From Candidatus Brocadiaceae bacterium S225 (GTDB lineage: Bacteria > Planctomycetota > Brocadiia > Brocadiales > Scalinduaceae): a stretch of 64,000 nucleotides of DNA. Shown here one piece after another: positions 1 through 64,000 of the stretch. The first letter of the stretch is position 1. Every line of letters begins with the position of its first letter. The notes under the pieces were generated by a model. That model was given only the letters and a program-made list of their open reading frames with translations, was not told the origin of the DNA and did not search any database. The stretch is from contig SMSL01000019.1 in assembly GCA_007859995.1 (NCBI GenBank), forward strand, positions 1-64,000, in the 5' to 3' direction. The translations under genes were made by a program, and so were the position numbers.

Positions 1-24
1 CATCACGGATGATGCACTCCATAT
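1..24. repeat. Short repeat, partial copy at window edge
   Basis: These 24 bases match 59687-59710 with one mismatch. At the second copy the repeat forms a perfect 8-bp hairpin, GCATCATC-ACG-GATGATGC. Here the left arm is cut off by the window start, so the full element probably begins upstream. Function unknown; a REP-like dispersed hairpin is the simplest reading. Confidence 0.45.
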
Positions 25-137
25 TCCCTCCTTAATTCAATGACATTACCTATGTCTATCTTGTCTTTTGCTTTTCCTTGTGTTCTTCGCGGCTTGACGT
101 GAGAAATAAATTATGCTGAATAGTTACTAATAAAAAA

Positions 138-189
138 AGCCTTACTGCTAAAAAATATTTACCTAAAAATATCCTTCGGCAGTAAGGCT
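138..189. terminator. Possible bidirectional terminator or hairpin
   Basis: An 11-bp perfect inverted repeat, AGCCTTACTGC / GCAGTAAGGCT, is separated by about 30 AT-rich bases. It is preceded by seven A residues and followed by GTCTTTTAT, so it could terminate transcription in either direction. The loop is longer than usual, so RNA folding needs to be checked. Confidence 0.45.
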
Positions 190-945
190 GTCTTTTATAA
201 AAAATATACTTTGTGCACACTCAGAGATATTATTTAAGATATCTCAGTTCATCCATGTCCGCACATAAAGACCCTTTACTTTGCGCCCCCTGATCACTCA
301 GAGGTTGCCTTTATCGTAGGTGATTCTATTTGCTGAGTTCAACCAAACTCTGACTATACCTGTCAGATCTGAAGGTTGCAAATTGCAACAGTTGCGACTT
401 GCGGTTGTGTATCACAATGAAACCTGTTTGTCAACTATTATTTATTATTATGCCAAGATTATGTCAAGCCGAAATAGAAATGCCCGGTCTTTACTCACCA
501 ACACTCAGCACTTGTTGGAAGCATCAGTAGTTTTATGGATTAGTCTCTGACATTAAAACCAAAGAAGATGGTATATCACAAATTCACAAATATTATAATG
601 CCATAACAGCCTTCAAAACCACAAAAACCATAAGCACTAATATTATAGGCTGAAGTTCTGGAATCACCAACAAGCTATGCTTTTTTGGTCTTCCCTTTTT
701 TGTTATGAACTTCTAACAAAAAACGTTAGGGAGTTATAACCTTTCTATAACAAACCAGGAGCTGTATTAATAAGAAGGCGAGATGGTTTTTGATTGCCAA
801 TCAAGGAGTCAGGACTCAATACCAATGATTGCTTGTTCCAGATTATTCCTTTTCTCTTTTGGAAAATCAAGACAGGATGTGTGAATTTTTATGAATTGAA
901 TTTTAGAACCTTATGACAAATATGACCTTTTGAATATCGGTCAAA
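190..945. other. Gene-free stretch
   Basis: No convincing gene is seen. The only longer open frame, at 320-550 on the plus strand, has no ribosome binding site and no recognisable protein pattern. A 15-bp palindrome GTTGCAAATTGCAAC lies near 374-388. The stretch may hold the eroded end of a neighbouring gene, but I cannot identify one. Confidence 0.5.
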
Positions 946-1881
946 TCACTTTGTCAAACCCAGTTCTTTTCTAAGTTCGAGATCTTTAACACTGTTTTTG
1001 TCCCAGTAATCTGTCATGACGGCATGTGTGCGTCGTGCAATGGTCGTCAATACTTTTGCACTCTTCCCTGAACCGCTCGGATAAGCCTCGCTCCAGGATA
1101 GAATATCATATGGGAAGTTCCGGTTGAAGTTGATGGAAAGTGTTCTTTGCAGAGATGGATACGTCACCGTGTACCGTGATATCCCATCCCTGTCTCCTTC
1201 GCGCATGTTTGTCAATTCAGCAAAGGCATCTTCTGCCCCTGGTTCAATCATGCGTAACGTGGTAAAGAAGCTTCCGGGGATCATTTTTATTTCTCCTAAC
1301 GGAAGGGTTTCCGGTGCAATGCGTATGCGTGTCCAGATTTCATCCTCCAGGTGCACTGATGGTATTGTTACGGTCTTATCTCCCTCCTTTTCAAAGTATG
1401 AATACTGTTTCACATTATAGTGATCACCTTCAAGATTATACTGGAGATAGACATGGCCGCACCAGTCCTGTCTTGTAGTTGATACTTTTAATGTTTTACT
1501 GAAAGGCTGTCTTTCTGTAGGGATTGGCGTAAATACGGACTTCATCATGGAGTAGTCATAGATGCCCGTATTGAATCTTTTGATAAAGTTGAGTTTTAAG
1601 ACAGGAATGCTCTTCTTTCGTGACGATTCATAATCTGACTTTACGTGTATGTCGGGGAGAAACGGTTCGGTGACAAATATTAAAATAGCGTGACCGGGAT
1701 GAACTTCACCATATCGGCTCTGTTCAAGTTCAAAGCGTGTTATTTCCGCACCGTAATTATACCAATATGAATGGAAGTTCTTTTCCTCAGGTAATGAAAA
1801 AGCGACAGAATTATAATCCAACAACACTATGGACAATGTTGTAAGCAGTATTATCCGTTTTAACTTGAATTTCAAACTCAC
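946..1881 (-). CDS. Secreted protein of unknown function
   Basis: A 311-residue protein with a basic N-terminus (KFKLKR) and a hydrophobic stretch at about residues 10-28, which looks like a signal peptide, so a periplasmic or exported location is likely. The body has conserved-looking blocks: YWYNYGAEITRFELEQSRYG, EPFLPD, LKLNFIKRFNTGIYDYSMM and QDWCGHVYLQ. From memory these resemble a family found mainly in Bacteroidetes that databases sometimes mislabel as a Maf septum inhibitor; it has nothing of true Maf. No catalytic motif is evident. It stands alone, with about 330 bases to the next gene. Real gene: very likely. Function: unknown. Confidence 0.8.
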   Translation of the reverse strand: MSLKFKLKRIILLTTLSIVLLDYNSVAFSLPEEKNFHSYWYNYGAEITRFELEQSRYGEVHPGHAILIFVTEPFLPDIHVKSDYESSRKKSIPVLKLNFIKRFNTGIYDYSMMKSVFTPIPTERQPFSKTLKVSTTRQDWCGHVYLQYNLEGDHYNVKQYSYFEKEGDKTVTIPSVHLEDEIWTRIRIAPETLPLGEIKMIPGSFFTTLRMIEPGAEDAFAELTNMREGDRDGISRYTVTYPSLQRTLSINFNRNFPYDILSWSEAYPSGSGKSAKVLTTIARRTHAVMTDYWDKNSVKDLELRKELGLTK

Positions 1882-2211
1882 TTCTCCTTTTTTAAAGCGA
1901 CAGGAAGCATATAGATAGTTTCAGTCAAAAACCTACTTCGAATCTTTAAAATATAATATGCCAATAAAACAACATGGTCAAGCTGAAACTATCAAATGAT
2001 ATATACGATTAGTAACTACAGACAGTCTTGAATCAGCTTCTGAAGATATAATAAAATATTTAACAAGTAACGCCAAATGATGTATACTGATTTGAGTTAA
2101 AAGTGCATACCTGTCCGCCAGCTTATCAGGTGGGAAGTTTGAAGTGAACTAAAGTTGTTTTCGACATGATTCAGCTTAATGGCGAAAGTCCATGCCGGCT
2201 AAAATAGAGAT
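1882..2211. other. Intergenic region between divergent genes
   Basis: About 330 bases separating a minus-strand and a plus-strand gene, so promoters for both should lie here. I see no clear sigma-70 consensus. The string CCTGTCCGCCAGC near 2106-2120 also occurs near 59645-59657, where it is part of a hairpin; here the second arm is degraded. Confidence 0.4.
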
Positions 2212-3021
2212 ATGGAAAGAGCAAGACCTGCAAGTTTTTTGCATACAGGATTAGATAGATACGAGGTTTTTGATTTTCAAGAGGATGGATTAGAAGAGCT
2301 AAAGTCTTTCATAAAGAGCAAAGAGCTGCCCTTCAGTTTTCATGTACCATTTTTCAGGCCCTCATATTTTCCATATACCGGAGTAACCACCTTTTTCCTT
2401 AATGACGATCCTGACAAAAGAGCTCTCTCTTTTAAACTGATAGACAACACTATGCATTATGCGAATGAATGGAAGGCTGATTTTGTCGTAACACACCTGA
2501 CCTGGAAGGACGATTCTCCTGACAGGAACAAGGTAATGGATCTTGCGAGTGATACAAGATCTAAATTCTGTGATCTGGCGGACAGATATAAGTTGCCAAT
2601 TAATATTGAGTTCGGTGGATATTCGGGACATTTTCATGAGCCTGCGCAATTTGTAGATTTTGTTAAAGAGCACCCTTTATTGGGTATCTGTATTGATATA
2701 GGCCATACATTCCTGATATCCGGAATACGAAACCGGGATTTTTTCAAAGATATAGAAATTATGGCACCGTATACCAGATCAATACATGTGTGGAACACAA
2801 AGGGACTGGAACATAACAAAAAGCATAATCACGTACCCGTTCACCCCTCACAAATGGCAGAGGATGGATGGGTAGACATTAAAAAAACACTTGAAACGAT
2901 ATTAGCTCACAATAAGGATTGCAACATAGTATTTGAATATAACCATACATATTACGACAACATACCCGAAAAAGTCAGAGAAGGTATGGAGTGGGTGAAG
3001 GAGATAATAAACAGAAAATGA
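2212..3021 (+). CDS. TIM-barrel sugar isomerase/endonuclease IV-like protein
   Basis: A 269-residue protein of the AP-endonuclease-2 / xylose-isomerase-like TIM-barrel superfamily. Strand-end motifs fit: SFHVPFF (about 42-48), VVTHLTW, INIEFGG, GICIDIGHTF, IHVWNT and IVFEYNH, supplying the His, Asp and Glu residues that usually bind divalent metals. Substrate unknown; relatives isomerise or epimerise sugars or cut AP sites. The N-terminus is short: an in-frame stop lies just upstream at 2200-2202, so the first strand may be reduced. No strong ribosome binding site precedes the ATG. It overlaps the following radical SAM gene by 4 bases (ATGA), so the two are probably translationally coupled. 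Confidence 0.8.
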   Translation: MERARPASFLHTGLDRYEVFDFQEDGLEELKSFIKSKELPFSFHVPFFRPSYFPYTGVTTFFLNDDPDKRALSFKLIDNTMHYANEWKADFVVTHLTWKDDSPDRNKVMDLASDTRSKFCDLADRYKLPINIEFGGYSGHFHEPAQFVDFVKEHPLLGICIDIGHTFLISGIRNRDFFKDIEIMAPYTRSIHVWNTKGLEHNKKHNHVPVHPSQMAEDGWVDIKKTLETILAHNKDCNIVFEYNHTYYDNIPEKVREGMEWVKEIINRK

Positions 3022-4511
3022 CGGAGAATAAAGATTTCAGGGTTTTGTTTATCAACTGTAATACAATGATGGATGTCCTTCTGCCTGTGGGGCTTTCCTT
3101 GATATCGGCATGCCTTAAAGAAAAAGGTTTCGGGGTAAAGCTGTTCGACACTACCTTTTACAAAACTGCAACTGAAACAGGTGACGAAGCGAGGGCGAAG
3201 AATCTTCAGGTAAAGAAAACGAATCGTGAGGAATTTGGACTGGTATATAAAGATACCGATATGTTTGAAGATCTTAAAAAAATGGTGGAAGAGTACAAAC
3301 CGGATATCATAGGATTATCCTGTATAGAGTGCACCTACGAACTTGGTATAGAAATGCTGAACGGCATAAGGCTTTATTATAACGTCCCCATGATTGTGGG
3401 CGGTATCTTTGCTACTTTCGCCCCTGCTGAGATAATTGCTGAAGATTGCGTAGATATGGTATGCGTGGGAGAGGGAGAATATGCACTTGTTGAGCTATGC
3501 ACTAAGATTAGAGAAAAACAGGACATAACATCAGTACAAAACATGTGGATAAAGCAGGACGGCAAGATATACAAGAATGGGATCAGAAGACCCGTAGATC
3601 TTGACGAGCTGCCGTTTCAGGATTGGACTATTTTCGAGCCCAGGAGATTTTACAAGCCTATGGGTGGTAAGATATCTATGACTGGCACGTTTGAAATGAA
3701 CAGGGGTTGCCCTTACAGTTGTCGATTCTGCAGTGATTATGGTCTGAATAAACTTTATGCAAACAACGGTGGTTATTATAGAGAAAAAAGTATCAAGAGA
3801 CTTATTGACGAGATGAAGGAGAAAAAAGAGAGATACAATCTCGAATTTGCATACCTGGTGGCCGAGAGTTTTCTTACGACTAAACGGGAGAGGATAGCCG
3901 AATTCATAGAACTTTATAAGGAAGTTAACATACCGTTCTGGATTGAGGCACGACCTGAATCAATTAATGAAGAAAACATTAAACTCCTTGAGTCTTCAGG
4001 TTGCGAGGGAATAAGCCTTGGTATCGAAAGCGGCAACGTGGAACTGCGCCGTAATCTTCTTGGCAGGAATATGAACGATGAGACTATATTAAAGGCTTTC
4101 AGCCTTTTGGAGAAGTCCAGTCTCAGGGTAAGCGCTAACAATATTATCGGCTTCCCCACTGAAACCAGGGAAAATATTTTTGAGACTATTGAGTTTAACA
4201 GGAAAATAAATGTACCGGGTGTCATGGTATCACTATACAATCCTTATAAAGGCACTGCACTGCGCGAATATTGTGATGAAGAGGGACTTATCCAAAAAGA
4301 TGCACATGCCGGTGATTACAGATCTGAAACCGTATTAAACATGCCACAAATTTCCAGAGAAGAACTTCTCAGCCTTCAGAAAACCTTCCCTTTATATGTA
4401 AGGTTCCCCAAGAGTGAATGGCCAAGAATTGAAAAATGTGAAGGTAATGACATGGAAGCGGATGCCTTGTATGAAGAGTTGTCTCGTGAGTATACAGAGA
4501 AATATTTATAG
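3018..4511 (+). CDS. B12-binding radical SAM enzyme
   Basis: About 497 residues from the ATG at 3018, chosen because it overlaps the upstream stop as ATGA; an in-frame ATG at 2991 lies inside the previous gene. The N-terminal half has a cobalamin-binding Rossmann-type domain (LLPVGLSLISACLKEKG; later PDIIGLSC and VCVGEGEYAL). The second half is a radical SAM barrel with the 4Fe-4S motif Cx3Cx2C in NRGCPYSCRFCSDYG, followed by GIESGN and NNIIGFPTET. This class methylates or rearranges unactivated carbon and is common in lipid and natural-product pathways. Substrate unknown. Middle gene of a three-gene operon with a TIM-barrel protein and a polytopic membrane protein. Confidence 0.9.
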   Translation: MTENKDFRVLFINCNTMMDVLLPVGLSLISACLKEKGFGVKLFDTTFYKTATETGDEARAKNLQVKKTNREEFGLVYKDTDMFEDLKKMVEEYKPDIIGLSCIECTYELGIEMLNGIRLYYNVPMIVGGIFATFAPAEIIAEDCVDMVCVGEGEYALVELCTKIREKQDITSVQNMWIKQDGKIYKNGIRRPVDLDELPFQDWTIFEPRRFYKPMGGKISMTGTFEMNRGCPYSCRFCSDYGLNKLYANNGGYYREKSIKRLIDEMKEKKERYNLEFAYLVAESFLTTKRERIAEFIELYKEVNIPFWIEARPESINEENIKLLESSGCEGISLGIESGNVELRRNLLGRNMNDETILKAFSLLEKSSLRVSANNIIGFPTETRENIFETIEFNRKINVPGVMVSLYNPYKGTALREYCDEEGLIQKDAHAGDYRSETVLNMPQISREELLSLQKTFPLYVRFPKSEWPRIEKCEGNDMEADALYEELSREYTEKYL

Positions 4512-4529
4512 TTAAATCATGAATAATCA

Positions 4530-5546
4530 GTGGAAAACAAGAAAAGATACAAAATATTATTGTTAATTGTTGGTTGCGCAATTCTTTTTGTGCTGATTTA
4601 CAAGGTTGGGCCTTCCACTATTTATCATCAACTCATTGCTCTGAAATGGAAGATTTTACTTCTATTTTTACCCTTCTCGCTTGTTTTTGTCCTCGACACA
4701 CTTGGATGGAAGTATTCTTTTAAAAATGGAAAGACAAGCTTTAAAGACCTCTTCATAATAAGACTTGCCGGAGAGTCTGTAAATTCTATCATACCATCTG
4801 CAAATTTTGCAGGAGAGCCGATAAAAGCTTATTTCCTTAAGAAGCACAATATTTCAATGCTTGATGGTATGGCCTCCGTTGTCATTTCAAAGACAATGAT
4901 GGCGATAACACAGATAATTTTTGTAATGATTGGAGTTATATTTTTACTGTACAAATTAAATGTATCAAGTACTCATTTAATAGGCTCAATCGCAATCATA
5001 CTGCTAGGTTCAATCGCAATAATACTGCTAAGTATACCCGTAATAATGTTCATTATCTTTATCCAGAAACACGGTCTCTTTGCTTTCATGTTGAAACTAT
5101 TGCGAATGCTAAGGATAAGGATACGTTATATAGAGGAAAGGGAAGCAAGCTTAAGAGAGCTTGACAAAAACATATACCAATATTACATTCATAACAAAAA
5201 AAAGGCATTTTACGCCTTTGTCTGTTTTTTTCTAGGTTGGCTTGCGGGTGTGATAGAAGCATTCTTGATTCTTTACCTTCTAAATATACCTATAGATACT
5301 GTTTCCGCCTATGTTATTGAATCACTTGCAACTGTTGCCAAGGGAATAACGTCCTTTATACCTGGAAGTGTTGGAGGTCAGGAGGGAGGAATTATCGCAA
5401 TTTTTATGAGCCTGAAACTAGGTGCAGGTGCTGCGCTGACGTTTGGAATATTGAAAAGGTTTAGAGAGTTAATATTTATTGGAGTCGGACTTTTTGTCCT
5501 GTCAAAACTTGAATGGGCAATTGCGGAATCACCAACGGACAAATAA
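4530..5546 (+). CDS. LPG synthase/flippase-like membrane protein
   Basis: A 338-residue polytopic membrane protein starting at a GTG 18 bases after the radical SAM gene. About eight hydrophobic segments are visible, the first at residues 9-25. Blocks such as LAGESVNSIIPSANFAGEPI and GITSFIPGSVGGQEGG are typical of the lysylphosphatidylglycerol-synthase transmembrane region family (formerly UPF0104), which includes MprF flippase domains and HpnL-like hopanoid or glycolipid transporters. The soluble aminoacyltransferase domain of MprF is absent, so a lipid-translocating or accessory role is more likely than lysyl transfer. Its place after a B12 radical SAM enzyme suggests lipid modification, which is inference. 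Confidence 0.85.
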   Translation: MENKKRYKILLLIVGCAILFVLIYKVGPSTIYHQLIALKWKILLLFLPFSLVFVLDTLGWKYSFKNGKTSFKDLFIIRLAGESVNSIIPSANFAGEPIKAYFLKKHNISMLDGMASVVISKTMMAITQIIFVMIGVIFLLYKLNVSSTHLIGSIAIILLGSIAIILLSIPVIMFIIFIQKHGLFAFMLKLLRMLRIRIRYIEEREASLRELDKNIYQYYIHNKKKAFYAFVCFFLGWLAGVIEAFLILYLLNIPIDTVSAYVIESLATVAKGITSFIPGSVGGQEGGIIAIFMSLKLGAGAALTFGILKRFRELIFIGVGLFVLSKLEWAIAESPTDK

Positions 5547-5564
5547 TAATTCCATGGTAATTGC

Positions 5565-5741
5565 TCAATAACTGATGAAATTCGTATATTCATCCACAAG
5601 AAAACGCTTTTCCTCAAATACTTTTAATGTTCTGCCTTTATCATCGGCATTCATCACTCTTATCTTTTTCCAGCTTGTACTCGGTAAATTATCTAATTTT
5701 TCAACAATCTTTTTACCTCTATTGCGAATAGTAATAATTTT
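5565..5741 (-). pseudogene. Unidentified coding remnant after a stop codon
   Basis: Immediately after the TAA of the 531-residue gene, the same minus-strand frame stays open for another 58 codons to a TGA at 5565-5567. The translation is protein-like (IVEKLDNLPSTSWKKIRV, then GRTLKVFEEKRF) but begins without a start codon. It may be the tail of a decayed, unrelated gene, possibly a transposase, or a lost C-terminus of the upstream gene. I cannot assign a family. Confidence 0.35.
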
Positions 5742-7337
5742 TTAACTATTCCTGCGCTCATATATTATTCGTGTATCTCGTGGTGACTCTTCGTAATCAG
5801 CAAGGAGCTCATAATACAGGGCAGGGTCTTTTTTCTTTAATTCTATTAAAAAATCCAGGAAATTAAACAAACCTTCAGCTAATACCTTTTTTACTTTTTT
5901 CATCACTGACCGGTTCCTTTGTGCTTCATAAACATAATGAATATCATGATTGTTGTGTTTAAATAATTCAACTTCTTCAATGAAATGCAGAATATAAATC
6001 ATATTCTCGAAACCGGAATCTATGTCATGAATAATTGTCCACTCCATAAAACTATAAAATGCGTGATAAGCAGGGACATACTCAGTTATTATCGTTTCCA
6101 TCGCGTCTAAAGATACATATTCAATATGCTCAGCATCTTTGCGCATTTGCTTCAACTCTTCCAGGCTTGCACTTTTAATTTTAGATATTGATATTATGGG
6201 AGATTTCAGTGCATTAAGATTGGCAAGATAAATGTTACGCAACCGCGAACGAAACAGATAACACCTGAAGTGCATTAATCTTTTTGACTGTTCAGTCTTT
6301 TTCTTCCTCTCCAAAATCTTCTCAATTAATAACGCACCGAACAGGATTTCAATGGGAATGGCGGCCAGGTGTAATGTAAACTCAATATGTTCTAACCAGT
6401 GAATAAAAAGAAAGAAAGCAGATATGAATATTAAACAGACGTACAACCAGACTTTCTTTGTAACTTTCCCTATTACATTTACAATATTAAATGATACACT
6501 TTCAGTACGTCTGGTATTTTCGGTAGTAGCTCTTTTGTACACTTCCAATAAACTTGTTTGTGTCGTTATGAATGATCTGAGTCGTTCTTCTTCCGTAATT
6601 TCGTCTTTATCAATTACAAATATTTTTTCATTTACAAATGGCATAACTGCCATTCTTACATTGAGCGCAATATTTTTAAATAAATTTGCCGTATCGCGGG
6701 GAACTTTCGTTTTAGAGAATATAAGTAGTGCAAACAGGTTCCCTGTTGGCAACATACCCCCCAAACCTATGGCAGATTTTACTCCGTAAGATTCTACAAA
6801 TTCTTTCTGTGCGGGAATATGAGGACTTCCAATGGCATCAGGTACGTGGTAGACATTGAAAACCCTGCCTTCCAACTCAGACGATAGTTTTGGGTCAGGA
6901 TTAAGCACGTTTGAGACATCCATACCCATCTGGTGAATAAAATTATGAACCATAATATTCTTTTTCAGCATATCTTCATTCTGTAGAGGCAGAATACGGT
7001 GTCCTTTAGAATGTATCGTTGAGTTCCATTCCGGTTGTAATCCTGCAGTCGCTGATAATTTCAGGCATTTCATGTCTTGGTGCACAGACTGACCATCTAA
7101 CATCTTATCGACCAATTGGCGTAAATTGGTATCAAGGCTTGAATAAGGATATGTCATGAAAAACCTGACCAGAACGGAAGATTTCTCTCCGGTTTGAGTA
7201 TCGCCAAGGTTGTCGAAAAAATATCGGACCATCATATCGCTTAACTCATCAATGTTTTTGGCCTTAAGCTCTAATTGTTGCAGAGCGTCTCCAATCTCAG
7301 ACATATCTTGTAGAGAAAATTTTGTTAAATCAAACAT
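5742..7337 (-). CDS. Membrane protein with N-terminal GAF-like sensor domain
   Basis: 531 residues. The first ~240 resemble the GAF-like input domain found at the N-terminus of some large sensor kinases: VRFFMTYPYSSLD, LKLSATAGLQPEWNS, FNVYHVPDAIGSPHIPAQKEF, GLGGMLPTGNLFALLIFSK and TANLFKNIALNVRM. A short coiled stretch follows (about 250-275), then two hydrophobic segments (about 297-340), then about 190 largely helical, charged residues. There is no histidine kinase, GGDEF or other output domain. The order, soluble sensor first and membrane hairpin in the middle, is unusual. It may be a membrane-tethered sensory adaptor; partner unknown. It follows the ferredoxin-like gene by about 64 bases and may share its transcript. 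Confidence 0.75.
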   Translation of the reverse strand: MFDLTKFSLQDMSEIGDALQQLELKAKNIDELSDMMVRYFFDNLGDTQTGEKSSVLVRFFMTYPYSSLDTNLRQLVDKMLDGQSVHQDMKCLKLSATAGLQPEWNSTIHSKGHRILPLQNEDMLKKNIMVHNFIHQMGMDVSNVLNPDPKLSSELEGRVFNVYHVPDAIGSPHIPAQKEFVESYGVKSAIGLGGMLPTGNLFALLIFSKTKVPRDTANLFKNIALNVRMAVMPFVNEKIFVIDKDEITEEERLRSFITTQTSLLEVYKRATTENTRRTESVSFNIVNVIGKVTKKVWLYVCLIFISAFFLFIHWLEHIEFTLHLAAIPIEILFGALLIEKILERKKKTEQSKRLMHFRCYLFRSRLRNIYLANLNALKSPIISISKIKSASLEELKQMRKDAEHIEYVSLDAMETIITEYVPAYHAFYSFMEWTIIHDIDSGFENMIYILHFIEEVELFKHNNHDIHYVYEAQRNRSVMKKVKKVLAEGLFNFLDFLIELKKKDPALYYELLADYEESPRDTRIIYERRNS

Positions 7338-7401
7338 AGTGTGTTTTGATTTGTTAATGGTTGTGTCGATTAGATTGAAGTGTTCTGAGATTAGCCTGAT
7401 A

Positions 7402-8448
7402 TTATTTTACATTAGACTTGGTGTTTTCGATTACGGTATTAACTGTTTCCACGATGTCAATATTAACGGGACACGACCTAGTACACCTTCCACATCCAAC
7501 ACAGAAAGAGGTATTATATTTAGTCATTAAATAGTTAAACTTTCTGTTAAACCTGTGTCTCTGTCTCTGGCCTCTCGTAGACCTGAAATTTTCTCCCGTG
7601 GCTACAACCGCAAAATCTTTTAATGAACAGGCATCCCACTCGCGGCACCTCTCTCCGGAAGTCATATTCAGCTCCATACAATCAAAGACATCAAAACAGT
7701 AACAGGTGGGACAAACAATGTTACAGCGACCACAGCCAAGGCATCTGTCATTTAATTCGTCCCATACCGGATCATTATCAGCATTTTTAAATAAGAGAGG
7801 CAGATTAGATACATCTGTGGCAAATTTCATCTCAAATTTAGCGATTCTCTCTTTTATCAATTTCCGGAATTTATCTCTATCCTCATTGCTTACTTCAATT
7901 GGGTTGGCGTATCTATCGATTATTTCCTGTCCCATTGGTGTATTAATTGAGATGTAATAACTACTACCAATATCAGTAATCAAAATATCGTATCCTTCAC
8001 CCACATCCAGACAACCAACACTTGCACAGAGAGCGTGTTCATAGCAGGGTTTAAGGCAGTCTATGCCAATGATTACAGTTTCAGCACGCTTGTGGGTATA
8101 ATTTGTGTCTTCGTAGTCAGAGGAAAATATCCTGTCCAGTAGATTGATTCCATGAATATCACAGGGCCTGACACCAAAAAGCACCTGTTTTTTGGACTCA
8201 ATAACAGGCCGTATGTCTGGATGTGGCTGAGTATCAAAACGAAGCAGAGTTTCCTGTTGAGGGAATAAATATTTTTTAGGTGGAAGAATGGTTGGTATGT
8301 AATCATCCAGAGGATCAGTAAATTCATCTGTCTCGTCAAATACATAAAAGCTTTCCTCCTTTTCTTTCACACCATATACGGTAAATTCATCCTTAAGATT
8401 TTTGTAAAAGGAGCTTATCTCATTTTTATTAATTATTTTTTCCGTCAT
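7402..8448 (-). CDS. AsrA/HydB-like 4Fe-4S dicluster protein
   Basis: 348 residues resembling subunit A of anaerobic sulfite reductase and the beta subunit of sulfhydrogenases, which pass electrons through two 4Fe-4S clusters. Seen: GVRPCDIHGINLLDRIF (about 92-108), a cysteine-rich CLKPC...CASVGC segment, and two ferredoxin motifs, CLGCGRCNIVCPTC (about 238-251) and CVGCGRCTRSCP (about 318-329). Partners expected for either complex (an AsrB/HydG flavin subunit, AsrC, or NiFe hydrogenase subunits) are absent from the neighbourhood, so the redox partner is unknown. No signal peptide; cytoplasmic. About 64 bases separate it from the GAF-like membrane protein on the same strand. Confidence 0.82.
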   Translation of the reverse strand: MTEKIINKNEISSFYKNLKDEFTVYGVKEKEESFYVFDETDEFTDPLDDYIPTILPPKKYLFPQQETLLRFDTQPHPDIRPVIESKKQVLFGVRPCDIHGINLLDRIFSSDYEDTNYTHKRAETVIIGIDCLKPCYEHALCASVGCLDVGEGYDILITDIGSSYYISINTPMGQEIIDRYANPIEVSNEDRDKFRKLIKERIAKFEMKFATDVSNLPLLFKNADNDPVWDELNDRCLGCGRCNIVCPTCYCFDVFDCMELNMTSGERCREWDACSLKDFAVVATGENFRSTRGQRQRHRFNRKFNYLMTKYNTSFCVGCGRCTRSCPVNIDIVETVNTVIENTKSNVK

Positions 8449-8744
8449 TTTTATAAATATTTATATTAGATTTGGTACTATATACCCAGACAGTACTTGC
8501 AAAATAAGCTACATTATATACTTGATAATCTCGATCGCGCCTTTCATTCTAACCGTGTTTTTAATAGATTCAACAATTTTTTATTGTTCAAAATCAGGTC
8601 ATTTTCTCCATGAACACAAAAAATGATTTTATTGTATTTATATCTCATTTATAAGATGTATAATTATTGTAGATTATAGATACTTCGATTAGGTTAGTAG
8701 CGTTGACTTATGAACGTTTTAGTTTGGTTAGTAAGGTGAGGAAT

Positions 8745-9080
8745 ATGATGGGTGATGAAACAGATTCTGAGAATAGACTTAACCGGCGACTGAATATCTC
8801 TTTCGATGTTTCGTTATCAGAGCAAAAAGGTAAGACGATAAATGTTAGTGCGACTGGTGCTTATTTAGAAATAATAACAGATAACATAGATGCATTTGCC
8901 CCCGGAGCAGTAATTCCGCTTCAAATAGCAGCAATTGGCTCTAATGAAAGAACGCTCAATCTTAGTGGAGAAGGGTTAATTATCAGAGGGGACATAAAGG
9001 AAACTTCCAGTGCCGGTAACCGTCTATGCATAGCTGTCAAATTTACAGAAAAACTTAATGTAAATACGGACCCATCTTGA
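8745..9080 (+). CDS. PilZ-domain protein
   Basis: About 111 residues. The PilZ domain shows the NRR motif (NRRLNISFDVSLS) followed by the NxSxxG motif in INVSATGAYLEI, the usual two-part cyclic-di-GMP binding signature, and ends with LCIAVKFTE. The start at 8745 is preferred because AAGGTGAGG lies just before it; an in-frame TTG at 8703 would add 14 residues without a good binding site. The gene stands alone between two minus-strand genes. Likely a small c-di-GMP receptor; its target is unknown. Confidence 0.8.
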   Translation: MMGDETDSENRLNRRLNISFDVSLSEQKGKTINVSATGAYLEIITDNIDAFAPGAVIPLQIAAIGSNERTLNLSGEGLIIRGDIKETSSAGNRLCIAVKFTEKLNVNTDPS

Positions 9081-9139
9081 TAATGTGGTGTCTTACTGTC
9101 TCATTTGAAACTCATGTTATAAGGCCTGTCGTGCCTCAT

Positions 9140-10552
9140 TCAATCCAGAACATATTTATCACCACGAGAGGGCCGTTCGGTATTGAAGCCAAGTTTCTGT
9201 TCTACAGCTTCCGCAAACTCCTTTGACGCTTCCTCTTCTCCATGTGTAATAAATACCTTACGTGGTGGATTGTTCCTAAACGCAGATATCCATTGTAATA
9301 ATCCATCTTTATCTGCGTGAGCGGAAAACCCATCGACTTTTATCACTTTGGCCTTTACCGGAAAATGTTTTCCATGTATACGCACCGTTTTTGCACCATC
9401 CACAATTTGCCGACCGAGTGTTCCTATCGCCTGATAACCAATAAAAAGAATTGTACACTCAGGCCTGAAGATGTTGTTTATAAGATGGTGTCTTACACGT
9501 CCGCCGTTACACATTCCGGATCCGGCAATAATAACTACTGAACCTCTAATATAGTTTATTGCTTTTGACTCATCTACCGTCCTACACAATTGTAATCCTG
9601 GAAGGTCACATGGATGTTCGCCACTACGAAGTAATTCAGCCGCCTCTTCATCAAACAAATCCGTATGATGACGAAAAACATCAGTAACTCTGATTGCCAT
9701 AGGGCTATCAAGAAAAACCATAATGTGTGGGATACGGTCCTGACGTAGAAGTTCGTTTAAGCGGTAAAGTACTTCCTGTGATCGTTCTATTGCAAAGCTT
9801 GGGATAATAACGTTTCCACCATTATCATTAGTATTGTTGATAATATCGCTTAAGATTTCGTGAATATCTGCTGCAGAAGAGGGAGTTCCCTTGTTGCCAT
9901 AAGTCGATTCCATAACAACATAATCGGCCTGATGAAATACCGTAGGGTCTTGAAGTATTGGGGTATTTTTTTTACCTATATCACCGGAAAATATGAGAGT
10001 TCTTTCCTCTCCATTGCTTTTAACTAATAGCTTAATAGATGCAGAGCCGAGTATATGGCCTGCATCATAAAACACTGCTTCGATACCGTTTCCCAGATCA
10101 AGTTTCTGTTCATACGCAATCGAATAAAAAAATGGAAATGAGGCTTCGGCGTCTTCCTTCGTATATAAAGGAATTTCCGGATAATCCCCTTTTCTATTCT
10201 CACGATTATGCCGTTTTTGCTTATATGCAGCGTCTTCTTCTTGTATTTTAGCCGAATCAAGAAGCACAATCTTCGCAATTTCAGTTGTAGCAGGTGTACA
10301 ATAGATTCTGCCGCTGAAACCTTCCTTAACTAATTTTGGTATCAGGCCACAATGGTCCAGATGGGCATGAGTTAATAATACGATGTCTAACTTGTCAGGT
10401 GATATATGAAACGGTTCCCAGTTCAAATTTTTTAAACCGCGCTCCTGGTATAATCCGCAATCAATAAGCAAGCGGATGCCATTAACTTCAACAAGGTACT
10501 TCGAGCCGGTCACGTTACGAGCAGCCCCTAAAAAAGTTATACAAATTTCCAT
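9140..10552 (-). CDS. Beta-CASP metallo-beta-lactamase RNase family protein
   Basis: 470 residues, the usual length for stand-alone MBL/beta-CASP nucleases. The MBL zinc motif HAHLDHCG is at about 61-68, followed by DAGHILGSA and FSGDIG. The beta-CASP part shows VVMESTYGN, IIPSFAIERSQEVL and GSGMCNGGRVRHHL, and the C-terminus has GFSAHADKDGLLQW and FITHGEEEA. Relatives are zinc-dependent RNA endo- or exonucleases of the CPSF/RNase J superfamily. Cytoplasmic. An 11-bp perfect hairpin lies about 100 bases upstream, between this gene and fmdB-like. Confidence 0.9.
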   Translation of the reverse strand: MEICITFLGAARNVTGSKYLVEVNGIRLLIDCGLYQERGLKNLNWEPFHISPDKLDIVLLTHAHLDHCGLIPKLVKEGFSGRIYCTPATTEIAKIVLLDSAKIQEEDAAYKQKRHNRENRKGDYPEIPLYTKEDAEASFPFFYSIAYEQKLDLGNGIEAVFYDAGHILGSASIKLLVKSNGEERTLIFSGDIGKKNTPILQDPTVFHQADYVVMESTYGNKGTPSSAADIHEILSDIINNTNDNGGNVIIPSFAIERSQEVLYRLNELLRQDRIPHIMVFLDSPMAIRVTDVFRHHTDLFDEEAAELLRSGEHPCDLPGLQLCRTVDESKAINYIRGSVVIIAGSGMCNGGRVRHHLINNIFRPECTILFIGYQAIGTLGRQIVDGAKTVRIHGKHFPVKAKVIKVDGFSAHADKDGLLQWISAFRNNPPRKVFITHGEEEASKEFAEAVEQKLGFNTERPSRGDKYVLD

Positions 10553-10650
10553 AATTCTGTATTTATGTCTAGAGATTCAATTTTTCGGTTGTTCAGTAGA
10601 ATTGGTTTATAAATTTAAATACGTTGAAAACGTATGGCACCAGCATCTTC

Positions 10651-10677
10651 CTGTTCGACAGTAGAACTGTCGAACAG
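10651..10677. other. Perfect 11-bp hairpin between two genes
   Basis: CTGTTCGACAG-TAGAA-CTGTCGAACAG, a perfect stem with a 5-base loop, lies between the FmdB-like gene and the beta-CASP gene, both on the minus strand. There is no run of T on that strand after the stem, so it is a poor intrinsic terminator. An operator or RNA processing site is possible. Confidence 0.5.
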
Positions 10678-10739
10678 AAAATACGTCCATTATTTTTTCT
10701 TTTCTACTGTCGTTTTTTGGAGGTCAAGGTCAACATGTG

Positions 10740-10961
10740 CTACTTCATCCCACAACAACCTGTGCCGCTGCAGGAACCTGTGGATGATGGAGGCATGCCT
10801 CCTCCCCCTGCCGAATCAGATATTGAACCACTTGCGAATACTGAGAACTGTTTTTCTAACGATTTACCACCACATTCAGGGCAAACTACTTTTTCATTAT
10901 TCCTCTGAAGTATCTCTGAAATTTTTTCACACTTTTTACATTTATATTCATATAACGGCAT
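10740..10961 (-). CDS. FmdB-family zinc ribbon protein
   Basis: 73 residues starting MPLYEYKCKKCEKISEI, the standard FmdB/CxxC-CxxC regulatory zinc ribbon. Paired cysteines are at about 8/11 and 27/30 (CKKC, CPEC). The C-terminus is a Gly/Ser/Cys-rich tail ending CSGTGCCGMK, common in this family. The founding member was linked to formamidase regulation, but most homologues have no known role. Single gene with its own spacing to neighbours. Confidence 0.85.
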   Translation of the reverse strand: MPLYEYKCKKCEKISEILQRNNEKVVCPECGGKSLEKQFSVFASGSISDSAGGGGMPPSSTGSCSGTGCCGMK

Positions 10962-11110
10962 TTTTTTCTCTCCTATAAAAAAGGTAAAGTAACTAACTGT
11001 TAAAATAATGTCAAGGTGTTATAGATATGATTGAAGTTACATCATGTCATTTATAATATGTGAATTAACATTATAGCTGTTAATGCATATATTTTTTTTC
11101 AAGCGAATGT

Positions 11111-12970
11111 TTACGTGAGTGTTTTTTGTTGTGCTTCTTTTTCAAATTCAATTTTGTCCCGATCATACTTTTCAGTTGCATCTTCAAGATCATTGTAGAG
11201 AGCGTTAATATGCTTTTGTGTCTGTTTACTTGATTTAGACAGTCTTGATATTGCGGCTCCATCCTGGTCGTGTGACGCTTTAATCATGGACTCCATGTCT
11301 ATTTGAAGTTGCTGTTCCGCTTTTTCGATATCCTCTTCTATTTCTTTGATTTTTTTTTCAATGGGGGCCAATACCTTTGAGCGCCTGGCATTAAACTCAG
11401 CACGGATTTTTCTTTGTTCTTTCTTGCTCAGACCCTTTGTGTCTTCCTGATTAGATGATTTTTTCTTTGGGCTGATACTGTCCTGGTCGCCCCATCCGAT
11501 TTGATCAAGGAATTGAGAATATGTGCCGTGAAAGAAGAATATTCTGTCATGGTGGAATACTATCAGTTTATTTGCAACCCTGTGGAGGATGTGTTCGTTG
11601 TGGGTGACCATGAGCACTGCACCACTAAAGTTGTCAATAGCGTCCATCATGGCTTCACACGACTGCATATCAAGATGATGAGTTGGTTCGTCAAGCAAGA
11701 GAATATTAGTTGGCATAACAAGCAGTTTCCCAAGTAGTGTTCTGCACTTTTCACCTCCTGACAGAACTTTTATCCTTTTCAGAGCACTATCTCCTGAGAA
11801 CATCATCGCACCACAGATACTTCTTACTCTTCCTCTCTCAATACCTGAGACAGTTGAGGCAATCTCTTCCTCAACTGTCAGTTGATCATTCAGTGTCGCA
11901 GTGTTTGCCTGTTCATAGTAACCAATCTTAGTCTGTGGATGGTTTCTAACCTTTCCTTCGTTGGGAGGCAATATGCCGGCCAGTAATTTCAACAATGTTG
12001 TCTTGCCTTTACCATTCTTCCCGATTATGCATATCTTATCATTACTCTCGATATTAAAGTTAAGATGGTCTATGAGAGGTGAATCGTTGCCATTATAGGA
12101 AAAAGTCAGGTCCTGCGCTTCCATTATGGACTTAGCAGGGAATGGTGCAGAATTAAAAGAAAATGAGAGTGTGGATATTTTTTCAAGTTTATTCAGCACT
12201 TCCTGTTTCTCAAGGGATTTGACGCGTGACTGTACCAGACTGGCATGGCTTGCCTTTGCCCTGAAACTGTTTATGAAATTTTCTGCCTGCTTACGTTTTT
12301 TGTCTTCATTAAGACGCTGTTTTTCGTGAATTTCCTCTGATTTTAATATCCTGTCATAATACTCTTGTGTGGTCCCTTTGATCTTTACAATTTTGTGTCG
12401 ATGAATACCTAACGTATGTGTCGCAACACTGTCCGTGAATCCCCTGTCATGGCTAATGATGACAATCTCATTTTTCCAGTTATTCAGGAAACCGGTCAAC
12501 CAGCGTATGGAAACGATATCCAGGAAATTAGTTGGTTCGTCAAGTAAAAGGAGATTCGGGTCTGAGACTAATACCTTTGCAAGATTCAACCTGATTTGAT
12601 AACCACCGGAAAATTCAGATGGATTACGGTCAAAATCATTTTCAGAAAAACCAAGGCCGGAAAGCACACTCTTCACCCTCCAGTCATCACCCTTTTGATC
12701 ATCGGGTAGACTGCAGCACCCTTCCTCAAGAACAGTTGGTTTTGTAAAGTGAATATGCTGACTTAAATATCCTATGCGATAGTTCTTTGGAACGGCAATG
12801 ATACCCTCATCACACTGTTCCTGCCCTGTGAGCATTCGGAATAACGTTGTCTTTCCGTGTCCATTCCTGCCAACCAGGGCAGTGCGTTCGCGGGGGTTCA
12901 GGTTAAAAGAGATGTTGTCAAAGATAACTTGTTCGAGATAGTGTTTGCTTACGTATTGAACGGAAATCAT
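11111..12970 (-). CDS. ABC-F family ATPase
   Basis: 619 residues with two ABC cassettes and no membrane segments, as in ABC-F translation factors (Uup, EttA, YheS group). Walker A motifs are GRNGHGKTT (about 34-42) and GKNGKGKTT (about 318-326); signature motifs are FSGGYQIRL and LSGGEKCRT; Walker B regions are LLLLDEPTNFLD and ILLLDEPTHHLD. A charged inter-domain linker and a C-terminal coiled coil (about 540-619, KKEQRKIRAEF onward) fit the Uup/YheS type. These proteins bind the ribosome and relieve stalled translation or provide antibiotic protection; the exact role here is unknown. First gene of a minus-strand cluster only by strand; about 26 bases separate it from the HAD gene. Confidence 0.9.
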   Translation of the reverse strand: MISVQYVSKHYLEQVIFDNISFNLNPRERTALVGRNGHGKTTLFRMLTGQEQCDEGIIAVPKNYRIGYLSQHIHFTKPTVLEEGCCSLPDDQKGDDWRVKSVLSGLGFSENDFDRNPSEFSGGYQIRLNLAKVLVSDPNLLLLDEPTNFLDIVSIRWLTGFLNNWKNEIVIISHDRGFTDSVATHTLGIHRHKIVKIKGTTQEYYDRILKSEEIHEKQRLNEDKKRKQAENFINSFRAKASHASLVQSRVKSLEKQEVLNKLEKISTLSFSFNSAPFPAKSIMEAQDLTFSYNGNDSPLIDHLNFNIESNDKICIIGKNGKGKTTLLKLLAGILPPNEGKVRNHPQTKIGYYEQANTATLNDQLTVEEEIASTVSGIERGRVRSICGAMMFSGDSALKRIKVLSGGEKCRTLLGKLLVMPTNILLLDEPTHHLDMQSCEAMMDAIDNFSGAVLMVTHNEHILHRVANKLIVFHHDRIFFFHGTYSQFLDQIGWGDQDSISPKKKSSNQEDTKGLSKKEQRKIRAEFNARRSKVLAPIEKKIKEIEEDIEKAEQQLQIDMESMIKASHDQDGAAISRLSKSSKQTQKHINALYNDLEDATEKYDRDKIEFEKEAQQKTLT

Positions 12971-12996
12971 AATTTAATATTATGTAATTAATTCGT

Positions 12997-13353
12997 TTAT
13001 TTTTTTTTGGTTCTTGAAAGTAACTTGTCAGTTATTTCACCCCAATTGTTTTTGAAATTCATAGCCTTATCATCAATGTAGGCAACTCCAATCGGTTTGT
13101 CCGGTACCCATACATCATCAAAAGGAAGTTTATAGTATTTCATATAGTCCCTTATTCTGTCGAACTGATCACCAATGAGTACATTCTTAAACTTAAATGA
13201 TGTTCTGCAGGAATGGATAACAATACGGTAACCGGCTTTTCTTAATGTATCTAATGCTTTCTGAACTCCTTCAGTCGGCTCTCCAACATCCGGAAACCGG
13301 TGTTCACAAATAACACCATCAAAATCAACAATCAAGGACGGCCTTTTTCCCAT
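12997..13353 (-). CDS. Small HAD-family hydrolase
   Basis: 118 residues. HAD motifs are visible in order: IVDFDGVI (motif I with nucleophile Asp and acid Asp), IVIHSCRTS (motif II) and AYIDDKAMNF (motif III/IV). The lack of a large cap domain suggests a macromolecular or small-phosphate substrate, but this cannot be fixed from sequence. It lies 9 bases after a universal stress protein gene and about 26 bases before the ABC-F gene, all on the minus strand, so cotranscription is likely. Confidence 0.82.
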   Translation of the reverse strand: MGKRPSLIVDFDGVICEHRFPDVGEPTEGVQKALDTLRKAGYRIVIHSCRTSFKFKNVLIGDQFDRIRDYMKYYKLPFDDVWVPDKPIGVAYIDDKAMNFKNNWGEITDKLLSRTKKK

Positions 13354-13362
13354 AATTGTTTC

Positions 13363-13827
13363 CTATATCTTTTCCTTTTTACTTTTAACACATAAGACCG
13401 GGCATGGAGCCTTTCTTATTACCTTTTCGGCAACGCTACCAATCAGCATATGTGCAATACCTGTCCTTCCATGTGTGCCAATGACTATCAAGTCGATATT
13501 CTTATCCTTTGCTGTCATTATAATTTCAAGAAATGGCACTCCAAACAAAATAATTGTCTCTACTCTGTTTTGAATTTCTTCCGGGACTTCGGCTAACAAT
13601 TTTTTCTCTAATTGCTCTCTGGTTGATTGGTCCAGCGCTATCTTCGTGACTAACGGTTCTTGTTCATAAACAGGGCCGCCATAATCAAAAACCCTGCTAT
13701 CCACCACGTGGGTCAGATATAGGGTTGCATCATCATCCTTAATCATCAGGTGTATTGCATATTTTAATGCTTCTTGAGCACTTTCTGAAAAATCAAAAGG
13801 ACATAATATTTTTTTTAATTTTATCAT
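13363..13827 (-). CDS. Universal stress protein (single UspA domain)
   Basis: 154 residues, one UspA domain. It begins MIKLKKILCPFDFSESAQEAL and ends with the ATP-binding type motif IGTHGRTGIAHMLIGSVAEKVIRKAPCPVLCVK (G-x2-G-x9-G-S pattern). Such proteins bind ATP and accumulate under stress or growth arrest. It is the first of three Usp genes within 2 kb and lies directly upstream of the HAD gene. Cytoplasmic. Confidence 0.9.
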   Translation of the reverse strand: MIKLKKILCPFDFSESAQEALKYAIHLMIKDDDATLYLTHVVDSRVFDYGGPVYEQEPLVTKIALDQSTREQLEKKLLAEVPEEIQNRVETIILFGVPFLEIIMTAKDKNIDLIVIGTHGRTGIAHMLIGSVAEKVIRKAPCPVLCVKSKKEKI

Positions 13828-13969
13828 TTGAATTCTCCTTCGTATATATTGCCTGATATACTAAATCGAATCGCATGGACTCTTCGTTCATCAATGCGGT
13901 AAGTGCACTCGCATTGTTTACCATGTGAGATTGTACTGTAAAAGGAAGTTTCTTACTCAAGCATAAATA

Positions 13970-14428
13970 CTAAGGCATGACAAATTCATGACCGGGTTGT
14001 CTGACTGTTAACACAGGACAGGGAGCCTTTCTTACAACCTTTTCGGACACGCTGCCCAGCATCATATGAGAGATACCGGTTCTTCCATGTGAGCCGATTA
14101 CTATCATATCAACCTCTTTTTCCTTTGCGGTGCTTATAATTTCTGCGAAAGGAATACCCTGGACGACAATGCCTTCTACATCCATATCATCTCTGATCGC
14201 CTCCGGTATACAATCAAGAAGTTTTACTCTTAACTGTTCAAATGTCGCTTCATCCGGTATCTGTTTTGATATTGTATCGAATTCCTCATTAAAAGTACGG
14301 ATGTCTATAATATGCAGCAGCAACAATTTTGCTTCTTCTTTCATTGCAAATGAGACGGCGTATTTCAGAGCCTCTTTTGAGCAATCTGAATGATCGATAG
14401 GACATAATATTTTCTTTATGGTTATCAT
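13970..14428 (-). CDS. Universal stress protein (single UspA domain)
   Basis: About 152 residues. The start at 14428 (MITIKKILCPIDHSD) is chosen because AAAGGAG lies about 11 bases before it; an upstream in-frame TTG would place the ribosome binding site inside the gene. The C-terminal motif IGSHGRTGISHMMLGSVSEKV marks the ATP-binding UspA subgroup. It is clearly a paralogue of the neighbouring gene at 13363-13827, probably from a local duplication. Confidence 0.9.
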   Translation of the reverse strand: MITIKKILCPIDHSDCSKEALKYAVSFAMKEEAKLLLLHIIDIRTFNEEFDTISKQIPDEATFEQLRVKLLDCIPEAIRDDMDVEGIVVQGIPFAEIISTAKEKEVDMIVIGSHGRTGISHMMLGSVSEKVVRKAPCPVLTVRQPGHEFVMP

Positions 14429-14574
14429 TTTTAACCTGGCTCCTTTCAACCCGCCCGGATGACGTAGTCGGGCAGATTCTAACTTATGGTTTGCAGCTTT
14501 CAGGCTGTGGTTACTTTAATAATGAGCAACTTTGAAATCCCTATACAATTAATTAGCCGGCAAAACAGGCTGAT

Positions 14575-15414
14575 TTATCTGCATAGTAGCACCGCGCAAC
14601 TTACTTTTCTCATAATCTGTACAGTCGTACTTCCAAGGATTAATTCTCTTATTTTAGAGTGACCGTAGGCACCCATTGCCAGCAAGTCGTAAGAACCTTC
14701 ATTGCAGAAAGCCAGAATCGCACTCACGGTCCCGCCACTCTTAAGAACCTTGTCATACGTAATGTTGAAATCTCTCAGATTTTCATCCGCTTGAGAAAGG
14801 ATATCTTCACCGGCCTTAGTATCATCAGATACGGTAACAACAGTTAGAGGAAGTTTCATTTCTTGCGCAATCTCCGCACCTGCTTTTAACGCCTTGGTCG
14901 AGAAAGAACTGGCATCATACGCAACCAGTATTTTTGTAATCTTCTTATATTTTTCAGGGGTTATCAATACGGGCTTATGTGTTTGCCTTACAACAGACTC
15001 CACGTTTGAGCCTAGAAGAGCGTTAAGCCAGAACGCATGTTCACCCGATTTCCCCATTGCTATCATATCGCATCTTTTTGCAGATTCTACTATCTCTTTA
15101 CTCACTATCCCTTCCTTAATTGTGCGTGCACACGGAATCTTGGCAGTGTTGCATTTCCCCTCTAATTCATCCAGGGCCGCTTCGGCAGTGTCCTCCATAA
15201 ACTTTCTTAAATTCTGTTGGAAATCACCGTAAGGTACCATACCACCAATGCTTGTTCCCAAATCTCTCATAAATGGCCCGGCTAATTTTTTTATATCAAT
15301 TATTGAGAGCCCTTCTATTTCTGAGTTGAATAACCTTGATAGATCAATCGCATAATCAACTGCGACCAGGCTTGAGTCTGAAGAATCAATCGGTACAAGT
15401 ATTGTTTTAAACAT
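14575..15414 (-). CDS. Tandem universal stress protein (two UspA domains)
   Basis: About 279 residues from MFKTILVPIDSSD, the start favoured by GGAG six bases upstream. Two Usp domains lie in tandem: residues about 1-140 (ends AMGKSGEHAFWLNALLGSNV) and about 148-279 (starts ITKILVAYDAS, ends MGAYGHSKIRELILGSTTV). Only the second keeps a near-canonical G-x2-G-x9-G-S-type loop, so the domains may differ in nucleotide binding. Third Usp gene of the cluster, next to an arsenite exporter, which hints at a stress island. Confidence 0.88.
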   Translation of the reverse strand: MFKTILVPIDSSDSSLVAVDYAIDLSRLFNSEIEGLSIIDIKKLAGPFMRDLGTSIGGMVPYGDFQQNLRKFMEDTAEAALDELEGKCNTAKIPCARTIKEGIVSKEIVESAKRCDMIAMGKSGEHAFWLNALLGSNVESVVRQTHKPVLITPEKYKKITKILVAYDASSFSTKALKAGAEIAQEMKLPLTVVTVSDDTKAGEDILSQADENLRDFNITYDKVLKSGGTVSAILAFCNEGSYDLLAMGAYGHSKIRELILGSTTVQIMRKVSCAVLLCR

Positions 15415-15684
15415 CTCAATCTCCATAAAAAGTTGCAAACTCTGCTAGAATCAGGGTGTACGTAATCTTATATTTTTTTATTTATAATACTACACTATAA
15501 ATTTAAAGTCTATACATAAATTAGCTCTCGAAACCTCTGAAATTCAATATTGATATACTATTCTAATATCTCCTGATTCCTGATAGATTTTATCCTAACA
15601 TGCGTAAGGGGGTGATGATAAAGACGGAAATAAACCGATTATGCCACATCTTTAAATTCTATTGGCTCTCCTGCATTGTGGTAG

Positions 15685-16767
15685 TTACTGTGTATATTCT
15701 TTAAACAGATATGGTGTTCTTTTGCAGATAAAGACAAGCGTGAGCATTAAAGGGACTTCAATCAAGACCCCAACTACTGTAGCCAGTGCGGCTCCGGAAG
15801 AGAGCCCAAACAGCATTGCTGATGTTGCAATTGCCACTTCAAAATGATTTGAAGCGCCAATCAAAGCCGAAGGGGCTGCGTCCTGATAAGATAGCTTTAA
15901 TAGCCTTGCCAGAAGGAAGTAACTTATGCTGAAAATGAAGATCGTCTGGATGAATAGTGGGATTGAGATCCATAGTATTGTTAGCGGATTATTAACAATA
16001 ATCTGACCCTTGAAAGAGAACAGAAGCACCAGTGTTGTCAAGAGCGCTATTATGCTGACAGGCGTAAGCCAATTAATGAATTTATCATTAAACCACTCCT
16101 GCCCCTTGAACCTGATAATCGTTTTTCGCGTAAAGTATCCGGTCACCAATGGCAAGGCGACGTAAACAGCTACTGAAAACAGTATAGTCTGCCATGGTAT
16201 AGGCATGGCATTTACCCCTAACAGAAAACCGCCAAGAGGTGCGTAGAGCACAAGCATAGTCAAAGAATTAATGGCGACCATTACCAGGGTAAGGCCGTCA
16301 TTGCCTCTCGCCAGATAACTCCACATCAGAACCATTGCCGTACAGGGGGCAATCCCCAGAAGGATTGTTCCCGCGATGTAACTTCTCCATAACTCGACTT
16401 CCTGACCATCCTTTAGAATCTCTGTGCCAGGGAGAAAATCTTTAAAAAGATAGCCCAGGAAAAACCAGGCGATGAGAAACATGGTAAACGGTTTGATTGC
16501 CCAATTAATAAAGAGAGTAAGCCCGACGGCTTTGGGCGTTTTTGCTACTTTTAACACCTCCGCAAAATCTATCTTCACCATGATTGGATACATCATAAAG
16601 AACAGGCATACGGCAATAGGTATGGATACGCGGTATATTGAAAGAGAATCCAGCTTAAAGGCAATATCCGGCATTGCTTCTCCCAGTCCGATTCCCGCGC
16701 CTATACATAGCATAACCCAGAGTGTCAGGTATTTTTCAAAAAAAGATAATCTTTTAACCTCAGTCAT
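15685..16767 (-). CDS. ACR3-family arsenite efflux transporter
   Basis: About 360 residues and ten hydrophobic segments, as expected for ACR3 (BART superfamily). Family markers: [43 protein letters not shown] (with the conserved cysteine needed for arsenite transport) and [16 protein letters not shown]. It exports arsenite across the inner membrane using the proton-motive force. The ATG at 16767 is preferred over an upstream TTG. No arsR or arsC is adjacent, so regulation is unclear. Confidence 0.9.
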
Positions 16768-16893
16768 TTTATATTCCAATTGTCATTGAATTAAGACGTA
16801 AAAAATATCTGATATTCAAAAGACATCAATTTTTAGATATTGAAGATTAATGACAAATGTCTTTTGTTACTCTTTTCTTAATCACCGGAACTA

Positions 16894-17655
16894 CTATGCA
16901 TTCCATCCCCATGACTCCAGCCCGGTAAGGAACGCATTGTCTGTCAGATCATATCTGAGCGGGGTTATTGAGATGTAGCCGTCTTTAAGTGCATGCATAT
17001 CAGTACCAATTACATCTTCCTTTGGCCAGCCGGTGCCGGCCAACCAGTAATATGCAATGCCGCGTGGATCAGTCCGTTTCTCATAGTGTTCTTCAAAATC
17101 ACCGGAGAATTGTTTCGTTATCTTTATTCCCTTAATCTTGTCCTTTGCTATATTAGGTATGTTTACATTGAGCAGCGTACCTCTCGGCAATTTCTTCTTC
17201 ATGATAAGAGAAATAATATTTTTTGCTGTCTCAGCTGCACCACTGACATCAGGTGCTGATTCTGACATCTCCAGAGAGATCGCGATAGAAGGAATACCTA
17301 AAAGCGCACCTTCGATTGCCGCAGCAACTGTTCCGGAATATAGCACGTTAATCCCGACATTAGCGCCAATATTTATACCGGAAACCAGCAACTGAGATCT
17401 CTGCTTCAATATTTCTCTAACCGCAAGCTTGACACAATCTGCCGGGGAACCGTCTATTCCATAGCCAATGAAATCGCCATTGGCATATACATTTCTCACT
17501 CTCAGGGGATGACTAAATGTAATTGAATGCCCTACACCGCTCTGCTGCACGTCCGGTGCAACTACGGTAACAGACCCTAATACTGCCATGGCCTTCTTCA
17601 GTTCCAGGATGCCTGGCGAGTATATTCCATCATCATTTGTCAGTATAATCTTCAA
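16894..17655 (-). CDS. surE: 5'/3'-nucleotidase SurE
   Basis: 253 residues, usual SurE length. It starts MKIILTNDDGIYSPGI with the metal-binding NDDG motif at residues 7-10, and continues with the family pattern VVAPDVQQSGVGHSIT, GSPADCVKLA and SGINIGANVG. SurE is a metal-dependent phosphatase of nucleoside monophosphates and short polyphosphates, linked to stationary-phase survival. Its start overlaps the stop of the cupin lipoprotein gene by 4 bases, indicating translational coupling. Confidence 0.95.
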   Translation of the reverse strand: MKIILTNDDGIYSPGILELKKAMAVLGSVTVVAPDVQQSGVGHSITFSHPLRVRNVYANGDFIGYGIDGSPADCVKLAVREILKQRSQLLVSGINIGANVGINVLYSGTVAAAIEGALLGIPSIAISLEMSESAPDVSGAAETAKNIISLIMKKKLPRGTLLNVNIPNIAKDKIKGIKITKQFSGDFEEHYEKRTDPRGIAYYWLAGTGWPKEDVIGTDMHALKDGYISITPLRYDLTDNAFLTGLESWGWNA

Positions 17656-18548
17656 TCAGACAATCCACTTTCCTCGATTATTTCTGCCTTTGTTTTCTCA
17701 AACTCCTCATCACTGATCAACCCATCAATATGTAACCTTTGCAGGGTCATTAGTTTTTCATCGAGGACAATTTTGTCGATAATCATTTTTTCTTCTGCAT
17801 TAACTTTCTTTCGTGCTTCCCTGATTTTCTCTCTTCCTTCATCAGTTAGTATCAGTATCTTCTGCTCCTCCGGAATGTAGCTATCCTCTTCGCCTTCACC
17901 GGAGTCTGGCCCTTCTTCATCCTTTTTCCGTAAACCGAACCATTTTCTCTCTTCTCCCTCTCCCTTTTCTTTTTTTAATTCCTTCACAGACTTTTTCATT
18001 AACTTGTCGTATACCGTCTTTTTCTTTCTTGTGTAATCTGCCTGGTTTTTAAATACTTTTATATCTTTGCCATCAAAAGGAGGAGAAAACATTGAAATGG
18101 TAGTACTGGTCTCACTCCCGGTATTCATATATTTATGTACAGTGTGCCTTGGGATCATCACAACCATACCTTCTTTTACAATATGACGCGCACCATTGAG
18201 CGCTAATATGCCACTCCCCTGCTTGATATATAAAATCTCATCATGAGCTTTATGAGAATGAGTCTCCATTTCTGCCCCTTGTCTAATCTGAAAAAGGTAT
18301 ACGCTGGTACTTTTGTCTTGACCCAGTGGAATAACCTTAACGTTCTCGCCTTCTGCCAGGCTTTTTTCATCAACAATATCATCAATACACTTAATTTCTG
18401 GTAAAAATATCTCTGGAAAGGAAGTGGGATTTCTTAATGACTCAACGAACTCACCTGATTTTTTCGTAGCCAGACAACCGTTAATTACAAGAGCTGAAAC
18501 AGAAATAATAAGCAATATTATGCTTTTTGATAGACTGTTTTTTTGCAT
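17652..18548 (-). CDS. Lipoprotein with cupin and SHOCT-like domains
   Basis: 298 residues. A signal peptide with lipobox VINGC (Cys about 25) predicts a lipoprotein. A cupin fold follows at about 80-150 with the metal-type motifs HSHKAHDE and PRHTVHKYMN. The middle is charged and low in complexity (KKEKGEGEERKW and DSGEGEEDS). The end, LQRLHIDGLISDEEFEKTKAEI, looks like a SHOCT oligomerisation motif. This order is unusual for a lipoprotein; a binding rather than catalytic role is a guess. The gene precedes surE with a 4-base overlap, so both are made from one transcript. Confidence 0.8.
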   Translation of the reverse strand: MQKNSLSKSIILLIISVSALVINGCLATKKSGEFVESLRNPTSFPEIFLPEIKCIDDIVDEKSLAEGENVKVIPLGQDKSTSVYLFQIRQGAEMETHSHKAHDEILYIKQGSGILALNGARHIVKEGMVVMIPRHTVHKYMNTGSETSTTISMFSPPFDGKDIKVFKNQADYTRKKKTVYDKLMKKSVKELKKEKGEGEERKWFGLRKKDEEGPDSGEGEEDSYIPEEQKILILTDEGREKIREARKKVNAEEKMIIDKIVLDEKLMTLQRLHIDGLISDEEFEKTKAEIIEESGLSD

Positions 18549-18906
18549 AATTACGATGTAAGACTCCTTTCCTTCGACCTTTACCAGATTTTAATTTGTG
18601 ATTTTAACAGCTATATATGAGAGGGTCAATATAAATAAATCATTGGACACTTGCCTTAAATTAGAAAATTTATTAGAATCCGAGCTTATAAAAATTTGTA
18701 TTGGATTTCGCCTTGTATCTGTTTTGTCGGATCAACAGTATGTTGTAAACTTGTCATTTATTAAAGCAAATAATGATTAATGATATTGTTTTCATCGTGT
18801 CATAGTTATACTGCAATCTCTTCTACCAGTCTTGAGGATGTAGCAAATAGAAATTGTACAATAGTTGATCTGACTTACCCTTTAAAAAAGAGAAGGAGTA
18901 TTTATT
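18549..18906. other. Gene-free stretch
   Basis: About 360 AT-rich bases upstream of both the minus-strand cupin gene and the plus-strand small gene at 18907. An open frame at 18598-18780 has no ribosome binding site or recognisable pattern and is not called. Divergent promoters probably lie here, but no clear consensus is visible. Confidence 0.4.
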
Positions 18907-19089
18907 ATGAGAGTTGTTGACAGGAAAAGAGTTTTGCCGGAAGTTACAATTGGATTGGACAAGGAAGAGACCATAACGCTTTCAACTATTCTAAGCAAAA
19001 GCGAATTAGAAAAAAAATTTTGCCATGATCTTTTATCCAAAATTAATGTAGTTCTTCAAGATGATGATTTCAAAGATAAAAATAACTAA
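18907..19089 (+). CDS. Small acidic protein of unknown function
   Basis: 60 residues, MRVVDRKRVLPEVTIGLDK onward, soluble and charged, with C-terminal LLSKINVVLQDDDFKDKNN. A very good ribosome binding site (AGAAGGAG) sits 8 bases before the ATG, which is the main evidence that it is translated. No family recognised. A 168-bp MITE-like insertion lies 50 bases after its stop. Confidence 0.6.
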   Translation: MRVVDRKRVLPEVTIGLDKEETITLSTILSKSELEKKFCHDLLSKINVVLQDDDFKDKNN

Positions 19090-19139
19090 TCTATTTGTCA
19101 TTCATAATTTTTACGGTAAAGCACAGACTTAGATTTTTT

Positions 19140-19307
19140 CAGCAGTGTCCGGTTAGGTTTTTGCGTAAGCTGCATTTATTGTCCCAAACCTGTCATTCCC
19201 GCATTCTTTTAGCGGGAATCTAGTTTGAACCGACCTTTTAGATACCCGATAAAGGCATTCGGGTATGACAAAAACAGCATAAGCAAAAACCTAACCGGAT
19301 GGCGCTG
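19140..19307. mobile_element. MITE-like element, family A, copy 1
   Basis: 168 bases bounded by imperfect terminal inverted repeats of about 40 bases that share the core CCGGTTAGGTTTTTGC. Perfect 9-bp direct repeats AGATTTTTT flank it at 19131-19139 and 19308-19316, the mark of a transposition target duplication. Inside are two hairpins: CATTCCCGC/GCGGGAAT and ATACCCGA/TCGGGTAT. A second copy in opposite orientation at 41856-42023 differs at one base. No coding capacity, so it must be mobilised in trans by a transposase not seen here. Confidence 0.9.
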
Positions 19308-19373
19308 AGATTTTTTATAATAATATTACTGGTTATTCAGCGTTTATCTGGCGTTTCCTGCCGACCAATAAAA

Positions 19374-20747
19374 TTATTTTAAAGGCAGTAAATCGCTTTT
19401 CGATTTTGATTCTACCAGGGAGTCTTTACGACTAATGGACTCATACCGGGCAATTAAAGCTCTCGCGTATTCTACATGAGACCACATTAGTGGTACGGCA
19501 AAATGAATAACTGTTTTCTTGCCTTCAGCAATATCTTTTCTGATCTGATCGTAACTTTTCTTCATGAAAAAAAGCTCCTCTACAATGAAATCATAGGACA
19601 ATCCGGGAATCAAGATATCAGGATGGAATTCTTTCTTAGCATCTAACCCGACTTCCCACTCCAGCCGGACAAATTCTTCAAACCTTCTTTTCGTACTTAA
19701 ATGTTCAGGGATATACCCTTCACCAGTGCGATACTTGTCAATTTGATTAAGCATGGCATCTCCCCTTTCTATCGCTCCCTCTTTATAGTAATATTGAGCT
19801 AACATTGCAGTATATTGAATCCATGGCCCGTTTCCTGCATGAATATGGGTTTCGATATCTTCTGTAAATGGAAGATATCTCTGCAACATACCGAGTTCCG
19901 GATCCCACAGGTTATCAACCATGAAGTTGATAGAATTTTTAATTATATCCGGATTATTATCCAGGACGCAGGCATCACAATGGCCCTCTTTACATTGAAA
20001 GTAAACAGGGCTCATCATTGTGATATCGGGTCTCAAGTCAAAAGTACCGTCTTTTGTTATGCGCCTGACAAACCGTTCATTGAGGATAAAGCGCCGATGT
20101 ACAGATTGACAGAAACGGCATTTAAATGAGAGCTCCTCACCAAAAATATCTTTCAGGTTGAATTTATTAGACAGTTGAGAGATGAGATTGAACAAGAGTA
20201 TGTAGGCATGATTTACCCAGATGCTATACCCTTTTTCAATCGCTGATTCATGTATGCTGGTTGTCGAGAAGAATAGGAAAATCTCCTCTCGATAAAAGTA
20301 CTTAATGGCAAATTGAATCGCTTTTTTAATCTTTTTAATAAAGAGATCTAACTCTGCAGGCTCTTCCTGTCGGTTGTAACAGGTCAATAAGTAATTTGCC
20401 AGGATAATGCTTCCAAAAGCCGTATTGTCCTCTTGAATATAAATAGCTTTCTTCTGCCCATTCAATCCATAACGCTGTACCCATTCACCGCTCTCATCCT
20501 GAACAGAGGAAATAAACTGAGCTAGTCCCTTTAAAAGGTTAAAGGCAGTCCCATCAGGATCAAGGTCTTTTTCCACCATTTGCCTGAATAAAGTAGAGGC
20601 ACAGGCACTATCTCTCGGGTATACATACGGATAGCGTGATTCCAGGATAGTTGCCAACAGAACTGTTCCTCGTTCAGTTGATATTGAACATTTAGTAATT
20701 ACATTCAAATGTTTAGATAGTTTTTCGCAAAGACTATTTTTGTCCAT
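19374..20747 (-). CDS. GH15 glucoamylase-like protein
   Basis: 457 residues, alpha-helical throughout as expected for an (alpha/alpha)6 barrel. The block YPYVYPRDSACAS (about 35-47) matches the GH15 substrate-binding strand, and QEDNTAFGSII, NGPWIQYTAML and GEGYIPEHLS match later conserved blocks; the Glu of YIPE is the likely catalytic base. Family members remove glucose from starch, glycogen or trehalose. No signal peptide, so an intracellular alpha-glucan is the likely substrate. Two CxxC pairs (CRFC and CDAC) in the middle are not typical. A DUF2180 gene lies 27 bases upstream on the same strand. Confidence 0.72.
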   Translation of the reverse strand: MDKNSLCEKLSKHLNVITKCSISTERGTVLLATILESRYPYVYPRDSACASTLFRQMVEKDLDPDGTAFNLLKGLAQFISSVQDESGEWVQRYGLNGQKKAIYIQEDNTAFGSIILANYLLTCYNRQEEPAELDLFIKKIKKAIQFAIKYFYREEIFLFFSTTSIHESAIEKGYSIWVNHAYILLFNLISQLSNKFNLKDIFGEELSFKCRFCQSVHRRFILNERFVRRITKDGTFDLRPDITMMSPVYFQCKEGHCDACVLDNNPDIIKNSINFMVDNLWDPELGMLQRYLPFTEDIETHIHAGNGPWIQYTAMLAQYYYKEGAIERGDAMLNQIDKYRTGEGYIPEHLSTKRRFEEFVRLEWEVGLDAKKEFHPDILIPGLSYDFIVEELFFMKKSYDQIRKDIAEGKKTVIHFAVPLMWSHVEYARALIARYESISRKDSLVESKSKSDLLPLK

Positions 20748-20774
20748 AATATCAATATGTTCTAATCAGTAGTA

Positions 20775-21002
20775 TTACTTCTGTTTCTGAATTATAAGTG
20801 CCTCATAGCACCAGGTACATAGTATACGGGGTAATGGCATTGGCAAAGTTACCTCTTCTTCCCCTAATCCCCATTTGTATGTCTCTTTTACGGGCACCTG
20901 CTCACGAATCTGATGTTCCATACAAACAGCTATTCCGCAGACAATACATATTGCGAGCGCATCAGTCTCCTTCCCTTCCTTGTTACAAATATAGCATTTC
21001 AC
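20775..21002 (-). CDS. DUF2180-like zinc-binding protein
   Basis: 75 residues with four metal-type cysteine pairs or singles: CYIC at the start, CIVC and CMEH in the middle, and CTWC near the end. The pattern MKCYICNKEGKETDALAICI closely resembles DUF2180, a small family first noted in archaea. Function unknown; a treble-clef or zinc ribbon fold is likely. It lies 27 bases upstream of the GH15-like gene and probably shares its transcript. Confidence 0.75.
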   Translation of the reverse strand: MKCYICNKEGKETDALAICIVCGIAVCMEHQIREQVPVKETYKWGLGEEEVTLPMPLPRILCTWCYEALIIQKQK

Positions 21003-21507
21003 CGCTTCACCTCCTTGTTTTGCATTTTAAAATATTATGGACAAGATGTACCTGACAATCTGCTTCAATTTATTATAACCTTTAGCATTTCAGTGTATCT
21101 AACAAAAACCGGCATGTCAATACTGTTCGCACTAAGGATTATGGTGTTTTGGAATTGCTCAAACGTAATATTTTATATTGAATTAATGAAGTAGTGTTTA
21201 AAAAAAGAGAGAGGAGGTGTGCAATGGCAGAGATTTGCGCGTTACATTTCTTGAAATCTTATAAATGTCTTTGGTATGTGCAATTGAATCTGATTTGAGT
21301 TGCTTTTATCGTCTGCACCAGATGGTAATTTTGCCAGTCGAACTGTGATCCTGTTGGTATGAATTAATGATATCGATTCTATTGTAAGCAACTATTTCAA
21401 GAAGATATATTCTTTCAAGCAAATAAGTGCAACACCCGGTTCTTGCCCTTACATATTAATTGCTTTTAGTAAAGAATGTAAATCATGTTCGTCTTTGGGA
21501 AGACACT
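21003..21507. other. Intergenic region
   Basis: About 500 bases between the start of the DUF2180 gene and the end of the histone-like gene. The only coding hint is the 24-codon frame at 21224, listed separately. Otherwise the sequence is AT-rich with no clear repeat. Confidence 0.4.
21224..21298 (+). CDS. Possible small ORF with strong ribosome binding site
   Basis: A 24-codon frame beginning MAEICALHFLKSYK follows GAGAGGAGGTGTGCA, an unusually strong Shine-Dalgarno sequence. It could encode a small peptide, or be the front of a truncated gene. No family recognised. The ribosome binding site is the sole support. Confidence 0.3.
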   Translation: MAEICALHFLKSYKCLWYVQLNLI

Positions 21508-22017
21508 CTAAAATATTCTCTTGAAATAATTTAATATTCCTGCAATTGGCACTTGCTTATGAACTGGTGTTGCAGCTTTCTGATCAGCCGGTACTTTCCT
21601 AAAAACGCCTGGTACTATTGTAACATAATGTTGTTCTTGTGCTAGCGACAGCTTATCGATAACATTCACCACTTTTTCATTCTGAGTTTTGCTTCCATTC
21701 GTAGTCTTTATATCAATATTCATATCAGCAATTACATTTTTCAGGCTCTTTTTTGCTGTTTTCTTCGCTGTTGGTTTTTTAGTTATTTGTTTTTTTACTG
21801 TAGCAGTTGCCGCTTTTTTAACATTTGATACTTTTGACTTACTCTTTACCGCTGGTTTCTTTGTAACTTTTTTAGTTATAGTTTTTTTTACTTTAGAGGT
21901 TGTTGCTTTTTTAACAGAACTCTTTTTCTTCTGGGCTGTAGTTTCTTTCTTTTTAACAGCGTTTTTCCTTTTTGGTACAGATTTTTTTTCTACTTTTTTT
22001 GGTCTTTTATTTACCAT
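21508..22017 (-). CDS. Histone H1-like lysine-rich protein
   Basis: 169 residues. The first ~95 are almost only Lys, Ala, Thr, Val and Ser in repeats such as KKTITKKVTKKPAVKSKSK, typical of bacterial H1-like or Hc1-like DNA-binding tails. The remaining ~70 residues are ordinary sequence (IADMNIDIKTTNGSK; HYVTIVPGVFRKVP; IAGILNYFKRIF) of no recognised family. AAGGAG lies about 9 bases before the ATG. A nucleoid-compacting or RNA-binding role is likely. It is divergent from recN. Confidence 0.75.
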   Translation of the reverse strand: MVNKRPKKVEKKSVPKRKNAVKKKETTAQKKKSSVKKATTSKVKKTITKKVTKKPAVKSKSKVSNVKKAATATVKKQITKKPTAKKTAKKSLKNVIADMNIDIKTTNGSKTQNEKVVNVIDKLSLAQEQHYVTIVPGVFRKVPADQKAATPVHKQVPIAGILNYFKRIF

Positions 22018-22468
22018 AAATTTCTCCTTAAAGATTGTCTAGACTGTTTGTCATTCGACATAGAATGCTGCTATTATAATTTTTGATATCGGCCATGGAA
22101 TCTAAAATCGCACGCTGTTAAGAACAATAGAATTTTTTTTTATAACACTTTGAGCAGAAAATTGATAGTTGCCGGTACCCGACCACATCAACAGTTTGAG
22201 TTACAAGTGTTGAATATAGAATAATTTAACGAATTATTTGCTTATGTCAATAATAATCCTTGCAATTTTGCATATTTCGTTTTGACACGTGGATCCTAAA
22301 TAAGGCATGAAATTGAATAAATGTGTTTTTATTGAATGAGGATTGAAACAATAACCAATGTTTTATTATAATAATCTTCGCAATAATGATCCGATATTCC
22401 TGCTTTTCATGATCCATTAATAGTTTTTTGTGGTAAACAAAGAGAATTTTATTGTTATAATTCAAATT
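22018..22468. other. Divergent intergenic region
   Basis: About 450 AT-rich bases between the histone-like gene (minus) and recN (plus). Promoters for both must lie here. I see no clear LexA-type box for recN and no repeat. Confidence 0.4.
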
Positions 22469-24199
22469 ATGTTGAATGAACTTTCTATTTCAAACTTTGC
22501 CTTGATTGATGAGATTACTATAAAATTCGATGAAGGTTTAAATATTTTTACCGGCACAACGGGTGTAGGTAAATCTCTAATCCTGGGAGCGTTAAACTTC
22601 CTACTGGGAAGTCGGGCAACAAATGACATTGTCGGGACAGGCAAGAAGGACGTTTCTGTAAGCGGATTATTCTTTATTAAAAGCGTTCGGATTAGAAAAT
22701 GCATCAAAGAACATATTGACGAAATTGATGATGGTGAAGAGGAGATTATCTTACAGAGAAATTTAGATCAGAAGGGTCGAAACAGATGTAAGCTTAACAA
22801 TCAACCAATTACTGTCTCTTTATTAAAGGAAATCGGGGACATTTTGGTAAATATACATGGCCAACACGAACATGAATCACTAACAAATCCACTACAACAA
22901 CTCAGCATACTTGACAGTTTTGGAAAACTGGACGATCTTAGAACAGAATATTCCGAAATCTACTGCAAAACATTAGAAAAGGAGAAACTGTTATGCTCGT
23001 TAAATGATAGGCACGGTGAAAGAAAAAAACAGATCGATCTTTATAATTATGAGATTAATGAGATTGAAAGCTGCCGACTACAACCTAAAGAAGATGAGCG
23101 CCTGGAAGCAGAACGTTATATTCTTGCAAATTCAGAGAAAATCCAAAATGCCTTGTCATTATGTTCTAACAATTTATATGAATCTGACAATTCCATAATT
23201 GTCGGGTTAAAAGAGATCTCAAATGAACTTTCCAAAATAATGAATGTCGATAAAAGCTTTGAAAATACTTTAGAGGTATGCAACCAGACTATTTATCAAT
23301 TGGAAGATATTGCAAGTACACTGAGAAATGATGTTGAAAAGTATGACTACGATCCGGGACAATTAGAGCTGATTGAAGAGCGAGTAGAAATAATTAGAAG
23401 CCTTAAGAGGAAATATGGTAATTCAATTGAAGATATTCTTTCTCACTGCGAGATAACCAAAGTCAAGCTGGAGCAATTACTAAAGGAGAATGAAGATGTT
23501 GAAATTGTAGAGACCGAATTGAAACAATTAAAGAAAGCAGTCGTTAATACTGGCAAAAAACTGACACAATACCGTAAAAAAGCAGGAAAAAAACTTTCCG
23601 CCCTTATTAAAAAGGAATTGATGGACCTGGGCTTTGCTAACGGAAGATTTAATATTGGCGTCTCAACTTCAGGGAATGCTGATTCCGGACAATCTCAATT
23701 AGAAAATGCCAACTGTTCAGGATTTGACAGCGTTGAGTTTATGTTCTCATCTAATCCGGGAGAAGAGCTCAAACCACTCAGAAAAATTGCTTCAGGAGGT
23801 GAAATTTCAAGAATAATGCTTGCACTGAAACGGCATCTGGCATTGGCAGATCAAACTCCTGTCCTTGTATTCGATGAGATCGATGCAAACATTGGAGGGC
23901 GAATGGGAAGGGTCATAGGCGAAAAACTAAAACTTGTTGCACAGTCACATCAGGTTATTTGCATTACCCATCTGCCGCAGATAGCCAGTTATGCGGAACA
24001 ACACTTCAAGGTAGATAAAACGGTAAAGAACAACAAGACATTTGTTGCCATCGATTTGCTCTCCACAAAAGATAGACTGGAAGAAATAGCAGAGATGATA
24101 AGAGGTGCCGAAAAGACCGAAGTGACAAGGAAACAGGCAAAAGAGATGCTGGATGATGCAAAGAAATTCATGAAGCAAATGGCAACTCCTAAGCTGTAA
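22469..24199 (+). CDS. recN: DNA repair ATPase RecN
   Basis: About 576 residues from MLNELSISNFALIDE, the normal RecN start; an in-frame GTG at 22430 would add 13 unsupported residues. Walker A is GTTGVGKS (canonical RecN has GETGAGKS), followed by the Q-loop block VNIHGQHEHESL. Long coiled-coil arms run from about 150 to 400. The C-terminal half has the signature ASGGEISRIMLALK, Walker B VLVFDEIDANIGG and the His switch ITHLPQIASYA. RecN is an SMC-like protein that holds DNA ends during double-strand break repair. Single gene. Confidence 0.93.
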   Translation: MLNELSISNFALIDEITIKFDEGLNIFTGTTGVGKSLILGALNFLLGSRATNDIVGTGKKDVSVSGLFFIKSVRIRKCIKEHIDEIDDGEEEIILQRNLDQKGRNRCKLNNQPITVSLLKEIGDILVNIHGQHEHESLTNPLQQLSILDSFGKLDDLRTEYSEIYCKTLEKEKLLCSLNDRHGERKKQIDLYNYEINEIESCRLQPKEDERLEAERYILANSEKIQNALSLCSNNLYESDNSIIVGLKEISNELSKIMNVDKSFENTLEVCNQTIYQLEDIASTLRNDVEKYDYDPGQLELIEERVEIIRSLKRKYGNSIEDILSHCEITKVKLEQLLKENEDVEIVETELKQLKKAVVNTGKKLTQYRKKAGKKLSALIKKELMDLGFANGRFNIGVSTSGNADSGQSQLENANCSGFDSVEFMFSSNPGEELKPLRKIASGGEISRIMLALKRHLALADQTPVLVFDEIDANIGGRMGRVIGEKLKLVAQSHQVICITHLPQIASYAEQHFKVDKTVKNNKTFVAIDLLSTKDRLEEIAEMIRGAEKTEVTRKQAKEMLDDAKKFMKQMATPKL

Positions 24200-24310
24200 A
24201 TTCACGTAGAGTAATAACTATGGAGCAGACGCATAAACTCGTAGAATCTCTGTCAGTAAATAATAGTAACCGATGAACCATATTCCACTAAGCTATTGTT
24301 GCTATTCTTT

Positions 24311-24420
24311 ACACGTGGAAAAATACCTATTGAATTTTCCATGTTTAGTCACATAGTTCAAAAATAGGTGGAAAGCTTTCAATTGTATAAAGGCAATACA
24401 TAGAAAATTTTCCACCTATT
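24311..24420. promoter_or_regulatory. Inverted repeats upstream of toxin-antitoxin operon
   Basis: A 12-bp perfect inverted repeat, AATAGGTGGAAA (24363-24374) and TTTCCACCTATT (24409-24420), lies about 50 bases before the antitoxin start. Just upstream is a second, ACGTGGAAAA / TTTTCCATGT. Shared GTGGAAA cores suggest operator sites for antitoxin autoregulation; alternatively they are the remnant of a small mobile element. Confidence 0.4.
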
Positions 24421-24471
24421 CTAACCGTCATGAGATACACTGCTGTAATTAACAATTTGGAGGAACAAAAT

Positions 24472-24654
24472 ATGATAGCAAAAGAACAAGTACTTAAAGC
24501 AATTCAGGAGCTTCCACAAAATGCCTCTATTGAAGATGCTATGGAAAAATTGTATCTCATTTATAAGGTGGATCGAGGTATTAAACAAGCTGATTCAGGA
24601 CAAAAAATCTCTCAGGAAGAAGCGAAAAAAAGAATGGAAAAATGGTTAAAGTAA
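24472..24654 (+). CDS. Antitoxin of a ParE/RelE-type pair
   Basis: 60 residues from MIAKEQVLKAIQELP, the ATG preceded by TTGGAGGA; an in-frame ATG at 24430 precedes that ribosome binding site and is not used. Small, helical and acidic, ending SQEEAKKRMEKWLK, with the middle motif SIEDAMEKLYLIYKV. This fits the small antitoxins paired with ParE-type toxins. It overlaps the toxin start by 13 bases, the usual arrangement of type II modules. Confidence 0.75.
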   Translation: MIAKEQVLKAIQELPQNASIEDAMEKLYLIYKVDRGIKQADSGQKISQEEAKKRMEKWLK

Positions 24655-24956
24655 CATGGACAGATCAAGCGTTAGATGATTTGGACTCTATATGCCTCTT
24701 CATTGCACGTGACTCTCTTCAATATGCAAAGTTGTTTGCAATTAGAGCATTTGAAGCAACAGATCGTCTCGAAATCTTTTCAAAATCAGGCAGAGTTGAT
24801 CCTGAAATAAATCGTGAGGATATCAGGGAAATTATATTGGGAAACTACAGAATTATTTATCGTATAATTGCTGAAGAGGTTGAGATTCTCACTGTCCATC
24901 ATGGAGCAAAACCCCTTGAATTTGACAATCTATCAAAAACCACACCAAGCGCATGA
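24642..24956 (+). CDS. ParE/RelE-family toxin
   Basis: 104 residues of the RelE/ParE fold: MVKVTWTDQALDDLDSICLF at the N-terminus, SGRVDPEI in the middle, and the REIILGNYRIIYRI strand pair with VEILTVHHGAK at the end. The R...YR..Y pattern is the family mark. ParE members poison gyrase and RelE members cut mRNA at the ribosome; sequence alone leans to ParE. Translated with the upstream antitoxin by overlap. Confidence 0.85.
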   Translation: MVKVTWTDQALDDLDSICLFIARDSLQYAKLFAIRAFEATDRLEIFSKSGRVDPEINREDIREIILGNYRIIYRIIAEEVEILTVHHGAKPLEFDNLSKTTPSA

Positions 24957-25244
24957 GGCCAACCACCAATAACTATGCGATTTAATATTTATCGAGTCTG
25001 CCGCTCCAGGCTTCACTTGCAAGAATAACTACAGGTGATGGTCGTTTATGCGGAATGTTACCGTAATTCAAATACAATATCTAATCGTTCAAAGAAGTAC
25101 AGAGTGATTATTAGATATATTCCCATATCCTTTGTGAATATATTTTCTAGTCTCATCCCATAGCTTTTGTGTTGAACTTTGCTGAATTACGGCTTCATAT
25201 ATGTAGTATTGCATTTCTAAAGTATCTGTGGTAGTATTCCTCAC

Positions 25245-26003
25245 ATGAGAAAATCAATATTACTTATCGTCCTTTTGATTGTAATGGCTTGTTCCTTACG
25301 GGTATATGCATCTGAATTAGACGCCACCGATATTGTTCGGCACTCTGACGATCTAATGCGTGGTGATTCTCGCTCAGGCACTTACTCTATGAAAATTATT
25401 ACCAGCCGATGGGAAAGAGAATTGACCCTACTAGTGCGCAGCCAGGGTAGAGATAAAATGTTCATTCGCATCCTCGCTCCTGCCAAAGAAGCTGGGATCG
25501 GCACCCTCCGCATAAAAAATGAAATGTGGAACTACCTGCCTAACGTTGAAAAAACTATTAAAATCCCCCCGTCCATGATGCTTCGGCCATGGATGGGAAG
25601 TGATTTTGCCAATGATGATCTTGTTAAAGAGAGCAGTATTGTCAATGACTACACACATCAAATCGTCAGTCGTGAAGATATAAACGGTGAATCTGTTTTG
25701 AAAATTGAATTTACACCAAAGCCTGATGCACCCGTTATCTGGGGAAAACTATACCACTGGGTCAGAGAAAATGATTTCGTACCTCTTAGGGAAGAATACT
25801 ATAATGAAAAAGGCAAAGCGATAAAAATCCTAGAATATTCTGATGTTGGACAGGTATCTGATCGAGTCGTTCCTCGCACGTGGACAATGAAATCGTTGAC
25901 AAACAAGGGACATTCAACAACGATTAAACTCCTTGACGTAACATACAACCAGACCATAGATAGTGCTGTTTTTTCAATGGTTCATTTAAAAAGTGTGCAA
26001 TAA
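25245..26003 (+). CDS. LolA-like outer-membrane lipoprotein-sorting protein
   Basis: 252 residues. A signal peptide is evident (ILLIVLLIVMACSLRVYASE, cleavage near residue 24). The mature part matches the LolA-like family linked to MMPL or FtsX-type exporters: DLMRGDSRSGTYSMKIIT, MWNYLPNVEKTIKIPPSMM and MGSDFANDDLVKES. Periplasmic; expected to carry a hydrophobic or lipid cargo to the outer membrane. It is first in an operon with an FtsX-type permease, a LolD-type ATPase and an outer-membrane barrel, which supports the export role. Confidence 0.85.
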   Translation: MRKSILLIVLLIVMACSLRVYASELDATDIVRHSDDLMRGDSRSGTYSMKIITSRWERELTLLVRSQGRDKMFIRILAPAKEAGIGTLRIKNEMWNYLPNVEKTIKIPPSMMLRPWMGSDFANDDLVKESSIVNDYTHQIVSREDINGESVLKIEFTPKPDAPVIWGKLYHWVRENDFVPLREEYYNEKGKAIKILEYSDVGQVSDRVVPRTWTMKSLTNKGHSTTIKLLDVTYNQTIDSAVFSMVHLKSVQ

Positions 26004-26009
26004 TAACAA

Positions 26010-27236
26010 ATGTTTACTTTTATAAAGATTGCATGGCGTAATATCATCAGGAATAAAAAACGCTCAGCCATCACACTCTCTGCAGTTGGCTTTGGCCTCG
26101 GCGCACTAATCTTTATCCGGGCATTTGTAGATGGTGCCCACCAACAGATGATAGAAAATTATACATCCTTGGTTTCTGGCCAAATACAGATACACGCCAG
26201 GGGATTTCATCAAAAAGAGCAATTAGAGATATATATCACAGAACCTGAAAAAATTTCATCTTCGCTTAAAGAAAACCCATATATACAATCATTTACATAC
26301 CGTATTAAAGCCGCAGGATTGGTAAGCTCACCAGAACACTCTGCAGGAGTTTATATTTTAGGCATTGATCCCAGACACGAAAAAAAAGTCAGTACCATAT
26401 ACAAGAAAGTTAAAGAAGGCACATTTCTAACGGAGAGTTCAGACAAGGGAATAATTTTAGGCATTCGCCTTGCCGAGAACCTGAACGTGGGTTTAGATGA
26501 AAAGATCGTTATTATGTCACAAGCGTTGGATGGAAGCATCGCTGCCGGAGCATTTCATGTTAAAGGATTGTTCGACACTGGGACAGAAGAGATAGACAAA
26601 GGCGTTGTTATCATTACACATAAAGCCGCTGAGGAGTTGTTTGTCATGCATGATAAAACATCTGAAATAGCGATACGTCTTAAAAACGTTGAGGATGCCC
26701 AAAAAGTATCAACACTCATACGTCAAAAGCTCAACTCTTCTGAGTTGGAAATTCTTCCATGGCAAGAAGTATCCACCGTTCTTGAGCAATGGATTGAATT
26801 TGACAATGGTTTTATCTATCTTATTGTCATAGTTGTTATGATCGTTGTGGCTATCGGAATTTTAAACACTGTACTTATGGGTGTCCTGGAACGAACTAGA
26901 GAATTCGGAATACTACTTGCACTGGGAACTAAACGAAAGCAAATCCTGGCGATGGTTGCGTGGGAATCCCTGTTTTTAGGTGTAATTGGAAGTCTGTTCG
27001 GATCGTTATTAGGAATCCTGCTAACCCTTCAGCTTGGAAAAACCGGAATTAATTTATCAATGTTCTCAAGTGCTTTAACTTCATTTTATATGGATCCTTA
27101 TATTTATCCCGTATCGAAAACCGACCATATTATCATCTCGATTGCGTTAGTACTCGTAACAAGTATTCTTGTCTCAATTTATCCTGCGTGGCATGCTGCA
27201 AATTTAAAACCTGTCGAAGCGATACGGAGCATTTAG
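26010..27236 (+). CDS. FtsX/MacB-type ABC permease
   Basis: 408 residues. N-terminal transmembrane segment at about 17-40 (AWRNIIRNKKRSAITLSAVGF), a large periplasmic domain (about 45-260), then three C-terminal membrane segments (about 272-295, 320-350, 370-395), the classical FtsX/MacB topology. The IRNKKR-to-membrane start and LNTVLMGVLERTREFGILLALG block are diagnostic. It starts 6 bases after the LolA-like gene. Likely extracts a lipid-anchored or hydrophobic cargo with the ATPase at 27537. Confidence 0.9.
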   Translation: MFTFIKIAWRNIIRNKKRSAITLSAVGFGLGALIFIRAFVDGAHQQMIENYTSLVSGQIQIHARGFHQKEQLEIYITEPEKISSSLKENPYIQSFTYRIKAAGLVSSPEHSAGVYILGIDPRHEKKVSTIYKKVKEGTFLTESSDKGIILGIRLAENLNVGLDEKIVIMSQALDGSIAAGAFHVKGLFDTGTEEIDKGVVIITHKAAEELFVMHDKTSEIAIRLKNVEDAQKVSTLIRQKLNSSELEILPWQEVSTVLEQWIEFDNGFIYLIVIVVMIVVAIGILNTVLMGVLERTREFGILLALGTKRKQILAMVAWESLFLGVIGSLFGSLLGILLTLQLGKTGINLSMFSSALTSFYMDPYIYPVSKTDHIIISIALVLVTSILVSIYPAWHAANLKPVEAIRSI

Positions 27237-27536
27237 GTGTAATTTAGGAATTCAGGGATTGAGAGAATTGGGGGAATTATAAAAAGTTTGAAGAGTTACC
27301 ATGCTGACAGAGCCCTTCGCTTTCTGTCATGCTAAATCCTGGCATGACAATTGGGTCGTTCCAGGGTCATCGGTTATCAATCGAAGTCCGCCCGGAAGGT
27401 GCTATTATCATATGAAGAATTTCAAAAGCAACCACGAAATAACGCGAAAAAGATATTTTAGCGTCTTTTCGTGTATTTCGCGGTTAAAAGTATTTGCCGA
27501 AGGCTTAACTTTTCAGACCATTTTTGTAGAAATTAA
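27237..27536. repeat. Intergenic region with two hairpin repeats
   Basis: About 300 non-coding bases inside the export operon. One hairpin is TGTCATGC / GCATGACA (27325-27349). A second is a long imperfect inverted repeat with arms of about 20 bases at 27430-27450 and 27466-27485 built around CGAAATA and CGAAAA. The second type recalls the CACGAAATA-rich dispersed repeats of many bacteria. They interrupt an otherwise tight gene set. Confidence 0.55.
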
Positions 27537-28211
27537 ATGTCATTAATAAAAATTAACAATTTATACAAAACATATTCCAGTGGTAAAAACATAATGACAG
27601 AGGCGCTGGGAGGTGTTAATCTCAGCATAGAAAAAGGTGACTTTACAGCTATTGCAGGACCATCCGGATCAGGGAAAAGCACGCTATTAAACCTTATTGG
27701 TGCCTTGGATTCTCCGACCAGGGGTTCCATATTTTACGAGAATATAGATATCACAAAGATCCCTTTGAACAAACTCGCCCTTTTCAGACTAGAAGAGATT
27801 GGATATGTCTTTCAGGCATACAATCTTATAAACACTTTAACTGCCATTGAAAATGTAGAATATGTCATGCTCCTTCAAGGTATCTCCAACCAGATAAGGC
27901 GGAAAAAATCTATTGAAATTCTGAAACGTGTAGGGCTGGAACCATATATTCACCGATTCCCTAATGAAATGAGCGGAGGACAGCAACAACGCGTGGCTGT
28001 CGCCAGGGCCATCGTAGCGGAACCTAAAGTCGTTATGGCTGATGAACCAACTGCGAATCTTGACTCTAAAACTGCGGAAAACTTACTGGATTTAATGAAG
28101 GAATTGAATGAAGAAAAGGGCATTACATTTGTATTCTCAACACATGATCAAATGATCATGAGTAAAGCACGGAAACTGATACTCTTGAAAGATGGAAAAA
28201 TCGCTACATGA
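27537..28211 (+). CDS. LolD-type ABC ATPase
   Basis: 224 residues with every expected motif: Walker A GPSGSGKST, Q-loop GYVFQAYNLI, signature MSGGQQQRVAVARAI, Walker B VVMADEPTANLDS and switch FSTHDQ. Size and sequence match the MacB/LolD/FtsE group that drives FtsX-type permeases; the partner is the gene at 26010. The stop overlaps the start of the barrel gene by 4 bases, so export and outer-membrane components are co-translated. Confidence 0.92.
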   Translation: MSLIKINNLYKTYSSGKNIMTEALGGVNLSIEKGDFTAIAGPSGSGKSTLLNLIGALDSPTRGSIFYENIDITKIPLNKLALFRLEEIGYVFQAYNLINTLTAIENVEYVMLLQGISNQIRRKKSIEILKRVGLEPYIHRFPNEMSGGQQQRVAVARAIVAEPKVVMADEPTANLDSKTAENLLDLMKELNEEKGITFVFSTHDQMIMSKARKLILLKDGKIAT

Positions 28212-29383
28212 AGACCCCCTTATTCATCACTGCCGTTACCATAATATTCTCACTCTTTCAATCCTGTGGCGTTTGTGAAGAAAACAAACTCAATATAGGT
28301 GGCTACTACAAGGAGCTCTTCGTATCCACAAAATCCAACGTTACTAAACAGAACTTTTTTGCCAATACGCAGCGGTTACGGTTGGAATTTAAAAAAAAAA
28401 TAGCTCCCTGGCAATTCAATTTAACAGTAGATAACGAAGTACTCAATCACGATTTTGCAGACAAACCTGACTTTGCTTTTGTCGATTCAAGAAGGCAAAA
28501 TAGAACTGCATTTCTGGACTTAGACAAAGTCACCGTAGAAAAAGATCATTTGTATATTAAGCACACTATCCATCGTGCTTCTATTAAATATTATAAATCT
28601 GACTTCCAGGCTATAATTGGAAAACAGGCGGTAGACTGGGGTAAGATGCGTTTTTACAGCCCTTTGGATATGTTCAACTCGATCAGACTTACAGACCTCG
28701 AACCAGAAGAAAGAATGGGAGTCGATGCTGTCAATCTTAACTACTCTCCCGATTCTTTCTCGGGGATAAACTTAGTATATTCACAGGGCAAAGATTCAGA
28801 AACAACCGCCGTTGGACTAAAAGGTTATTGTAAGCTTTCAACATATGATCTGTCTTTAATTGTCGCATCAGCAAATAAGCAGAAAACCGTAGGTTTCTCA
28901 TTTGACGGCTATATTAAGGATGCCGGACTCAGGGGTGAAATTTCATATTCAAAGGCACACTTTGATAATAACAGTGCCTATCCACGTATGGCAGTGGGCA
29001 TGGACTACAATTTTTCTAATACAGTATATTTACTTTTCGAACAATTTTATAATGGCGGACATGAGGAGAAAAATCCCTTTTTTTATACATTCTCCAGTCT
29101 CAGGAACAGACAGATCATCTCATTGCAAAAACATTTATCCAGCATTTTGGCAAGCTATGAATTAACGCCGCTGATTAAGCTGCAGAATACCTTCATTTAC
29201 GATTGGGATGGCAACAGTGCTTCTGTTAACCCGGAAATCAAATACAATGTACGTTCAAATGTAGATATTACTTTAGGAGCGCAAATTTATGCGGGTGGTG
29301 AAACAGAAAGTTTATTTGAAACCAGCAGCGAATTTGACGTTTACGAAAATGCATATTATTTTCAACTAAAATGGTTCTTCTAA
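28208..29383 (+). CDS. Outer-membrane beta-barrel protein
   Basis: 391 residues with a signal peptide at 1-24, many alternating amphipathic strands (such as LRLEFKKKIAPWQFNLTVDN and YYFQLKWFF) and a C-terminal Phe, the usual signal for outer-membrane assembly. The block AIIGKQAVDWGKMRFYSPLDM resembles alginate-export or DUF1302-like barrels. It follows the ABC ATPase with a 4-base overlap and is likely the outer-membrane exit or acceptor for the exporter; cargo unknown. The start of a decayed acyl-adenylating enzyme gene overlaps its last codons. Confidence 0.78.
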   Translation: MKTPLFITAVTIIFSLFQSCGVCEENKLNIGGYYKELFVSTKSNVTKQNFFANTQRLRLEFKKKIAPWQFNLTVDNEVLNHDFADKPDFAFVDSRRQNRTAFLDLDKVTVEKDHLYIKHTIHRASIKYYKSDFQAIIGKQAVDWGKMRFYSPLDMFNSIRLTDLEPEERMGVDAVNLNYSPDSFSGINLVYSQGKDSETTAVGLKGYCKLSTYDLSLIVASANKQKTVGFSFDGYIKDAGLRGEISYSKAHFDNNSAYPRMAVGMDYNFSNTVYLLFEQFYNGGHEEKNPFFYTFSSLRNRQIISLQKHLSSILASYELTPLIKLQNTFIYDWDGNSASVNPEIKYNVRSNVDITLGAQIYAGGETESLFETSSEFDVYENAYYFQLKWFF

Positions 29384-30044
29384 GAAAAAAGTTAAAAAAG
29401 ATCGAACCAATCGGCCTGCTCTCTTCCGGAGCATCCGGAACATTCTCTTTCGGCTTGAACACACAAAACGCTGTAAAAAGAAGCAGTCAATTTCTGGATA
29501 TCTTATTGGATTATTATTTCGACATTCTTGAAAACAGATCGCTTATTCTTAATTGTCTTCCGCAAGCAGTTAAAGCGTCTACTGCCGGCGTAACCGTTGC
29601 CGAAATAGGGTCACGGACTGATTCACTTATTTATCTATTGACTACACTTTCACATGAGTTTGATCAAACTATCATCATTGGAGATAATCACTTCATCAAA
29701 AACTCCATTGAAGAGGGACAAAATAAAGGAATCAACTTTAAGGAATTAAGAGTCCATCTTGTTTTGGGTGGCATTTACCTACCGGAAAATCTACGCACAT
29801 ATTTAGCCAATATTCTATGTACAGACTTTAATGATTCCAAAACTGGTTCTATTTTTTCGTCTATGGGTTTATCTGGATTGGGTTTAAATGTTTTCTTCGA
29901 AAGCAAAGAGACATTGACCTTAAGGAGATTAATGAATGAAGATCCTGTAACAAAAGAGAAGCTACTCCATGATTCGCCATTTCCTATACAAATTTCCATT
30001 TTGGAATGGGATTAGACTATGAAATGAAGTTTAAATACATCTAA
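29371..30044 (+). pseudogene. Decayed PaaK/LuxE-like adenylating enzyme
   Basis: A 214-residue open frame (29371-30015) is homologous to the middle of the intact gene at 35488: shared blocks are SSGASGTFSFGLNT against SSGFSGVFSFGMST, INFKELRVHLVLGG against IVWKGMPVSLIAGQ, and ENLRTYLANIL against ENFRLYLADLL. The first ~100 residues are missing. After residue ~207 about 150 residues are deleted, and the true C-terminal codons (GMGLDYEMKFKYI, against GMKLDYERKFTCI) survive in a different frame up to a stop at 30042-30044. So it carries an N-terminal truncation, an internal deletion and a frameshift. Confidence 0.85.
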
Positions 30045-30061
30045 TCATGAAGCAGTCACAA

Positions 30062-30097
30062 AAAAGAGGCGGGAAAATAAATTTCCCCGCCTCTTTT
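30062..30097. terminator. Bidirectional intrinsic terminator
   Basis: AAAAGAGGCGGG pairs with CCCGCCTCTTTT around an A/T-rich loop. The A-run on the left and T-run on the right let it work on both strands, ending the plus-strand export operon and the minus-strand PEP-CTERM gene. Confidence 0.85.
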
Positions 30098-30129
30098 AAT
30101 AAGTCAAAACAAAAGTCCCAACTACTTCT

Positions 30130-31080
30130 CTATTTATTCTTTCCCGCCTTCACCCGCTTCCTACTTGCGATACCTATCATTCCTAATAGGCCTATACCAA
30201 GCAGTGCTACTGTTGTTGGTTCTGGAACGATATTGGCGTCTGCGACACCAGCACCTGAAACTAACAAATTAGGATTTCCGTCATCATTAGCAGAAAAGAC
30301 CATGTGGAAGTCGGAACCGAATTGAAGAGTATTGGTGTTATATAGACTAAGCCAAGAGCCACCTACCACATCAAGGAAAATTTCACCAGATCCATTGTTA
30401 GTGTGAAAATTAAACAGGGTGTCCAAACTTAAATCAAGCGGTCTAGCCGTAGGTATCAACGACAAAACCAATTCCCCTTCTGTAGCTCCTGTAAATGAAG
30501 ATTGACCTGTTCTACCAGCCAAACCCGTATTCATACCAGCAATATAGTCCTTAGCGAAGTCCTTGTAGATGTTAACTACTCCGCCTTTTGACAATATATT
30601 TGTCTTGCCTACCAGATTAGGATCAATCAGATAATTATCATCGAATCCGTCATACATTATGGTCAACTCATAAGTAGCTCCAAGTGCATCCTTGTCCCAT
30701 AAGATAGCTGAAGTATTAGCATCCTGAATTTGATCGACTTGGGCAACCCCCCATGAATCTTCTTTTCCGTCAGCATGTGGAGCACCAATACCTAAAACGC
30801 CAGACGAGAACTTTGTGCCGATAGCAATATCATCAGTAGCCGGAGTAAATCCACCCCAATTGGTAAAAGGTCCTTGAGTATTGGTCGAGGTATACGTACC
30901 AGCATCATCACCTGCTCCCCCATCATCTACACCATTTGGCCCAAACGTATCATAAGCGTAAGTCCTTCCCCAATCTTCAAGATCTACAATACTCCATGTG
31001 ACTGGAGTGGCTCCAATATTCCCAGTACATACGCTTCCTATACCTAGGACCAAAACAACCATTAACATTAATTTCTTCAT
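30130..31080 (-). CDS. PEP-CTERM anchored exported protein
   Basis: About 316 residues from MKKLMLMVVLVLG, with GGGGGTG just before the ATG. A signal peptide covers about 1-25. The C-terminus is a textbook PEP-CTERM tail: VPEPTTVALLGIGLLGMIG then the basic SRKRVKAGKNK. Such proteins are processed by an exosortase and sent to the envelope or extracellular matrix. The body is Gly/Asn/Asp/Thr-rich and beta-like, with no recognised enzyme domain. No exosortase gene is in the window. Upstream on the same strand are an anti-sigma/PilZ protein and an ECF sigma factor. Confidence 0.9.
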   Translation of the reverse strand: MKKLMLMVVLVLGIGSVCTGNIGATPVTWSIVDLEDWGRTYAYDTFGPNGVDDGGAGDDAGTYTSTNTQGPFTNWGGFTPATDDIAIGTKFSSGVLGIGAPHADGKEDSWGVAQVDQIQDANTSAILWDKDALGATYELTIMYDGFDDNYLIDPNLVGKTNILSKGGVVNIYKDFAKDYIAGMNTGLAGRTGQSSFTGATEGELVLSLIPTARPLDLSLDTLFNFHTNNGSGEIFLDVVGGSWLSLYNTNTLQFGSDFHMVFSANDDGNPNLLVSGAGVADANIVPEPTTVALLGIGLLGMIGIASRKRVKAGKNK

Positions 31081-31728
31081 ATCCACCCCCATTCTCATTC
31101 CTCCAAAAAGTGTTAACAATACAACCCCTTCCATATCATCTAATTTAATAGATCCATCAACAACACAATAACAATTTACCTCCTAACTCTGTAATATTTA
31201 AAATCTCTAAATTTAAAATATAACCAAGTATCGCTACAAATATGTATTTATTTTTACCATAGCTGCATACCACAATAGACAACTTTTACACCAAAATCTT
31301 GCAATAATTATTTATTTAAATGCTTATTATTAAAAACTACTACAAAATTGCAAAAAACATTCACTTTTTAGGTGCGCTATCTGAATAGGCGCAACTTTTG
31401 CTCCCAAGCAATACCAACAAAGACCTGAAAGCAATAAAATGCAGAACCATTTTCACCTACAGGCACAACGTTATGAAGCTTACTGCCGAAAATATTACAA
31501 TTCCGTAAGTTAAGAGAAATCAACTTTATATAGGCTTAAAATATAAAACGTTAGTCATATAATACGCGAAAGATAAGCGATGTCAAGATTTTTTTATATC
31601 TTTTTAGAACAAAAATGTTCTATTTTTTACGATGAAAATCGCGATAAAAAACCGTACAACAATTATTCACTCCGTACCGTTAATCCGCCTACCATTTACT
31701 GTTTTATTTCTAAGCATTCTCATACAAG
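31081..31728. other. Long AT-rich leader upstream of PEP-CTERM gene
   Basis: About 650 very AT-rich bases with no open frame worth calling. They hold the upstream region of the PEP-CTERM gene and the end of the anti-sigma gene. An ECF-type promoter may be present, but I could not pick out a reliable -35/-10 pair. Confidence 0.45.
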
Positions 31729-32373
31729 CTATGATTTCTCCTGGACATAGCTCCTGACCTTCCGTATGTCGCTCTCTTTTATATCTTTAAACCTGATCCC
31801 AACCCTTACATCTCTATGTGCCTTCAGACTCCTAACACAGTCTCCTCTTGCATGAATGGCCCCAAAGCCACCCAAAAGCTCAAACCTTAGATCGTATAGT
31901 TCCTCACCTTCCATAACCGGATCGAGGATGTCTTCTCCACTATCCTCATGACACACACTAATCTCACCAACCAACAATCCGCCTTCACTCAGGTTCAGAA
32001 TATTAGCTTTGCCAGATATGACGCCATTATGACTAGGATGATACTTAAACGCTACAGGAAGCAATGTATTAACACGCCGGTAAACCCTGATATAGGTGCG
32101 GTGTTCAACCCTGCTTTCTGCAGGTGCAGCTATAGTACTACTCCCCTTTATATCATACCTAATACCGTAAAGCAGCAAGACCTGCTGGAGACAACTATCA
32201 CACTTAACAAAATGCCATTCAATCGTCTCTCTTTCATCAGTGCGAAGTAAGTTGTCCCGATAGCAAACAATAACCTCTTCAGAAGGGCAATCCCTTTCAT
32301 CTCTCTGCGAAGTGTCACTATCTAACTTATTTATTTTCAAGTATTTCCTTAGAAATTTATCAATATTATCCAT
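31729..32373 (-). CDS. Anti-sigma zinc finger fused to PilZ domain
   Basis: 214 residues. Residues about 29-62 form a zinc-binding anti-sigma domain: CPSEEVIVCYRDN, then HFVKCDSC giving the Hx3Cx2C pattern. Residues about 98-210 form a PilZ domain: RRVNTLLPVAFKY with the paired arginines, NILNLSEGGLLVGE as the NxSxxG motif, and VRVGIRFKDI. The fusion would let c-di-GMP control a sigma factor. The ECF sigma gene starts about 45 bases upstream on the same strand. No membrane segment, so it should act in the cytoplasm. Confidence 0.85.
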   Translation of the reverse strand: MDNIDKFLRKYLKINKLDSDTSQRDERDCPSEEVIVCYRDNLLRTDERETIEWHFVKCDSCLQQVLLLYGIRYDIKGSSTIAAPAESRVEHRTYIRVYRRVNTLLPVAFKYHPSHNGVISGKANILNLSEGGLLVGEISVCHEDSGEDILDPVMEGEELYDLRFELLGGFGAIHARGDCVRSLKAHRDVRVGIRFKDIKESDIRKVRSYVQEKS

Positions 32374-32417
32374 AATAATAGTTAAAAAAATTATCTAGTG
32401 TAGTAGACAACATTCGC

Positions 32418-33038
32418 TTAAAAGTCTTGCAAAAAATTTTTCTTTTTTGCAATTTTAATTAATTTTTTTTTGATTCTGGCCTTTTTGCTGTAAACATTGT
32501 TAACTGAGGTACTTAAGATTTCTGCAATACTCTCTGGCGCAAGCCCCTTTCTGTAAAACAGCTCTACAAACAACATATCATTGGCATTCAATTCACTAAC
32601 TAATTCATTAATCAACTCATTATACTCTTTTATTAATAACCCTTCATCTGGCCGCGGCTCTCGACATTCTGTAAGATCTTCTATCTCATGCACACTATCA
32701 GTTGTACTGTTAAGAGGTACTTGCGACTTTTGTTTCTTAACGACATTCAGCACAAAGTTACTTGTAACAACACTGAGCCAGCTTGAGACGGAACAACTAT
32801 TTCTACCATCATACTGTCTCAGTTTCTTGTAATCATCTTTAATCAAGAAAAGAAGGAGATTATTATGGATATCATTTTTCTGCTGAGTGCGCAATTCGAT
32901 CCCGTATGTATTGAGAACTTGCCGAATAGTATGGTAAATCAGATTGGTATTTTTATTGACAAACACATCCCATGACTTTTCATCGCCTTGAATACATGCA
33001 TCCAAGAGTTCTTTATCTGTAAAATCTTCAGTATCCAT
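32418..33038 (-). CDS. ECF-type RNA polymerase sigma factor
   Basis: 206 residues. Region 2 is at about 10-95 (DKELLDACIQGDEKSWDVFV; YDGRNSCSVSSWLSVVTSNF matches the -10-binding helix) and region 4 at about 140-195 (LNANDMLFVELFYRKGLAPESIAEIL then the helix-turn-helix VNNVYSKKARIKKKL). The 15-residue loop between them is acidic. Paired with the anti-sigma/PilZ gene directly downstream. Promoters recognised are unknown; the nearby PEP-CTERM gene is a candidate. Confidence 0.88.
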   Translation of the reverse strand: MDTEDFTDKELLDACIQGDEKSWDVFVNKNTNLIYHTIRQVLNTYGIELRTQQKNDIHNNLLLFLIKDDYKKLRQYDGRNSCSVSSWLSVVTSNFVLNVVKKQKSQVPLNSTTDSVHEIEDLTECREPRPDEGLLIKEYNELINELVSELNANDMLFVELFYRKGLAPESIAEILSTSVNNVYSKKARIKKKLIKIAKKKNFLQDF

Positions 33039-33625
33039 GTTTAATATGTGTTAGCATGTCAGTTAAGAACGCAAGATTGTTAGCAACTAGTCTCAAGAAA
33101 ACACATTATACATTTTGCTATTTTGAATAACATCAAAATAATTGCCAGGTGATTAATAATTTAACCTTTAAAATATACCAACTTTAAAAACTTATATATA
33201 AATGGTAAATTTTTATATCAATGACTTTACATGTCAAGGACAGGCCTGCACTTCAGATGGTTACGGACGCTGAAAACTCCGGTGAACTTACTAATGAAAA
33301 AACCATTTTTTTGTCGCTTCTATTGGAACGGGCGGTACGATAATGGGTGCCGGAAAAAGACTTAAGGAATTTAATCTTGGAATTCAGGCAATTGCCGCGG
33401 AACCAGAATTTCCACTTCATTGAAGGCTTGAAGCATATGGGAGTTCTATTTGTACCAGGTATTTATCATGAAAAAAAACTTGATGGAAAGATACCAACCC
33501 CACAGAAGAGTCCTATGAGATGGTAAAAAGAATTGCGATCGAAGAAGGATTATTTGTGGGACAATATTCAGGTGCGGCAATGTGGGCAGCGTTAGAGCTT
33601 GCAAAGAGTTTAGACAAAGGGCTTA

Positions 33626-34929
33626 GGAATTAAGCAAAAATAAAATCCCTAATTCTTGTGATTGTCGAGAGGAGAAATTTTATACTTCCATTCTCCATGA
33701 AACTTCGCTTTTCGTATATTTAATCTAGCCATTTCTTCATCACTAATTTTAATGCCCGTTTCATATTGATTTTGATCAAGCATTGATTTAATCTCTAATC
33801 CTTTTTGTGTTCTTGTATTTGCGATAAGATTAACAACGGTTTCTCTCGTCAATAGCGGTTTTCCACGCCAATTCTGAGAAAATATAACTAAACATTTTTA
33901 TGTTCTATCTTATTCATTTACTCGTCCCAGGGGGAAAATGACTGACATGAATTTCAACTCCCAATTCGTTTGCCAACTTCTGTAATTCCACTTTCCAAAG
34001 ACGGACCCGATATCCATTGCTTCCTCCACAATCAGCCGTTATAAGTATCTTTTTTGATTCTTGATATAAACTCCTTACCCATTTCGTACCACCATCCTCG
34101 TATGCTATTAACAGCAAATGCAGCCGTATCTCCACTAATCCCCACGCTCACCCATCCTTTATTCCGTCCAATGTCATAGACCCCATACGGAGAAACCTTA
34201 CCAAGTTTCTTGTTCATAAAATCATGGGTATTTACTTCTTCCGGCTCACCCTTGTGATTGTATTCGCAACCATTGTTTTTATAATTTCCAATATTTTCTT
34301 TCTTTTTCGTATCAACTGATACCGTAGGACAATTATCTCTTTGAAAAGTCTTCACTCGCTTATTAATGTACTTGAATTGTTTATCTCTATCAGGATGATT
34401 TGTTCCCTCCTTATCTTTTTATTTGATTGTAACGTATATCCTAAAAATATCAGTAAGTTATAAACACTCCGCTGGCTTATCTTATGCCCCTTCTTCCTCA
34501 ACGCCTCTGCCAGTTTATACGTGCTCTTTGATGTCCATCGTAATGGTGATTCCGGATCTCCTCGAGTGTTCGGGTCAACAAAATAATCCAAGTCTTTCAA
34601 TAATTCCTTATCAACGTCTTTTAACTTTTTACGCCCGCCACCTTTTTTGCGAACTCGATTGATCTCCCTATTCTCTGCATTCAACTCCGCTATACCTTTT
34701 CGTATCGTCTTATGATCTATGCCTGTACCTTCAAAGACAATAGTAATTCCTCCCCAACCAATATTTGCAGCTTCTGTAGCCGCCCATATTCTTCGCCCTT
34801 TTTCATTCAGGTATTTTGATACCTCTTTATATTTCTCCGATATCCCTTCTATAATCTGACGTCGTAGTTTTTCCACATCGCCATCTTAGCATATATCAGT
34901 ATTTATGGAAGTTATTTTTGCTTAATTCC
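33626..34929. mobile_element. ISAzo13-type insertion sequence, inactive
   Basis: 1304 bases bounded by perfect 18-bp terminal inverted repeats, GGAATTAAGCAAAAATAA at 33626-33643 and its complement at 34912-34929. TTA is duplicated on both sides (33623-33625, 34930-34932). The element carries one minus-strand transposase of ISAzo13 type, broken by several frameshifts. It sits inside the cysK pseudogene, in opposite orientation to it. Confidence 0.92.
33649..34876 (-). pseudogene. Frameshifted ISAzo13-family transposase
   Basis: The N-terminal 160 residues are intact (MEKLRRQIIEGISEKY ... KKGHKISQRSVYNLL). A frameshift follows near 34430, after LQSNKK. The next segments continue as DRDKQFKYINKRVKTFQRDN, GEPEEVNTHDF, GVYDIGRNKGWVSVG, then in a new frame ITADCGGSNGYRVRLWKVEL and HFPPGTSK, then more indels before TRETVVNLIANTRTQKGLEI and FHGEWKYKISP. 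The order matches the ISAzo13 DDE transposase. At least four indels; not functional. Confidence 0.9.
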
Positions 34930-35042
34930 TTATTGTAACCATCTTCCCATATGCAGGTGATAGGTATCTAAGTACTGTATTATGGGCTAGAATACCATAC
35001 GAGAGAAGAAAGAATACAAGAAAGGGTATCACACAAAGATGA

Positions 35043-35487
35043 TATGTTAAAGTGTCACGCTTTCCCCGAAAATGAAATTATGCTTTCCTTTCCTTTACAC
35101 TATAATTTTATTAAGGTAAAGCATGCCACATAAATATTTTAAACCAAAAGACGTATGATACGTTTATTGGTATTGATGTTGATAATTGTGTTTAAACACA
35201 AGAAAGGATGTATGTTCGTTGCTAAAATACAGCAATAATATAGACTAATCTATATTTTGCGTAGGAATAGTACGAAGAATGCTTGACACTTTACATAACA
35301 GACACAAAGCTTAAAAGAACATGGCAGCTAAGGATGGTAGGATTGATGGTATAGATAATATTTTCAATCCCTCAATTCTTAAATTGCTATCATATTTTCA
35401 AAATATTCTTGAATTTTGAATGCCATTGTCCTATTCTCTCTAAGCCCATTAAGCGTAACCCTTATCATCTTTTTTCAGGGAAAGTAA
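35043..35487. other. Gene-free upstream region of the 35.5 kb operon
   Basis: About 445 AT-rich bases. Holds the promoter region of the five-gene operon. The phrase FIGIDV can be read near 35161 and recalls an IS110-type transposase start, but it is too short to call. The ATG at 35488 is preceded by AGGGAAAG. Confidence 0.35.
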
Positions 35488-36906
35488 ATGCGTCAATTGA
35501 AAAAAATATACACGGACTGGAAAAGAAATAAAATTATCAAACTCCTCACAAATTCTCCGCCTGATAAAATAAAAGCATACGGAGAAAAAAAACTAATTCC
35601 CGCTTTTAGAAGAGCAGCGACAAGGATGCCTGCTTACTCAAAACTTTTAAGTAACAATGGAATTAACTATAAAGATATTAACACCATTGAGGATTTCCAA
35701 AAAAATGTACCGGTTTTTACAAAAAAAGATTTCTTTGTCGACACATCTATGGCTGAACTATGCGTTGATAAGAACATCCAATCTTTAAAATTAGCGGTTA
35801 CCAGTTCAGGATTTTCTGGAGTTTTTTCATTTGGCATGAGCACGGCTGAGAATCAAAATCAAATTGTTTTTTCAATTGATACAATTCTAGATTATATTTT
35901 TAAGATTTCTAAAAAAAAGACCTTTTTGATTAATTGTGTCCCTATGGGTGTTAAGGTTCCTACCAGCTTACCTATAGCTGAAACCAGTGTAAGAAGCGAT
36001 ATGGCCCTGGCGATCCTTAAGAAATTCCATCCATATTTTGATCAGTTTCTTATTTTGGGTGACCCTCACTTTTTAAAAAAAATCATTGAAGAAGGCATAG
36101 AACAAGGTATAGTTTGGAAGGGTATGCCGGTAAGCCTTATTGCGGGACAAGATTGGTTCTCTGAAAACTTTCGTTTATATTTAGCAGACCTTTTAGGAAT
36201 TGACTTTAATTGTCCTGATAACGGTTTGTTTGTAGCAAACATGGGTATTGCTGAATTGGATTTGAGCCTCTTCCATGAAAGTATTTTTACCGTTCGTTTA
36301 CGTCAGGAATTACAAAAAAATGCACGTTTAAGAGAGAAGTTTTTAGGAAAAGACACAAAAATAGCTCCCCTCATCTTCCACTATTATCCACATAAAATTT
36401 TTCTTGAAACTACTCAGAGTAATGAGCTCGTTTTTACCATGCTTAACCCTGATAATTTTGTACCTTTGATTCGATATAACAGTCAAGATCAAGGTTATAT
36501 ACGATCTTATGAATTTGTCAAAAAGGTATTAACTGAAGAAGGCTACCCACATCTTATTCCAGAACTCAAACTACCTTTAGTAAGTATTGCTGGAAGAGCA
36601 GACAGGTTCATAACTGTTCATGGGAAGAATGTAACTCCTGAAGAAATCAAAGAGGGATTGTACAGTGATTTCCAAGTAGCCTCTTCAACGACAGGTTATT
36701 TCAAGTTGAGTCTCAAGAATGACAATGAAGGAAAAATTGAAATACAATTAAAAAAAGGTGTTAAACAAACGGAAAAATTAAAGAAAAAATTTACTAAGGC
36801 CCTTTTGAAATATGTAGATACCGATATCGAAATCCAATGTTACCATTACCATGATTTCCCATATGGAATGAAATTAGACTACGAAAGAAAATTCACATGC
36901 ATTTAG
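35488..36906 (+). CDS. PaaK/LuxE-like acyl-adenylating enzyme
   Basis: 472 residues, resembling phenylacetate-CoA ligase and LuxE-type acyl-protein synthetases of the ANL superfamily. The P-loop region is TSSGFSGVFSFG (about 111-122) in place of the usual TSGTTG. The later core includes DPHFLKKIIEEGIEQG, FANMG-like VANMGIAELDLS, VPLIRYNSQDQGYIR (arrangement of the A8 hinge region), AGRADRFITVHGKNVTPEEI, and C-terminal YGMKLDYERKF with the likely catalytic lysine. It should activate a carboxylate as acyl-AMP; substrate unknown. First gene of the five-gene operon, and paralogous to the decayed gene at 29371. Confidence 0.78.
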   Translation: MRQLKKIYTDWKRNKIIKLLTNSPPDKIKAYGEKKLIPAFRRAATRMPAYSKLLSNNGINYKDINTIEDFQKNVPVFTKKDFFVDTSMAELCVDKNIQSLKLAVTSSGFSGVFSFGMSTAENQNQIVFSIDTILDYIFKISKKKTFLINCVPMGVKVPTSLPIAETSVRSDMALAILKKFHPYFDQFLILGDPHFLKKIIEEGIEQGIVWKGMPVSLIAGQDWFSENFRLYLADLLGIDFNCPDNGLFVANMGIAELDLSLFHESIFTVRLRQELQKNARLREKFLGKDTKIAPLIFHYYPHKIFLETTQSNELVFTMLNPDNFVPLIRYNSQDQGYIRSYEFVKKVLTEEGYPHLIPELKLPLVSIAGRADRFITVHGKNVTPEEIKEGLYSDFQVASSTTGYFKLSLKNDNEGKIEIQLKKGVKQTEKLKKKFTKALLKYVDTDIEIQCYHYHDFPYGMKLDYERKFTCI

Positions 36907-36946
36907 AAAGGTTAGAATTTCAATTTTTAAAAAATAGGAGAATATT

Positions 36947-37843
36947 ATGGAAATTGTGAACGCGCATGTTCATATGATTGAACTGGAAAAAATGATGCAA
37001 AAAAATGCCGGTCTTAAAATCCCTGGAGGTATATCCGTTTTGCAGGATTTAGAGGCCACGCTTCCACTTCTTTCTCCACAAACCTTAATAGCACAGATGG
37101 ATGAAGCAGGTATTTCAAAATCTGTTCTTTACGCTGTGGATGCCCCTATCGTTTATGCCTCAAACGAATATGTTCAGTCCCTCTGCGCCCAGTTCCCTGA
37201 TCGTCTTATGGGATTTGCCTCCGTAAACCCTAATGGCGCGAATGCCGTTGAACGACTTGATAAGGCGATTAATGAACGGGGACTGCTTGGGCTAAAACTG
37301 CACCCCCCTTTACAAAATTTTTTCCCTAATGATGAGGCCGTTTTTCCGATTTATGAAAAGGCACTTGAACTAAAAATCCCGGTTGTATTTCATGTTGGGA
37401 CGACTCCATTTGGAAGTTTGTCGCGCCTTTCTCAGGCGAACCCTCTTCTTATAGATGATGTGTCAGTTGAATTTCCAGAATTAAGAATTATGTTAACTCA
37501 TCTCGGAACACTTGCCCACAAAGAAGCATTTATGGTGGTTGAAAAAAACCCTAATGTTTATATTGATACTTCTGCATATCTTTATGAAATTAAAGAAATC
37601 CTTACGTTGGATCTTATTACACGATTGGGGCCAAATAAAGTCATATTTGGAACTGACTATCCCATGCCATATGCCGGCGTGATCCATCAAATGAAGGATT
37701 TTGTGGAGTGTTTAAAGAACTTAGATTTAACTGAAGACGTTTTAGAAGGCATTTTTCATAAGAATTTCGAGATCTTTATGAATTATGAATCCACAGAAGA
37801 AGACCTGAATCTTGAACAAATTATCATGAACATGAAAAAATAA
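36947..37843 (+). CDS. Amidohydrolase-2 family metal-dependent hydrolase
   Basis: 298 residues, a TIM-barrel amidohydrolase of the ACMS-decarboxylase/resorcylate-decarboxylase group. Metal ligands are visible: HVH at residues 7-9, KLHPP, FHVGTTP, LTHLG and Asp in FGTDYPMPY. These enzymes hydrolyse or decarboxylate small ring compounds. AGGAGA lies ahead of the ATG, 41 bases after the adenylating enzyme. Second gene of the operon; in this setting it may hydrolyse or decarboxylate an intermediate, which is inference. Confidence 0.85.
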   Translation: MEIVNAHVHMIELEKMMQKNAGLKIPGGISVLQDLEATLPLLSPQTLIAQMDEAGISKSVLYAVDAPIVYASNEYVQSLCAQFPDRLMGFASVNPNGANAVERLDKAINERGLLGLKLHPPLQNFFPNDEAVFPIYEKALELKIPVVFHVGTTPFGSLSRLSQANPLLIDDVSVEFPELRIMLTHLGTLAHKEAFMVVEKNPNVYIDTSAYLYEIKEILTLDLITRLGPNKVIFGTDYPMPYAGVIHQMKDFVECLKNLDLTEDVLEGIFHKNFEIFMNYESTEEDLNLEQIIMNMKK

Positions 37844-37858
37844 AAAAGGAGAAATTTT

Positions 37859-38683
37859 ATGTGGTCGGATTATTACAAAAATATTGCAAACCGAAACATC
37901 GGACTTTTGAATGAAGAGCAACAGGATAAATTAAAGGGATCTTGTGTTGCTGTATGCGGAGTTGGAGGATTAGGCGGTGTGATTTCAGAAATATTAGTAC
38001 GGACTGGTATTGAGTCCATTAAATTACTTGATAATGGGAAATTTGAACCAACGAATTTGAACCGTCAGATATACTCTTTTAATGACACGAATGACCGTTA
38101 TAAAATTGATGTGACGGAAGAATATCTCAAAAAAATTAATCCTGATATTAAAATAATTAAAGAACTAGAAATTACTGAAGAAAACGTAGACAAGTTTCTT
38201 GAGGGTGTCGATGTTGTAGCCCTATCTATTGACTCTATTTTACCTGTCCTTATAATAAGCCGGGCTGCAAGAAGATTAAATATTCCTCTGGTTGAGGGTT
38301 GGGCCGTTGTTTTTGGTAATGTCAGGGTATTTACAGATCAAACCCCATCGGTGGAGGAGGTGTATAAATTCCCAACAATTGGAAGGGAGATCTCCAGCAT
38401 TATAGAAGAAGAGGCCCGAGAGTTGATGTTTCAATCTGTTTTATCTTTGCAAACAATAGACGGACTAACACAGCATTATCCTGAATCCGCCGCCAAGCGG
38501 CTTCAAGAAAAAGGCGAAGGAACAACCCTGGCCCCCATGGTTTGGATGACATGTGTGATGATGGCATTGGAAGCATTTAAGATTATTTTGAATTGGGGTA
38601 AAATTGCTTTAGCGCCTAACTTTGCAGTCTATGATGGAATTAATCATGAAATAAGGAGCCAACAGGGCAATGTCGATGGGTGA
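37859..38683 (+). CDS. ThiF/MoeB/MccB-like E1 adenylyltransferase
   Basis: 274 residues of the E1-like superfamily. The nucleotide loop GVGGLGG is at 34-40; the adenylation residues R69 in NLNRQ, K82 in DRYKID and D125 in SIDS are all present. Zinc-binding CxxC pairs of MoeB and ThiF are absent, and no obvious catalytic Cys loop follows, which is closer to MccB or TcdA than to ubiquitin-transfer E1s. It should adenylate a C-terminal carboxylate of a small protein, peptide or modified nucleoside. No ThiS/MoaD-like partner is seen in the window. Third gene of the operon, with AAGGAG before the ATG. Confidence 0.85.
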   Translation: MWSDYYKNIANRNIGLLNEEQQDKLKGSCVAVCGVGGLGGVISEILVRTGIESIKLLDNGKFEPTNLNRQIYSFNDTNDRYKIDVTEEYLKKINPDIKIIKELEITEENVDKFLEGVDVVALSIDSILPVLIISRAARRLNIPLVEGWAVVFGNVRVFTDQTPSVEEVYKFPTIGREISSIIEEEARELMFQSVLSLQTIDGLTQHYPESAAKRLQEKGEGTTLAPMVWMTCVMMALEAFKIILNWGKIALAPNFAVYDGINHEIRSQQGNVDG

Positions 38684-40022
38684 GAAAACTAATGCCGAGA
38701 AGGTCTTTTTACGTCTTCATCGCCTTGGATTAATTAGACCGTTTGTACGTTACTCTTTTCGTCTGCGTAAAGAGATCCTTCAAGGAGTCCATTACAATAC
38801 CGATATGGTGACAAACCAGATGACTTATGTTGATTTAATCACAGATTCGTTCAAGGAACGTGCCCTTCCACAACGTGATTTTCAATCCAAAAGTGCCTTC
38901 GAGTCTTCGTTTATATCCTTAGCAGATACCTTTAGTCAATTATTTGGATATCGCTACTCCCTTCCTGTTTCCCAGGGACGCAGTGCAGAGTTGATTCTGG
39001 CCAAGGTTCTTGTTAAACCTGAAATGGTTATCCCAAATAACCTTCTTTTTATATCAACTCGCTATCACCAGATATTGGCTGGGGCTAGACTCATAGAGAT
39101 ACCTGTAGTCGAAGCCTACGATCTTAATAATGACTCGCCTTTTAAAGGAAACATTGATACTGAACAATTAGAAGGAGTAATTCGGAAGCATGGGAAAGAA
39201 AAGATCCCTTATATACTGATAGAGACTGCTGTGAACGCCTCCGGAGGACACCCTGTCTCAATGGAAAATATTAAAAAGGCCCATCGTATTGCCAAAGAAC
39301 ACAACATCCCTTTAATACTAGATGCATGTAGATTGCTTGATAATGCCTGTTTGATCCGGGAAAGAGAACAAACTTATTCTCAAAAATCACTTAAAGAGAT
39401 TGTCTTAGAGTTCTGCTCATACACAGATGGTTGTGTGATGAGTGCGTCAAAAAATTATTATGTTGATACCGGAGGGTTTATTGCAACTAATAACGAACAA
39501 CTACATAATCAGTTTATGGATGTTGTTATGGTGTATGGAGATGGGCTTTCAGTTAGGGCTAAGGGAAAACTAAATGCGGCCATCCAATACCCATTCAAAA
39601 ATGAACGCATTATTAATGACCGCGTAAATAAATCATTTTATCTGTGGAAAAAACTTGAAGAAGCGGGTGTTCCTGTCGTTAGACCTTCTGCTGGATGTGC
39701 AGTTTTTATAGATACACATCAACTTTCCGAATACATCGCCCCTGATCAATTTCCTGAGAAATCCTTCCTTGTCCATCTTTATCTGAAATCAGGTATTCTC
39801 GGTAGTGAGAATTTGATAACAACAGGGCAAGATGAGAAGGGAATCAGCATGTTACGGTTTGCAATACCGTTAAAAAGCTATAATGTTCGTCATATGAACT
39901 ATGTTGCAAAACATATTATCCAGACATGGGAAGAGAGAAAACAAATAAAAGGGCTGAAAAAGATTTACGCAGCTCCATGTCAAAGCGGAAAATTTCTTGC
40001 CCAATACCAGATTATTGAATAA
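38670..40022 (+). CDS. Tryptophanase/tyrosine phenol-lyase-like PLP enzyme
   Basis: 450 residues, fold type I, matching the beta-eliminating lyase family: SQGR (101-104), VNASGGHPVSM (188-198), LDACRLLDNA (217-226) and the PLP lysine K261 in SASKNYYVDTGG. The order and spacing follow tryptophanase, which makes it a C-S or C-C lyase or a relative acting on an aromatic or sulfur amino acid. The aromatic substrate pocket cannot be read from sequence. It overlaps the E1-like gene by 14 bases and ends one base into the next start, so the genes are co-translated. Confidence 0.85.
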   Translation: MSMGEKTNAEKVFLRLHRLGLIRPFVRYSFRLRKEILQGVHYNTDMVTNQMTYVDLITDSFKERALPQRDFQSKSAFESSFISLADTFSQLFGYRYSLPVSQGRSAELILAKVLVKPEMVIPNNLLFISTRYHQILAGARLIEIPVVEAYDLNNDSPFKGNIDTEQLEGVIRKHGKEKIPYILIETAVNASGGHPVSMENIKKAHRIAKEHNIPLILDACRLLDNACLIREREQTYSQKSLKEIVLEFCSYTDGCVMSASKNYYVDTGGFIATNNEQLHNQFMDVVMVYGDGLSVRAKGKLNAAIQYPFKNERIINDRVNKSFYLWKKLEEAGVPVVRPSAGCAVFIDTHQLSEYIAPDQFPEKSFLVHLYLKSGILGSENLITTGQDEKGISMLRFAIPLKSYNVRHMNYVAKHIIQTWEERKQIKGLKKIYAAPCQSGKFLAQYQIIE

Positions 40023-40558
40023 TGGATATTTTATTGAAATTTAAGGAAAAACTCCCTCTTGTTCGAGAGTGGGTTGATGAAACCGTTGCTCAATACCAGA
40101 ATGAGGCAAGGACTACGAGCAGTTACTCCCTTCGTAATTTATCCCAATATTTTTTAGAAGAAACTCTTAGTTCAGCAAAAATTGTTGAAATGGACAAAGT
40201 TCCTGTCCCTCCCCTATCTTCTATAGGAATTTCAGAATTAGTTAATTTCGAGAAAGATCCTAAAGAGTATGATGGCATTACTTTACTAAACACATGTTTT
40301 CTTCGAAAGGTCGCTGCAAAAAGACCTGAGCTACATTTCCATGAACTTGTGCATATTGTCCAGTGGCAAATTTTAGGTGTTGATACATTCTTAATGGTCT
40401 ATGGCATAGGGCTATTGAAATTTGGATATTGGAAAAGCCCCTTAGAAGTGATGGCACGAAAATATACAGATCTCTTTCAGGAAAATGAACCTGTCTTCAA
40501 CGTTGAAACTCTTGTCAGATCCGAAGTAAATGAATTATTAGCTCTTCTTAAACTCTAA
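40022..40558 (+). CDS. Small HExxH metalloprotein (zincin-like)
   Basis: 178 residues, no recognised family. Residues 107-111 are HELVH, followed by IVQWQILG, and E142 in SPLEVMARKY about 30 residues later is a good third metal ligand, the gluzincin pattern. There is no signal peptide or membrane segment, so it is likely a cytoplasmic metallopeptidase. Its ATG overlaps the stop of the PLP gene by one base, so it is part of the operon. A peptidase in this setting hints at processing of a peptide substrate, which is inference. Confidence 0.7.
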   Translation: MDILLKFKEKLPLVREWVDETVAQYQNEARTTSSYSLRNLSQYFLEETLSSAKIVEMDKVPVPPLSSIGISELVNFEKDPKEYDGITLLNTCFLRKVAAKRPELHFHELVHIVQWQILGVDTFLMVYGIGLLKFGYWKSPLEVMARKYTDLFQENEPVFNVETLVRSEVNELLALLKL

Positions 40559-41092
40559 CCAGTTTTTTTTAAAACAAACAAGCACATATTGTACACCGAT
40601 TTCCACAAGTAATAAAACCGCCATAATGCTACCCCATTACGCAGTCCACTCGATTTCCATAGGTTTTCCATCAAGCCATGGAACAGAGAAATGGGTTTGT
40701 AATTTTTCTACTCCTTTGAGAATTGGAGTATGAGCTCTTCTTCTTATTTTCACCAAAAACTTGTTATCATCATAAACCACTTGCCCGAGCATATTAATCG
40801 ATATTAATAAACTTTCTGAATATTGTTGGTGCAATATTATTTTCAAAATGTCTCAAGTCCTGTGCAAAGCGATGGTATAGTGATAACAGTTAAGCTGGGT
40901 ATATATGAATCATGGTTTCAGTAGCAACTCTGTTGTTTTATTTTATGGAGTTTATCATTTGGAGTTTTCAGCATGTCTTTTAAAAAAAATGAGAATACAT
41001 TTCCCTTTTAGCCAGCATGTCTCAAGGGAAAAAACAGGGACAGCGACTATTTGTTGTTGACAAACTAAATAAGTAAGCTATATTCTTCATTT
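40559..41092. other. Accessory intergenic region
   Basis: About 530 bases between the five-gene operon and the RAYT transposase. Apart from the 69-codon minus-strand frame at 40637, I see only the string AACAGGGACAGCGACTATTT at 41030-41049, a flank often found beside RAYT genes. Confidence 0.4.
40637..40846 (-). pseudogene. Possible transposase C-terminal remnant
   Basis: 69 codons, ending IRRRAHTPILKGVEKLQTHF then VPWLDGKPMEIEWTA. The RRRAHTPIL...VPWLDG pattern recalls the C-termini of some DDE transposases, but this is weak. No ribosome binding site. Function unlikely. Confidence 0.3.
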
Positions 41093-41761
41093 ATGTCGCG
41101 AATTGCGAGAACTGTCGCCCCTGGTTATCCACATCATGTAACCCAAAGGGGAAACTATCAACAGCCGGTTTTTGATGATGGAGATGATTTCGGTCAATAT
41201 CTTCAATGGTTGCAGGAATACGGCAAAAAATACGCTTTAAAAATTTGGGCATACTGCCTTATGACTAATCATGTCCATTTTGTTTGTGTACCTGAGAAAG
41301 AGGATTCACTTGCTCGCACATTTAATACACTACACATGAGATACTCACAATATCTCAATCACAAAAGGAAATTGAAAGGACACCTCTGGCAGGGAAGATT
41401 TTACTCAACCATACTTGATAAAAGTCATTTATATTCGGCTGTTCGATATGTAGAAAATAACCCAGTTCGAGCCGGAATAGTAAGAAAGCCGCACAGATAT
41501 AAATGGTCTAGCGCAAATAGTCATATAAACAAGGAACAGAATACTATTTTATCTCACGATTGTTATCTTGATAAAGAGATAGAAGATTGGTCAGAATATT
41601 TAAAAGAAAAGGATGATGAACAAGTCATTGAGAATATAAGGAGGTGTTCAATGACAGGTAGGCCGTGCGGTAATGACAGATTTTTGAAAAGGCTTGAAAA
41701 GTTATTCGGAAGGAGGCTAAGGGCCTTACCGCGGGGAAGACCACGTAAATCCAATAAATAA
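41093..41761 (+). CDS. RAYT (REP-associated tyrosine transposase)
   Basis: 222 residues of the Y1/IS200-like superfamily. Seen: HHVTQRGN (about 14-21), the HUH motif TNHVHFV (about 58-64), LKGHLWQGRFYST and VRYVENNPVRAGIV, with a tyrosine in HLYSAVRY. The basic tail GRRLRALPRGRPRKSNK is typical. RAYTs are single-copy enzymes that move REP hairpins. It lies 95 bases before MITE copy 2, whose internal CATTCCCGC hairpin is REP-like, but whose 9-bp duplications do not fit a Y1 mechanism. Confidence 0.9.
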   Translation: MSRIARTVAPGYPHHVTQRGNYQQPVFDDGDDFGQYLQWLQEYGKKYALKIWAYCLMTNHVHFVCVPEKEDSLARTFNTLHMRYSQYLNHKRKLKGHLWQGRFYSTILDKSHLYSAVRYVENNPVRAGIVRKPHRYKWSSANSHINKEQNTILSHDCYLDKEIEDWSEYLKEKDDEQVIENIRRCSMTGRPCGNDRFLKRLEKLFGRRLRALPRGRPRKSNK

Positions 41762-41855
41762 ATCCCTATTTATCTAGTGCTCAACACAACGAAACCATAC
41801 ACGAACACGTTACCTGCAATCGTCCAAATAAAATAAAAAATAGATGAATATTTTG

Positions 41856-42023
41856 CAGCGCCATCCGGTTAGGTTTTTGCTTATGCTGTTTTTGTCATAC
41901 CCGAATGCCTTTATCGGGTATCTAAAAGGTCGGTTCAAACTAAATTCCCGCTAAAAGAATGCGGGAATGACAGGTTTGGGACAATAAATGCAGCTTACGC
42001 AAAAACCTAACCGGACACTGCTG
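41856..42023. mobile_element. MITE-like element, family A, copy 2
   Basis: 168 bases, the reverse complement of 19140-19307 with one base different. Flanked by perfect 9-bp direct repeats AATATTTTG at 41847-41855 and 42024-42032. Terminal core CCGGTTAGGTTTTTGC on both ends and two internal hairpins. Non-coding. Near identity to copy 1 implies recent movement. Confidence 0.92.
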
Positions 42024-42073
42024 AATATTTTGAAAATTAAACTTAAAAAATAATTAACGACAAATTAAAGACT

Positions 42074-43159
42074 ATGATGATTAAATCTTTATTGAAACCA
42101 TTTTTTTTATTTTTAACCCTTATTTTTTGCGCTAATCCAATCATGGCGCAAACGGAAACAGCAGGTGTGCAGACAGAAACATTACGCGTTGGCATTGCCG
42201 GAAGTAAGCCTTTTGTGTTTGATGAATCCAAGACCGGGATTTCTCTGGATATTTGGGAGAAAATTGCAAAAAAAAAATCGTGGAGCTACGAGTATGTATC
42301 ATTTAAAAATGTAAATGATGCTCTAAGCAAAGGCAATGTAGATTTAGTGGTAGGACCAATCAGTATTACGGCCAGGCGTTTGGAATCCATGCAATTTTCG
42401 CAACCTTTCTACAACTCAAGTATCTCCATTATTTCCCGAATTGATAATCATAGCATTTGGCAAACAATCAAACCGCTTTTCAGTATTAAATTATTAATGG
42501 CTGTCGGGATTTTTTTACTAATACTTGCTATTGTAGGTTCATTTCTTTGGTTAGCCGAGCATAAAAAATCACCGGAACAGTTTCCGCACGATCCACTAAA
42601 AGGTATCGGAGCGGGAATGTGGTTGGCTATTGTAACTATGAGCACAACGGGCTATGGTGATAAAGCACCTGTAACGTTAATGGGTAGGATAATAACGGGA
42701 TTGTGGATAGTTATATCTATAATTTTTGCCACATCTATGGTAGCTGGAATTGCAAGCACCCTGACACTTTCTACCATCGGATCTACAACCGTTTCAAGCA
42801 TCGAACAGCTTTCAGGCCGAAAAGCCGCGACGATTTCAGGTTCGCCTTCGGAAGAATTTTTAAGCAAAACGAAAGCCAAAGTTATTAGTGTTAATAATTT
42901 AGACGAAGCTATTGAAAAACTGGAAAGTAATGATGTGGATGCCGTGATTTTTGATCGTCCTCAATTACTGTACTTTTTAAAAGATAATAAAAAAGAGAAT
43001 CTATATATCAGTAAAGCTGAATATTATAAACAAGGTTATGGTTTTGCTTTTCCAGTAAATTCACGGTTTATTTTAGATGTCAACCGCACGTTGTTAGAAC
43101 TGGCAGAAAATCAAGAAATAGAAAAAATTATTCATACTTATATTCAAAAGGATGAGTAA
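42074..43159 (+). CDS. Glutamate-receptor-like potassium channel (GluR0 type)
   Basis: 361 residues. Signal peptide 1-26. A periplasmic-binding-protein lobe runs about 37-130 (LRVGIAGSKPFVFDE; VDLVVGPISITARR), then a membrane segment (about 138-161), a pore loop with the potassium selectivity filter TTGYGD at 191-196, a second membrane segment (about 205-230) and the second binding lobe (about 236-357). This split binding protein with a pore in the middle is the GluR0 architecture, a ligand-gated potassium channel. The ligand is probably an amino acid. It is flanked by MITE copy 2 and by a degenerate repeat that overlaps its stop codon. Confidence 0.88.
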   Translation: MMIKSLLKPFFLFLTLIFCANPIMAQTETAGVQTETLRVGIAGSKPFVFDESKTGISLDIWEKIAKKKSWSYEYVSFKNVNDALSKGNVDLVVGPISITARRLESMQFSQPFYNSSISIISRIDNHSIWQTIKPLFSIKLLMAVGIFLLILAIVGSFLWLAEHKKSPEQFPHDPLKGIGAGMWLAIVTMSTTGYGDKAPVTLMGRIITGLWIVISIIFATSMVAGIASTLTLSTIGSTTVSSIEQLSGRKAATISGSPSEEFLSKTKAKVISVNNLDEAIEKLESNDVDAVIFDRPQLLYFLKDNKKENLYISKAEYYKQGYGFAFPVNSRFILDVNRTLLELAENQEIEKIIHTYIQKDE

Positions 43160-43183
43160 GCTGTATTCTTTATTTATGTCACG
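43155..43183. repeat. Degenerate copy of the RAYT 5' end
   Basis: 29 bases matching 41072-41100, the sequence around the RAYT start codon, with three mismatches and in the same orientation. It begins within the stop codon region of the channel gene. The coding copy dies after a few codons (ATGTCACGGCTTGAATAG). It marks either a decayed RAYT copy or the right end of a duplicated segment. Confidence 0.6.
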
Positions 43184-43235
43184 GCTTGAATAGTGATTAA
43201 GCATTTGATAATGAGGGCAGTCTTGTCCCTATGAG

Positions 43236-43448
43236 CTAACGCAGCGGTTTAAACAGGTACTCTAATCCATTCAGTTTGATTTCATAAACGCATTTTAGCA
43301 TATCACCGAGTTCGCCTTCCGGAAGCCCCTTATTCACAGACCATACTATATACCATTCAGGCAGATCGAGCAGTAACATATCCTTATACCTACCAGACGG
43401 CATACGCGCTTTCGCAAGTTTTAACAGGTACTCTTTATCTGATAACAT
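43236..43448 (-). CDS. DUF3820-family small protein
   Basis: 70 residues matching DUF3820: ARMPSGRYKDMLLLDLPEWY at about 14-33 (the usual form is FGKYKG..L.DLPE.Y), then KGLPEGELGDMLKCVYEI and NGLEYLFKPL. Sometimes labelled a putative quorum-sensing-regulated virulence factor; its biochemical role is unknown. Single gene between accessory elements. Confidence 0.82.
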   Translation of the reverse strand: MLSDKEYLLKLAKARMPSGRYKDMLLLDLPEWYIVWSVNKGLPEGELGDMLKCVYEIKLNGLEYLFKPLR

Positions 43449-43588
43449 ATACCAATTGAATTGTAAAATTTAGACATATAAAACTTTTTTACATTTTAGA
43501 AATTGCATGATTAATACCAACCAACATCTTCAATTATTGGAAACGGTTCACTCATATCTTTTGTTAATTCTTAAACTGATTACTTATC

Positions 43589-43754
43589 GGGAGCATTCCC
43601 AATTTTTTGTAAATCAGGTATTATACCCATGAATACGTGGATTCGGCCTCCGGCCTTAATCCACCCACAAATAAGCAAACGTATGGTGCGAGGTAGGGTG
43701 GATTAAACGAAGTGAATCCACCTCTTTTATATACAATAAAATGGGAATGCTCCC
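43589..43754. mobile_element. MITE-like element, family B
   Basis: 166 bases with 13-bp perfect terminal inverted repeats GGGAGCATTCCCA / TGGGAATGCTCCC. Perfect 9-bp direct repeats TTACTTATC flank it at 43580-43588 and 43755-43763; the right copy covers the stop codon of the SPL-like gene without changing it. Inside, two palindromic blocks starting GTGGATTC (43637-43666) and ending GAATCCACC (43696-43722) face each other. No coding capacity. Confidence 0.88.
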
Positions 43755-43758
43755 TTAC

Positions 43759-44826
43759 TTATCTCAAAACATCTTTCACCGAATTCCAGACTTCAGGCGT
43801 TTCCATGCAGAGTGAAATTTTAACATCTTTAGCCAGTTCTCTTATCACCTTCCCTATCTCCTTATATGCTTCCGCTCTGGTTGGTCTGAAGTAACGGTAT
43901 TTTCCATCAACGCATGGCACAAATTCACCCAGCAGGAGATTTGTTTGCGGGTCTCTTTCTCTAATTACTCTCGTCAAAGACGACAGATACCTAAAACCAC
44001 CAAGGCTTATGAACTTAACCATCTCTATATTCAATCTTTCGAAAAGGATCTCAAGCATAGTTTTGTAGTGATCAAACCAGTCGTCACACAGTATTATCGG
44101 GTCCAGGCATATTCCAACATTATAACCTGCAGCTTGCACATCTTCCGCCGCTCTTATACGTTGTTCCAGTGACGGTGTTTTGTGCTCATGAGTATCAACA
44201 ATTACTTGCGGGCTGAAAGTCCATGAAACCACAATGTTATCCGCTGCTTTTATATTTAATAAATTCTCTACGGTAGTGGTTTTGGTTCTGAGTTCCAACC
44301 TTGCATTGGGGTACTCAGAAAACAGCGGAATGAGTTTACAGGACAAGCCGGTAAGATCGTCAAAGGCCATGGCATCACACAATTCACCGGCATGGAATAC
44401 TATCTTTTTATCGCCTGCCGCAAGTAAAACGTCTTTTATATCATCCAGCATCTCATCATGATTTACAAATACTGTGGGTACCGCGTTATCGAAGTAGCAC
44501 TGTAGAAAACAGTAATCGCAATCAAAACTGCAATTATTACCATGACTGATAAAATATTCCGTATCCCCCACTATGCCATCCCTGCACCTGAACTGCTTAA
44601 CAAGTTCACCCTTTTTACCGGCTATCGCCAGGCACTCCTTACTCTTTTTGAAAACATCATCAGTTGTTCTCCCATCGACCTTGATACTTCTATAATCATC
44701 AATATATTCAACAGTTATATCCGGCAACTTATCGAGTATCTGCCTGGTAACGGGAGAATTAACAACGTCTTTTTCTATGAATATCTTTTTAGGTTGTAAT
44801 TTATGCAATTGTCCAGGATTAGTCAA
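43759..44826 (-). CDS. Spore photoproduct lyase-like radical SAM protein
   Basis: 355 residues of the SPL family. N-terminal PKKIFIEKDVVNSPVTRQIL (about 12-31) and the radical SAM motif Cx3Cx2C in NNCSFDCDYCFLQCYF (about 116-131), with the downstream SPL-type block AAGDKKIVFHAGELCDAMAFD and LELRTKTTTVENLL. SPL repairs the thymine dimer of spores; in non-spore-formers its relatives are probably DNA repair or nucleotide enzymes. The conserved Cys of the repair loop cannot be assigned with certainty. MITE family B inserted just beyond its stop. Confidence 0.83.
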   Translation of the reverse strand: MTNPGQLHKLQPKKIFIEKDVVNSPVTRQILDKLPDITVEYIDDYRSIKVDGRTTDDVFKKSKECLAIAGKKGELVKQFRCRDGIVGDTEYFISHGNNCSFDCDYCFLQCYFDNAVPTVFVNHDEMLDDIKDVLLAAGDKKIVFHAGELCDAMAFDDLTGLSCKLIPLFSEYPNARLELRTKTTTVENLLNIKAADNIVVSWTFSPQVIVDTHEHKTPSLEQRIRAAEDVQAAGYNVGICLDPIILCDDWFDHYKTMLEILFERLNIEMVKFISLGGFRYLSSLTRVIRERDPQTNLLLGEFVPCVDGKYRYFRPTRAEAYKEIGKVIRELAKDVKISLCMETPEVWNSVKDVLR

Positions 44827-45102
44827 AAAGGTTTTATTAATGCCCTGTAATCATACCAGCATTTACTTTGAAAACAAATTTGAATCTCATAAATATCTAC
44901 CTATTAACGAAAAGGATAAAGTCATTGAATTATCCATGTTTCTATGATTAAATGGATGCAAGCTGAAATCTCAATTTGCAGGAAATACCTGACGTGAATA
45001 CACTCTTTGCGGGAAGTAAAACCGGGTTGTAACAAACATGTTCCTCCGCTTATTGAGATTTTATTTTAAAATTATTACGAATAATTATTAGGAGAATAAC
45101 AG

Positions 45103-45696
45103 ATGCATAAACGATTTTTTAATAAAACAACAGCCTCCCTCTTTGCGTTCATACTGATTAGTTTCGTTTGTATGCAACTTAATTCTGCATACGCTAATCC
45201 TAAGGTTTTAATGGAAACATCAAAGGGAAATATAACTATTGAATTGTACGAGAAGGAAGCCCCAATTACTGTCCAAAACTTTTTATCATATGTATCTGAT
45301 GGTTTTTACAATAATTTGATTTTCCATAGAGTAATCCCTAATTTTATGATTCAGGGCGGTGGTTTTGATTCTAAAATGAATCAAAAACCTGTAAAGGATC
45401 CCATTAAAAACGAAGCACGTAGAGGAGTAAATAACAAGAGAGGCACACTCGCCATGGCGAGAACAAATGTTATTAATAGTGCCACGGGACAGTTTTTTAT
45501 CAATTTAGTAAATAATGATTTCCTCAACCACAAGGACAACTCGTCAAGCGGTTTTGGTTACGCTGTTTTTGGTGAGGTTATAGATGGTATGGATGTGGTT
45601 GATACCATTGGAAGAACCAGGACACATCGCCACGGTATGTTCGAAAATGTGCCAATTGATGAAATAACTATCAAGAATATGAGTGTAATAGAATAA
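45103..45696 (+). CDS. Exported cyclophilin-type peptidyl-prolyl isomerase
   Basis: 197 residues: signal peptide 1-31 (FAFILISFVCMQLNSAYA), then a full cyclophilin domain. Catalytic-core blocks are FHRVIPNFMIQGG, GTLAMARTNVINSATGQFFI, NDFLNHKD and FGEVIDGMDVVDTIG. Catalyses proline isomerisation during folding of envelope proteins. AGGAGA sits just before the ATG. Single gene facing the cold-shock gene. Confidence 0.95.
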   Translation: MHKRFFNKTTASLFAFILISFVCMQLNSAYANPKVLMETSKGNITIELYEKEAPITVQNFLSYVSDGFYNNLIFHRVIPNFMIQGGGFDSKMNQKPVKDPIKNEARRGVNNKRGTLAMARTNVINSATGQFFINLVNNDFLNHKDNSSSGFGYAVFGEVIDGMDVVDTIGRTRTHRHGMFENVPIDEITIKNMSVIE

Positions 45697-45788
45697 GAGC
45701 TTAACCGGTTTTTATATTCAATCTCGGATTCATTTAACCAATTCATTTAACCCGGGTATAAACCGCCATTATTTCAACATAAAAATCC

Positions 45789-45817
45789 CCCCCGATATCT
45801 TTTTAAGGTATCGGGGG
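45789..45817 (-). terminator. Intrinsic terminator of cold-shock gene
   Basis: CCCCCGATA / TATCGGGGG with a short T-rich loop. On the minus strand the stem is followed by GATTTTTATG, so it ends the csp transcript; on the plus strand there is no T run. Confidence 0.8.
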
Positions 45818-45926
45818 TTACGAGATAAAAGTCATCTCCTAAGCACAGGTAGAAATTCCATATTCCCAATCAACAGCAGTCTATTATCTCTCAAGATTCA
45901 AAATACGTGGGAGCGCGTTAAAAAAT

Positions 45927-46127
45927 CTATACTTTTTTAACTTTTTCAGCTTTGTTGCCTTTATCACCCTGGACAATTTCAAACTCAACGTTGTCGCCTT
46001 CTGCAAGTGTCCTGAAGCCCTCACCCTCAATAGAAGTGTGATGTACAAAGATGTCATCTCCGCCCTCAACAGAAATAAAACCAAATCCTTTTTTGTCATT
46101 AAACCACTTGACTGTACCCGTTGGCAT
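45927..46127 (-). CDS. Cold-shock domain protein
   Basis: 66 residues from [20 protein letters not shown], an ordinary CspA-type length; the start at 46127 is supported by AGAAGGGGG upstream, and an earlier in-frame start would add unrelated residues. RNP motifs KGFGFI and DIFVHHTSI are intact. Binds single-stranded RNA or DNA. A terminator-like hairpin ends only about 30 bases before the ATG and may control expression. Confidence 0.95.
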
Positions 46128-46158
46128 ACTGTTAAACCCCCTTCTTCTGCACAAAAAT

Positions 46159-46191
46159 AAAAAAAGCCACAAGGTTGTTCAACTTGTAGCC
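46159..46191 (-). terminator. Terminator-like hairpin upstream of csp
   Basis: On the minus strand: GGCTACAAG-TTGAACAAC-CTTGTGGC followed by TTTTTTTA. The stem has one G-U pair. It lies after aroA and within 40 bases of the cold-shock start, so it could end the aroA transcript or act as an attenuator of csp. Confidence 0.7.
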
Positions 46192-46302
46192 ATAATATTA
46201 TTACAACATACTATATTACAATACAACCTTGCCGTTTAAAGCAGGACTTATAACAAATAATAAATACTAATTCAAGATAAATAATATTAAGCTGATGTCG
46301 TG

Positions 46303-47568
46303 TCAGTGATATAATTTTTCAAGTCTTTCAAAGAAATCAGGAAACGTTTTTTCAACACACTCCGGATTCTTTATCCTTATCCCTTTGGTTCTTAAACCGA
46401 GAATGGCAAAGCTCATTGCCATGCGATGGTCATTGTAGGTTGATATATCCGCAGAATGTGGAGGTGATGGAAAAATTTCAATACCGTCTTCAAACTCTCT
46501 TGTTTCTACTCCGACTTTTTTAAGTTCGTTAACAATAGCCGTAATACGATCGGTCTCTTTGTATCTGAGATTTTTAACATTTCTTATGCGCGTCTTTCCT
46601 TTCGCAAAAGCCGCAACCGGTGCCAGGGTCTGTACAACATCCGGGGTATCATTCATGTCCACGTCTATACCCATTAATTCACCACCCTCAACCTCCAGCC
46701 AATCATGAGACTTCTTCGTCCTGCAGCCCATTTTAGCTAATATATCAACAAATCCTGCGTCACCCTGCAATGAGCTATCTCCCAGACCCTCAACCCTGAC
46801 CTTACCCCCGGTAATCGCAGCGGCAGCGAAGAAATAGGAAGCGCCTGATGCGTCCGGCTCCACCATATATTCACAACTTTTATACTCCTGACCTGACTTA
46901 ACAGAAAATTCTTTATACGAATCCCTTTCTACATCAACACCAAACCTGTTCATAACATCTATAGTCATATCAACGTAATTCTTTGAAGCGAGGTCATCAA
47001 TCACAACTATTCGGACATCACTGTTTGCATAGGGTGCTGTTAAAAGGATAGCACTGATGTACTGGCTACTGATATTACCCGGAATCTTAACTGTTCCCCC
47101 CCTTAAGCCACTGGCATTTATCAATACCGGCGGGCAACCTGTGCCCTCCCTTGATACTACATCCGCACCGAGCTGATTTAAAGCATCAAGCAACTGTTGT
47201 ATGGGCCGTTGTCTCATTCGTTCAACACCGTCTATCTCATATTGCCCGTTACCAAGTGTCAAGGCGGCTGTCATAAAACGCACGACGGTTCCCGCATTAC
47301 ATGCAAATAAACTTGCCTTGTCTACCGGTATCTTCCCCTCACACCCTTTTATTATTAATCTGTTTTCTTCAGTTATTACGTTTACCTGTATGCCAAGTTC
47401 ACCCAGGCAGGAAATCATAACCCTGGTATCTTCGCTTAACAAGGCATTCTTTACAACCGATTCTCCATCAGCAAGTAACGCAGTTATTAGTGCTCGGTTC
47501 GTATAGCTCTTCGAGCCTGGAATCCTGACAGTTGCATTTATCTTATCAACAGGTTTAATCTCTATCAT
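46303..47568 (-). CDS. aroA: EPSP synthase
   Basis: 421 residues, normal AroA length. Starts MIEIKPVDKINATVRIPGSK with the PEP/S3P-binding PGSKSYTNRALI block (17-28), and contains GNAGTVVRFMTA-like CNAGTVVRFMTAALTLG, SSQYISAILL, VEPDASGASYFFAAA, DVVQTLAPVAAFAKG and YNDHRMAMSFAILGL. Joins shikimate 3-phosphate and PEP in aromatic amino acid synthesis. Cys-Asn replaces Gly-Asn in the NAGT motif, a minor oddity. Single gene. Confidence 0.95.
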   Translation of the reverse strand: MIEIKPVDKINATVRIPGSKSYTNRALITALLADGESVVKNALLSEDTRVMISCLGELGIQVNVITEENRLIIKGCEGKIPVDKASLFACNAGTVVRFMTAALTLGNGQYEIDGVERMRQRPIQQLLDALNQLGADVVSREGTGCPPVLINASGLRGGTVKIPGNISSQYISAILLTAPYANSDVRIVVIDDLASKNYVDMTIDVMNRFGVDVERDSYKEFSVKSGQEYKSCEYMVEPDASGASYFFAAAAITGGKVRVEGLGDSSLQGDAGFVDILAKMGCRTKKSHDWLEVEGGELMGIDVDMNDTPDVVQTLAPVAAFAKGKTRIRNVKNLRYKETDRITAIVNELKKVGVETREFEDGIEIFPSPPHSADISTYNDHRMAMSFAILGLRTKGIRIKNPECVEKTFPDFFERLEKLYH

Positions 47569-47992
47569 AGCTTTATAATCCTTTCAAAAGGGGGATTATA
47601 GACTGACATCCGCCTTTCATCAAGGAGAAATACATTTGTCACTAAGGCACTAAAGTCAAGAAACGAAATAAAAAGACTTCACCGAAGAGACACAAAGGGA
47701 TGGTAGAGGGTAGAGGTAGAAAATGAGATTCAGCACAGGAAAGCAGGAACGGTAGGAATATAACAGATAACACAGAAAAAACAATTGGCAGTTGGCATCC
47801 ATGTCTTTCCGTGGTGAATCTTCATTTATTTTTTTATCCTTCGTGCCTTGGTGCCTTGGTGCCTTGGTGCCTTAGTGGCAATACCCCTGAAACAAAAAGT
47901 ATTGACAAAAAAATTGATTTATGAGACAAATAGGGTGTTTGGAATTTTGAATATTTATGATTAGTTTTATAAAGACAGATAGGAGTGGTTTT
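47569..47992. other. Intergenic region with tandem repeat
   Basis: About 420 bases between the divergent aroA and hemC. An 8-bp tandem repeat GTGCCTTG, four copies at 47843-47874 (last one with one change), lies about 120 bases before hemC. Surrounding words such as GTGAATCTTC and CACAAAGGG recall dispersed, decayed intergenic repeats. Confidence 0.6.
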
Positions 47993-48949
47993 TTGGAAAA
48001 CAGAAATAAAATTGTTATTGGCTCCAGAGGAAGCAAATTGGCTTTAATCCAGGCTAATTGGGTAAAATCGGAACTGGAAAAAGCTAATAAAGAGATCGAA
48101 TTCACTATAGAAATAATCAAGACAACTGGCGACAATATAACTGATGTGCCTCTATCAAAAATCGGAAGTATAGGATTGTTCACAAAGGAGCTGGAAGACG
48201 CGCTTCTTGATAAGAAAGTTGACTTAGTTGTCCACAGCGCAAAAGACATGGCCACAGATATCCCGGACGGTCTTGAAATAGGTGCGGTAACAAAACGTGA
48301 AGACCCGCGCGACGCACTGATCAGCAAAGGCGATATATCGTTGAAAGATCTCCCTCAAAATGCGAAGCTTGGCACAAGCAGCCTGAGGCGAAAATCACAA
48401 GCCCTTGCCTGCAGACCGGATCTTGAAATAGTTGATTTGAGAGGAAACCTTGATACCAGATTAAATAAACTAGAAACAGGCGATCTTGACGCAATTCTTG
48501 TAGCTATGGCCGGTCTGACAAGACTTGGCTGTGCTGACAAAGCAAGTGAGGTAATACCGTATGACATAATGCTTCCCGCTGTTGGACAGGGAGCGTTGTG
48601 TATAGAAGTCAGGGAAAATGATGAACAGGTCAATAAAATAATTCAAATCTTACAACACTTTGATACCAGGTTTGCAGTAATGGCTGAAAGGACTCTTCTG
48701 AAAAGGCTACAGGGAGGATGTCAAATACCGATAGGTGCTCATGCAGAAATCATATTCCCGGTCAATCTGAAGATGGAAGCAGTTGTATGTTCACTCGATG
48801 GAACCACCGTCATCAGAGATTCAGTTGAGGGCAAAGTAGATGATTTTAGTACTATGGGAATCGAACTTGCAGAAAAGCTGCTCGGAAGGGGTGGGCGTCA
48901 GATACTGGAGGAGATAAGGACAAAACTTGCCGGAGAGCAAGTTAACTAA
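47993..48949 (+). CDS. hemC: Porphobilinogen deaminase
   Basis: About 318 residues from a TTG with AGGAG 7 bases upstream; an in-frame ATG at 47957 lacks a ribosome binding site. Diagnostic blocks: KIVIGSRGSKLALIQA, TTGDNITDVPLSKIG, VHSAKDMATDIP, GTSSLRRKSQALA, VDLRGNLDTRLNKL and LQGGCQIPIGA, whose Cys holds the dipyrromethane cofactor. Polymerises four porphobilinogens to hydroxymethylbilane in tetrapyrrole synthesis. Single gene. Confidence 0.95.
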   Translation: MENRNKIVIGSRGSKLALIQANWVKSELEKANKEIEFTIEIIKTTGDNITDVPLSKIGSIGLFTKELEDALLDKKVDLVVHSAKDMATDIPDGLEIGAVTKREDPRDALISKGDISLKDLPQNAKLGTSSLRRKSQALACRPDLEIVDLRGNLDTRLNKLETGDLDAILVAMAGLTRLGCADKASEVIPYDIMLPAVGQGALCIEVRENDEQVNKIIQILQHFDTRFAVMAERTLLKRLQGGCQIPIGAHAEIIFPVNLKMEAVVCSLDGTTVIRDSVEGKVDDFSTMGIELAEKLLGRGGRQILEEIRTKLAGEQVN

Positions 48950-48989
48950 ACTTCTCGCAGACACGAAGCCCGAAAAAAAATTATCAGGA

Positions 48990-49028
48990 GATACATAATG
49001 TACAAGCATCGCTTGTTCATTATGTATC
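48990..49028 (+). terminator. Intrinsic terminator of hemC
   Basis: GATACATAATG pairs with CATTATGTATC, with a further ACAAGC/GCTTGT stem and a 3-base loop, followed by CCCCATTTTTCTTC. A long near-perfect stem, 40 bases after the hemC stop. Confidence 0.85.
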
Positions 49029-49119
49029 CCCATTTTTCTTCAACTGTTTACAAAGTAATTTCTAAAATAACATTTCTTTTGCATTGCTTCTTTTCTCTAC
49101 GAGTATCCACCACAAACAA

Positions 49120-49569
49120 TCAGATTTCAATCATCATCGGAACTTCTCCACAGTCAGGAAATTTATAGCACTTTATACATTCTGACCATATTTTATGAGG
49201 AAGAAGATCCTTGTCAATTCGTTTAAAACCCATATGTTCAAAGAAATCAGGGATATACGTTAGAACAAACAACCTGTTAATGCCGAGCGCTCTCCCCTCT
49301 TCAAAGCATTTTTGAATCAACTCTTTACCAATTCCTTTTTTTTGGAAGTTTTCATCAACTGCAACTGATTTGACCTCTGCCAGATCCTTCCAGAATACAT
49401 GTAACGCCGCACACCCTTTTATACTTTCATCCTCTACATAAACGTAGTAATCGCGGATTTTTTCATATAACTCACTCAAAGACCTTGGCAACATCAGATC
49501 TTTTTTGGCGAATTGATTTATCAGCCTGTTCATCTCTTCCACGTCGTCTACGTGTGCATTTCTTAGCAT
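49120..49569 (-). CDS. GNAT N-acetyltransferase (ArgA-like)
   Basis: 149 residues. The GNAT acetyl-CoA motif is KSVAVDENFQKKGIGKELI (about 67-85, Q/RxxGxG/A), and the C-terminal half LFVLTYIPDFFEHMGFKRI and KIWSECIKCYKFPDC matches short N-acetylglutamate-synthase-like enzymes. The terminal Cys pair is typical of that subgroup. It may make N-acetylglutamate for arginine synthesis; no arg genes are adjacent. Confidence 0.85.
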   Translation of the reverse strand: MLRNAHVDDVEEMNRLINQFAKKDLMLPRSLSELYEKIRDYYVYVEDESIKGCAALHVFWKDLAEVKSVAVDENFQKKGIGKELIQKCFEEGRALGINRLFVLTYIPDFFEHMGFKRIDKDLLPHKIWSECIKCYKFPDCGEVPMMIEI

Positions 49570-49787
49570 TATCTACAAACCTCTACATTTACTCATAAAA
49601 AAGGTAACTCTTAATCTCATTTTAAGTTTGCATCTTAATATTTTGTTTAAAAATTATCAAATTATTTATATATTAAGTGATTCTAATCCGAACGAATCGG
49701 AAGTACAATATTGAGAGATCCAGAAATCCATAAAATCTTAAATTCTTAAATTCTTAAATTTTCAAAAATAAAAGTCTAACCACTACG

Positions 49788-51113
49788 ATGACCAATCCAA
49801 TTACAATGCTTGCAAAACTGATATTACACCCTCTCATTCAAGCTATAATTATTGCCTTGCTGATAACATCTGCCGTGACTTTTGCTTTTCCGGCATACTC
49901 TCAAGAGATGTCATTAACTGAACTGCAAACGAAGGCTCTTCTGCTTAATAAACGGGGACAATATTCGGAAGCGGTCAAAGTCGCCGAAAAAGCATTAAAG
50001 GCGACAGAAGATGAATTTGGATATGATCATCCCAAGACTGCAGCTTCCATTAGTATTTTGGGGTTGCTCTATTTTTCACATGGCGAATACTCAAATGCCG
50101 AGCCTCTCTACATGCAGGCGCTTAAAATTAATGAACAAGCTTTAGGAATAGACCATCCTGATGTCGCAACTGATCTTGATAATCTGGCTTTGCTTTATCA
50201 AGCCCAGGGTAGATATTCTGAAAGCATTCCCCTTTACAAGCGTGCACTGGAGATTAAGGAAAAAGCATTTGGTACTAACCACCTTACCGCTGTTAAAACC
50301 ATGAACAACCTGGCTGCACTCTATTACTCACAAGGTATGTATAAGGAAGCAGAACCACTTTTAGAACAGGTACTGGCTATAAGAGAAAAAAATCCGGATA
50401 CAGACCATGACAAAATGACAACATCCCTGAATATTCTCGCATTGGTTTATCAGGCTCAAGGTAAATATGCCGAAGTAGAACCGCTCTTAAAGAAAGCGCT
50501 GGCATTAAGCGAAAAGGCGTATGGTCAATACAATCCCTCATATGCCACTTCCCTGAATAACCTCGCAGGGTTATACAAACTACAGCGTAAATACTCCATA
50601 TCAGAACAACTTTACAAACACGCACTGGAAATAAGAGAAAAGGTCCTCGGGCTGAACCATCCGGATGTAGCCACATCCCTGAGTAATCTGGCGACACTCT
50701 ACTACACTCAGGGTAAATATGCGATGGCTGAACAGCTCTATAAACGGGCTCTCGCAATTCTGGAAAAAACCCTGGAACCAGGCCATCAGGATATAGCAAC
50801 ATTACTGAACAATCTGGTGACACTTTACGCTGCTCAAGGAAGACACTCTATGGCAAAGCACTATCATGCGCGCTTACAGTCAACCTGGGATAGCGCTCTG
50901 AAATCAAAATCAGGCACCATGCCAGACAAGCGTAAAACAGTGCAAACAGGAAATACATGGAAAGGACACGTATACTCTTCAAAATTCGCACGCGATTTCC
51001 ACCGGCCTGATTGTGTGGATTTAAAAAGCAGTCCTGATGATATAATCGATTTTCAATCCAGAGAACACGCAATAAGAGACGGAGCAATACCATGTTCTGT
51101 ATGCAAGCCTTGA
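49788..51113 (+). CDS. Exported TPR-repeat protein with Cys C-terminal domain
   Basis: 441 residues. A hydrophobic N-terminus (about 15-36) ending AYSQEM looks like a signal peptide or anchor. Seven 42-residue kinesin-light-chain-type TPRs fill about 66-360 (repeat core: DHPDVATDLDNLALLYQAQG). The last ~45 residues, HRPDCVDLKSSP then IPCSVCKP, resemble Ada-type or nuclease-tail metal-binding cysteines. Probably a periplasmic scaffold; partner unknown. Confidence 0.85.
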   Translation: MTNPITMLAKLILHPLIQAIIIALLITSAVTFAFPAYSQEMSLTELQTKALLLNKRGQYSEAVKVAEKALKATEDEFGYDHPKTAASISILGLLYFSHGEYSNAEPLYMQALKINEQALGIDHPDVATDLDNLALLYQAQGRYSESIPLYKRALEIKEKAFGTNHLTAVKTMNNLAALYYSQGMYKEAEPLLEQVLAIREKNPDTDHDKMTTSLNILALVYQAQGKYAEVEPLLKKALALSEKAYGQYNPSYATSLNNLAGLYKLQRKYSISEQLYKHALEIREKVLGLNHPDVATSLSNLATLYYTQGKYAMAEQLYKRALAILEKTLEPGHQDIATLLNNLVTLYAAQGRHSMAKHYHARLQSTWDSALKSKSGTMPDKRKTVQTGNTWKGHVYSSKFARDFHRPDCVDLKSSPDDIIDFQSREHAIRDGAIPCSVCKP

Positions 51114-51347
51114 TGATAGCTCATAATTATAATCTACACATCACACATGCAGAAACTTGATTTATTCAATAAATAGTAATTTGTGCACCCTGAAAGCATA
51201 TACAAAAAATACTATATAAATGGCTTTACCTCTTGCATCAGAATACATTTAATCCATCATTATCCCATTGCTCTGTTGCATCAACATCATATTTATTTTA
51301 AAATGCAATCCTTTATTAATTTCATAAATTAAGAATCGGATCAGATA

Positions 51348-52325
51348 ATGTTAAAACTAGGAAATATAAGCCTTGATGTACCATTTTATCAGGCACCATT
51401 AAGCGGCTACACAGACAGGGCGATGCGGGTTCTGGCCCATAAGTATGGCGCACCGCTAACGTATACAGGCGTCATACTCGCAAAAATCGCCCTACACAAA
51501 AAAGCCTTCAACAGACTCTATTTTCAACCCACGGTTGATGAGGGCCTGGTCGGCGCGCAGATACTCGGCGAAGACCCGGACATTATGGCAAAAGCTGCCG
51601 CTGCATTTGTGAACGTCGGGTTTGGCCTGATCGACCTTAATTTTGCCTGCCCGGCCCCAAAAGTGCTCAGACGTCACAGTGGCGGATATCTGCTAAAAGA
51701 ACCTGAAACTGCAATTAAGATCATTCGGTCCGTAAGAAATTCGGTTTCATGCCCTGTCACTATCAAACTTCGGGCAGGGTTTGACAAGAGTCAGGAATCA
51801 ATGGATAAGTTCTGGCAGATATGCCAGGGAGCCGTTGCGGAAGGGATTGATGCATTAATCGTCCACGGCAGGTCCGTCAAAGAACTTTATCGCGACAAGG
51901 GTGACTGGGAGATAATATCAGAAGTAAAACATCGGTTCCCCCAGGCAACGATCATTGGAAGCGGAGACCTAATGGATGCGGAAACTATTGTCAAAAGGAT
52001 AAAGACCTGTGGACTTGATGGAGTGATTATCGCAAGAGGCGCCATCGGTAACCCCTGGATATTCAATGAAACCCGTGCGTTGTGGGACGGCAGGCCAAAA
52101 CCTGAAAGACCGGATTTGACAGAACAGGGAGAAGTCTTCCTGACGCACTATGAGATGATCGCGGAAACACGTTCGATGTTAAAGAGCATACGATATTTCC
52201 GTAAATTTTCAGTCGGATACTGCAGGCATCATCCACAGCGCAAAATGATACAGGCAGATCTGATAGCAGCAAGAAGCAGGGACGATCTATACACCGCCGT
52301 CAAAAAATGGTTCGGGGTGGGGTAG
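51348..52325 (+). CDS. tRNA-dihydrouridine synthase
   Basis: 325 residues, Dus family TIM barrel with FMN. Blocks: PFYQAPLSGYTDRAMR at the N-terminus, GAQILGEDP, LIDLNFACPAPKVLRRHSGG with the active-site Cys, VTIKLRAGFD, LIVHGRS and GVIIARGAIGNPWIF. The C-terminal helical domain is short (about 60 residues). Reduces specific uridines of tRNA. Single gene; subtype (DusA/B/C) not assignable. Confidence 0.9.
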   Translation: MLKLGNISLDVPFYQAPLSGYTDRAMRVLAHKYGAPLTYTGVILAKIALHKKAFNRLYFQPTVDEGLVGAQILGEDPDIMAKAAAAFVNVGFGLIDLNFACPAPKVLRRHSGGYLLKEPETAIKIIRSVRNSVSCPVTIKLRAGFDKSQESMDKFWQICQGAVAEGIDALIVHGRSVKELYRDKGDWEIISEVKHRFPQATIIGSGDLMDAETIVKRIKTCGLDGVIIARGAIGNPWIFNETRALWDGRPKPERPDLTEQGEVFLTHYEMIAETRSMLKSIRYFRKFSVGYCRHHPQRKMIQADLIAARSRDDLYTAVKKWFGVG

Positions 52326-52471
52326 AAATACAAGTGACTAAAGTTAAAAGTGAGCTGAAGTTTGAAGTTAGTGACTATAATGAGCCCAGGTTATGTCTGG
52401 TATGTAAACCCGCCCTGCAAAGATTATTTCGCGGACCCTTAGTGTCAATCTGCGAAATTCGTGTCTAACTC

Positions 52472-53839
52472 TTACCCGACGTTATTATATTCCCTTACCC
52501 GGAAACGAACTCCCAGATCTTCAGCTATCTTCCTGCACGCTCCAACGTCAATTCCGGGCATGCCTACGATGGAAATCATTACGTCAGGTATAAAGTCTCG
52601 TGCTTTCTTAATAAATGATATCAGGGCCGGATATGCCCGGCAGTCATATTCTGAATGGCACAGCTTCTGATACTCTTCCTCTATATTGGTATTCAGGCTG
52701 ATACAAATAGTGTCTATCAAACCCTCCAGCTCCTCACAAATAGATCTTCCATTAATCAGATCTCCCAGGCCATTTGTGTCCAGTCTTACTTTGGAACCCC
52801 TCTCCTTCAAATATCCGGCAATCTCCTTTAGTACATCCAGGCGCTCCGTGGACTCACCAAAACCGCAGAATACCACTTCATCATAACCTGACGGATCGCC
52901 AATTGCATCTTTCAACTCTTCAACCGTTGGCTCATTATCAGTCCCAAGATAGTGTCCCTTTACGTAAGGAGCGGTTTCCCTCGAACAGAAGACACATTTA
53001 TTAGGACAACGGCTGGTTATATTCAGATAGAGGGAGTTTCTTATAACATACGCAATCTCAGGTTTCAGATCACTTTGTGCAAGACCAAACAGATTCTTTG
53101 CGCTGAGAGAAGTAATTCTCTCAATATCTTCAACCGTTAATTTGTATAATTCCGCGATGACCGGAATGGTGTATTGTAGATAAGAAGGTTCGTTTCGCTT
53201 GCCTCTTTTAGGCTGTGGCGCCAGAAATGGACAATCTGTTTCCAGAAGCAATTTTTCGACAGGAACAGCTTTTAATGCTTCTCTTAAATTTTCAGCTTTC
53301 GGAAAAGTTACCGGCCCGGCAAAAGAGATATGAAATCCAAGTTCCAGAAACTCCTTTGCGTCATCTCTGCTACCGGCAAAGCAATGGATGACACCATTTA
53401 CCCTGCCGCTATATTTACAGAGAATTTCCAGACAGTCACTACTGGCTTCTCTGTTATGAATTATAACCGGCAGGTTATGCTTCTGCGCTAATTCCATATG
53501 TTGATGGAACAAACGCTTCTGGTCTTCCTTCTTACTACGATCACGGTAGTAGTCAAGTCCTGTCTCTCCAATAGCAACGACTTTGTCCTGTCCGGCCAAT
53601 TCTTCCAGCCGTGCCCAGTCATCGGCGGAAACATTAGACGCAGCATTCGGATGTATGCCTACGCTCGCATAGATCTGACCATATTTTTTTGCCAGTTCAA
53701 GCGATTTTACACTTGTGCCAACACTTGTCCCTACATTGATAATGTATTCAACACCAACTTCTCCCGCGCGTTTTATTACATCATCAATATCGTCTTTGAA
53801 ATCCGGAAAATCAAGATGTGCGTGTGTGTCAATTATCAT
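52472..53839 (-). CDS. TatD nuclease fused to a radical SAM domain
   Basis: 455 residues. Residues 1-255 are a TatD-family metal hydrolase (IDTHAHLDFPDF, VGIHPNAA, AIGETGLDYYRD, PVIIHNREA, VIHCFAGS, LETDCPFLAP). Residues about 265-455 are a radical SAM domain (LNITSRCPNKCVFCSRE with Cx3Cx2C, FCGFGES, RLDTNGLG). A TatD-associated radical SAM protein is known as a separate gene; here the two are one protein. Last gene of the ffh-rpsP-trmD-rplS-yraN line, 12 bases after yraN. Confidence 0.92.
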   Translation of the reverse strand: MIIDTHAHLDFPDFKDDIDDVIKRAGEVGVEYIINVGTSVGTSVKSLELAKKYGQIYASVGIHPNAASNVSADDWARLEELAGQDKVVAIGETGLDYYRDRSKKEDQKRLFHQHMELAQKHNLPVIIHNREASSDCLEILCKYSGRVNGVIHCFAGSRDDAKEFLELGFHISFAGPVTFPKAENLREALKAVPVEKLLLETDCPFLAPQPKRGKRNEPSYLQYTIPVIAELYKLTVEDIERITSLSAKNLFGLAQSDLKPEIAYVIRNSLYLNITSRCPNKCVFCSRETAPYVKGHYLGTDNEPTVEELKDAIGDPSGYDEVVFCGFGESTERLDVLKEIAGYLKERGSKVRLDTNGLGDLINGRSICEELEGLIDTICISLNTNIEEEYQKLCHSEYDCRAYPALISFIKKARDFIPDVMISIVGMPGIDVGACRKIAEDLGVRFRVREYNNVG

Positions 53840-53850
53840 ATCTTTTGAGT

Positions 53851-54243
53851 TCAGTCAAGAACTCCATCAGCCGTAAACGCACTTTCGATAAATTCGATAG
53901 CCGGTTTGTTATCGTTTTCTTTGAACAAAATAGAAACAACATCAAAACGACAATCTATCTCTTCGATATGATTTATCACCAGGTAATTTAATGCGGTACG
54001 AATTATCCTTTTTCTCTTCTCTTTCGTTACTGCCAGTTCCGGAGGGCCATAATTCTCTGACTGGCGAGTCTTTACCTCGACGAAACTAATAGTGCCCTTG
54101 TCATACGCTACAATATCAATTTCTCCGTATTTGCTGACATAATTACGCTTCAGTATCTTATACCCTCTTTTTTTCAAGAGCTTTCCTGCCAGGGCTTCGC
54201 CCTTTTTGCAAAGTTCGTCAGGATTAAGCTTATGATTTTTCAT
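53851..54243 (-). CDS. yraN: YraN/UPF0102 family protein
   Basis: About 130 residues from MKNHKLNPDELCKKGE; AAGAAGG lies just before this ATG, while an earlier in-frame start would read through the rplS tail as an Arg-rich artefact. Endonuclease-like core: GEALAGKLLKKRGYKIL, YGEIDIVAYDKGTISFVEVKTRQ, DVVSILF. Restriction-endonuclease-like fold of unknown function. Overlaps rplS by 14 bases. Confidence 0.9.
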   Translation of the reverse strand: MKNHKLNPDELCKKGEALAGKLLKKRGYKILKRNYVSKYGEIDIVAYDKGTISFVEVKTRQSENYGPPELAVTKEKRKRIIRTALNYLVINHIEEIDCRFDVVSILFKENDNKPAIEFIESAFTADGVLD

Positions 54244-54754
54244 CCTTCTTTTCAGTCTCAGCTTTCGGTGCCTTTGTGGTCTTTGTCGTCTTCGATGTCT
54301 TTGTCGTCTTCGATGTCTTTGTCGTCTCGGCTGGAGTCTCTTCAGTTGCAACCGCTACCTCATCAGCCACAACAGGAACCGTCTGATCAGATTTACTTGT
54401 TTTCTTTACTCGTCTACGAATTTCTTTCAACCTTGCACTCTTTCCTTTTCTATCGCGCAGGTAATACAACTTTGCACGTCTTATTTTGTGACTCTTTTTC
54501 ACTACGACGTCTACTACATTTGGAGAGTGTACTGGAAATACGCGTTCAACGCCCTCTCCCTGCACTACTCTTCTAACAGTAATTGTTATCCTGTTACCAC
54601 TGCCTTTTTTAGAAATAACAGTACCATTGAAAATCTGAATGCGCTCTTTCTCGCCTTCAACGGTTCTGACGTGCACATCAACCAGGTCACCAACCTTGCA
54701 TTGCGGTGCTTTTTCTTTCATATTCTCTTTTTCAATTTCGTCAACGATGTTCAT
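54230..54754 (-). CDS. rplS: 50S ribosomal protein L19 with long tail
   Basis: 174 residues; a normal L19 is about 115. The L19 core (VGDLVDVHVRTVEGEKERIQ; GVERVFPVHSPNV; KLYYLRDRKGKSARLKE) ends near residue 125. The rest is a Thr/Lys/Ala tail with TKTSKTTKTSKTTKTTKAP, encoded by an 18-bp tandem repeat. L19 sits at the 30S-50S interface. Preceded by AAAGGAG. Confidence 0.95.
   Translation of the reverse strand: MNIVDEIEKENMKEKAPQCKVGDLVDVHVRTVEGEKERIQIFNGTVISKKGSGNRITITVRRVVQGEGVERVFPVHSPNVVDVVVKKSHKIRRAKLYYLRDRKGKSARLKEIRRRVKKTSKSDQTVPVVADEVAVATEETPAETTKTSKTTKTSKTTKTTKAPKAETEKKDEKS
54279..54326. repeat. 18-bp tandem repeat in rplS
   Basis: About 2.7 copies of GTCTTTGTCGTCTTCGAT (plus strand), encoding the TTKTSK units of the L19 tail. 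A whole number of codons, so copy changes keep the frame. It lies 36 bases before the yraN start. Confidence 0.85.
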
Positions 54755-54788
54755 AGCTATAACTCCTTTATGTAAAGTATTGTTTATA

Positions 54789-55478
54789 TTATTCTGTTTT
54801 CTCTTTCAGCAGATCAGGCCTTCTCTCCTGTGTTCTCAAAATGGCATTTTCCATTCTCCACTCTTCTATCTTTGAATGATGACCTGACTTCAGTACTTCA
54901 GGAACCTTCATCCCCCTGAACTCTGCAGGTCTTGTATACTGTGGATATTCAAGCATTCTATTCACAAAAGACTCATCCTGCAGTGAATCATCTCCACCCA
55001 AAACTCCGGGAACCAATCTACTAATCGAATCAATTACAACCATTGCAGGTATTTCTCCACCAGTAAGAACATAATCGCCTATAGAAATTTCGAGAACATC
55101 TATTCCTGATCGTATCCTTTCATCAAACCCCTCATAGCGTCCACAAATTATCATCAAACGTGGCTTTTTCGATAAATTATCAGCTATTCCCTGATTAAAC
55201 GTCTTTCCCTGCGGGGTTAGCAATATCTTTGTTGACGCCGCATCATCAAGAAGTTCCACCGCCTCAACCGCATTAAATACCGGTTCAGGTCTCATTACCA
55301 TACCGGCACCACCCCCGTACGGCTTATCATCCACGCACCTGTGTTTATCTTTAGAGTAATCTCTGATATTGTGCAGATGGAAGCTTACAAGCTCCTTTTC
55401 GCGGGCAATTTTCAACATACTCTCTCCCAATACATTCTGAAACATTTCGGGAAACAGTGTCAAGATATCTATTCGCAT
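54789..55478 (-). CDS. trmD: tRNA (guanine37-N1)-methyltransferase
   Basis: 229 residues of normal TrmD. Starts MRIDILTLFPEMFQNVLG; contains HCRVDDKPYGGGAGMVM-like RCVDDKPYGGGAGMVM, LMIICGRYEGFDERI, EISIGDYVLTGGEIPAMV and the trefoil-knot SAM site. Methylates G37 next to the anticodon. 21 bases after rpsP; rimM, which usually lies between them, is missing. Confidence 0.96.
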   Translation of the reverse strand: MRIDILTLFPEMFQNVLGESMLKIAREKELVSFHLHNIRDYSKDKHRCVDDKPYGGGAGMVMRPEPVFNAVEAVELLDDAASTKILLTPQGKTFNQGIADNLSKKPRLMIICGRYEGFDERIRSGIDVLEISIGDYVLTGGEIPAMVVIDSISRLVPGVLGGDDSLQDESFVNRMLEYPQYTRPAEFRGMKVPEVLKSGHHSKIEEWRMENAILRTQERRPDLLKEKTE

Positions 55479-55499
55479 AAGTAACCTGCTAAATATTCT

Positions 55500-55754
55500 T
55501 TATGATTTAATTCCTATTTTGTTCTTTTTGAGAATGCTGGCTACCGTTTCAGTTGGTTGAGCGCCGACACTAAGCCAGTATTCGATCCTTTCTCTCTTTA
55601 ATACAACCTTTTTTTCTTCATCTTTTTGCATCGGATCATAAGTACCTAACTGTTCAATACTTCTTCCGTCTCGTTCTTCCCTTGCATCAAACGCACAAAG
55701 CCTGAAAAAAGCCCTGTTTTTTCGTCCCATTCTCTTTAATCTTAATTTTACCAT
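55500..55754 (-). CDS. rpsP: 30S ribosomal protein S16
   Basis: 84 residues, starts MVKLRLKRMGRKNRAFFRL with DAREERDGRSIEQLGTYDP, the S16 signature, and ends near VASILKKNKIGI. AAGGAGA before the ATG. Follows ffh by 60 bases and precedes trmD. Confidence 0.96.
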   Translation of the reverse strand: MVKLRLKRMGRKNRAFFRLCAFDAREERDGRSIEQLGTYDPMQKDEEKKVVLKRERIEYWLSVGAQPTETVASILKKNKIGIKS

Positions 55755-55814
55755 ATAACGATTCTCCTTATCCTATTTATGTTTTAATAAATCTAACTTG
55801 ATCGCACTTAATGA

Positions 55815-57203
55815 TCACTTCTTTTTTCTTTTTACCTTCTTTCGTTTACTCCTGATCTTCCTGGGAAGCTTCATGGCATCTACCGACATCCCCCCCTCTC
55901 CCTGAAAGCTTTTGGGATCAATATCACCCAGAGACCTGAACATTTTCTTCATCTGCTTAAATTGTTTCAGTAACTGGCTTACATCCTGTGAGTTTGTTCC
56001 ACTTCCATGAGATATTCTATGTCTCCTGCTGCCTTCAATCTTATCAGGATTCATTCGCTCTTCAATCGTCATTGACCGAATAATGGCCTCAACTCTTTTT
56101 AGTTGATTTTCATCAACATCCATCCCCTTCATTTTTTTGCCCATTCCGGGAATCATGCCGAGTATATCCTTCATTGACCCCATCTTCTTTACCTGCTGTA
56201 ACTGGCCGAGAAAGTCGTCAAGGGTTAGTGTATTATCTTTAATCTTTTTTTCTAATTTTTCAGCATCTTTCTCATCAATAGCCAGCTGAGCTTTTTCAAC
56301 CAGAGAAACAACATCACCCATTCCCAGAATTCTGGAAGCCATTCTGTCAGGGTGAAATTCCTCAAGTTTGTCAAGCTTTTCACCTACTCCAACAAATTTT
56401 ATAGGCTTACCGGTAACAGCTTTAATTGATAATGCGGCACCTCCCCTTGTATCACCATCTAATTTTGTTAAGATCACACCGTCAAAATTCAGCTGCGAAT
56501 GGAACTCTTTAGCGCTGTTAACAGCATCCTGACCGGTCATAGAATCACACACAAAGAAGATCTGTGTCGGTTTTATCTGTTTCTTTATCTGATTCAACTC
56601 CAACATCAACTCTTCATCAACATGCAATCTGCCTGCAGTATCCAGAATGACAACATTATGCTTGTCAAGAAATGCGCGCTTCATCGCCCATTTGCATATC
56701 TTAAGGGGGCTAGAACCTTTTTCAGTATATACCGGGATATTAAGCTGTTTCCCGATTACCTGCAACTGCTCAATAGCAGCCGGTCTCTGAACATCAGCAG
56801 CTACGAGTAATGGGCTTTTACCTTTTGATAAAATCATACTCGCCAGCTTACCCGCAGTTGTAGTTTTTCCACTTCCCTGCAATCCTGCAAGCATGATGAC
56901 CGTAATGTCCCCGTCCACATACTTTATGGTGGAATCACCGGGGCCCATAAGATTTGCCATCTCAGTCTGCACTATCTTTATTATCTGCTGGCCCGGTGTA
57001 ACGCTTTTAAGGACTTCCTCTCCGACTGCCTTTTCTGTAACCTTTTTTATAAAATCCTTTACGACCTTATAGTTTGTATCTGCTTCGAGAAGCGCAACCC
57101 TTACTTCACGCATACCATCTTGTATGTTTTGCTCGGTCAGCCTGCCCCTGCCGCGCATTTTATTAAATATTGTTTCAAAATTTCCGGTAATTGATTCAAA
57201 CAT
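55815..57203 (-). CDS. ffh: Signal recognition particle protein Ffh
   Basis: 462 residues in NG and M domains. Walker A GLQGSGKTT (about 107-115), DTAGR, TKLDGDTRGGAALS; the M domain (about 320-440) has methionine-rich GMIPGMGKKMKGM and the RNA-binding block SMTIEERMNPDKI then RRHRISHGSGT. Ends in basic RKIRSKRKKVKRKKK. Targets nascent membrane proteins to FtsY. First gene of the rpsP-trmD-rplS line. Confidence 0.96.
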   Translation of the reverse strand: MFESITGNFETIFNKMRGRGRLTEQNIQDGMREVRVALLEADTNYKVVKDFIKKVTEKAVGEEVLKSVTPGQQIIKIVQTEMANLMGPGDSTIKYVDGDITVIMLAGLQGSGKTTTAGKLASMILSKGKSPLLVAADVQRPAAIEQLQVIGKQLNIPVYTEKGSSPLKICKWAMKRAFLDKHNVVILDTAGRLHVDEELMLELNQIKKQIKPTQIFFVCDSMTGQDAVNSAKEFHSQLNFDGVILTKLDGDTRGGAALSIKAVTGKPIKFVGVGEKLDKLEEFHPDRMASRILGMGDVVSLVEKAQLAIDEKDAEKLEKKIKDNTLTLDDFLGQLQQVKKMGSMKDILGMIPGMGKKMKGMDVDENQLKRVEAIIRSMTIEERMNPDKIEGSRRHRISHGSGTNSQDVSQLLKQFKQMKKMFRSLGDIDPKSFQGEGGMSVDAMKLPRKIRSKRKKVKRKKK

Positions 57204-57402
57204 TATTACGCCTTTTCAGTATTTCTCATGCATATGTCTCAACGAGTCCATATGCTTACCCAATAAAACGTTCCCATGCACAATACGTACATTGTCAGAT
57301 AAAATACCCCGACTGAAAAAGATTATAACTTAATATAAATTGAAGGAATATTCAACGTAAATTATTTTAGGATGCGCCCTTAGAGGTAGAAAAAAACAAC
57401 AT

Positions 57403-58701
57403 TTACTCCTTTTCCCGCCAAATCTTTGCGCCAAGGCATGCCAGGCGATCTTCCAGTCTTTCATATCCTCTATCGATATGATAAAGTCGTCTGATCTCTG
57501 TTACACCTTTAGCTGCCAACCCCGCAACTATAAGCGATGCGCTCGCTCTTAAATCAGATGCCATCACTGTTGTTCCGGAAAGCGACGATACGCCTTTAAT
57601 AATTGCAATAGCATCGTCATTCCTGATATTTGCGCCCAACCTGTTGAGTTCCGCAACATGCATAAATCTATGTGGAAATACCCTCTCTGTTATAATACTC
57701 GTCCCATTTGCAATACTCAGCAGTGCGGTGAATTGAGCCTGCATGTCAGTAGGCATGCCGGGGTACGGCAGTGTAGTGATGTTTATCGGCTTAATGTTCC
57801 CATCGCTTTTGACTGTGCATTCACCACTTTTTACACTGCCTGGAATATTCATACCGAAGTCAGGCATCTTAATATCAACACCGGCTTCCCGTAACTTATC
57901 TATAACAGAAGACAGATAACATGACGCATCATTCTCCAATGTTATGTTCCCTCCGGTTATTGCACCTGCAATCATAATGGTTCCGGCTTCGATTCTGTCT
58001 GGTATTATCTCATATTCAACACCGTTCAGTTTATCAACTCCATCAATGACAAGGTTGTTTTCGCCGATTGCGGTTATATTAGCCCCTGCTTTATTCAGAA
58101 AATTTGCTAGATCCTGCACTTCAGGCTCACAGGCTGCATTCTCTACTATAGTCCTTCCCTCTGCAAGTACAGCTGCCATGATAATATTACAGGTACCTAA
58201 AACTGTTGAACCGTACGGCCCTCCAAGATAAACATCACTCCCTTTCAGCTTTTCCCCCGTAGCAAATATATATCCATCCCTCACTTCAACCTTGGCGCCA
58301 AGCGACTCAACGCCTTTAATATGAATATCTATTGGCCTGGAGCCAATTGAGCATCCACCCGGAATAGACACTTGCGCCATTCCCCGTTTTCCGAGAAGAG
58401 GTCCCAGAACGCAAATTGACGCCCTCATCGTCCTGACAAGATCATATGGAGCTATTATATTTTTTTCAGACTTAACAGTAATGTCAAGTGAACCGTCCGG
58501 GCATCTCTTAATATCTGTACCAAGCTCATTAAGGATCTTGCAAAGGGTTGCTACATCTGTAAGCTCAGGTATACCCTTTAACTTCGACGTTCCATTTAAC
58601 AGCAGACACGCGGCCATGATAGGCAATGCGGCATTCTTAGCTCCATTAACTCTGACCTTCCCATTTAGGGGATAACCACCCTCAATTACCATTTTTTCCA
58701 T
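57403..58701 (-). CDS. murA: UDP-GlcNAc enolpyruvyltransferase
   Basis: 432 residues. Starts MEKMVIEGGYPLNGKVRVNG; key blocks VNGAKNAALPIMAA, VRTMRASICVLGPLL and SIPGGCSIGSRPIDIHIKG with the catalytic Cys, IPDRIEAGTIM, PYPGMPTDMQAQFTAL and DLRASASLIVAGL. First step of peptidoglycan synthesis; its presence fits anammox and other planctomycetes that keep a cell wall. Close to fabD (40 bases). Confidence 0.96.
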   Translation of the reverse strand: MEKMVIEGGYPLNGKVRVNGAKNAALPIMAACLLLNGTSKLKGIPELTDVATLCKILNELGTDIKRCPDGSLDITVKSEKNIIAPYDLVRTMRASICVLGPLLGKRGMAQVSIPGGCSIGSRPIDIHIKGVESLGAKVEVRDGYIFATGEKLKGSDVYLGGPYGSTVLGTCNIIMAAVLAEGRTIVENAACEPEVQDLANFLNKAGANITAIGENNLVIDGVDKLNGVEYEIIPDRIEAGTIMIAGAITGGNITLENDASCYLSSVIDKLREAGVDIKMPDFGMNIPGSVKSGECTVKSDGNIKPINITTLPYPGMPTDMQAQFTALLSIANGTSIITERVFPHRFMHVAELNRLGANIRNDDAIAIIKGVSSLSGTTVMASDLRASASLIVAGLAAKGVTEIRRLYHIDRGYERLEDRLACLGAKIWREKE

Positions 58702-58740
58702 ACTAAATTAATCTCTCAATTCCTGAATTCTTAAAGTTAT

Positions 58741-59583
58741 TTACGTTATCTGTGCGATTAATTTGGTTAATACATTACCCGGACCTATCTCTTCAAATTC
58801 CGGTTCAGGCTGCAGTTTGAGATATTGAATAGATTCTACCCAACGTACCGGATTGCTGATCTGCCGGACCATGTTATTCATGGTTTCATCGCTTTGATAA
58901 GGAGCTGCAGTATAGTTGGCAATTACCGGGATTTCTGCAGGTTTAAATTCAAAGTTCTTCAGGAAATCAGAAAACTCATTCTGGGCATCCTGCATATAAC
59001 GAGAATGAAATGCACCACTTACCTTTAATGGGATGAACAATCTTACACCTGCCTCTTCAAAAACGGCCTTAACAGCGTCAATGTCCTCTTTTCGTCCGGA
59101 AATTACAGTCTGTTTTGGAGAATTAAGATTTGCAATATCGATTGACTCAAAAGAGGAATCTTTTAAAACCTGTTTAATCTTATCCGGTTGCATGCCAATA
59201 ACTGCCGCCATACCTCCCCCGGTCACCTTGACCATAGTCTGTCCTCTTTTTTGTACTATCTTTAAACCTGTCAAAAAGTCGAACACGCCGGCAGCAAAAA
59301 GAGCGTTATATTCGCCAAGACTATGCCCGGCAACAAAATCAGGACGAATATCTGTCTTTTCTGTTTTACTCAAATAGGTAAGCGCATTCACTATATACAG
59401 TGCCGGTTGTGTATAATCCGTCTGATTAAGTCTATTTTCCGGATCGTCCAGACAAAGGCTTTTGATTGAACAACCTAACACCTCGTCAGCCTGCTTCACG
59501 AATTCAGGAAATTGATCAAACAACTCCCCCCCCATTCCGGGAGATTGTGACCCTTGACCCGGAAACACATATATTTTAGTCAT
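58741..59583 (-). CDS. fabD: Malonyl-CoA:ACP transacylase
   Basis: 280 residues. Starts with YVFPGQGSQSPGMGGEL, has GHSLGEYNALFAAG (catalytic Ser about 92), QKRGQTMV (the Arg), and GAFHSRYMQ with the catalytic His. Loads malonyl groups on ACP for fatty acid synthesis. GGAGTGAGGA lies just before the ATG. No other fab genes are in the window. Confidence 0.95.
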   Translation of the reverse strand: MTKIYVFPGQGSQSPGMGGELFDQFPEFVKQADEVLGCSIKSLCLDDPENRLNQTDYTQPALYIVNALTYLSKTEKTDIRPDFVAGHSLGEYNALFAAGVFDFLTGLKIVQKRGQTMVKVTGGGMAAVIGMQPDKIKQVLKDSSFESIDIANLNSPKQTVISGRKEDIDAVKAVFEEAGVRLFIPLKVSGAFHSRYMQDAQNEFSDFLKNFEFKPAEIPVIANYTAAPYQSDETMNNMVRQISNPVRWVESIQYLKLQPEPEFEEIGPGNVLTKLIAQIT

Positions 59584-59634
59584 TCCTCACTCCACAATGT
59601 AAAAAAGTTAAAAGTCCCTGGTTTTTTTTGGAGT

Positions 59635-59701
59635 GCAGTGATCGCCTGTCCGCCAGCATGGCGGGTATCACTGCTTTAATATGCATCATCACGGATGATG
59701 C
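59635..59701. repeat. Two adjacent hairpin repeats
   Basis: First: GCAGTGAT / ATCACTGC (59635-59642, 59667-59674) enclosing CCGCC-AGCAT-GGCGG. Second: GCATCATC-ACG-GATGATGC (59683-59701), shared with the window's first bases. Both lie downstream of the rSAM fragment on the minus strand, 50 bases upstream of fabD. Neither is followed by a T run. Confidence 0.6.
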
Positions 59702-59750
59702 GCTCCATATAATAATACATAAAAGCAGAAAGACATCAAACAGAAACTAC

Positions 59751-60053
59751 TTATCCATGAATATACTCAATAGATTCCACCACCTCGTCAACCGTCTGCC
59801 CCGGCATACCGATAAGGAGATAGATACCAATATCCCAGGCGTAATCATTATGATCATAAACTACGCCGGAATCAACTTCCGCCTCACGAAGATGATACAT
59901 GGCTGTTTCAAGCTCTCGGCGACTCACCTTATTACCAGACGCCTTCTGTAACGCCGCGGATGTACCTTCAAAGCCTAACCTGATCGTTCTGAAACCGGAC
60001 ATCCTGAGTAATCGAGCCAACTGTCGGTCTATGTGTTTCGCGTGCTTCATCAC
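59751..60053 (-). pseudogene. Fragment of a B12 radical SAM protein
   Basis: 100 codons matching only the middle-to-late barrel of B12-binding radical SAM enzymes: HIDRQLARLLRMSGFRTIRL, FEGTSAALQKASGNKVSRRE, IGIYLLIGMPGQTVDEVVES. The CxxxCxxC cluster and the B12 domain are missing and the end (EYIHG) is abrupt. Likely a broken gene rather than a small protein. It is not part of the neighbouring radical SAM gene at 60130. Confidence 0.7.
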
Positions 60054-60129
60054 TTTTAGTTTTTAACATCAGTATCTATCTGTGAAAATCTGTGGCCAGA
60101 GTTTTTCCCTTCTTATCCTCGGCCCCTTT

Positions 60130-61638
60130 TCACTTCAACATTTTACATTCATTGTTTTCTAATGCAGATAGGGATTCTTCAAAATGTTCAATCAATTTTT
60201 CGTTCAGCTGCCTGGAAAACTGATCGTTTTCATCGTACACACAAGAATCAAAATCCATGTTTTTAAGATCTCTGTTATCAAAGATCTCTTTCAGTGACTG
60301 TAGACAGAAGGTGTTAATATCTTCAGATAGAGCTTCTACAGATTTTTCTTTAAATTCATAGGTGCATTCATACATGATTTCAGAAACCGATTTGGAACCA
60401 TTGTTTTTCTTTTCATAATCGAGAGTTCCCTGGAATATCGTCTGTTTATGGTGTAAGAGATGTGCCGTAACACTTGGCAGGTTCAGCATTTTCATCTCCT
60501 TGAGAAATTCAAAATTTTCTCTTACATCTGCAAGTGTAGAATCCGGATCGAACATGATGAATCCGTAATTGGGTTCAATACCATACTTCCTAAGCGTAAT
60601 AATAGCACTCTTATTATCCTCAACCGTTGTATATTTTCTGAATTTAGTCAAGGATCTCTGGCTTCCACTTTCTACGCCAAGAAACACATCCACAAGTCCA
60701 GCCTTGACCAGTGCTTCAATAGTCGCTCCCTCCACATCATTAACCCTGCATTCGATCCCAAACTTAATATTGATGCCGTTATCAACTAAGAGGCATGCAA
60801 ACTCACTGGCGCGTTCCTTCCCTTTTCTACCAGGCCCGAAAAAATTAGCATCGGCAAAATAGAAATATCGTTCTCCATGTGTTTCATAAATGTTGGATAT
60901 TTCATTAAATATGTTTTCCGGACTTCTCCCTCGCCATTGTGATTCATCTCCATAAAAATTATCCAGATAGCAGAAGGTACATTTTCCATAGCATCCCCTG
61001 CTGGCAAGAATATAGGTCGATATGCCCTTCTTCTTTTTCAGTTCGTAATCATTACGAAAAGGAGATGGAAGATTGTCAAGGTTTGAAACAGGTTTTCTTG
61101 GTCTGTTCTGCACAAGGCCGTCTTTCACGACAGTATTGTCAGATTTACTATTAGATGCATGAAACGCAAGTCCATCAATTGTGTATAGATCTGAATTGCC
61201 TTTATTGTTTACGACAGTGTCTGCAAGTTCCAAAAACGTTCTCTCAGGCTCACCTATAGTTATAGAGTCAATAAAAGAATGTTCTATCAGTAGATCTTTG
61301 AATGCAAATGTTGGAAAGTGACCGTAAAGGTTTATGTGGATATCAGGAATATTCTTCTTAAGGGTGGCAAGGGTTTTGAAAATATCACTTGTATACTCCC
61401 ATAAATAGACGAGATGAACGCCTAATAATTTAAAGCTTTTTCCTCTCAGTTCTTGAATCGCTCTATCGAAAGACCACTGGTAAAGATTTGCATCAACGAC
61501 TGCAACATCAAGATGACGGGACATCAGCGTTGAGGCAATGTAACCCGTCATCAGGCAGGCAGAAAGCGGAGTATTAACAACAGATTCATATCTTTCAGGT
61601 GATCTTGGTCTTGGATGCTCTAATAGAACGATGGACAT
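60130..61638 (-). CDS. B12-binding radical SAM enzyme
   Basis: About 502 residues from MSIVLLEHPRPRSPERYES, chosen because an earlier in-frame start adds a hydrophobic 52-residue stretch unlike this family. A B12-type domain (about 15-150; YGHFPTFAFKDLL, DSITIGEPERTFLELADTV) precedes the radical SAM barrel with RGCYGKCTFCYLDNFYGD (Cx3Cx2C), then YFYFADANFFGP, FLGVESGSQRSL and YGFIMFDPDSTL. Possible roles: methylation or ring formation on a lipid or peptide. Single gene; substrate unknown. Confidence 0.88.
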   Translation of the reverse strand: MSIVLLEHPRPRSPERYESVVNTPLSACLMTGYIASTLMSRHLDVAVVDANLYQWSFDRAIQELRGKSFKLLGVHLVYLWEYTSDIFKTLATLKKNIPDIHINLYGHFPTFAFKDLLIEHSFIDSITIGEPERTFLELADTVVNNKGNSDLYTIDGLAFHASNSKSDNTVVKDGLVQNRPRKPVSNLDNLPSPFRNDYELKKKKGISTYILASRGCYGKCTFCYLDNFYGDESQWRGRSPENIFNEISNIYETHGERYFYFADANFFGPGRKGKERASEFACLLVDNGINIKFGIECRVNDVEGATIEALVKAGLVDVFLGVESGSQRSLTKFRKYTTVEDNKSAIITLRKYGIEPNYGFIMFDPDSTLADVRENFEFLKEMKMLNLPSVTAHLLHHKQTIFQGTLDYEKKNNGSKSVSEIMYECTYEFKEKSVEALSEDINTFCLQSLKEIFDNRDLKNMDFDSCVYDENDQFSRQLNEKLIEHFEESLSALENNECKMLK

Positions 61639-61799
61639 GTTTCGGCGAATTAGACAAGATAACAGGATAGTAAGGATTAATAAATAAGAAGAAAAACTAA
61701 AGAAAAACATCACCGTAAGTCGCAAAAAAACAACAGAATTTGGCCACAGATCTTCACTCCGCGGATAAGAGGCGCCAAGGACAAGGATGGACACTGATA

Positions 61800-63143
61800 T
61801 TAGAAACCATTTGATGACACTGCCGCAGAGTAGCTTCTTTTTCTGCTATTTTTCAGATCATCTTCATAATATTCCATCACACCCTTTAACGAACATACCG
61901 AACCGCACATTGTGCATGTCTCCTCTTCCATTGGTGGTCTGCTTTTTCTTATCTCCTCAGCTCTCTCTGAAGTGATAGCCGTTTCAAACTGTGTTTTCCA
62001 GTCAAGATCTCTCCTCGCAATACCCATTTTCAAGTCCTGGTTTTTAACTTTATCCTTAAGTTTCACCATATCTCCAACATGAGTAGCGACTTTTGCGGCC
62101 ATAACGCCTTCTCTAACATCATCAGGTGTTGGAAGCGCAAGATGTTCTGGAGGTGTGACGTAACAGATAAAATCAGCGCCATAGCGTGATGACAGAGCCG
62201 CGCCGATTGCAGCAGATATATGGTCATATCCCGGCGTCACGTCGGTAGTGATTGGGCCAAGCATGTAAAATGGAGCGTTATTGCTCATTCTCTTTTGTAT
62301 AATTACATTCGCCTCTATTTCATCTATTGGTATGTGTCCGGGGCCTTCTACAATTATCTGAACGCCCTTACTCTGAGCATATTCAGCAACCTCTGAATTC
62401 ATAATCAATTCCTGGATTTGAGCCCTGTCTGTGCTGTCATGTACGGCCCCGGCTCTTAATCCATTCCCAAGGCTTAAAATTACATCATATTTCTTCATTA
62501 TATCGATGAGCCTGTCAAGTTCTTCATATAATGGGTTTTCTTTTTTATTATGGTTCATCCATGCGGTTAAGAATGAACCTCCCCTGCTTACAAGACCGCC
62601 ATATCTATATCCCTGCTTTCTGAGACGCTCTAGTGTAATCATGTTTATGCCGCAGTGAATCGCCATAAAGCCAATTCCTTCTGCTGCCTGTCTTTCAATA
62701 ATCTCAAAAAGAAAATCGGATTCCATGTGTACGACAGAACCCTTTTTATCAATAGTTTCCATTACCGCCTGGTACAGCGGCACTGTTCCGACTGTTAAAC
62801 TGATTGCATCAAGGACCCTTTTTCTTATCTCACCTAAATCACCACCGGTCGAAAGTTCCATCAGTGTGTCAGCACCGGCCTTTTCAGCAACTTTGGCCTT
62901 CTCTACTTCCATATCAAAATCAATAATGTCCGGAGAGGTCCCGATACTTGCATTTATCTTTGTCCTCAGACCCTGTCCGATACCGATAACCCTGCATTTT
63001 CTTTGAGGATTCGCGTTTATGACAATGTGACCATTAGCAATTCCATCGCGTATATATTCAGGAGTGACATCATCATAGGCTGCGGCCTCCTTCATCTCCG
63101 GAGTAATTTCGCCATCTCTGGCCCTGTCAAGTTGCGTCTTCAT
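61800..63143 (-). CDS. thiC: Phosphomethylpyrimidine synthase ThiC
   Basis: 447 residues, the shorter ThiC type. Blocks: GNINTIVINANPQRK-like HIVINANPQRKCRVIGIGQG, ADTLMELSTGGDLGEIRK, MAIHCGINMITLERL, SRGGSFLTAWM, EGPGHIPIDEIEANV, LGPITTDVTPGYDHISAAIG and C-terminal CTMCGSVC for the 4Fe-4S cluster. Makes HMP-P for thiamine from aminoimidazole ribotide. GGGGAAGG precedes the ATG. No TPP riboswitch is seen upstream. Confidence 0.95.
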   Translation of the reverse strand: MKTQLDRARDGEITPEMKEAAAYDDVTPEYIRDGIANGHIVINANPQRKCRVIGIGQGLRTKINASIGTSPDIIDFDMEVEKAKVAEKAGADTLMELSTGGDLGEIRKRVLDAISLTVGTVPLYQAVMETIDKKGSVVHMESDFLFEIIERQAAEGIGFMAIHCGINMITLERLRKQGYRYGGLVSRGGSFLTAWMNHNKKENPLYEELDRLIDIMKKYDVILSLGNGLRAGAVHDSTDRAQIQELIMNSEVAEYAQSKGVQIIVEGPGHIPIDEIEANVIIQKRMSNNAPFYMLGPITTDVTPGYDHISAAIGAALSSRYGADFICYVTPPEHLALPTPDDVREGVMAAKVATHVGDMVKLKDKVKNQDLKMGIARRDLDWKTQFETAITSERAEEIRKSRPPMEEETCTMCGSVCSLKGVMEYYEDDLKNSRKRSYSAAVSSNGF

Positions 63144-63343
63144 TTAATACCTTCCCCTTTCAATTAATATAATAGCTTTCAAAATACCTCAAAATTCTAG
63201 GATAATAAGTAATAATTGTCAAAATATTTTTGGTTTGACGGTATAATTCTTTATTATCAGGCCATGTGGCCTTAGCTTTGGCGTAGCAAAGTTGTAAACA
63301 ATCCCTTAATTTCTTAATACTTCAATTCTCAAATCCCAAAAGC

Positions 63344-63910
63344 TCATTTCATATCTTTAAGTTTTTTCCACCACTCATTCGGATCTGATTGTTTTAAAAT
63401 TGAAAGAAGCTTTTTAGATGATTCACAATGTAGCCTATCATCAGCCCTGTCGAGCCAATCAACTGCAGCATCATAACCTTTGACCTGGTACTCTCTGGCC
63501 TGCATCGCACATTCCAGTATATCCGCGTCTTTAGCAACCATGCTCTCCTTACTTTCCTGATTTGTTAACTCACTCAAGACATCAGCTATCTCATCACCTA
63601 TATGACCTTTTAAGGGTTCTAACTGATCCTGAGTTGCTCTTTCTCCAGCCTCTTCAAGGTTTATGTATTTTTGTGCTACTTTATGCAGATCGTTTGTTCT
63701 CGCCTCATGTACATCATGGAACAGGCACATCATAATCACTTTAGAGGTATCAACTTTTTCTAATTTTGCCAATATATATCCCAGGATCGTACAACGAAAA
63801 GAGTGTTCAGCTACACTCTCAGGATTTTTATTACCAATCAACCACCATCCGCTTCTATCAACATTTTTTAAATATCCTGCTTCAAACAGAAAATGTACCA
63901 ACCCCTGCAT
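63344..63910 (-). CDS. HD-domain phosphohydrolase (YfbR-like)
   Basis: 188 residues. HD motif residues: H in ESVAEHSFRCTILGYIL (about 34), HD in MMCLFHDVHEARTNDL (about 65-66), and D in VAKDADILECAMQAREY (about 126). The order matches the YfbR/5'-deoxynucleotidase subgroup. Probably dephosphorylates dNMPs. AGGAGG lies 8 bases before the ATG. 200 bases upstream of thiC on the same strand. Confidence 0.85.
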   Translation of the reverse strand: MQGLVHFLFEAGYLKNVDRSGWWLIGNKNPESVAEHSFRCTILGYILAKLEKVDTSKVIMMCLFHDVHEARTNDLHKVAQKYINLEEAGERATQDQLEPLKGHIGDEIADVLSELTNQESKESMVAKDADILECAMQAREYQVKGYDAAVDWLDRADDRLHCESSKKLLSILKQSDPNEWWKKLKDMK

Positions 63911-64000
63911 TAAGTCTGCCTCCTGAAAATATTGATATAAATCAAAGCTTAATAATTTTACGAATCAGGGAATTAAGAAATCCCTGATTCGCTTAATTGC

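Follow-up and report, generated by a model that had tools for sequence, protein, structure and literature searches.

Introduction

The ThiF homologues TyzB and TrzS have been described as acting on lipidated amino acids: according to the available portions of the source papers, they cyclise N-acyl amino acids (PMC10404671, PMC12856293). As far as the accessible text goes, N-acyl amino acid synthase (NAS) genes are reported in the planctomycete Stieleria together with genes for a ThiF-family protein and a nitroreductase (PMC12479983, PMC7293339). A connection between NAS and the PEP-CTERM/exosortase system has also been drawn (Craig, Cherry and Brady 2011, as cited in the available parts of PMC7293339 and PMC12078418), previously without a clear role for the synthase. 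In the available part of a review that names PEP-CTERM, anammox and Scalindua together, the first and last of these terms occur among the references.

The DNA analysed here (the window) comprises 64,000 nucleotides of Candidatus Brocadiaceae bacterium S225 (contig SMSL01000019.1) and carries a five-gene operon. With roughly even probability, and judging from sequence comparison, the enzymes of this operon would activate carboxylates and carry out tailoring within a pathway for N-acyl amino acids (lipoamino acids); an upstream LolA/FtsX/ABC/barrel block is predicted to bring the product of that pathway to the cell surface. Gene content, conservation, neighbours, invariant ATP- and metal-site residues, and co-occurrence with a NAS-like gene in two genomes form the basis of this reading.

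The five genes and their products

Five packed plus-strand genes had been predicted, and open reading frames of 472, 298, 274, 450 and 178 aa do span 35488-40558:

35488..36906, + strand: gene 1, PaaK/LuxE-like adenylate-forming ligase of a conserved ~475-aa family (family profile, alignment, neighbourhoods)
36947..37843, + strand: gene 2, Amidohydrolase-2 (AH2) TIM-barrel enzyme with a complete metal site (Pfam Amidohydro_2, 134.3 bits, cut-off 26.4)
37859..38683, + strand: gene 3, E1/ThiF-family adenylyltransferase, predicted to adenylate N-acyl amino acid carboxylates (Pfam ThiF 136.6 bits, tree, model)
38670..40022, + strand: gene 4, PLP-dependent enzyme of beta-eliminating-lyase fold, a diverged tyrosine phenol-lyase/tryptophanase relative (Pfam Beta_elim_lyase 159.2 bits)
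40022..40558, + strand: gene 5, small HExxH...E (gluzincin-type) predicted metallopeptidase, a lineage-specific add-on (invariant residues, model)

Of the spacing given in the original prediction, the 15-base gap and the overlaps of 14 bases and 1 base were recovered, and the first gap is 40 bases, not 41. Genes 2 (Amidohydro_2), 3 (ThiF) and 4 (Beta_elim_lyase) scored above their Pfam cut-offs, and the same search gave no match for genes 1 and 5. Four of the genes are considered real because their dN/dS against a copy in a genome of the same genus (G345) is 0.07-0.14.

Gene 1 had been called a PaaK/LuxE-like adenylating enzyme, and its family profile agrees, matching PaaK 4r1l (E=2e-11) and LuxE 7xc6 (E=5e-5), with which it has the ANL fold in common. 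It differs from both, however, in an altered ATP loop (SSGFSG). Its scores against the curated NCBIfam models of PaaK phenylacetate-CoA ligase are far below cut-off (35.2 bits vs 700 and 28.5 vs 646). LuxE acyl-protein synthetase has a catalytic Cys near its C-terminus; in the gene 1 family alignment no Cys is invariant, and Cys occurs in at least 30% of rows only at columns 92, 150 and 293.

The amidohydrolase-2 assignment of gene 2 was confirmed both by the Pfam model (134 bits) and by residues H7, H9, H149, H185 and D237, which we take to be the HxH/H/H/D metal ligands and which are invariant in all seven aligned AH2 proteins from PaaK loci; its homology is ACMSD-like.

In gene 4, the predicted tryptophanase-like PLP enzyme was recognised by Beta_elim_lyase (159 bits) and by NCBIfam PRK13238 for the tryptophanase subfamily (323.9, cut-off 285). 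Alignment to 1c7g, with numbering counted by hand, shows that equivalents of K257, D214, R217 and R404 are kept, presumably the PLP lysine, Asp, Arg and carboxylate Arg, and that F, I and N stand at Y71, T124 and R381, which we take to be the phenol-site residues of tyrosine phenol-lyase (TPL). The cut-off of TIGR02618 is not reached (311 vs 720.7). The PaaK, ACMSD-like AH2 and TPL homologies would be consistent with a pathway, catabolic or via CoA thioesters, whose substrate is a small aromatic or ring compound and which is built from a PaaK-type CoA ligase, an AH2 decarboxylase or lactonase and a TPL-like enzyme, the E1 contributing a side activity. Such a pathway is quite improbable, since the Pfam-scanned operon ORFs include no ring-cleavage or CoA-handling gene, the presumed phenol-site residues are lost, and the PaaK family adjoins NAS genes in most scored loci.

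Gene 5 carries H107-E108-xx-H111 and a downstream Glu, E142, all invariant in 32 aligned relatives, in agreement with the small HExxH protein originally proposed and with a gluzincin-type site; its predicted structure has a pLDDT of 92.7. Two zincin relatives in other planctomycetes occur without the operon. A zincin relative (P0006, 84%) and a PaaK relative (P0122, 86%) both lie on contigs 9753 long, and one other assembly may hold both.

The E1-like protein

The E1 retains GxGGxG, D58, N66/N68, R69, K82 and D125 as invariant residues, to which we ascribe ATP-site roles, and its model reaches a pLDDT of 93. Its proposed lack of zinc cysteines was upheld: across 24 rows of the E1 clade no column conserved at ≥95% is Cys, and the three cysteines of the window E1 are found in 46-54% of rows. 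The fold is common with MoeB, ThiF and MccB and, given that the operon also encodes a PLP lyase and a protein with HExxH, could suit ubiquitin-like sulfur transfer or RiPP maturation, in which the E1 would adenylate the C-terminus of a small protein or peptide, the PLP enzyme would deliver sulfur and the zincin would cleave a leader. This is very unlikely, given the absence of a Cys conserved at that level and the fact that neither PLP enzyme nor zincin was seen in the other loci that combine PaaK, E1 and AH2. Nor was a conserved small ORF, of the kind suggested for homologous loci, found up to 2.5 kb from the E1 in seven loci (some ended by contig ends), where matches were at chance level (best E 0.03). 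The marks of a ThiF/MoeB-type sulfur-transfer E1, conserved catalytic or zinc cysteines and a small beta-grasp partner gene close by, were thus not seen for gene 3 in these rows and loci, and the earlier suggestion of sulfur release or a peptide substrate found no pointer.

In a sequence tree that is rooted at its midpoint and contains no published OxzB, TyzB or TrzS, the window E1 appears to side with ThiF proteins of PRK08223/PRK14851 type, apart from E1s of MoeB/TcdA type. The window clade (support 100/98) is joined at 96/81 to 19 rows hit by PRK14851, and opposite them stand E1s of MoeB/ThiF and TcdA type (8 of 24 rows tested); the E1 of L020 is in the tree twice, domains of fusion proteins were trimmed at estimated borders, and L190, a long-branch row from the 'other' set, was placed on the PRK14851 side. 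All eight long PRK14851-hit rows carry a nitroreductase domain, seven above cut-off, making 8 of the 19 rows nitroreductase fusions, and both short rows tested pass PRK08223. No nitroreductase or flavin oxidase was found fused to the E1, among the operon-adjacent ORFs or among the ORFs scanned in E1 loci. The NCBIfam model PRK14852 is matched both by the NAS of L036 (8-198) and by the window E1 (308-433), so that one model joins the two.

Conservation of the operon

Genes 1-4 behave as one unit, because G345 keeps these four in the same order, at 74-90% identity, despite different flanks. Across the order, the operon or its PaaK is held by 2 of 62 genomes. Further afield, the PaaK-like ligase, amidohydrolase and E1 stand together in four loci, L028 and L048 (Omnitrophota), L032 (Bacteroidales) and L036 (Planctomycetales); L072, with 27% identity and its E1 ~9 kb from PaaK, was left out of the window-type E1 cluster. 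PaaK and E1 matches share 19 contig sizes, against 0.6 (maximum 3) in 200 shifted controls, among the matches listed (120 of 284 for PaaK, 119 of 2711 for the E1 and 20 of 225 for the zincin).

The PLP enzyme and the zincin are lineage-specific parts of the operon. Among the genomes searched, the former is tied to it only in the window genome and G345, with relatives in just 1 of 23 genomes carrying a PaaK-like gene (30% identity), and the latter is absent from G345. The original idea of a single five-gene system is partly supported, by the four-gene unit and by the PaaK/E1/AH2 combination across phyla; five genes as a fixed set were rejected.

Association with N-acyl amino acid synthases

A FeeM-type NAS lies at most 500 bp from the PaaK-family gene in 47 of 80 loci (L020 and 79 others) and within the stretch in 58, counting as misses the 8 loci without a PaaK cluster member and the 14 without a NAS cluster member, among them L020, whose NAS-like gene is too distant. 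No NAS gene is present in the window. The window's genome has a NAS-like gene on another contig, G345 has one 0.9 kb downstream of the operon, and these two of the 62 genomes of the order, the only ones with relatives of this gene, are the same two that hold PaaK. The gene of the window's genome passes Pfam FeeM (36.6 vs 27) and remains below the cut-off of TIGR03694, the PEP-CTERM/exosortase-associated acyltransferase (21.0 bits vs 111.95), which 4 of 8 sampled NAS-like proteins pass. On the E1 side, NAS was found within ~1.5 kb in 9/19 and 4/12 loci of PRK14851-side ThiF proteins, compared with 0/18 for ordinary Brocadiales E1s. This context fits the earlier proposal that two carboxylates are activated, for example towards a modified amino acid.

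The separate contig of the window genome's NAS candidate could also mean that E1 and PaaK belong to an independent pathway and that NAS and export neighbours reflect shared genomic islands only, and a nearby NAS is indeed rarer at E1-bearing PaaKs (1/7 vs 34/45, in a comparison of 54 loci that left out the more distant L071-L106 except L102). Against this explanation, which we regard as highly improbable, stand the co-occurrence of NAS-like gene and PaaK in 2 of 62 genomes and the joint presence of PaaK, E1, AH2 and export block in L028, and in L048 without a called ABC ORF, with NAS in both.

The putative export block and its surroundings

Upstream of the operon, a group of genes overlooked in the original prediction (25245-30043) seems to belong to the same larger system:

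25245..26003, + strand: LolA-like periplasmic carrier (PF17131 LolA_like 181 bits; 49-64% identical to genes in Omnitrophota PaaK loci)
26010..27236, + strand: FtsX/MacB-type permease (PF02687 77.5 bits, PF12704 50.6 bits; same block in L028, L039, L042 and L048)
27537..28211, + strand: ABC ATPase (PF00005 116 bits; 53-75% identical in Omnitrophota loci)
28208..29383, + strand: predicted outer-membrane barrel protein (33-50% identical to proteins adjoining PaaK in Omnitrophota)
29371..30043, + strand: decayed second PaaK copy (tblastn; middle part, ~102-286 of the intact copy, and out-of-frame last ~20 residues)
30130..31134, - strand: PEP-CTERM surface protein between export block and operon (TIGR02595 PEP-CTERM 23.4 bits, cut-off 16)

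The LolA/FtsX/ABC/barrel block adjoins PaaK, E1 and AH2 in Omnitrophota; in the window it lies ~6 kb upstream of the operon and is followed by the decayed PaaK, which shares a 52-nt direct repeat with the intact copy (29992-30043 and 36854-36905, 75%); the decayed sequence was taken uncorrected. The barrel protein has no Pfam match, and elsewhere in the 62 genomes of the order it gave only short weak matches, in G345.

The PEP-CTERM gene in this position, the presence in 30 of 81 loci of a gene from one of three clusters (made by BLAST thresholds and named from one representative each: PEP-CTERM protein, XrtA-system TPR protein PrsT and XrtA-system sugar transferase EpsB_2), an exosortase in L048 and the lack of a flavin oxidase near the operon would also accord with E1 and PaaK activating an N-acyl amino acid that is then passed, as an ester or amide, to exopolysaccharide or a PEP-CTERM protein as surface acceptor instead of undergoing ring closure. 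We consider this unlikely, as no transferase gene is common to all E1 loci, the only candidate seen being a PlsC-type acyltransferase domain within a protein of ~900 aa that L028 and L048 carry, and the nearest E1 relatives are of cyclase-like type.

Proposed pathway

In the lipoamino-acid pathway proposed here, the PaaK-like ligase would turn an acid into its acyl-adenylate, be it the fatty acid feeding NAS or the N-acyl amino acid. The E1 would adenylate the N-acyl amino acid at its free carboxylate, and the amide oxygen would close the ring to an oxazolone (azlactone), by analogy with what is reported for TyzB, TrzS and OxzB. The amidohydrolase may then open or otherwise process this ring, the PLP enzyme may supply or trim the amino acid in this lineage, and the zincin would be accessory. 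The LolA/FtsX/ABC/outer-membrane-barrel block would export the lipoamino-acid product. A broader conception, distinctly unlikely in our judgement, is a widespread surface-lipid system in which N-acyl amino acids activated by E1 and PaaK would be opened by the amidohydrolase, not desaturated, exported by the Lol-like machinery and attached to a PEP-CTERM/exopolysaccharide surface; if true, anammox and candidate-phylum bacteria would employ a bacterial E1 in lipid chemistry. The pathway proposed here would, for its part, place lipoamino-acid synthesis in an anammox lineage.

Comparison with known systems

The oxazolone (tyrazolone/tryptazolone) pathways OxzAB, TyzACB and TrzAS combine an N-acyltransferase with ATP-dependent activation of the N-acyl amino acid carboxylate by a ThiF-family protein, as proposed here, and OxzB and TrzS are nitroreductase fusions, like some of the PRK08223/PRK14851-type ThiF proteins with which the window E1 appears to group. 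In contrast to these pathways, no nitroreductase or flavin oxidase partner was seen here, and the operon has PaaK, amidohydrolase, PLP enzyme and zincin, with an export block upstream. The stieleriacine clusters of Stieleria are likewise planctomycete and contain NAS genes along with a gene of the ThiF family in a PEP-CTERM/EPS setting; they differ in having a methyltransferase and a nitroreductase, and the available portions of PMC7293339 and PMC12479983 name no PaaK, AH2 or PLP gene. The NAS-PEP-CTERM/exosortase system (Craig, Cherry and Brady 2011), known through the available parts of citing papers, resembles the present loci in having NAS adjoining PEP-CTERM/exosortase genes. To that association the loci described here add, in several phyla, a recurrent PaaK-family ligase, a LolA/FtsX/ABC/barrel export block and an optional E1 plus amidohydrolase module, an addition that makes the role of NAS testable by enzyme assays.

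Gene content of the operon

The five tightly packed plus-strand ORFs are present as originally predicted, with the packing distances as described except for the first gap, which measures 40 bases and not 41. Pfam assigns the second gene to Amidohydro_2, a family that includes lactonases and decarboxylases, the third (E1) to ThiF and the fourth to Beta_elim_lyase, and returned no match for the first or the fifth. The first gene product is a distant relative of PaaK/LuxE with an altered ATP loop, SSGFSG (SSGxSG in 36 of 54 aligned rows), and an invariant cysteine is absent from its family alignment. In the fifth product, a zincin, the HExxH motif and a later Glu are invariant across 32 aligned rows; its predicted model is confident and helical for the most part, and a close solved structural relative was not found. 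The PLP enzyme encoded by the fourth gene keeps the cofactor and carboxylate residues of tyrosine phenol-lyase, while Y71, T124 and R381 are replaced by F, I and N; its substrate is therefore probably an amino acid carrying a better leaving group.

Conservation within the order

Sixty-two genomes of the order were surveyed, the window's own genome included. The PaaK-like protein occurs in two of them, the own genome and a same-genus genome, G345. The PLP protein has matches in 8/62, exceeding 38% identity in these two only, and ThiF in 61/62, exceeding 61 bits only in the same pair (605 and 557). G345 carries the PaaK-like, amidohydrolase (AH2), E1 and PLP genes in the same order (74, 83, 90 and 87% identity; dN/dS 0.07-0.14) between different flanking genes, and lacks the zincin. 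A database search also returned a close homologue of the first gene, P0126, named 'Candidatus Scalindua japonica'. About 0.9 kb downstream of the G345 operon lies a gene for a FeeM-like N-acyltransferase, the N-acyl amino acid synthase (NAS) type, that falls just below the Pfam cut-off (26.4 vs 27); its relative in the window's genome (62% identity) scores 36.6, above it, and the remaining 60 genomes yielded no further relative of this gene. G345 also has a broken relative, located upstream of its operon.

Two further features of G345 were observed. A B12-type radical SAM gene (L020, the operon locus, 6732-8174) immediately precedes its operon and was not found at the window operon. A second NAS cluster (L204, another stretch, 5854-13809) comprises NAS, an MMPL transporter, LolA-like and barrel-like proteins and, by eye, acyl-carrier-like and radical-SAM-like proteins.

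The PaaK-like family and its neighbours

The database search gave 284 relatives of the first gene, and a scan of an 84,980-species genome collection gave 89, from which 79 loci were retained. With L020 added, a FeeM-type NAS lies within 500 bp in 47 of 80 loci and anywhere in the fetched stretch in 58; 14 lack it by this clustering and 8 are not scorable. Some of the NAS-like proteins tested pass TIGR03694, the PEP-CTERM/exosortase-associated acyltransferase model, others pass Pfam FeeM only, and the G345 flanking gene passes neither. A PEP-CTERM, PrsT or EpsB_2 cluster gene is present in 30 of 81 loci, window included.

A window-type E1 was found in 5/79 loci (L028, L032, L036, L041, L048), AH2 in 6/79 (L028, L032, L034, L036, L048 and, only as an end piece, L033), and both together with PaaK in four. 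On the PaaK tree the E1-bearing loci cluster without forming one clade (4 changes vs 6.8 in shuffles, 1/500 as low). Among the PaaK and E1 matches listed, 19 contig sizes are common to both; 200 shifted controls gave 0.6 on average and never more than 3. The suggestion of a single system holds up locally for four of the genes and across phyla for three; the zincin falls outside it. NAS is found less than 4 kb from PaaK in 1/7 E1 loci, compared with 34/45 loci that have neither E1 nor AH2, which argues against a close link between E1 and NAS.

The export block

In the Omnitrophota loci L028, L039 and L042, PaaK ends a run of genes for a LolA-like protein, an FtsX permease, an ABC protein and a barrel protein, and NAS lies upstream on the opposite strand; L048 is similar, without a called ABC ORF, and there E1 and AH2 precede PaaK. 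Among 12 further Omnitrophota loci, seven have all four export genes, PaaK precedes them in L140 and L150, ten have a NAS-like gene (the one in L143 at 29%), and E1 and AH2 are absent from all 12. Separately, a protein of ~900 aa that combines AMP-binding, carrier and PlsC-type acyltransferase domains is repeatedly found next to NAS in Omnitrophota (L028 1494-4190; L042, L048 and further loci).

Identity comparison places the same four genes in the window, upstream of the operon:

25245-29383: export block (identity to Omnitrophota: LolA 49-64%, permease 47-66%, ABC 53-75%, barrel 33-50%)
30130-31134, minus strand: PEP-CTERM protein with weak similarity to the flocculation-associated PepA (36.9 bits vs cut-off 80)
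33625-34930: decayed insertion element; its inverted ends are 28 nt long (89%) and, by eye, it holds broken minus-strand transposase-like ORFs
35488-40558, plus strand: operon

A decayed PaaK copy occupies PaaK's place at the end of the block. Because the block matches and carries this copy, block and intact operon would most simply be parts of one system with a decayed first ligase copy, the PEP-CTERM gene and insertion element standing between them. At ~33280-33633 (plus strand), a relic whose translation looks by eye like a C-terminal stretch from a cysteine-synthase-type PLP enzyme stops at the element's left end.

Proposed pathway and known systems

According to published reports (PMC10404671, PMC12856293), the M. 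tuberculosis ThiF homologue TyzB and ThiF-flavin-oxidase fusion TrzS convert N-acyl amino acids, with ATP, into oxazolones, and the P. rubra fusion OxzB performs the same cyclisation. In the planctomycete Stieleria, NAS, ThiF and nitroreductase genes have been proposed to underlie stieleriacines, one cluster including a PEP-CTERM gene (PMC7293339, PMC12479983); the ThiF role is termed enigmatic by the authors of PMC12479983, as they observed no oxazolone. From this chemistry, the E1 is proposed to adenylate an N-acyl amino acid, which would most simply give an oxazolone. The PaaK-like ligase may make an acyl-adenylate that either leads to the NAS product or is formed from it, the amidohydrolase could open or trim the activated ring in place of a flavin oxidase, and the zincin would be an add-on. 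Since the flavin-oxidase partner of the oxazolone family was found neither fused to the E1 nor among the neighbouring ORFs examined, membership in that family is not claimed, and the operon is best filed as a variant of the NAS-linked lipid pathways.
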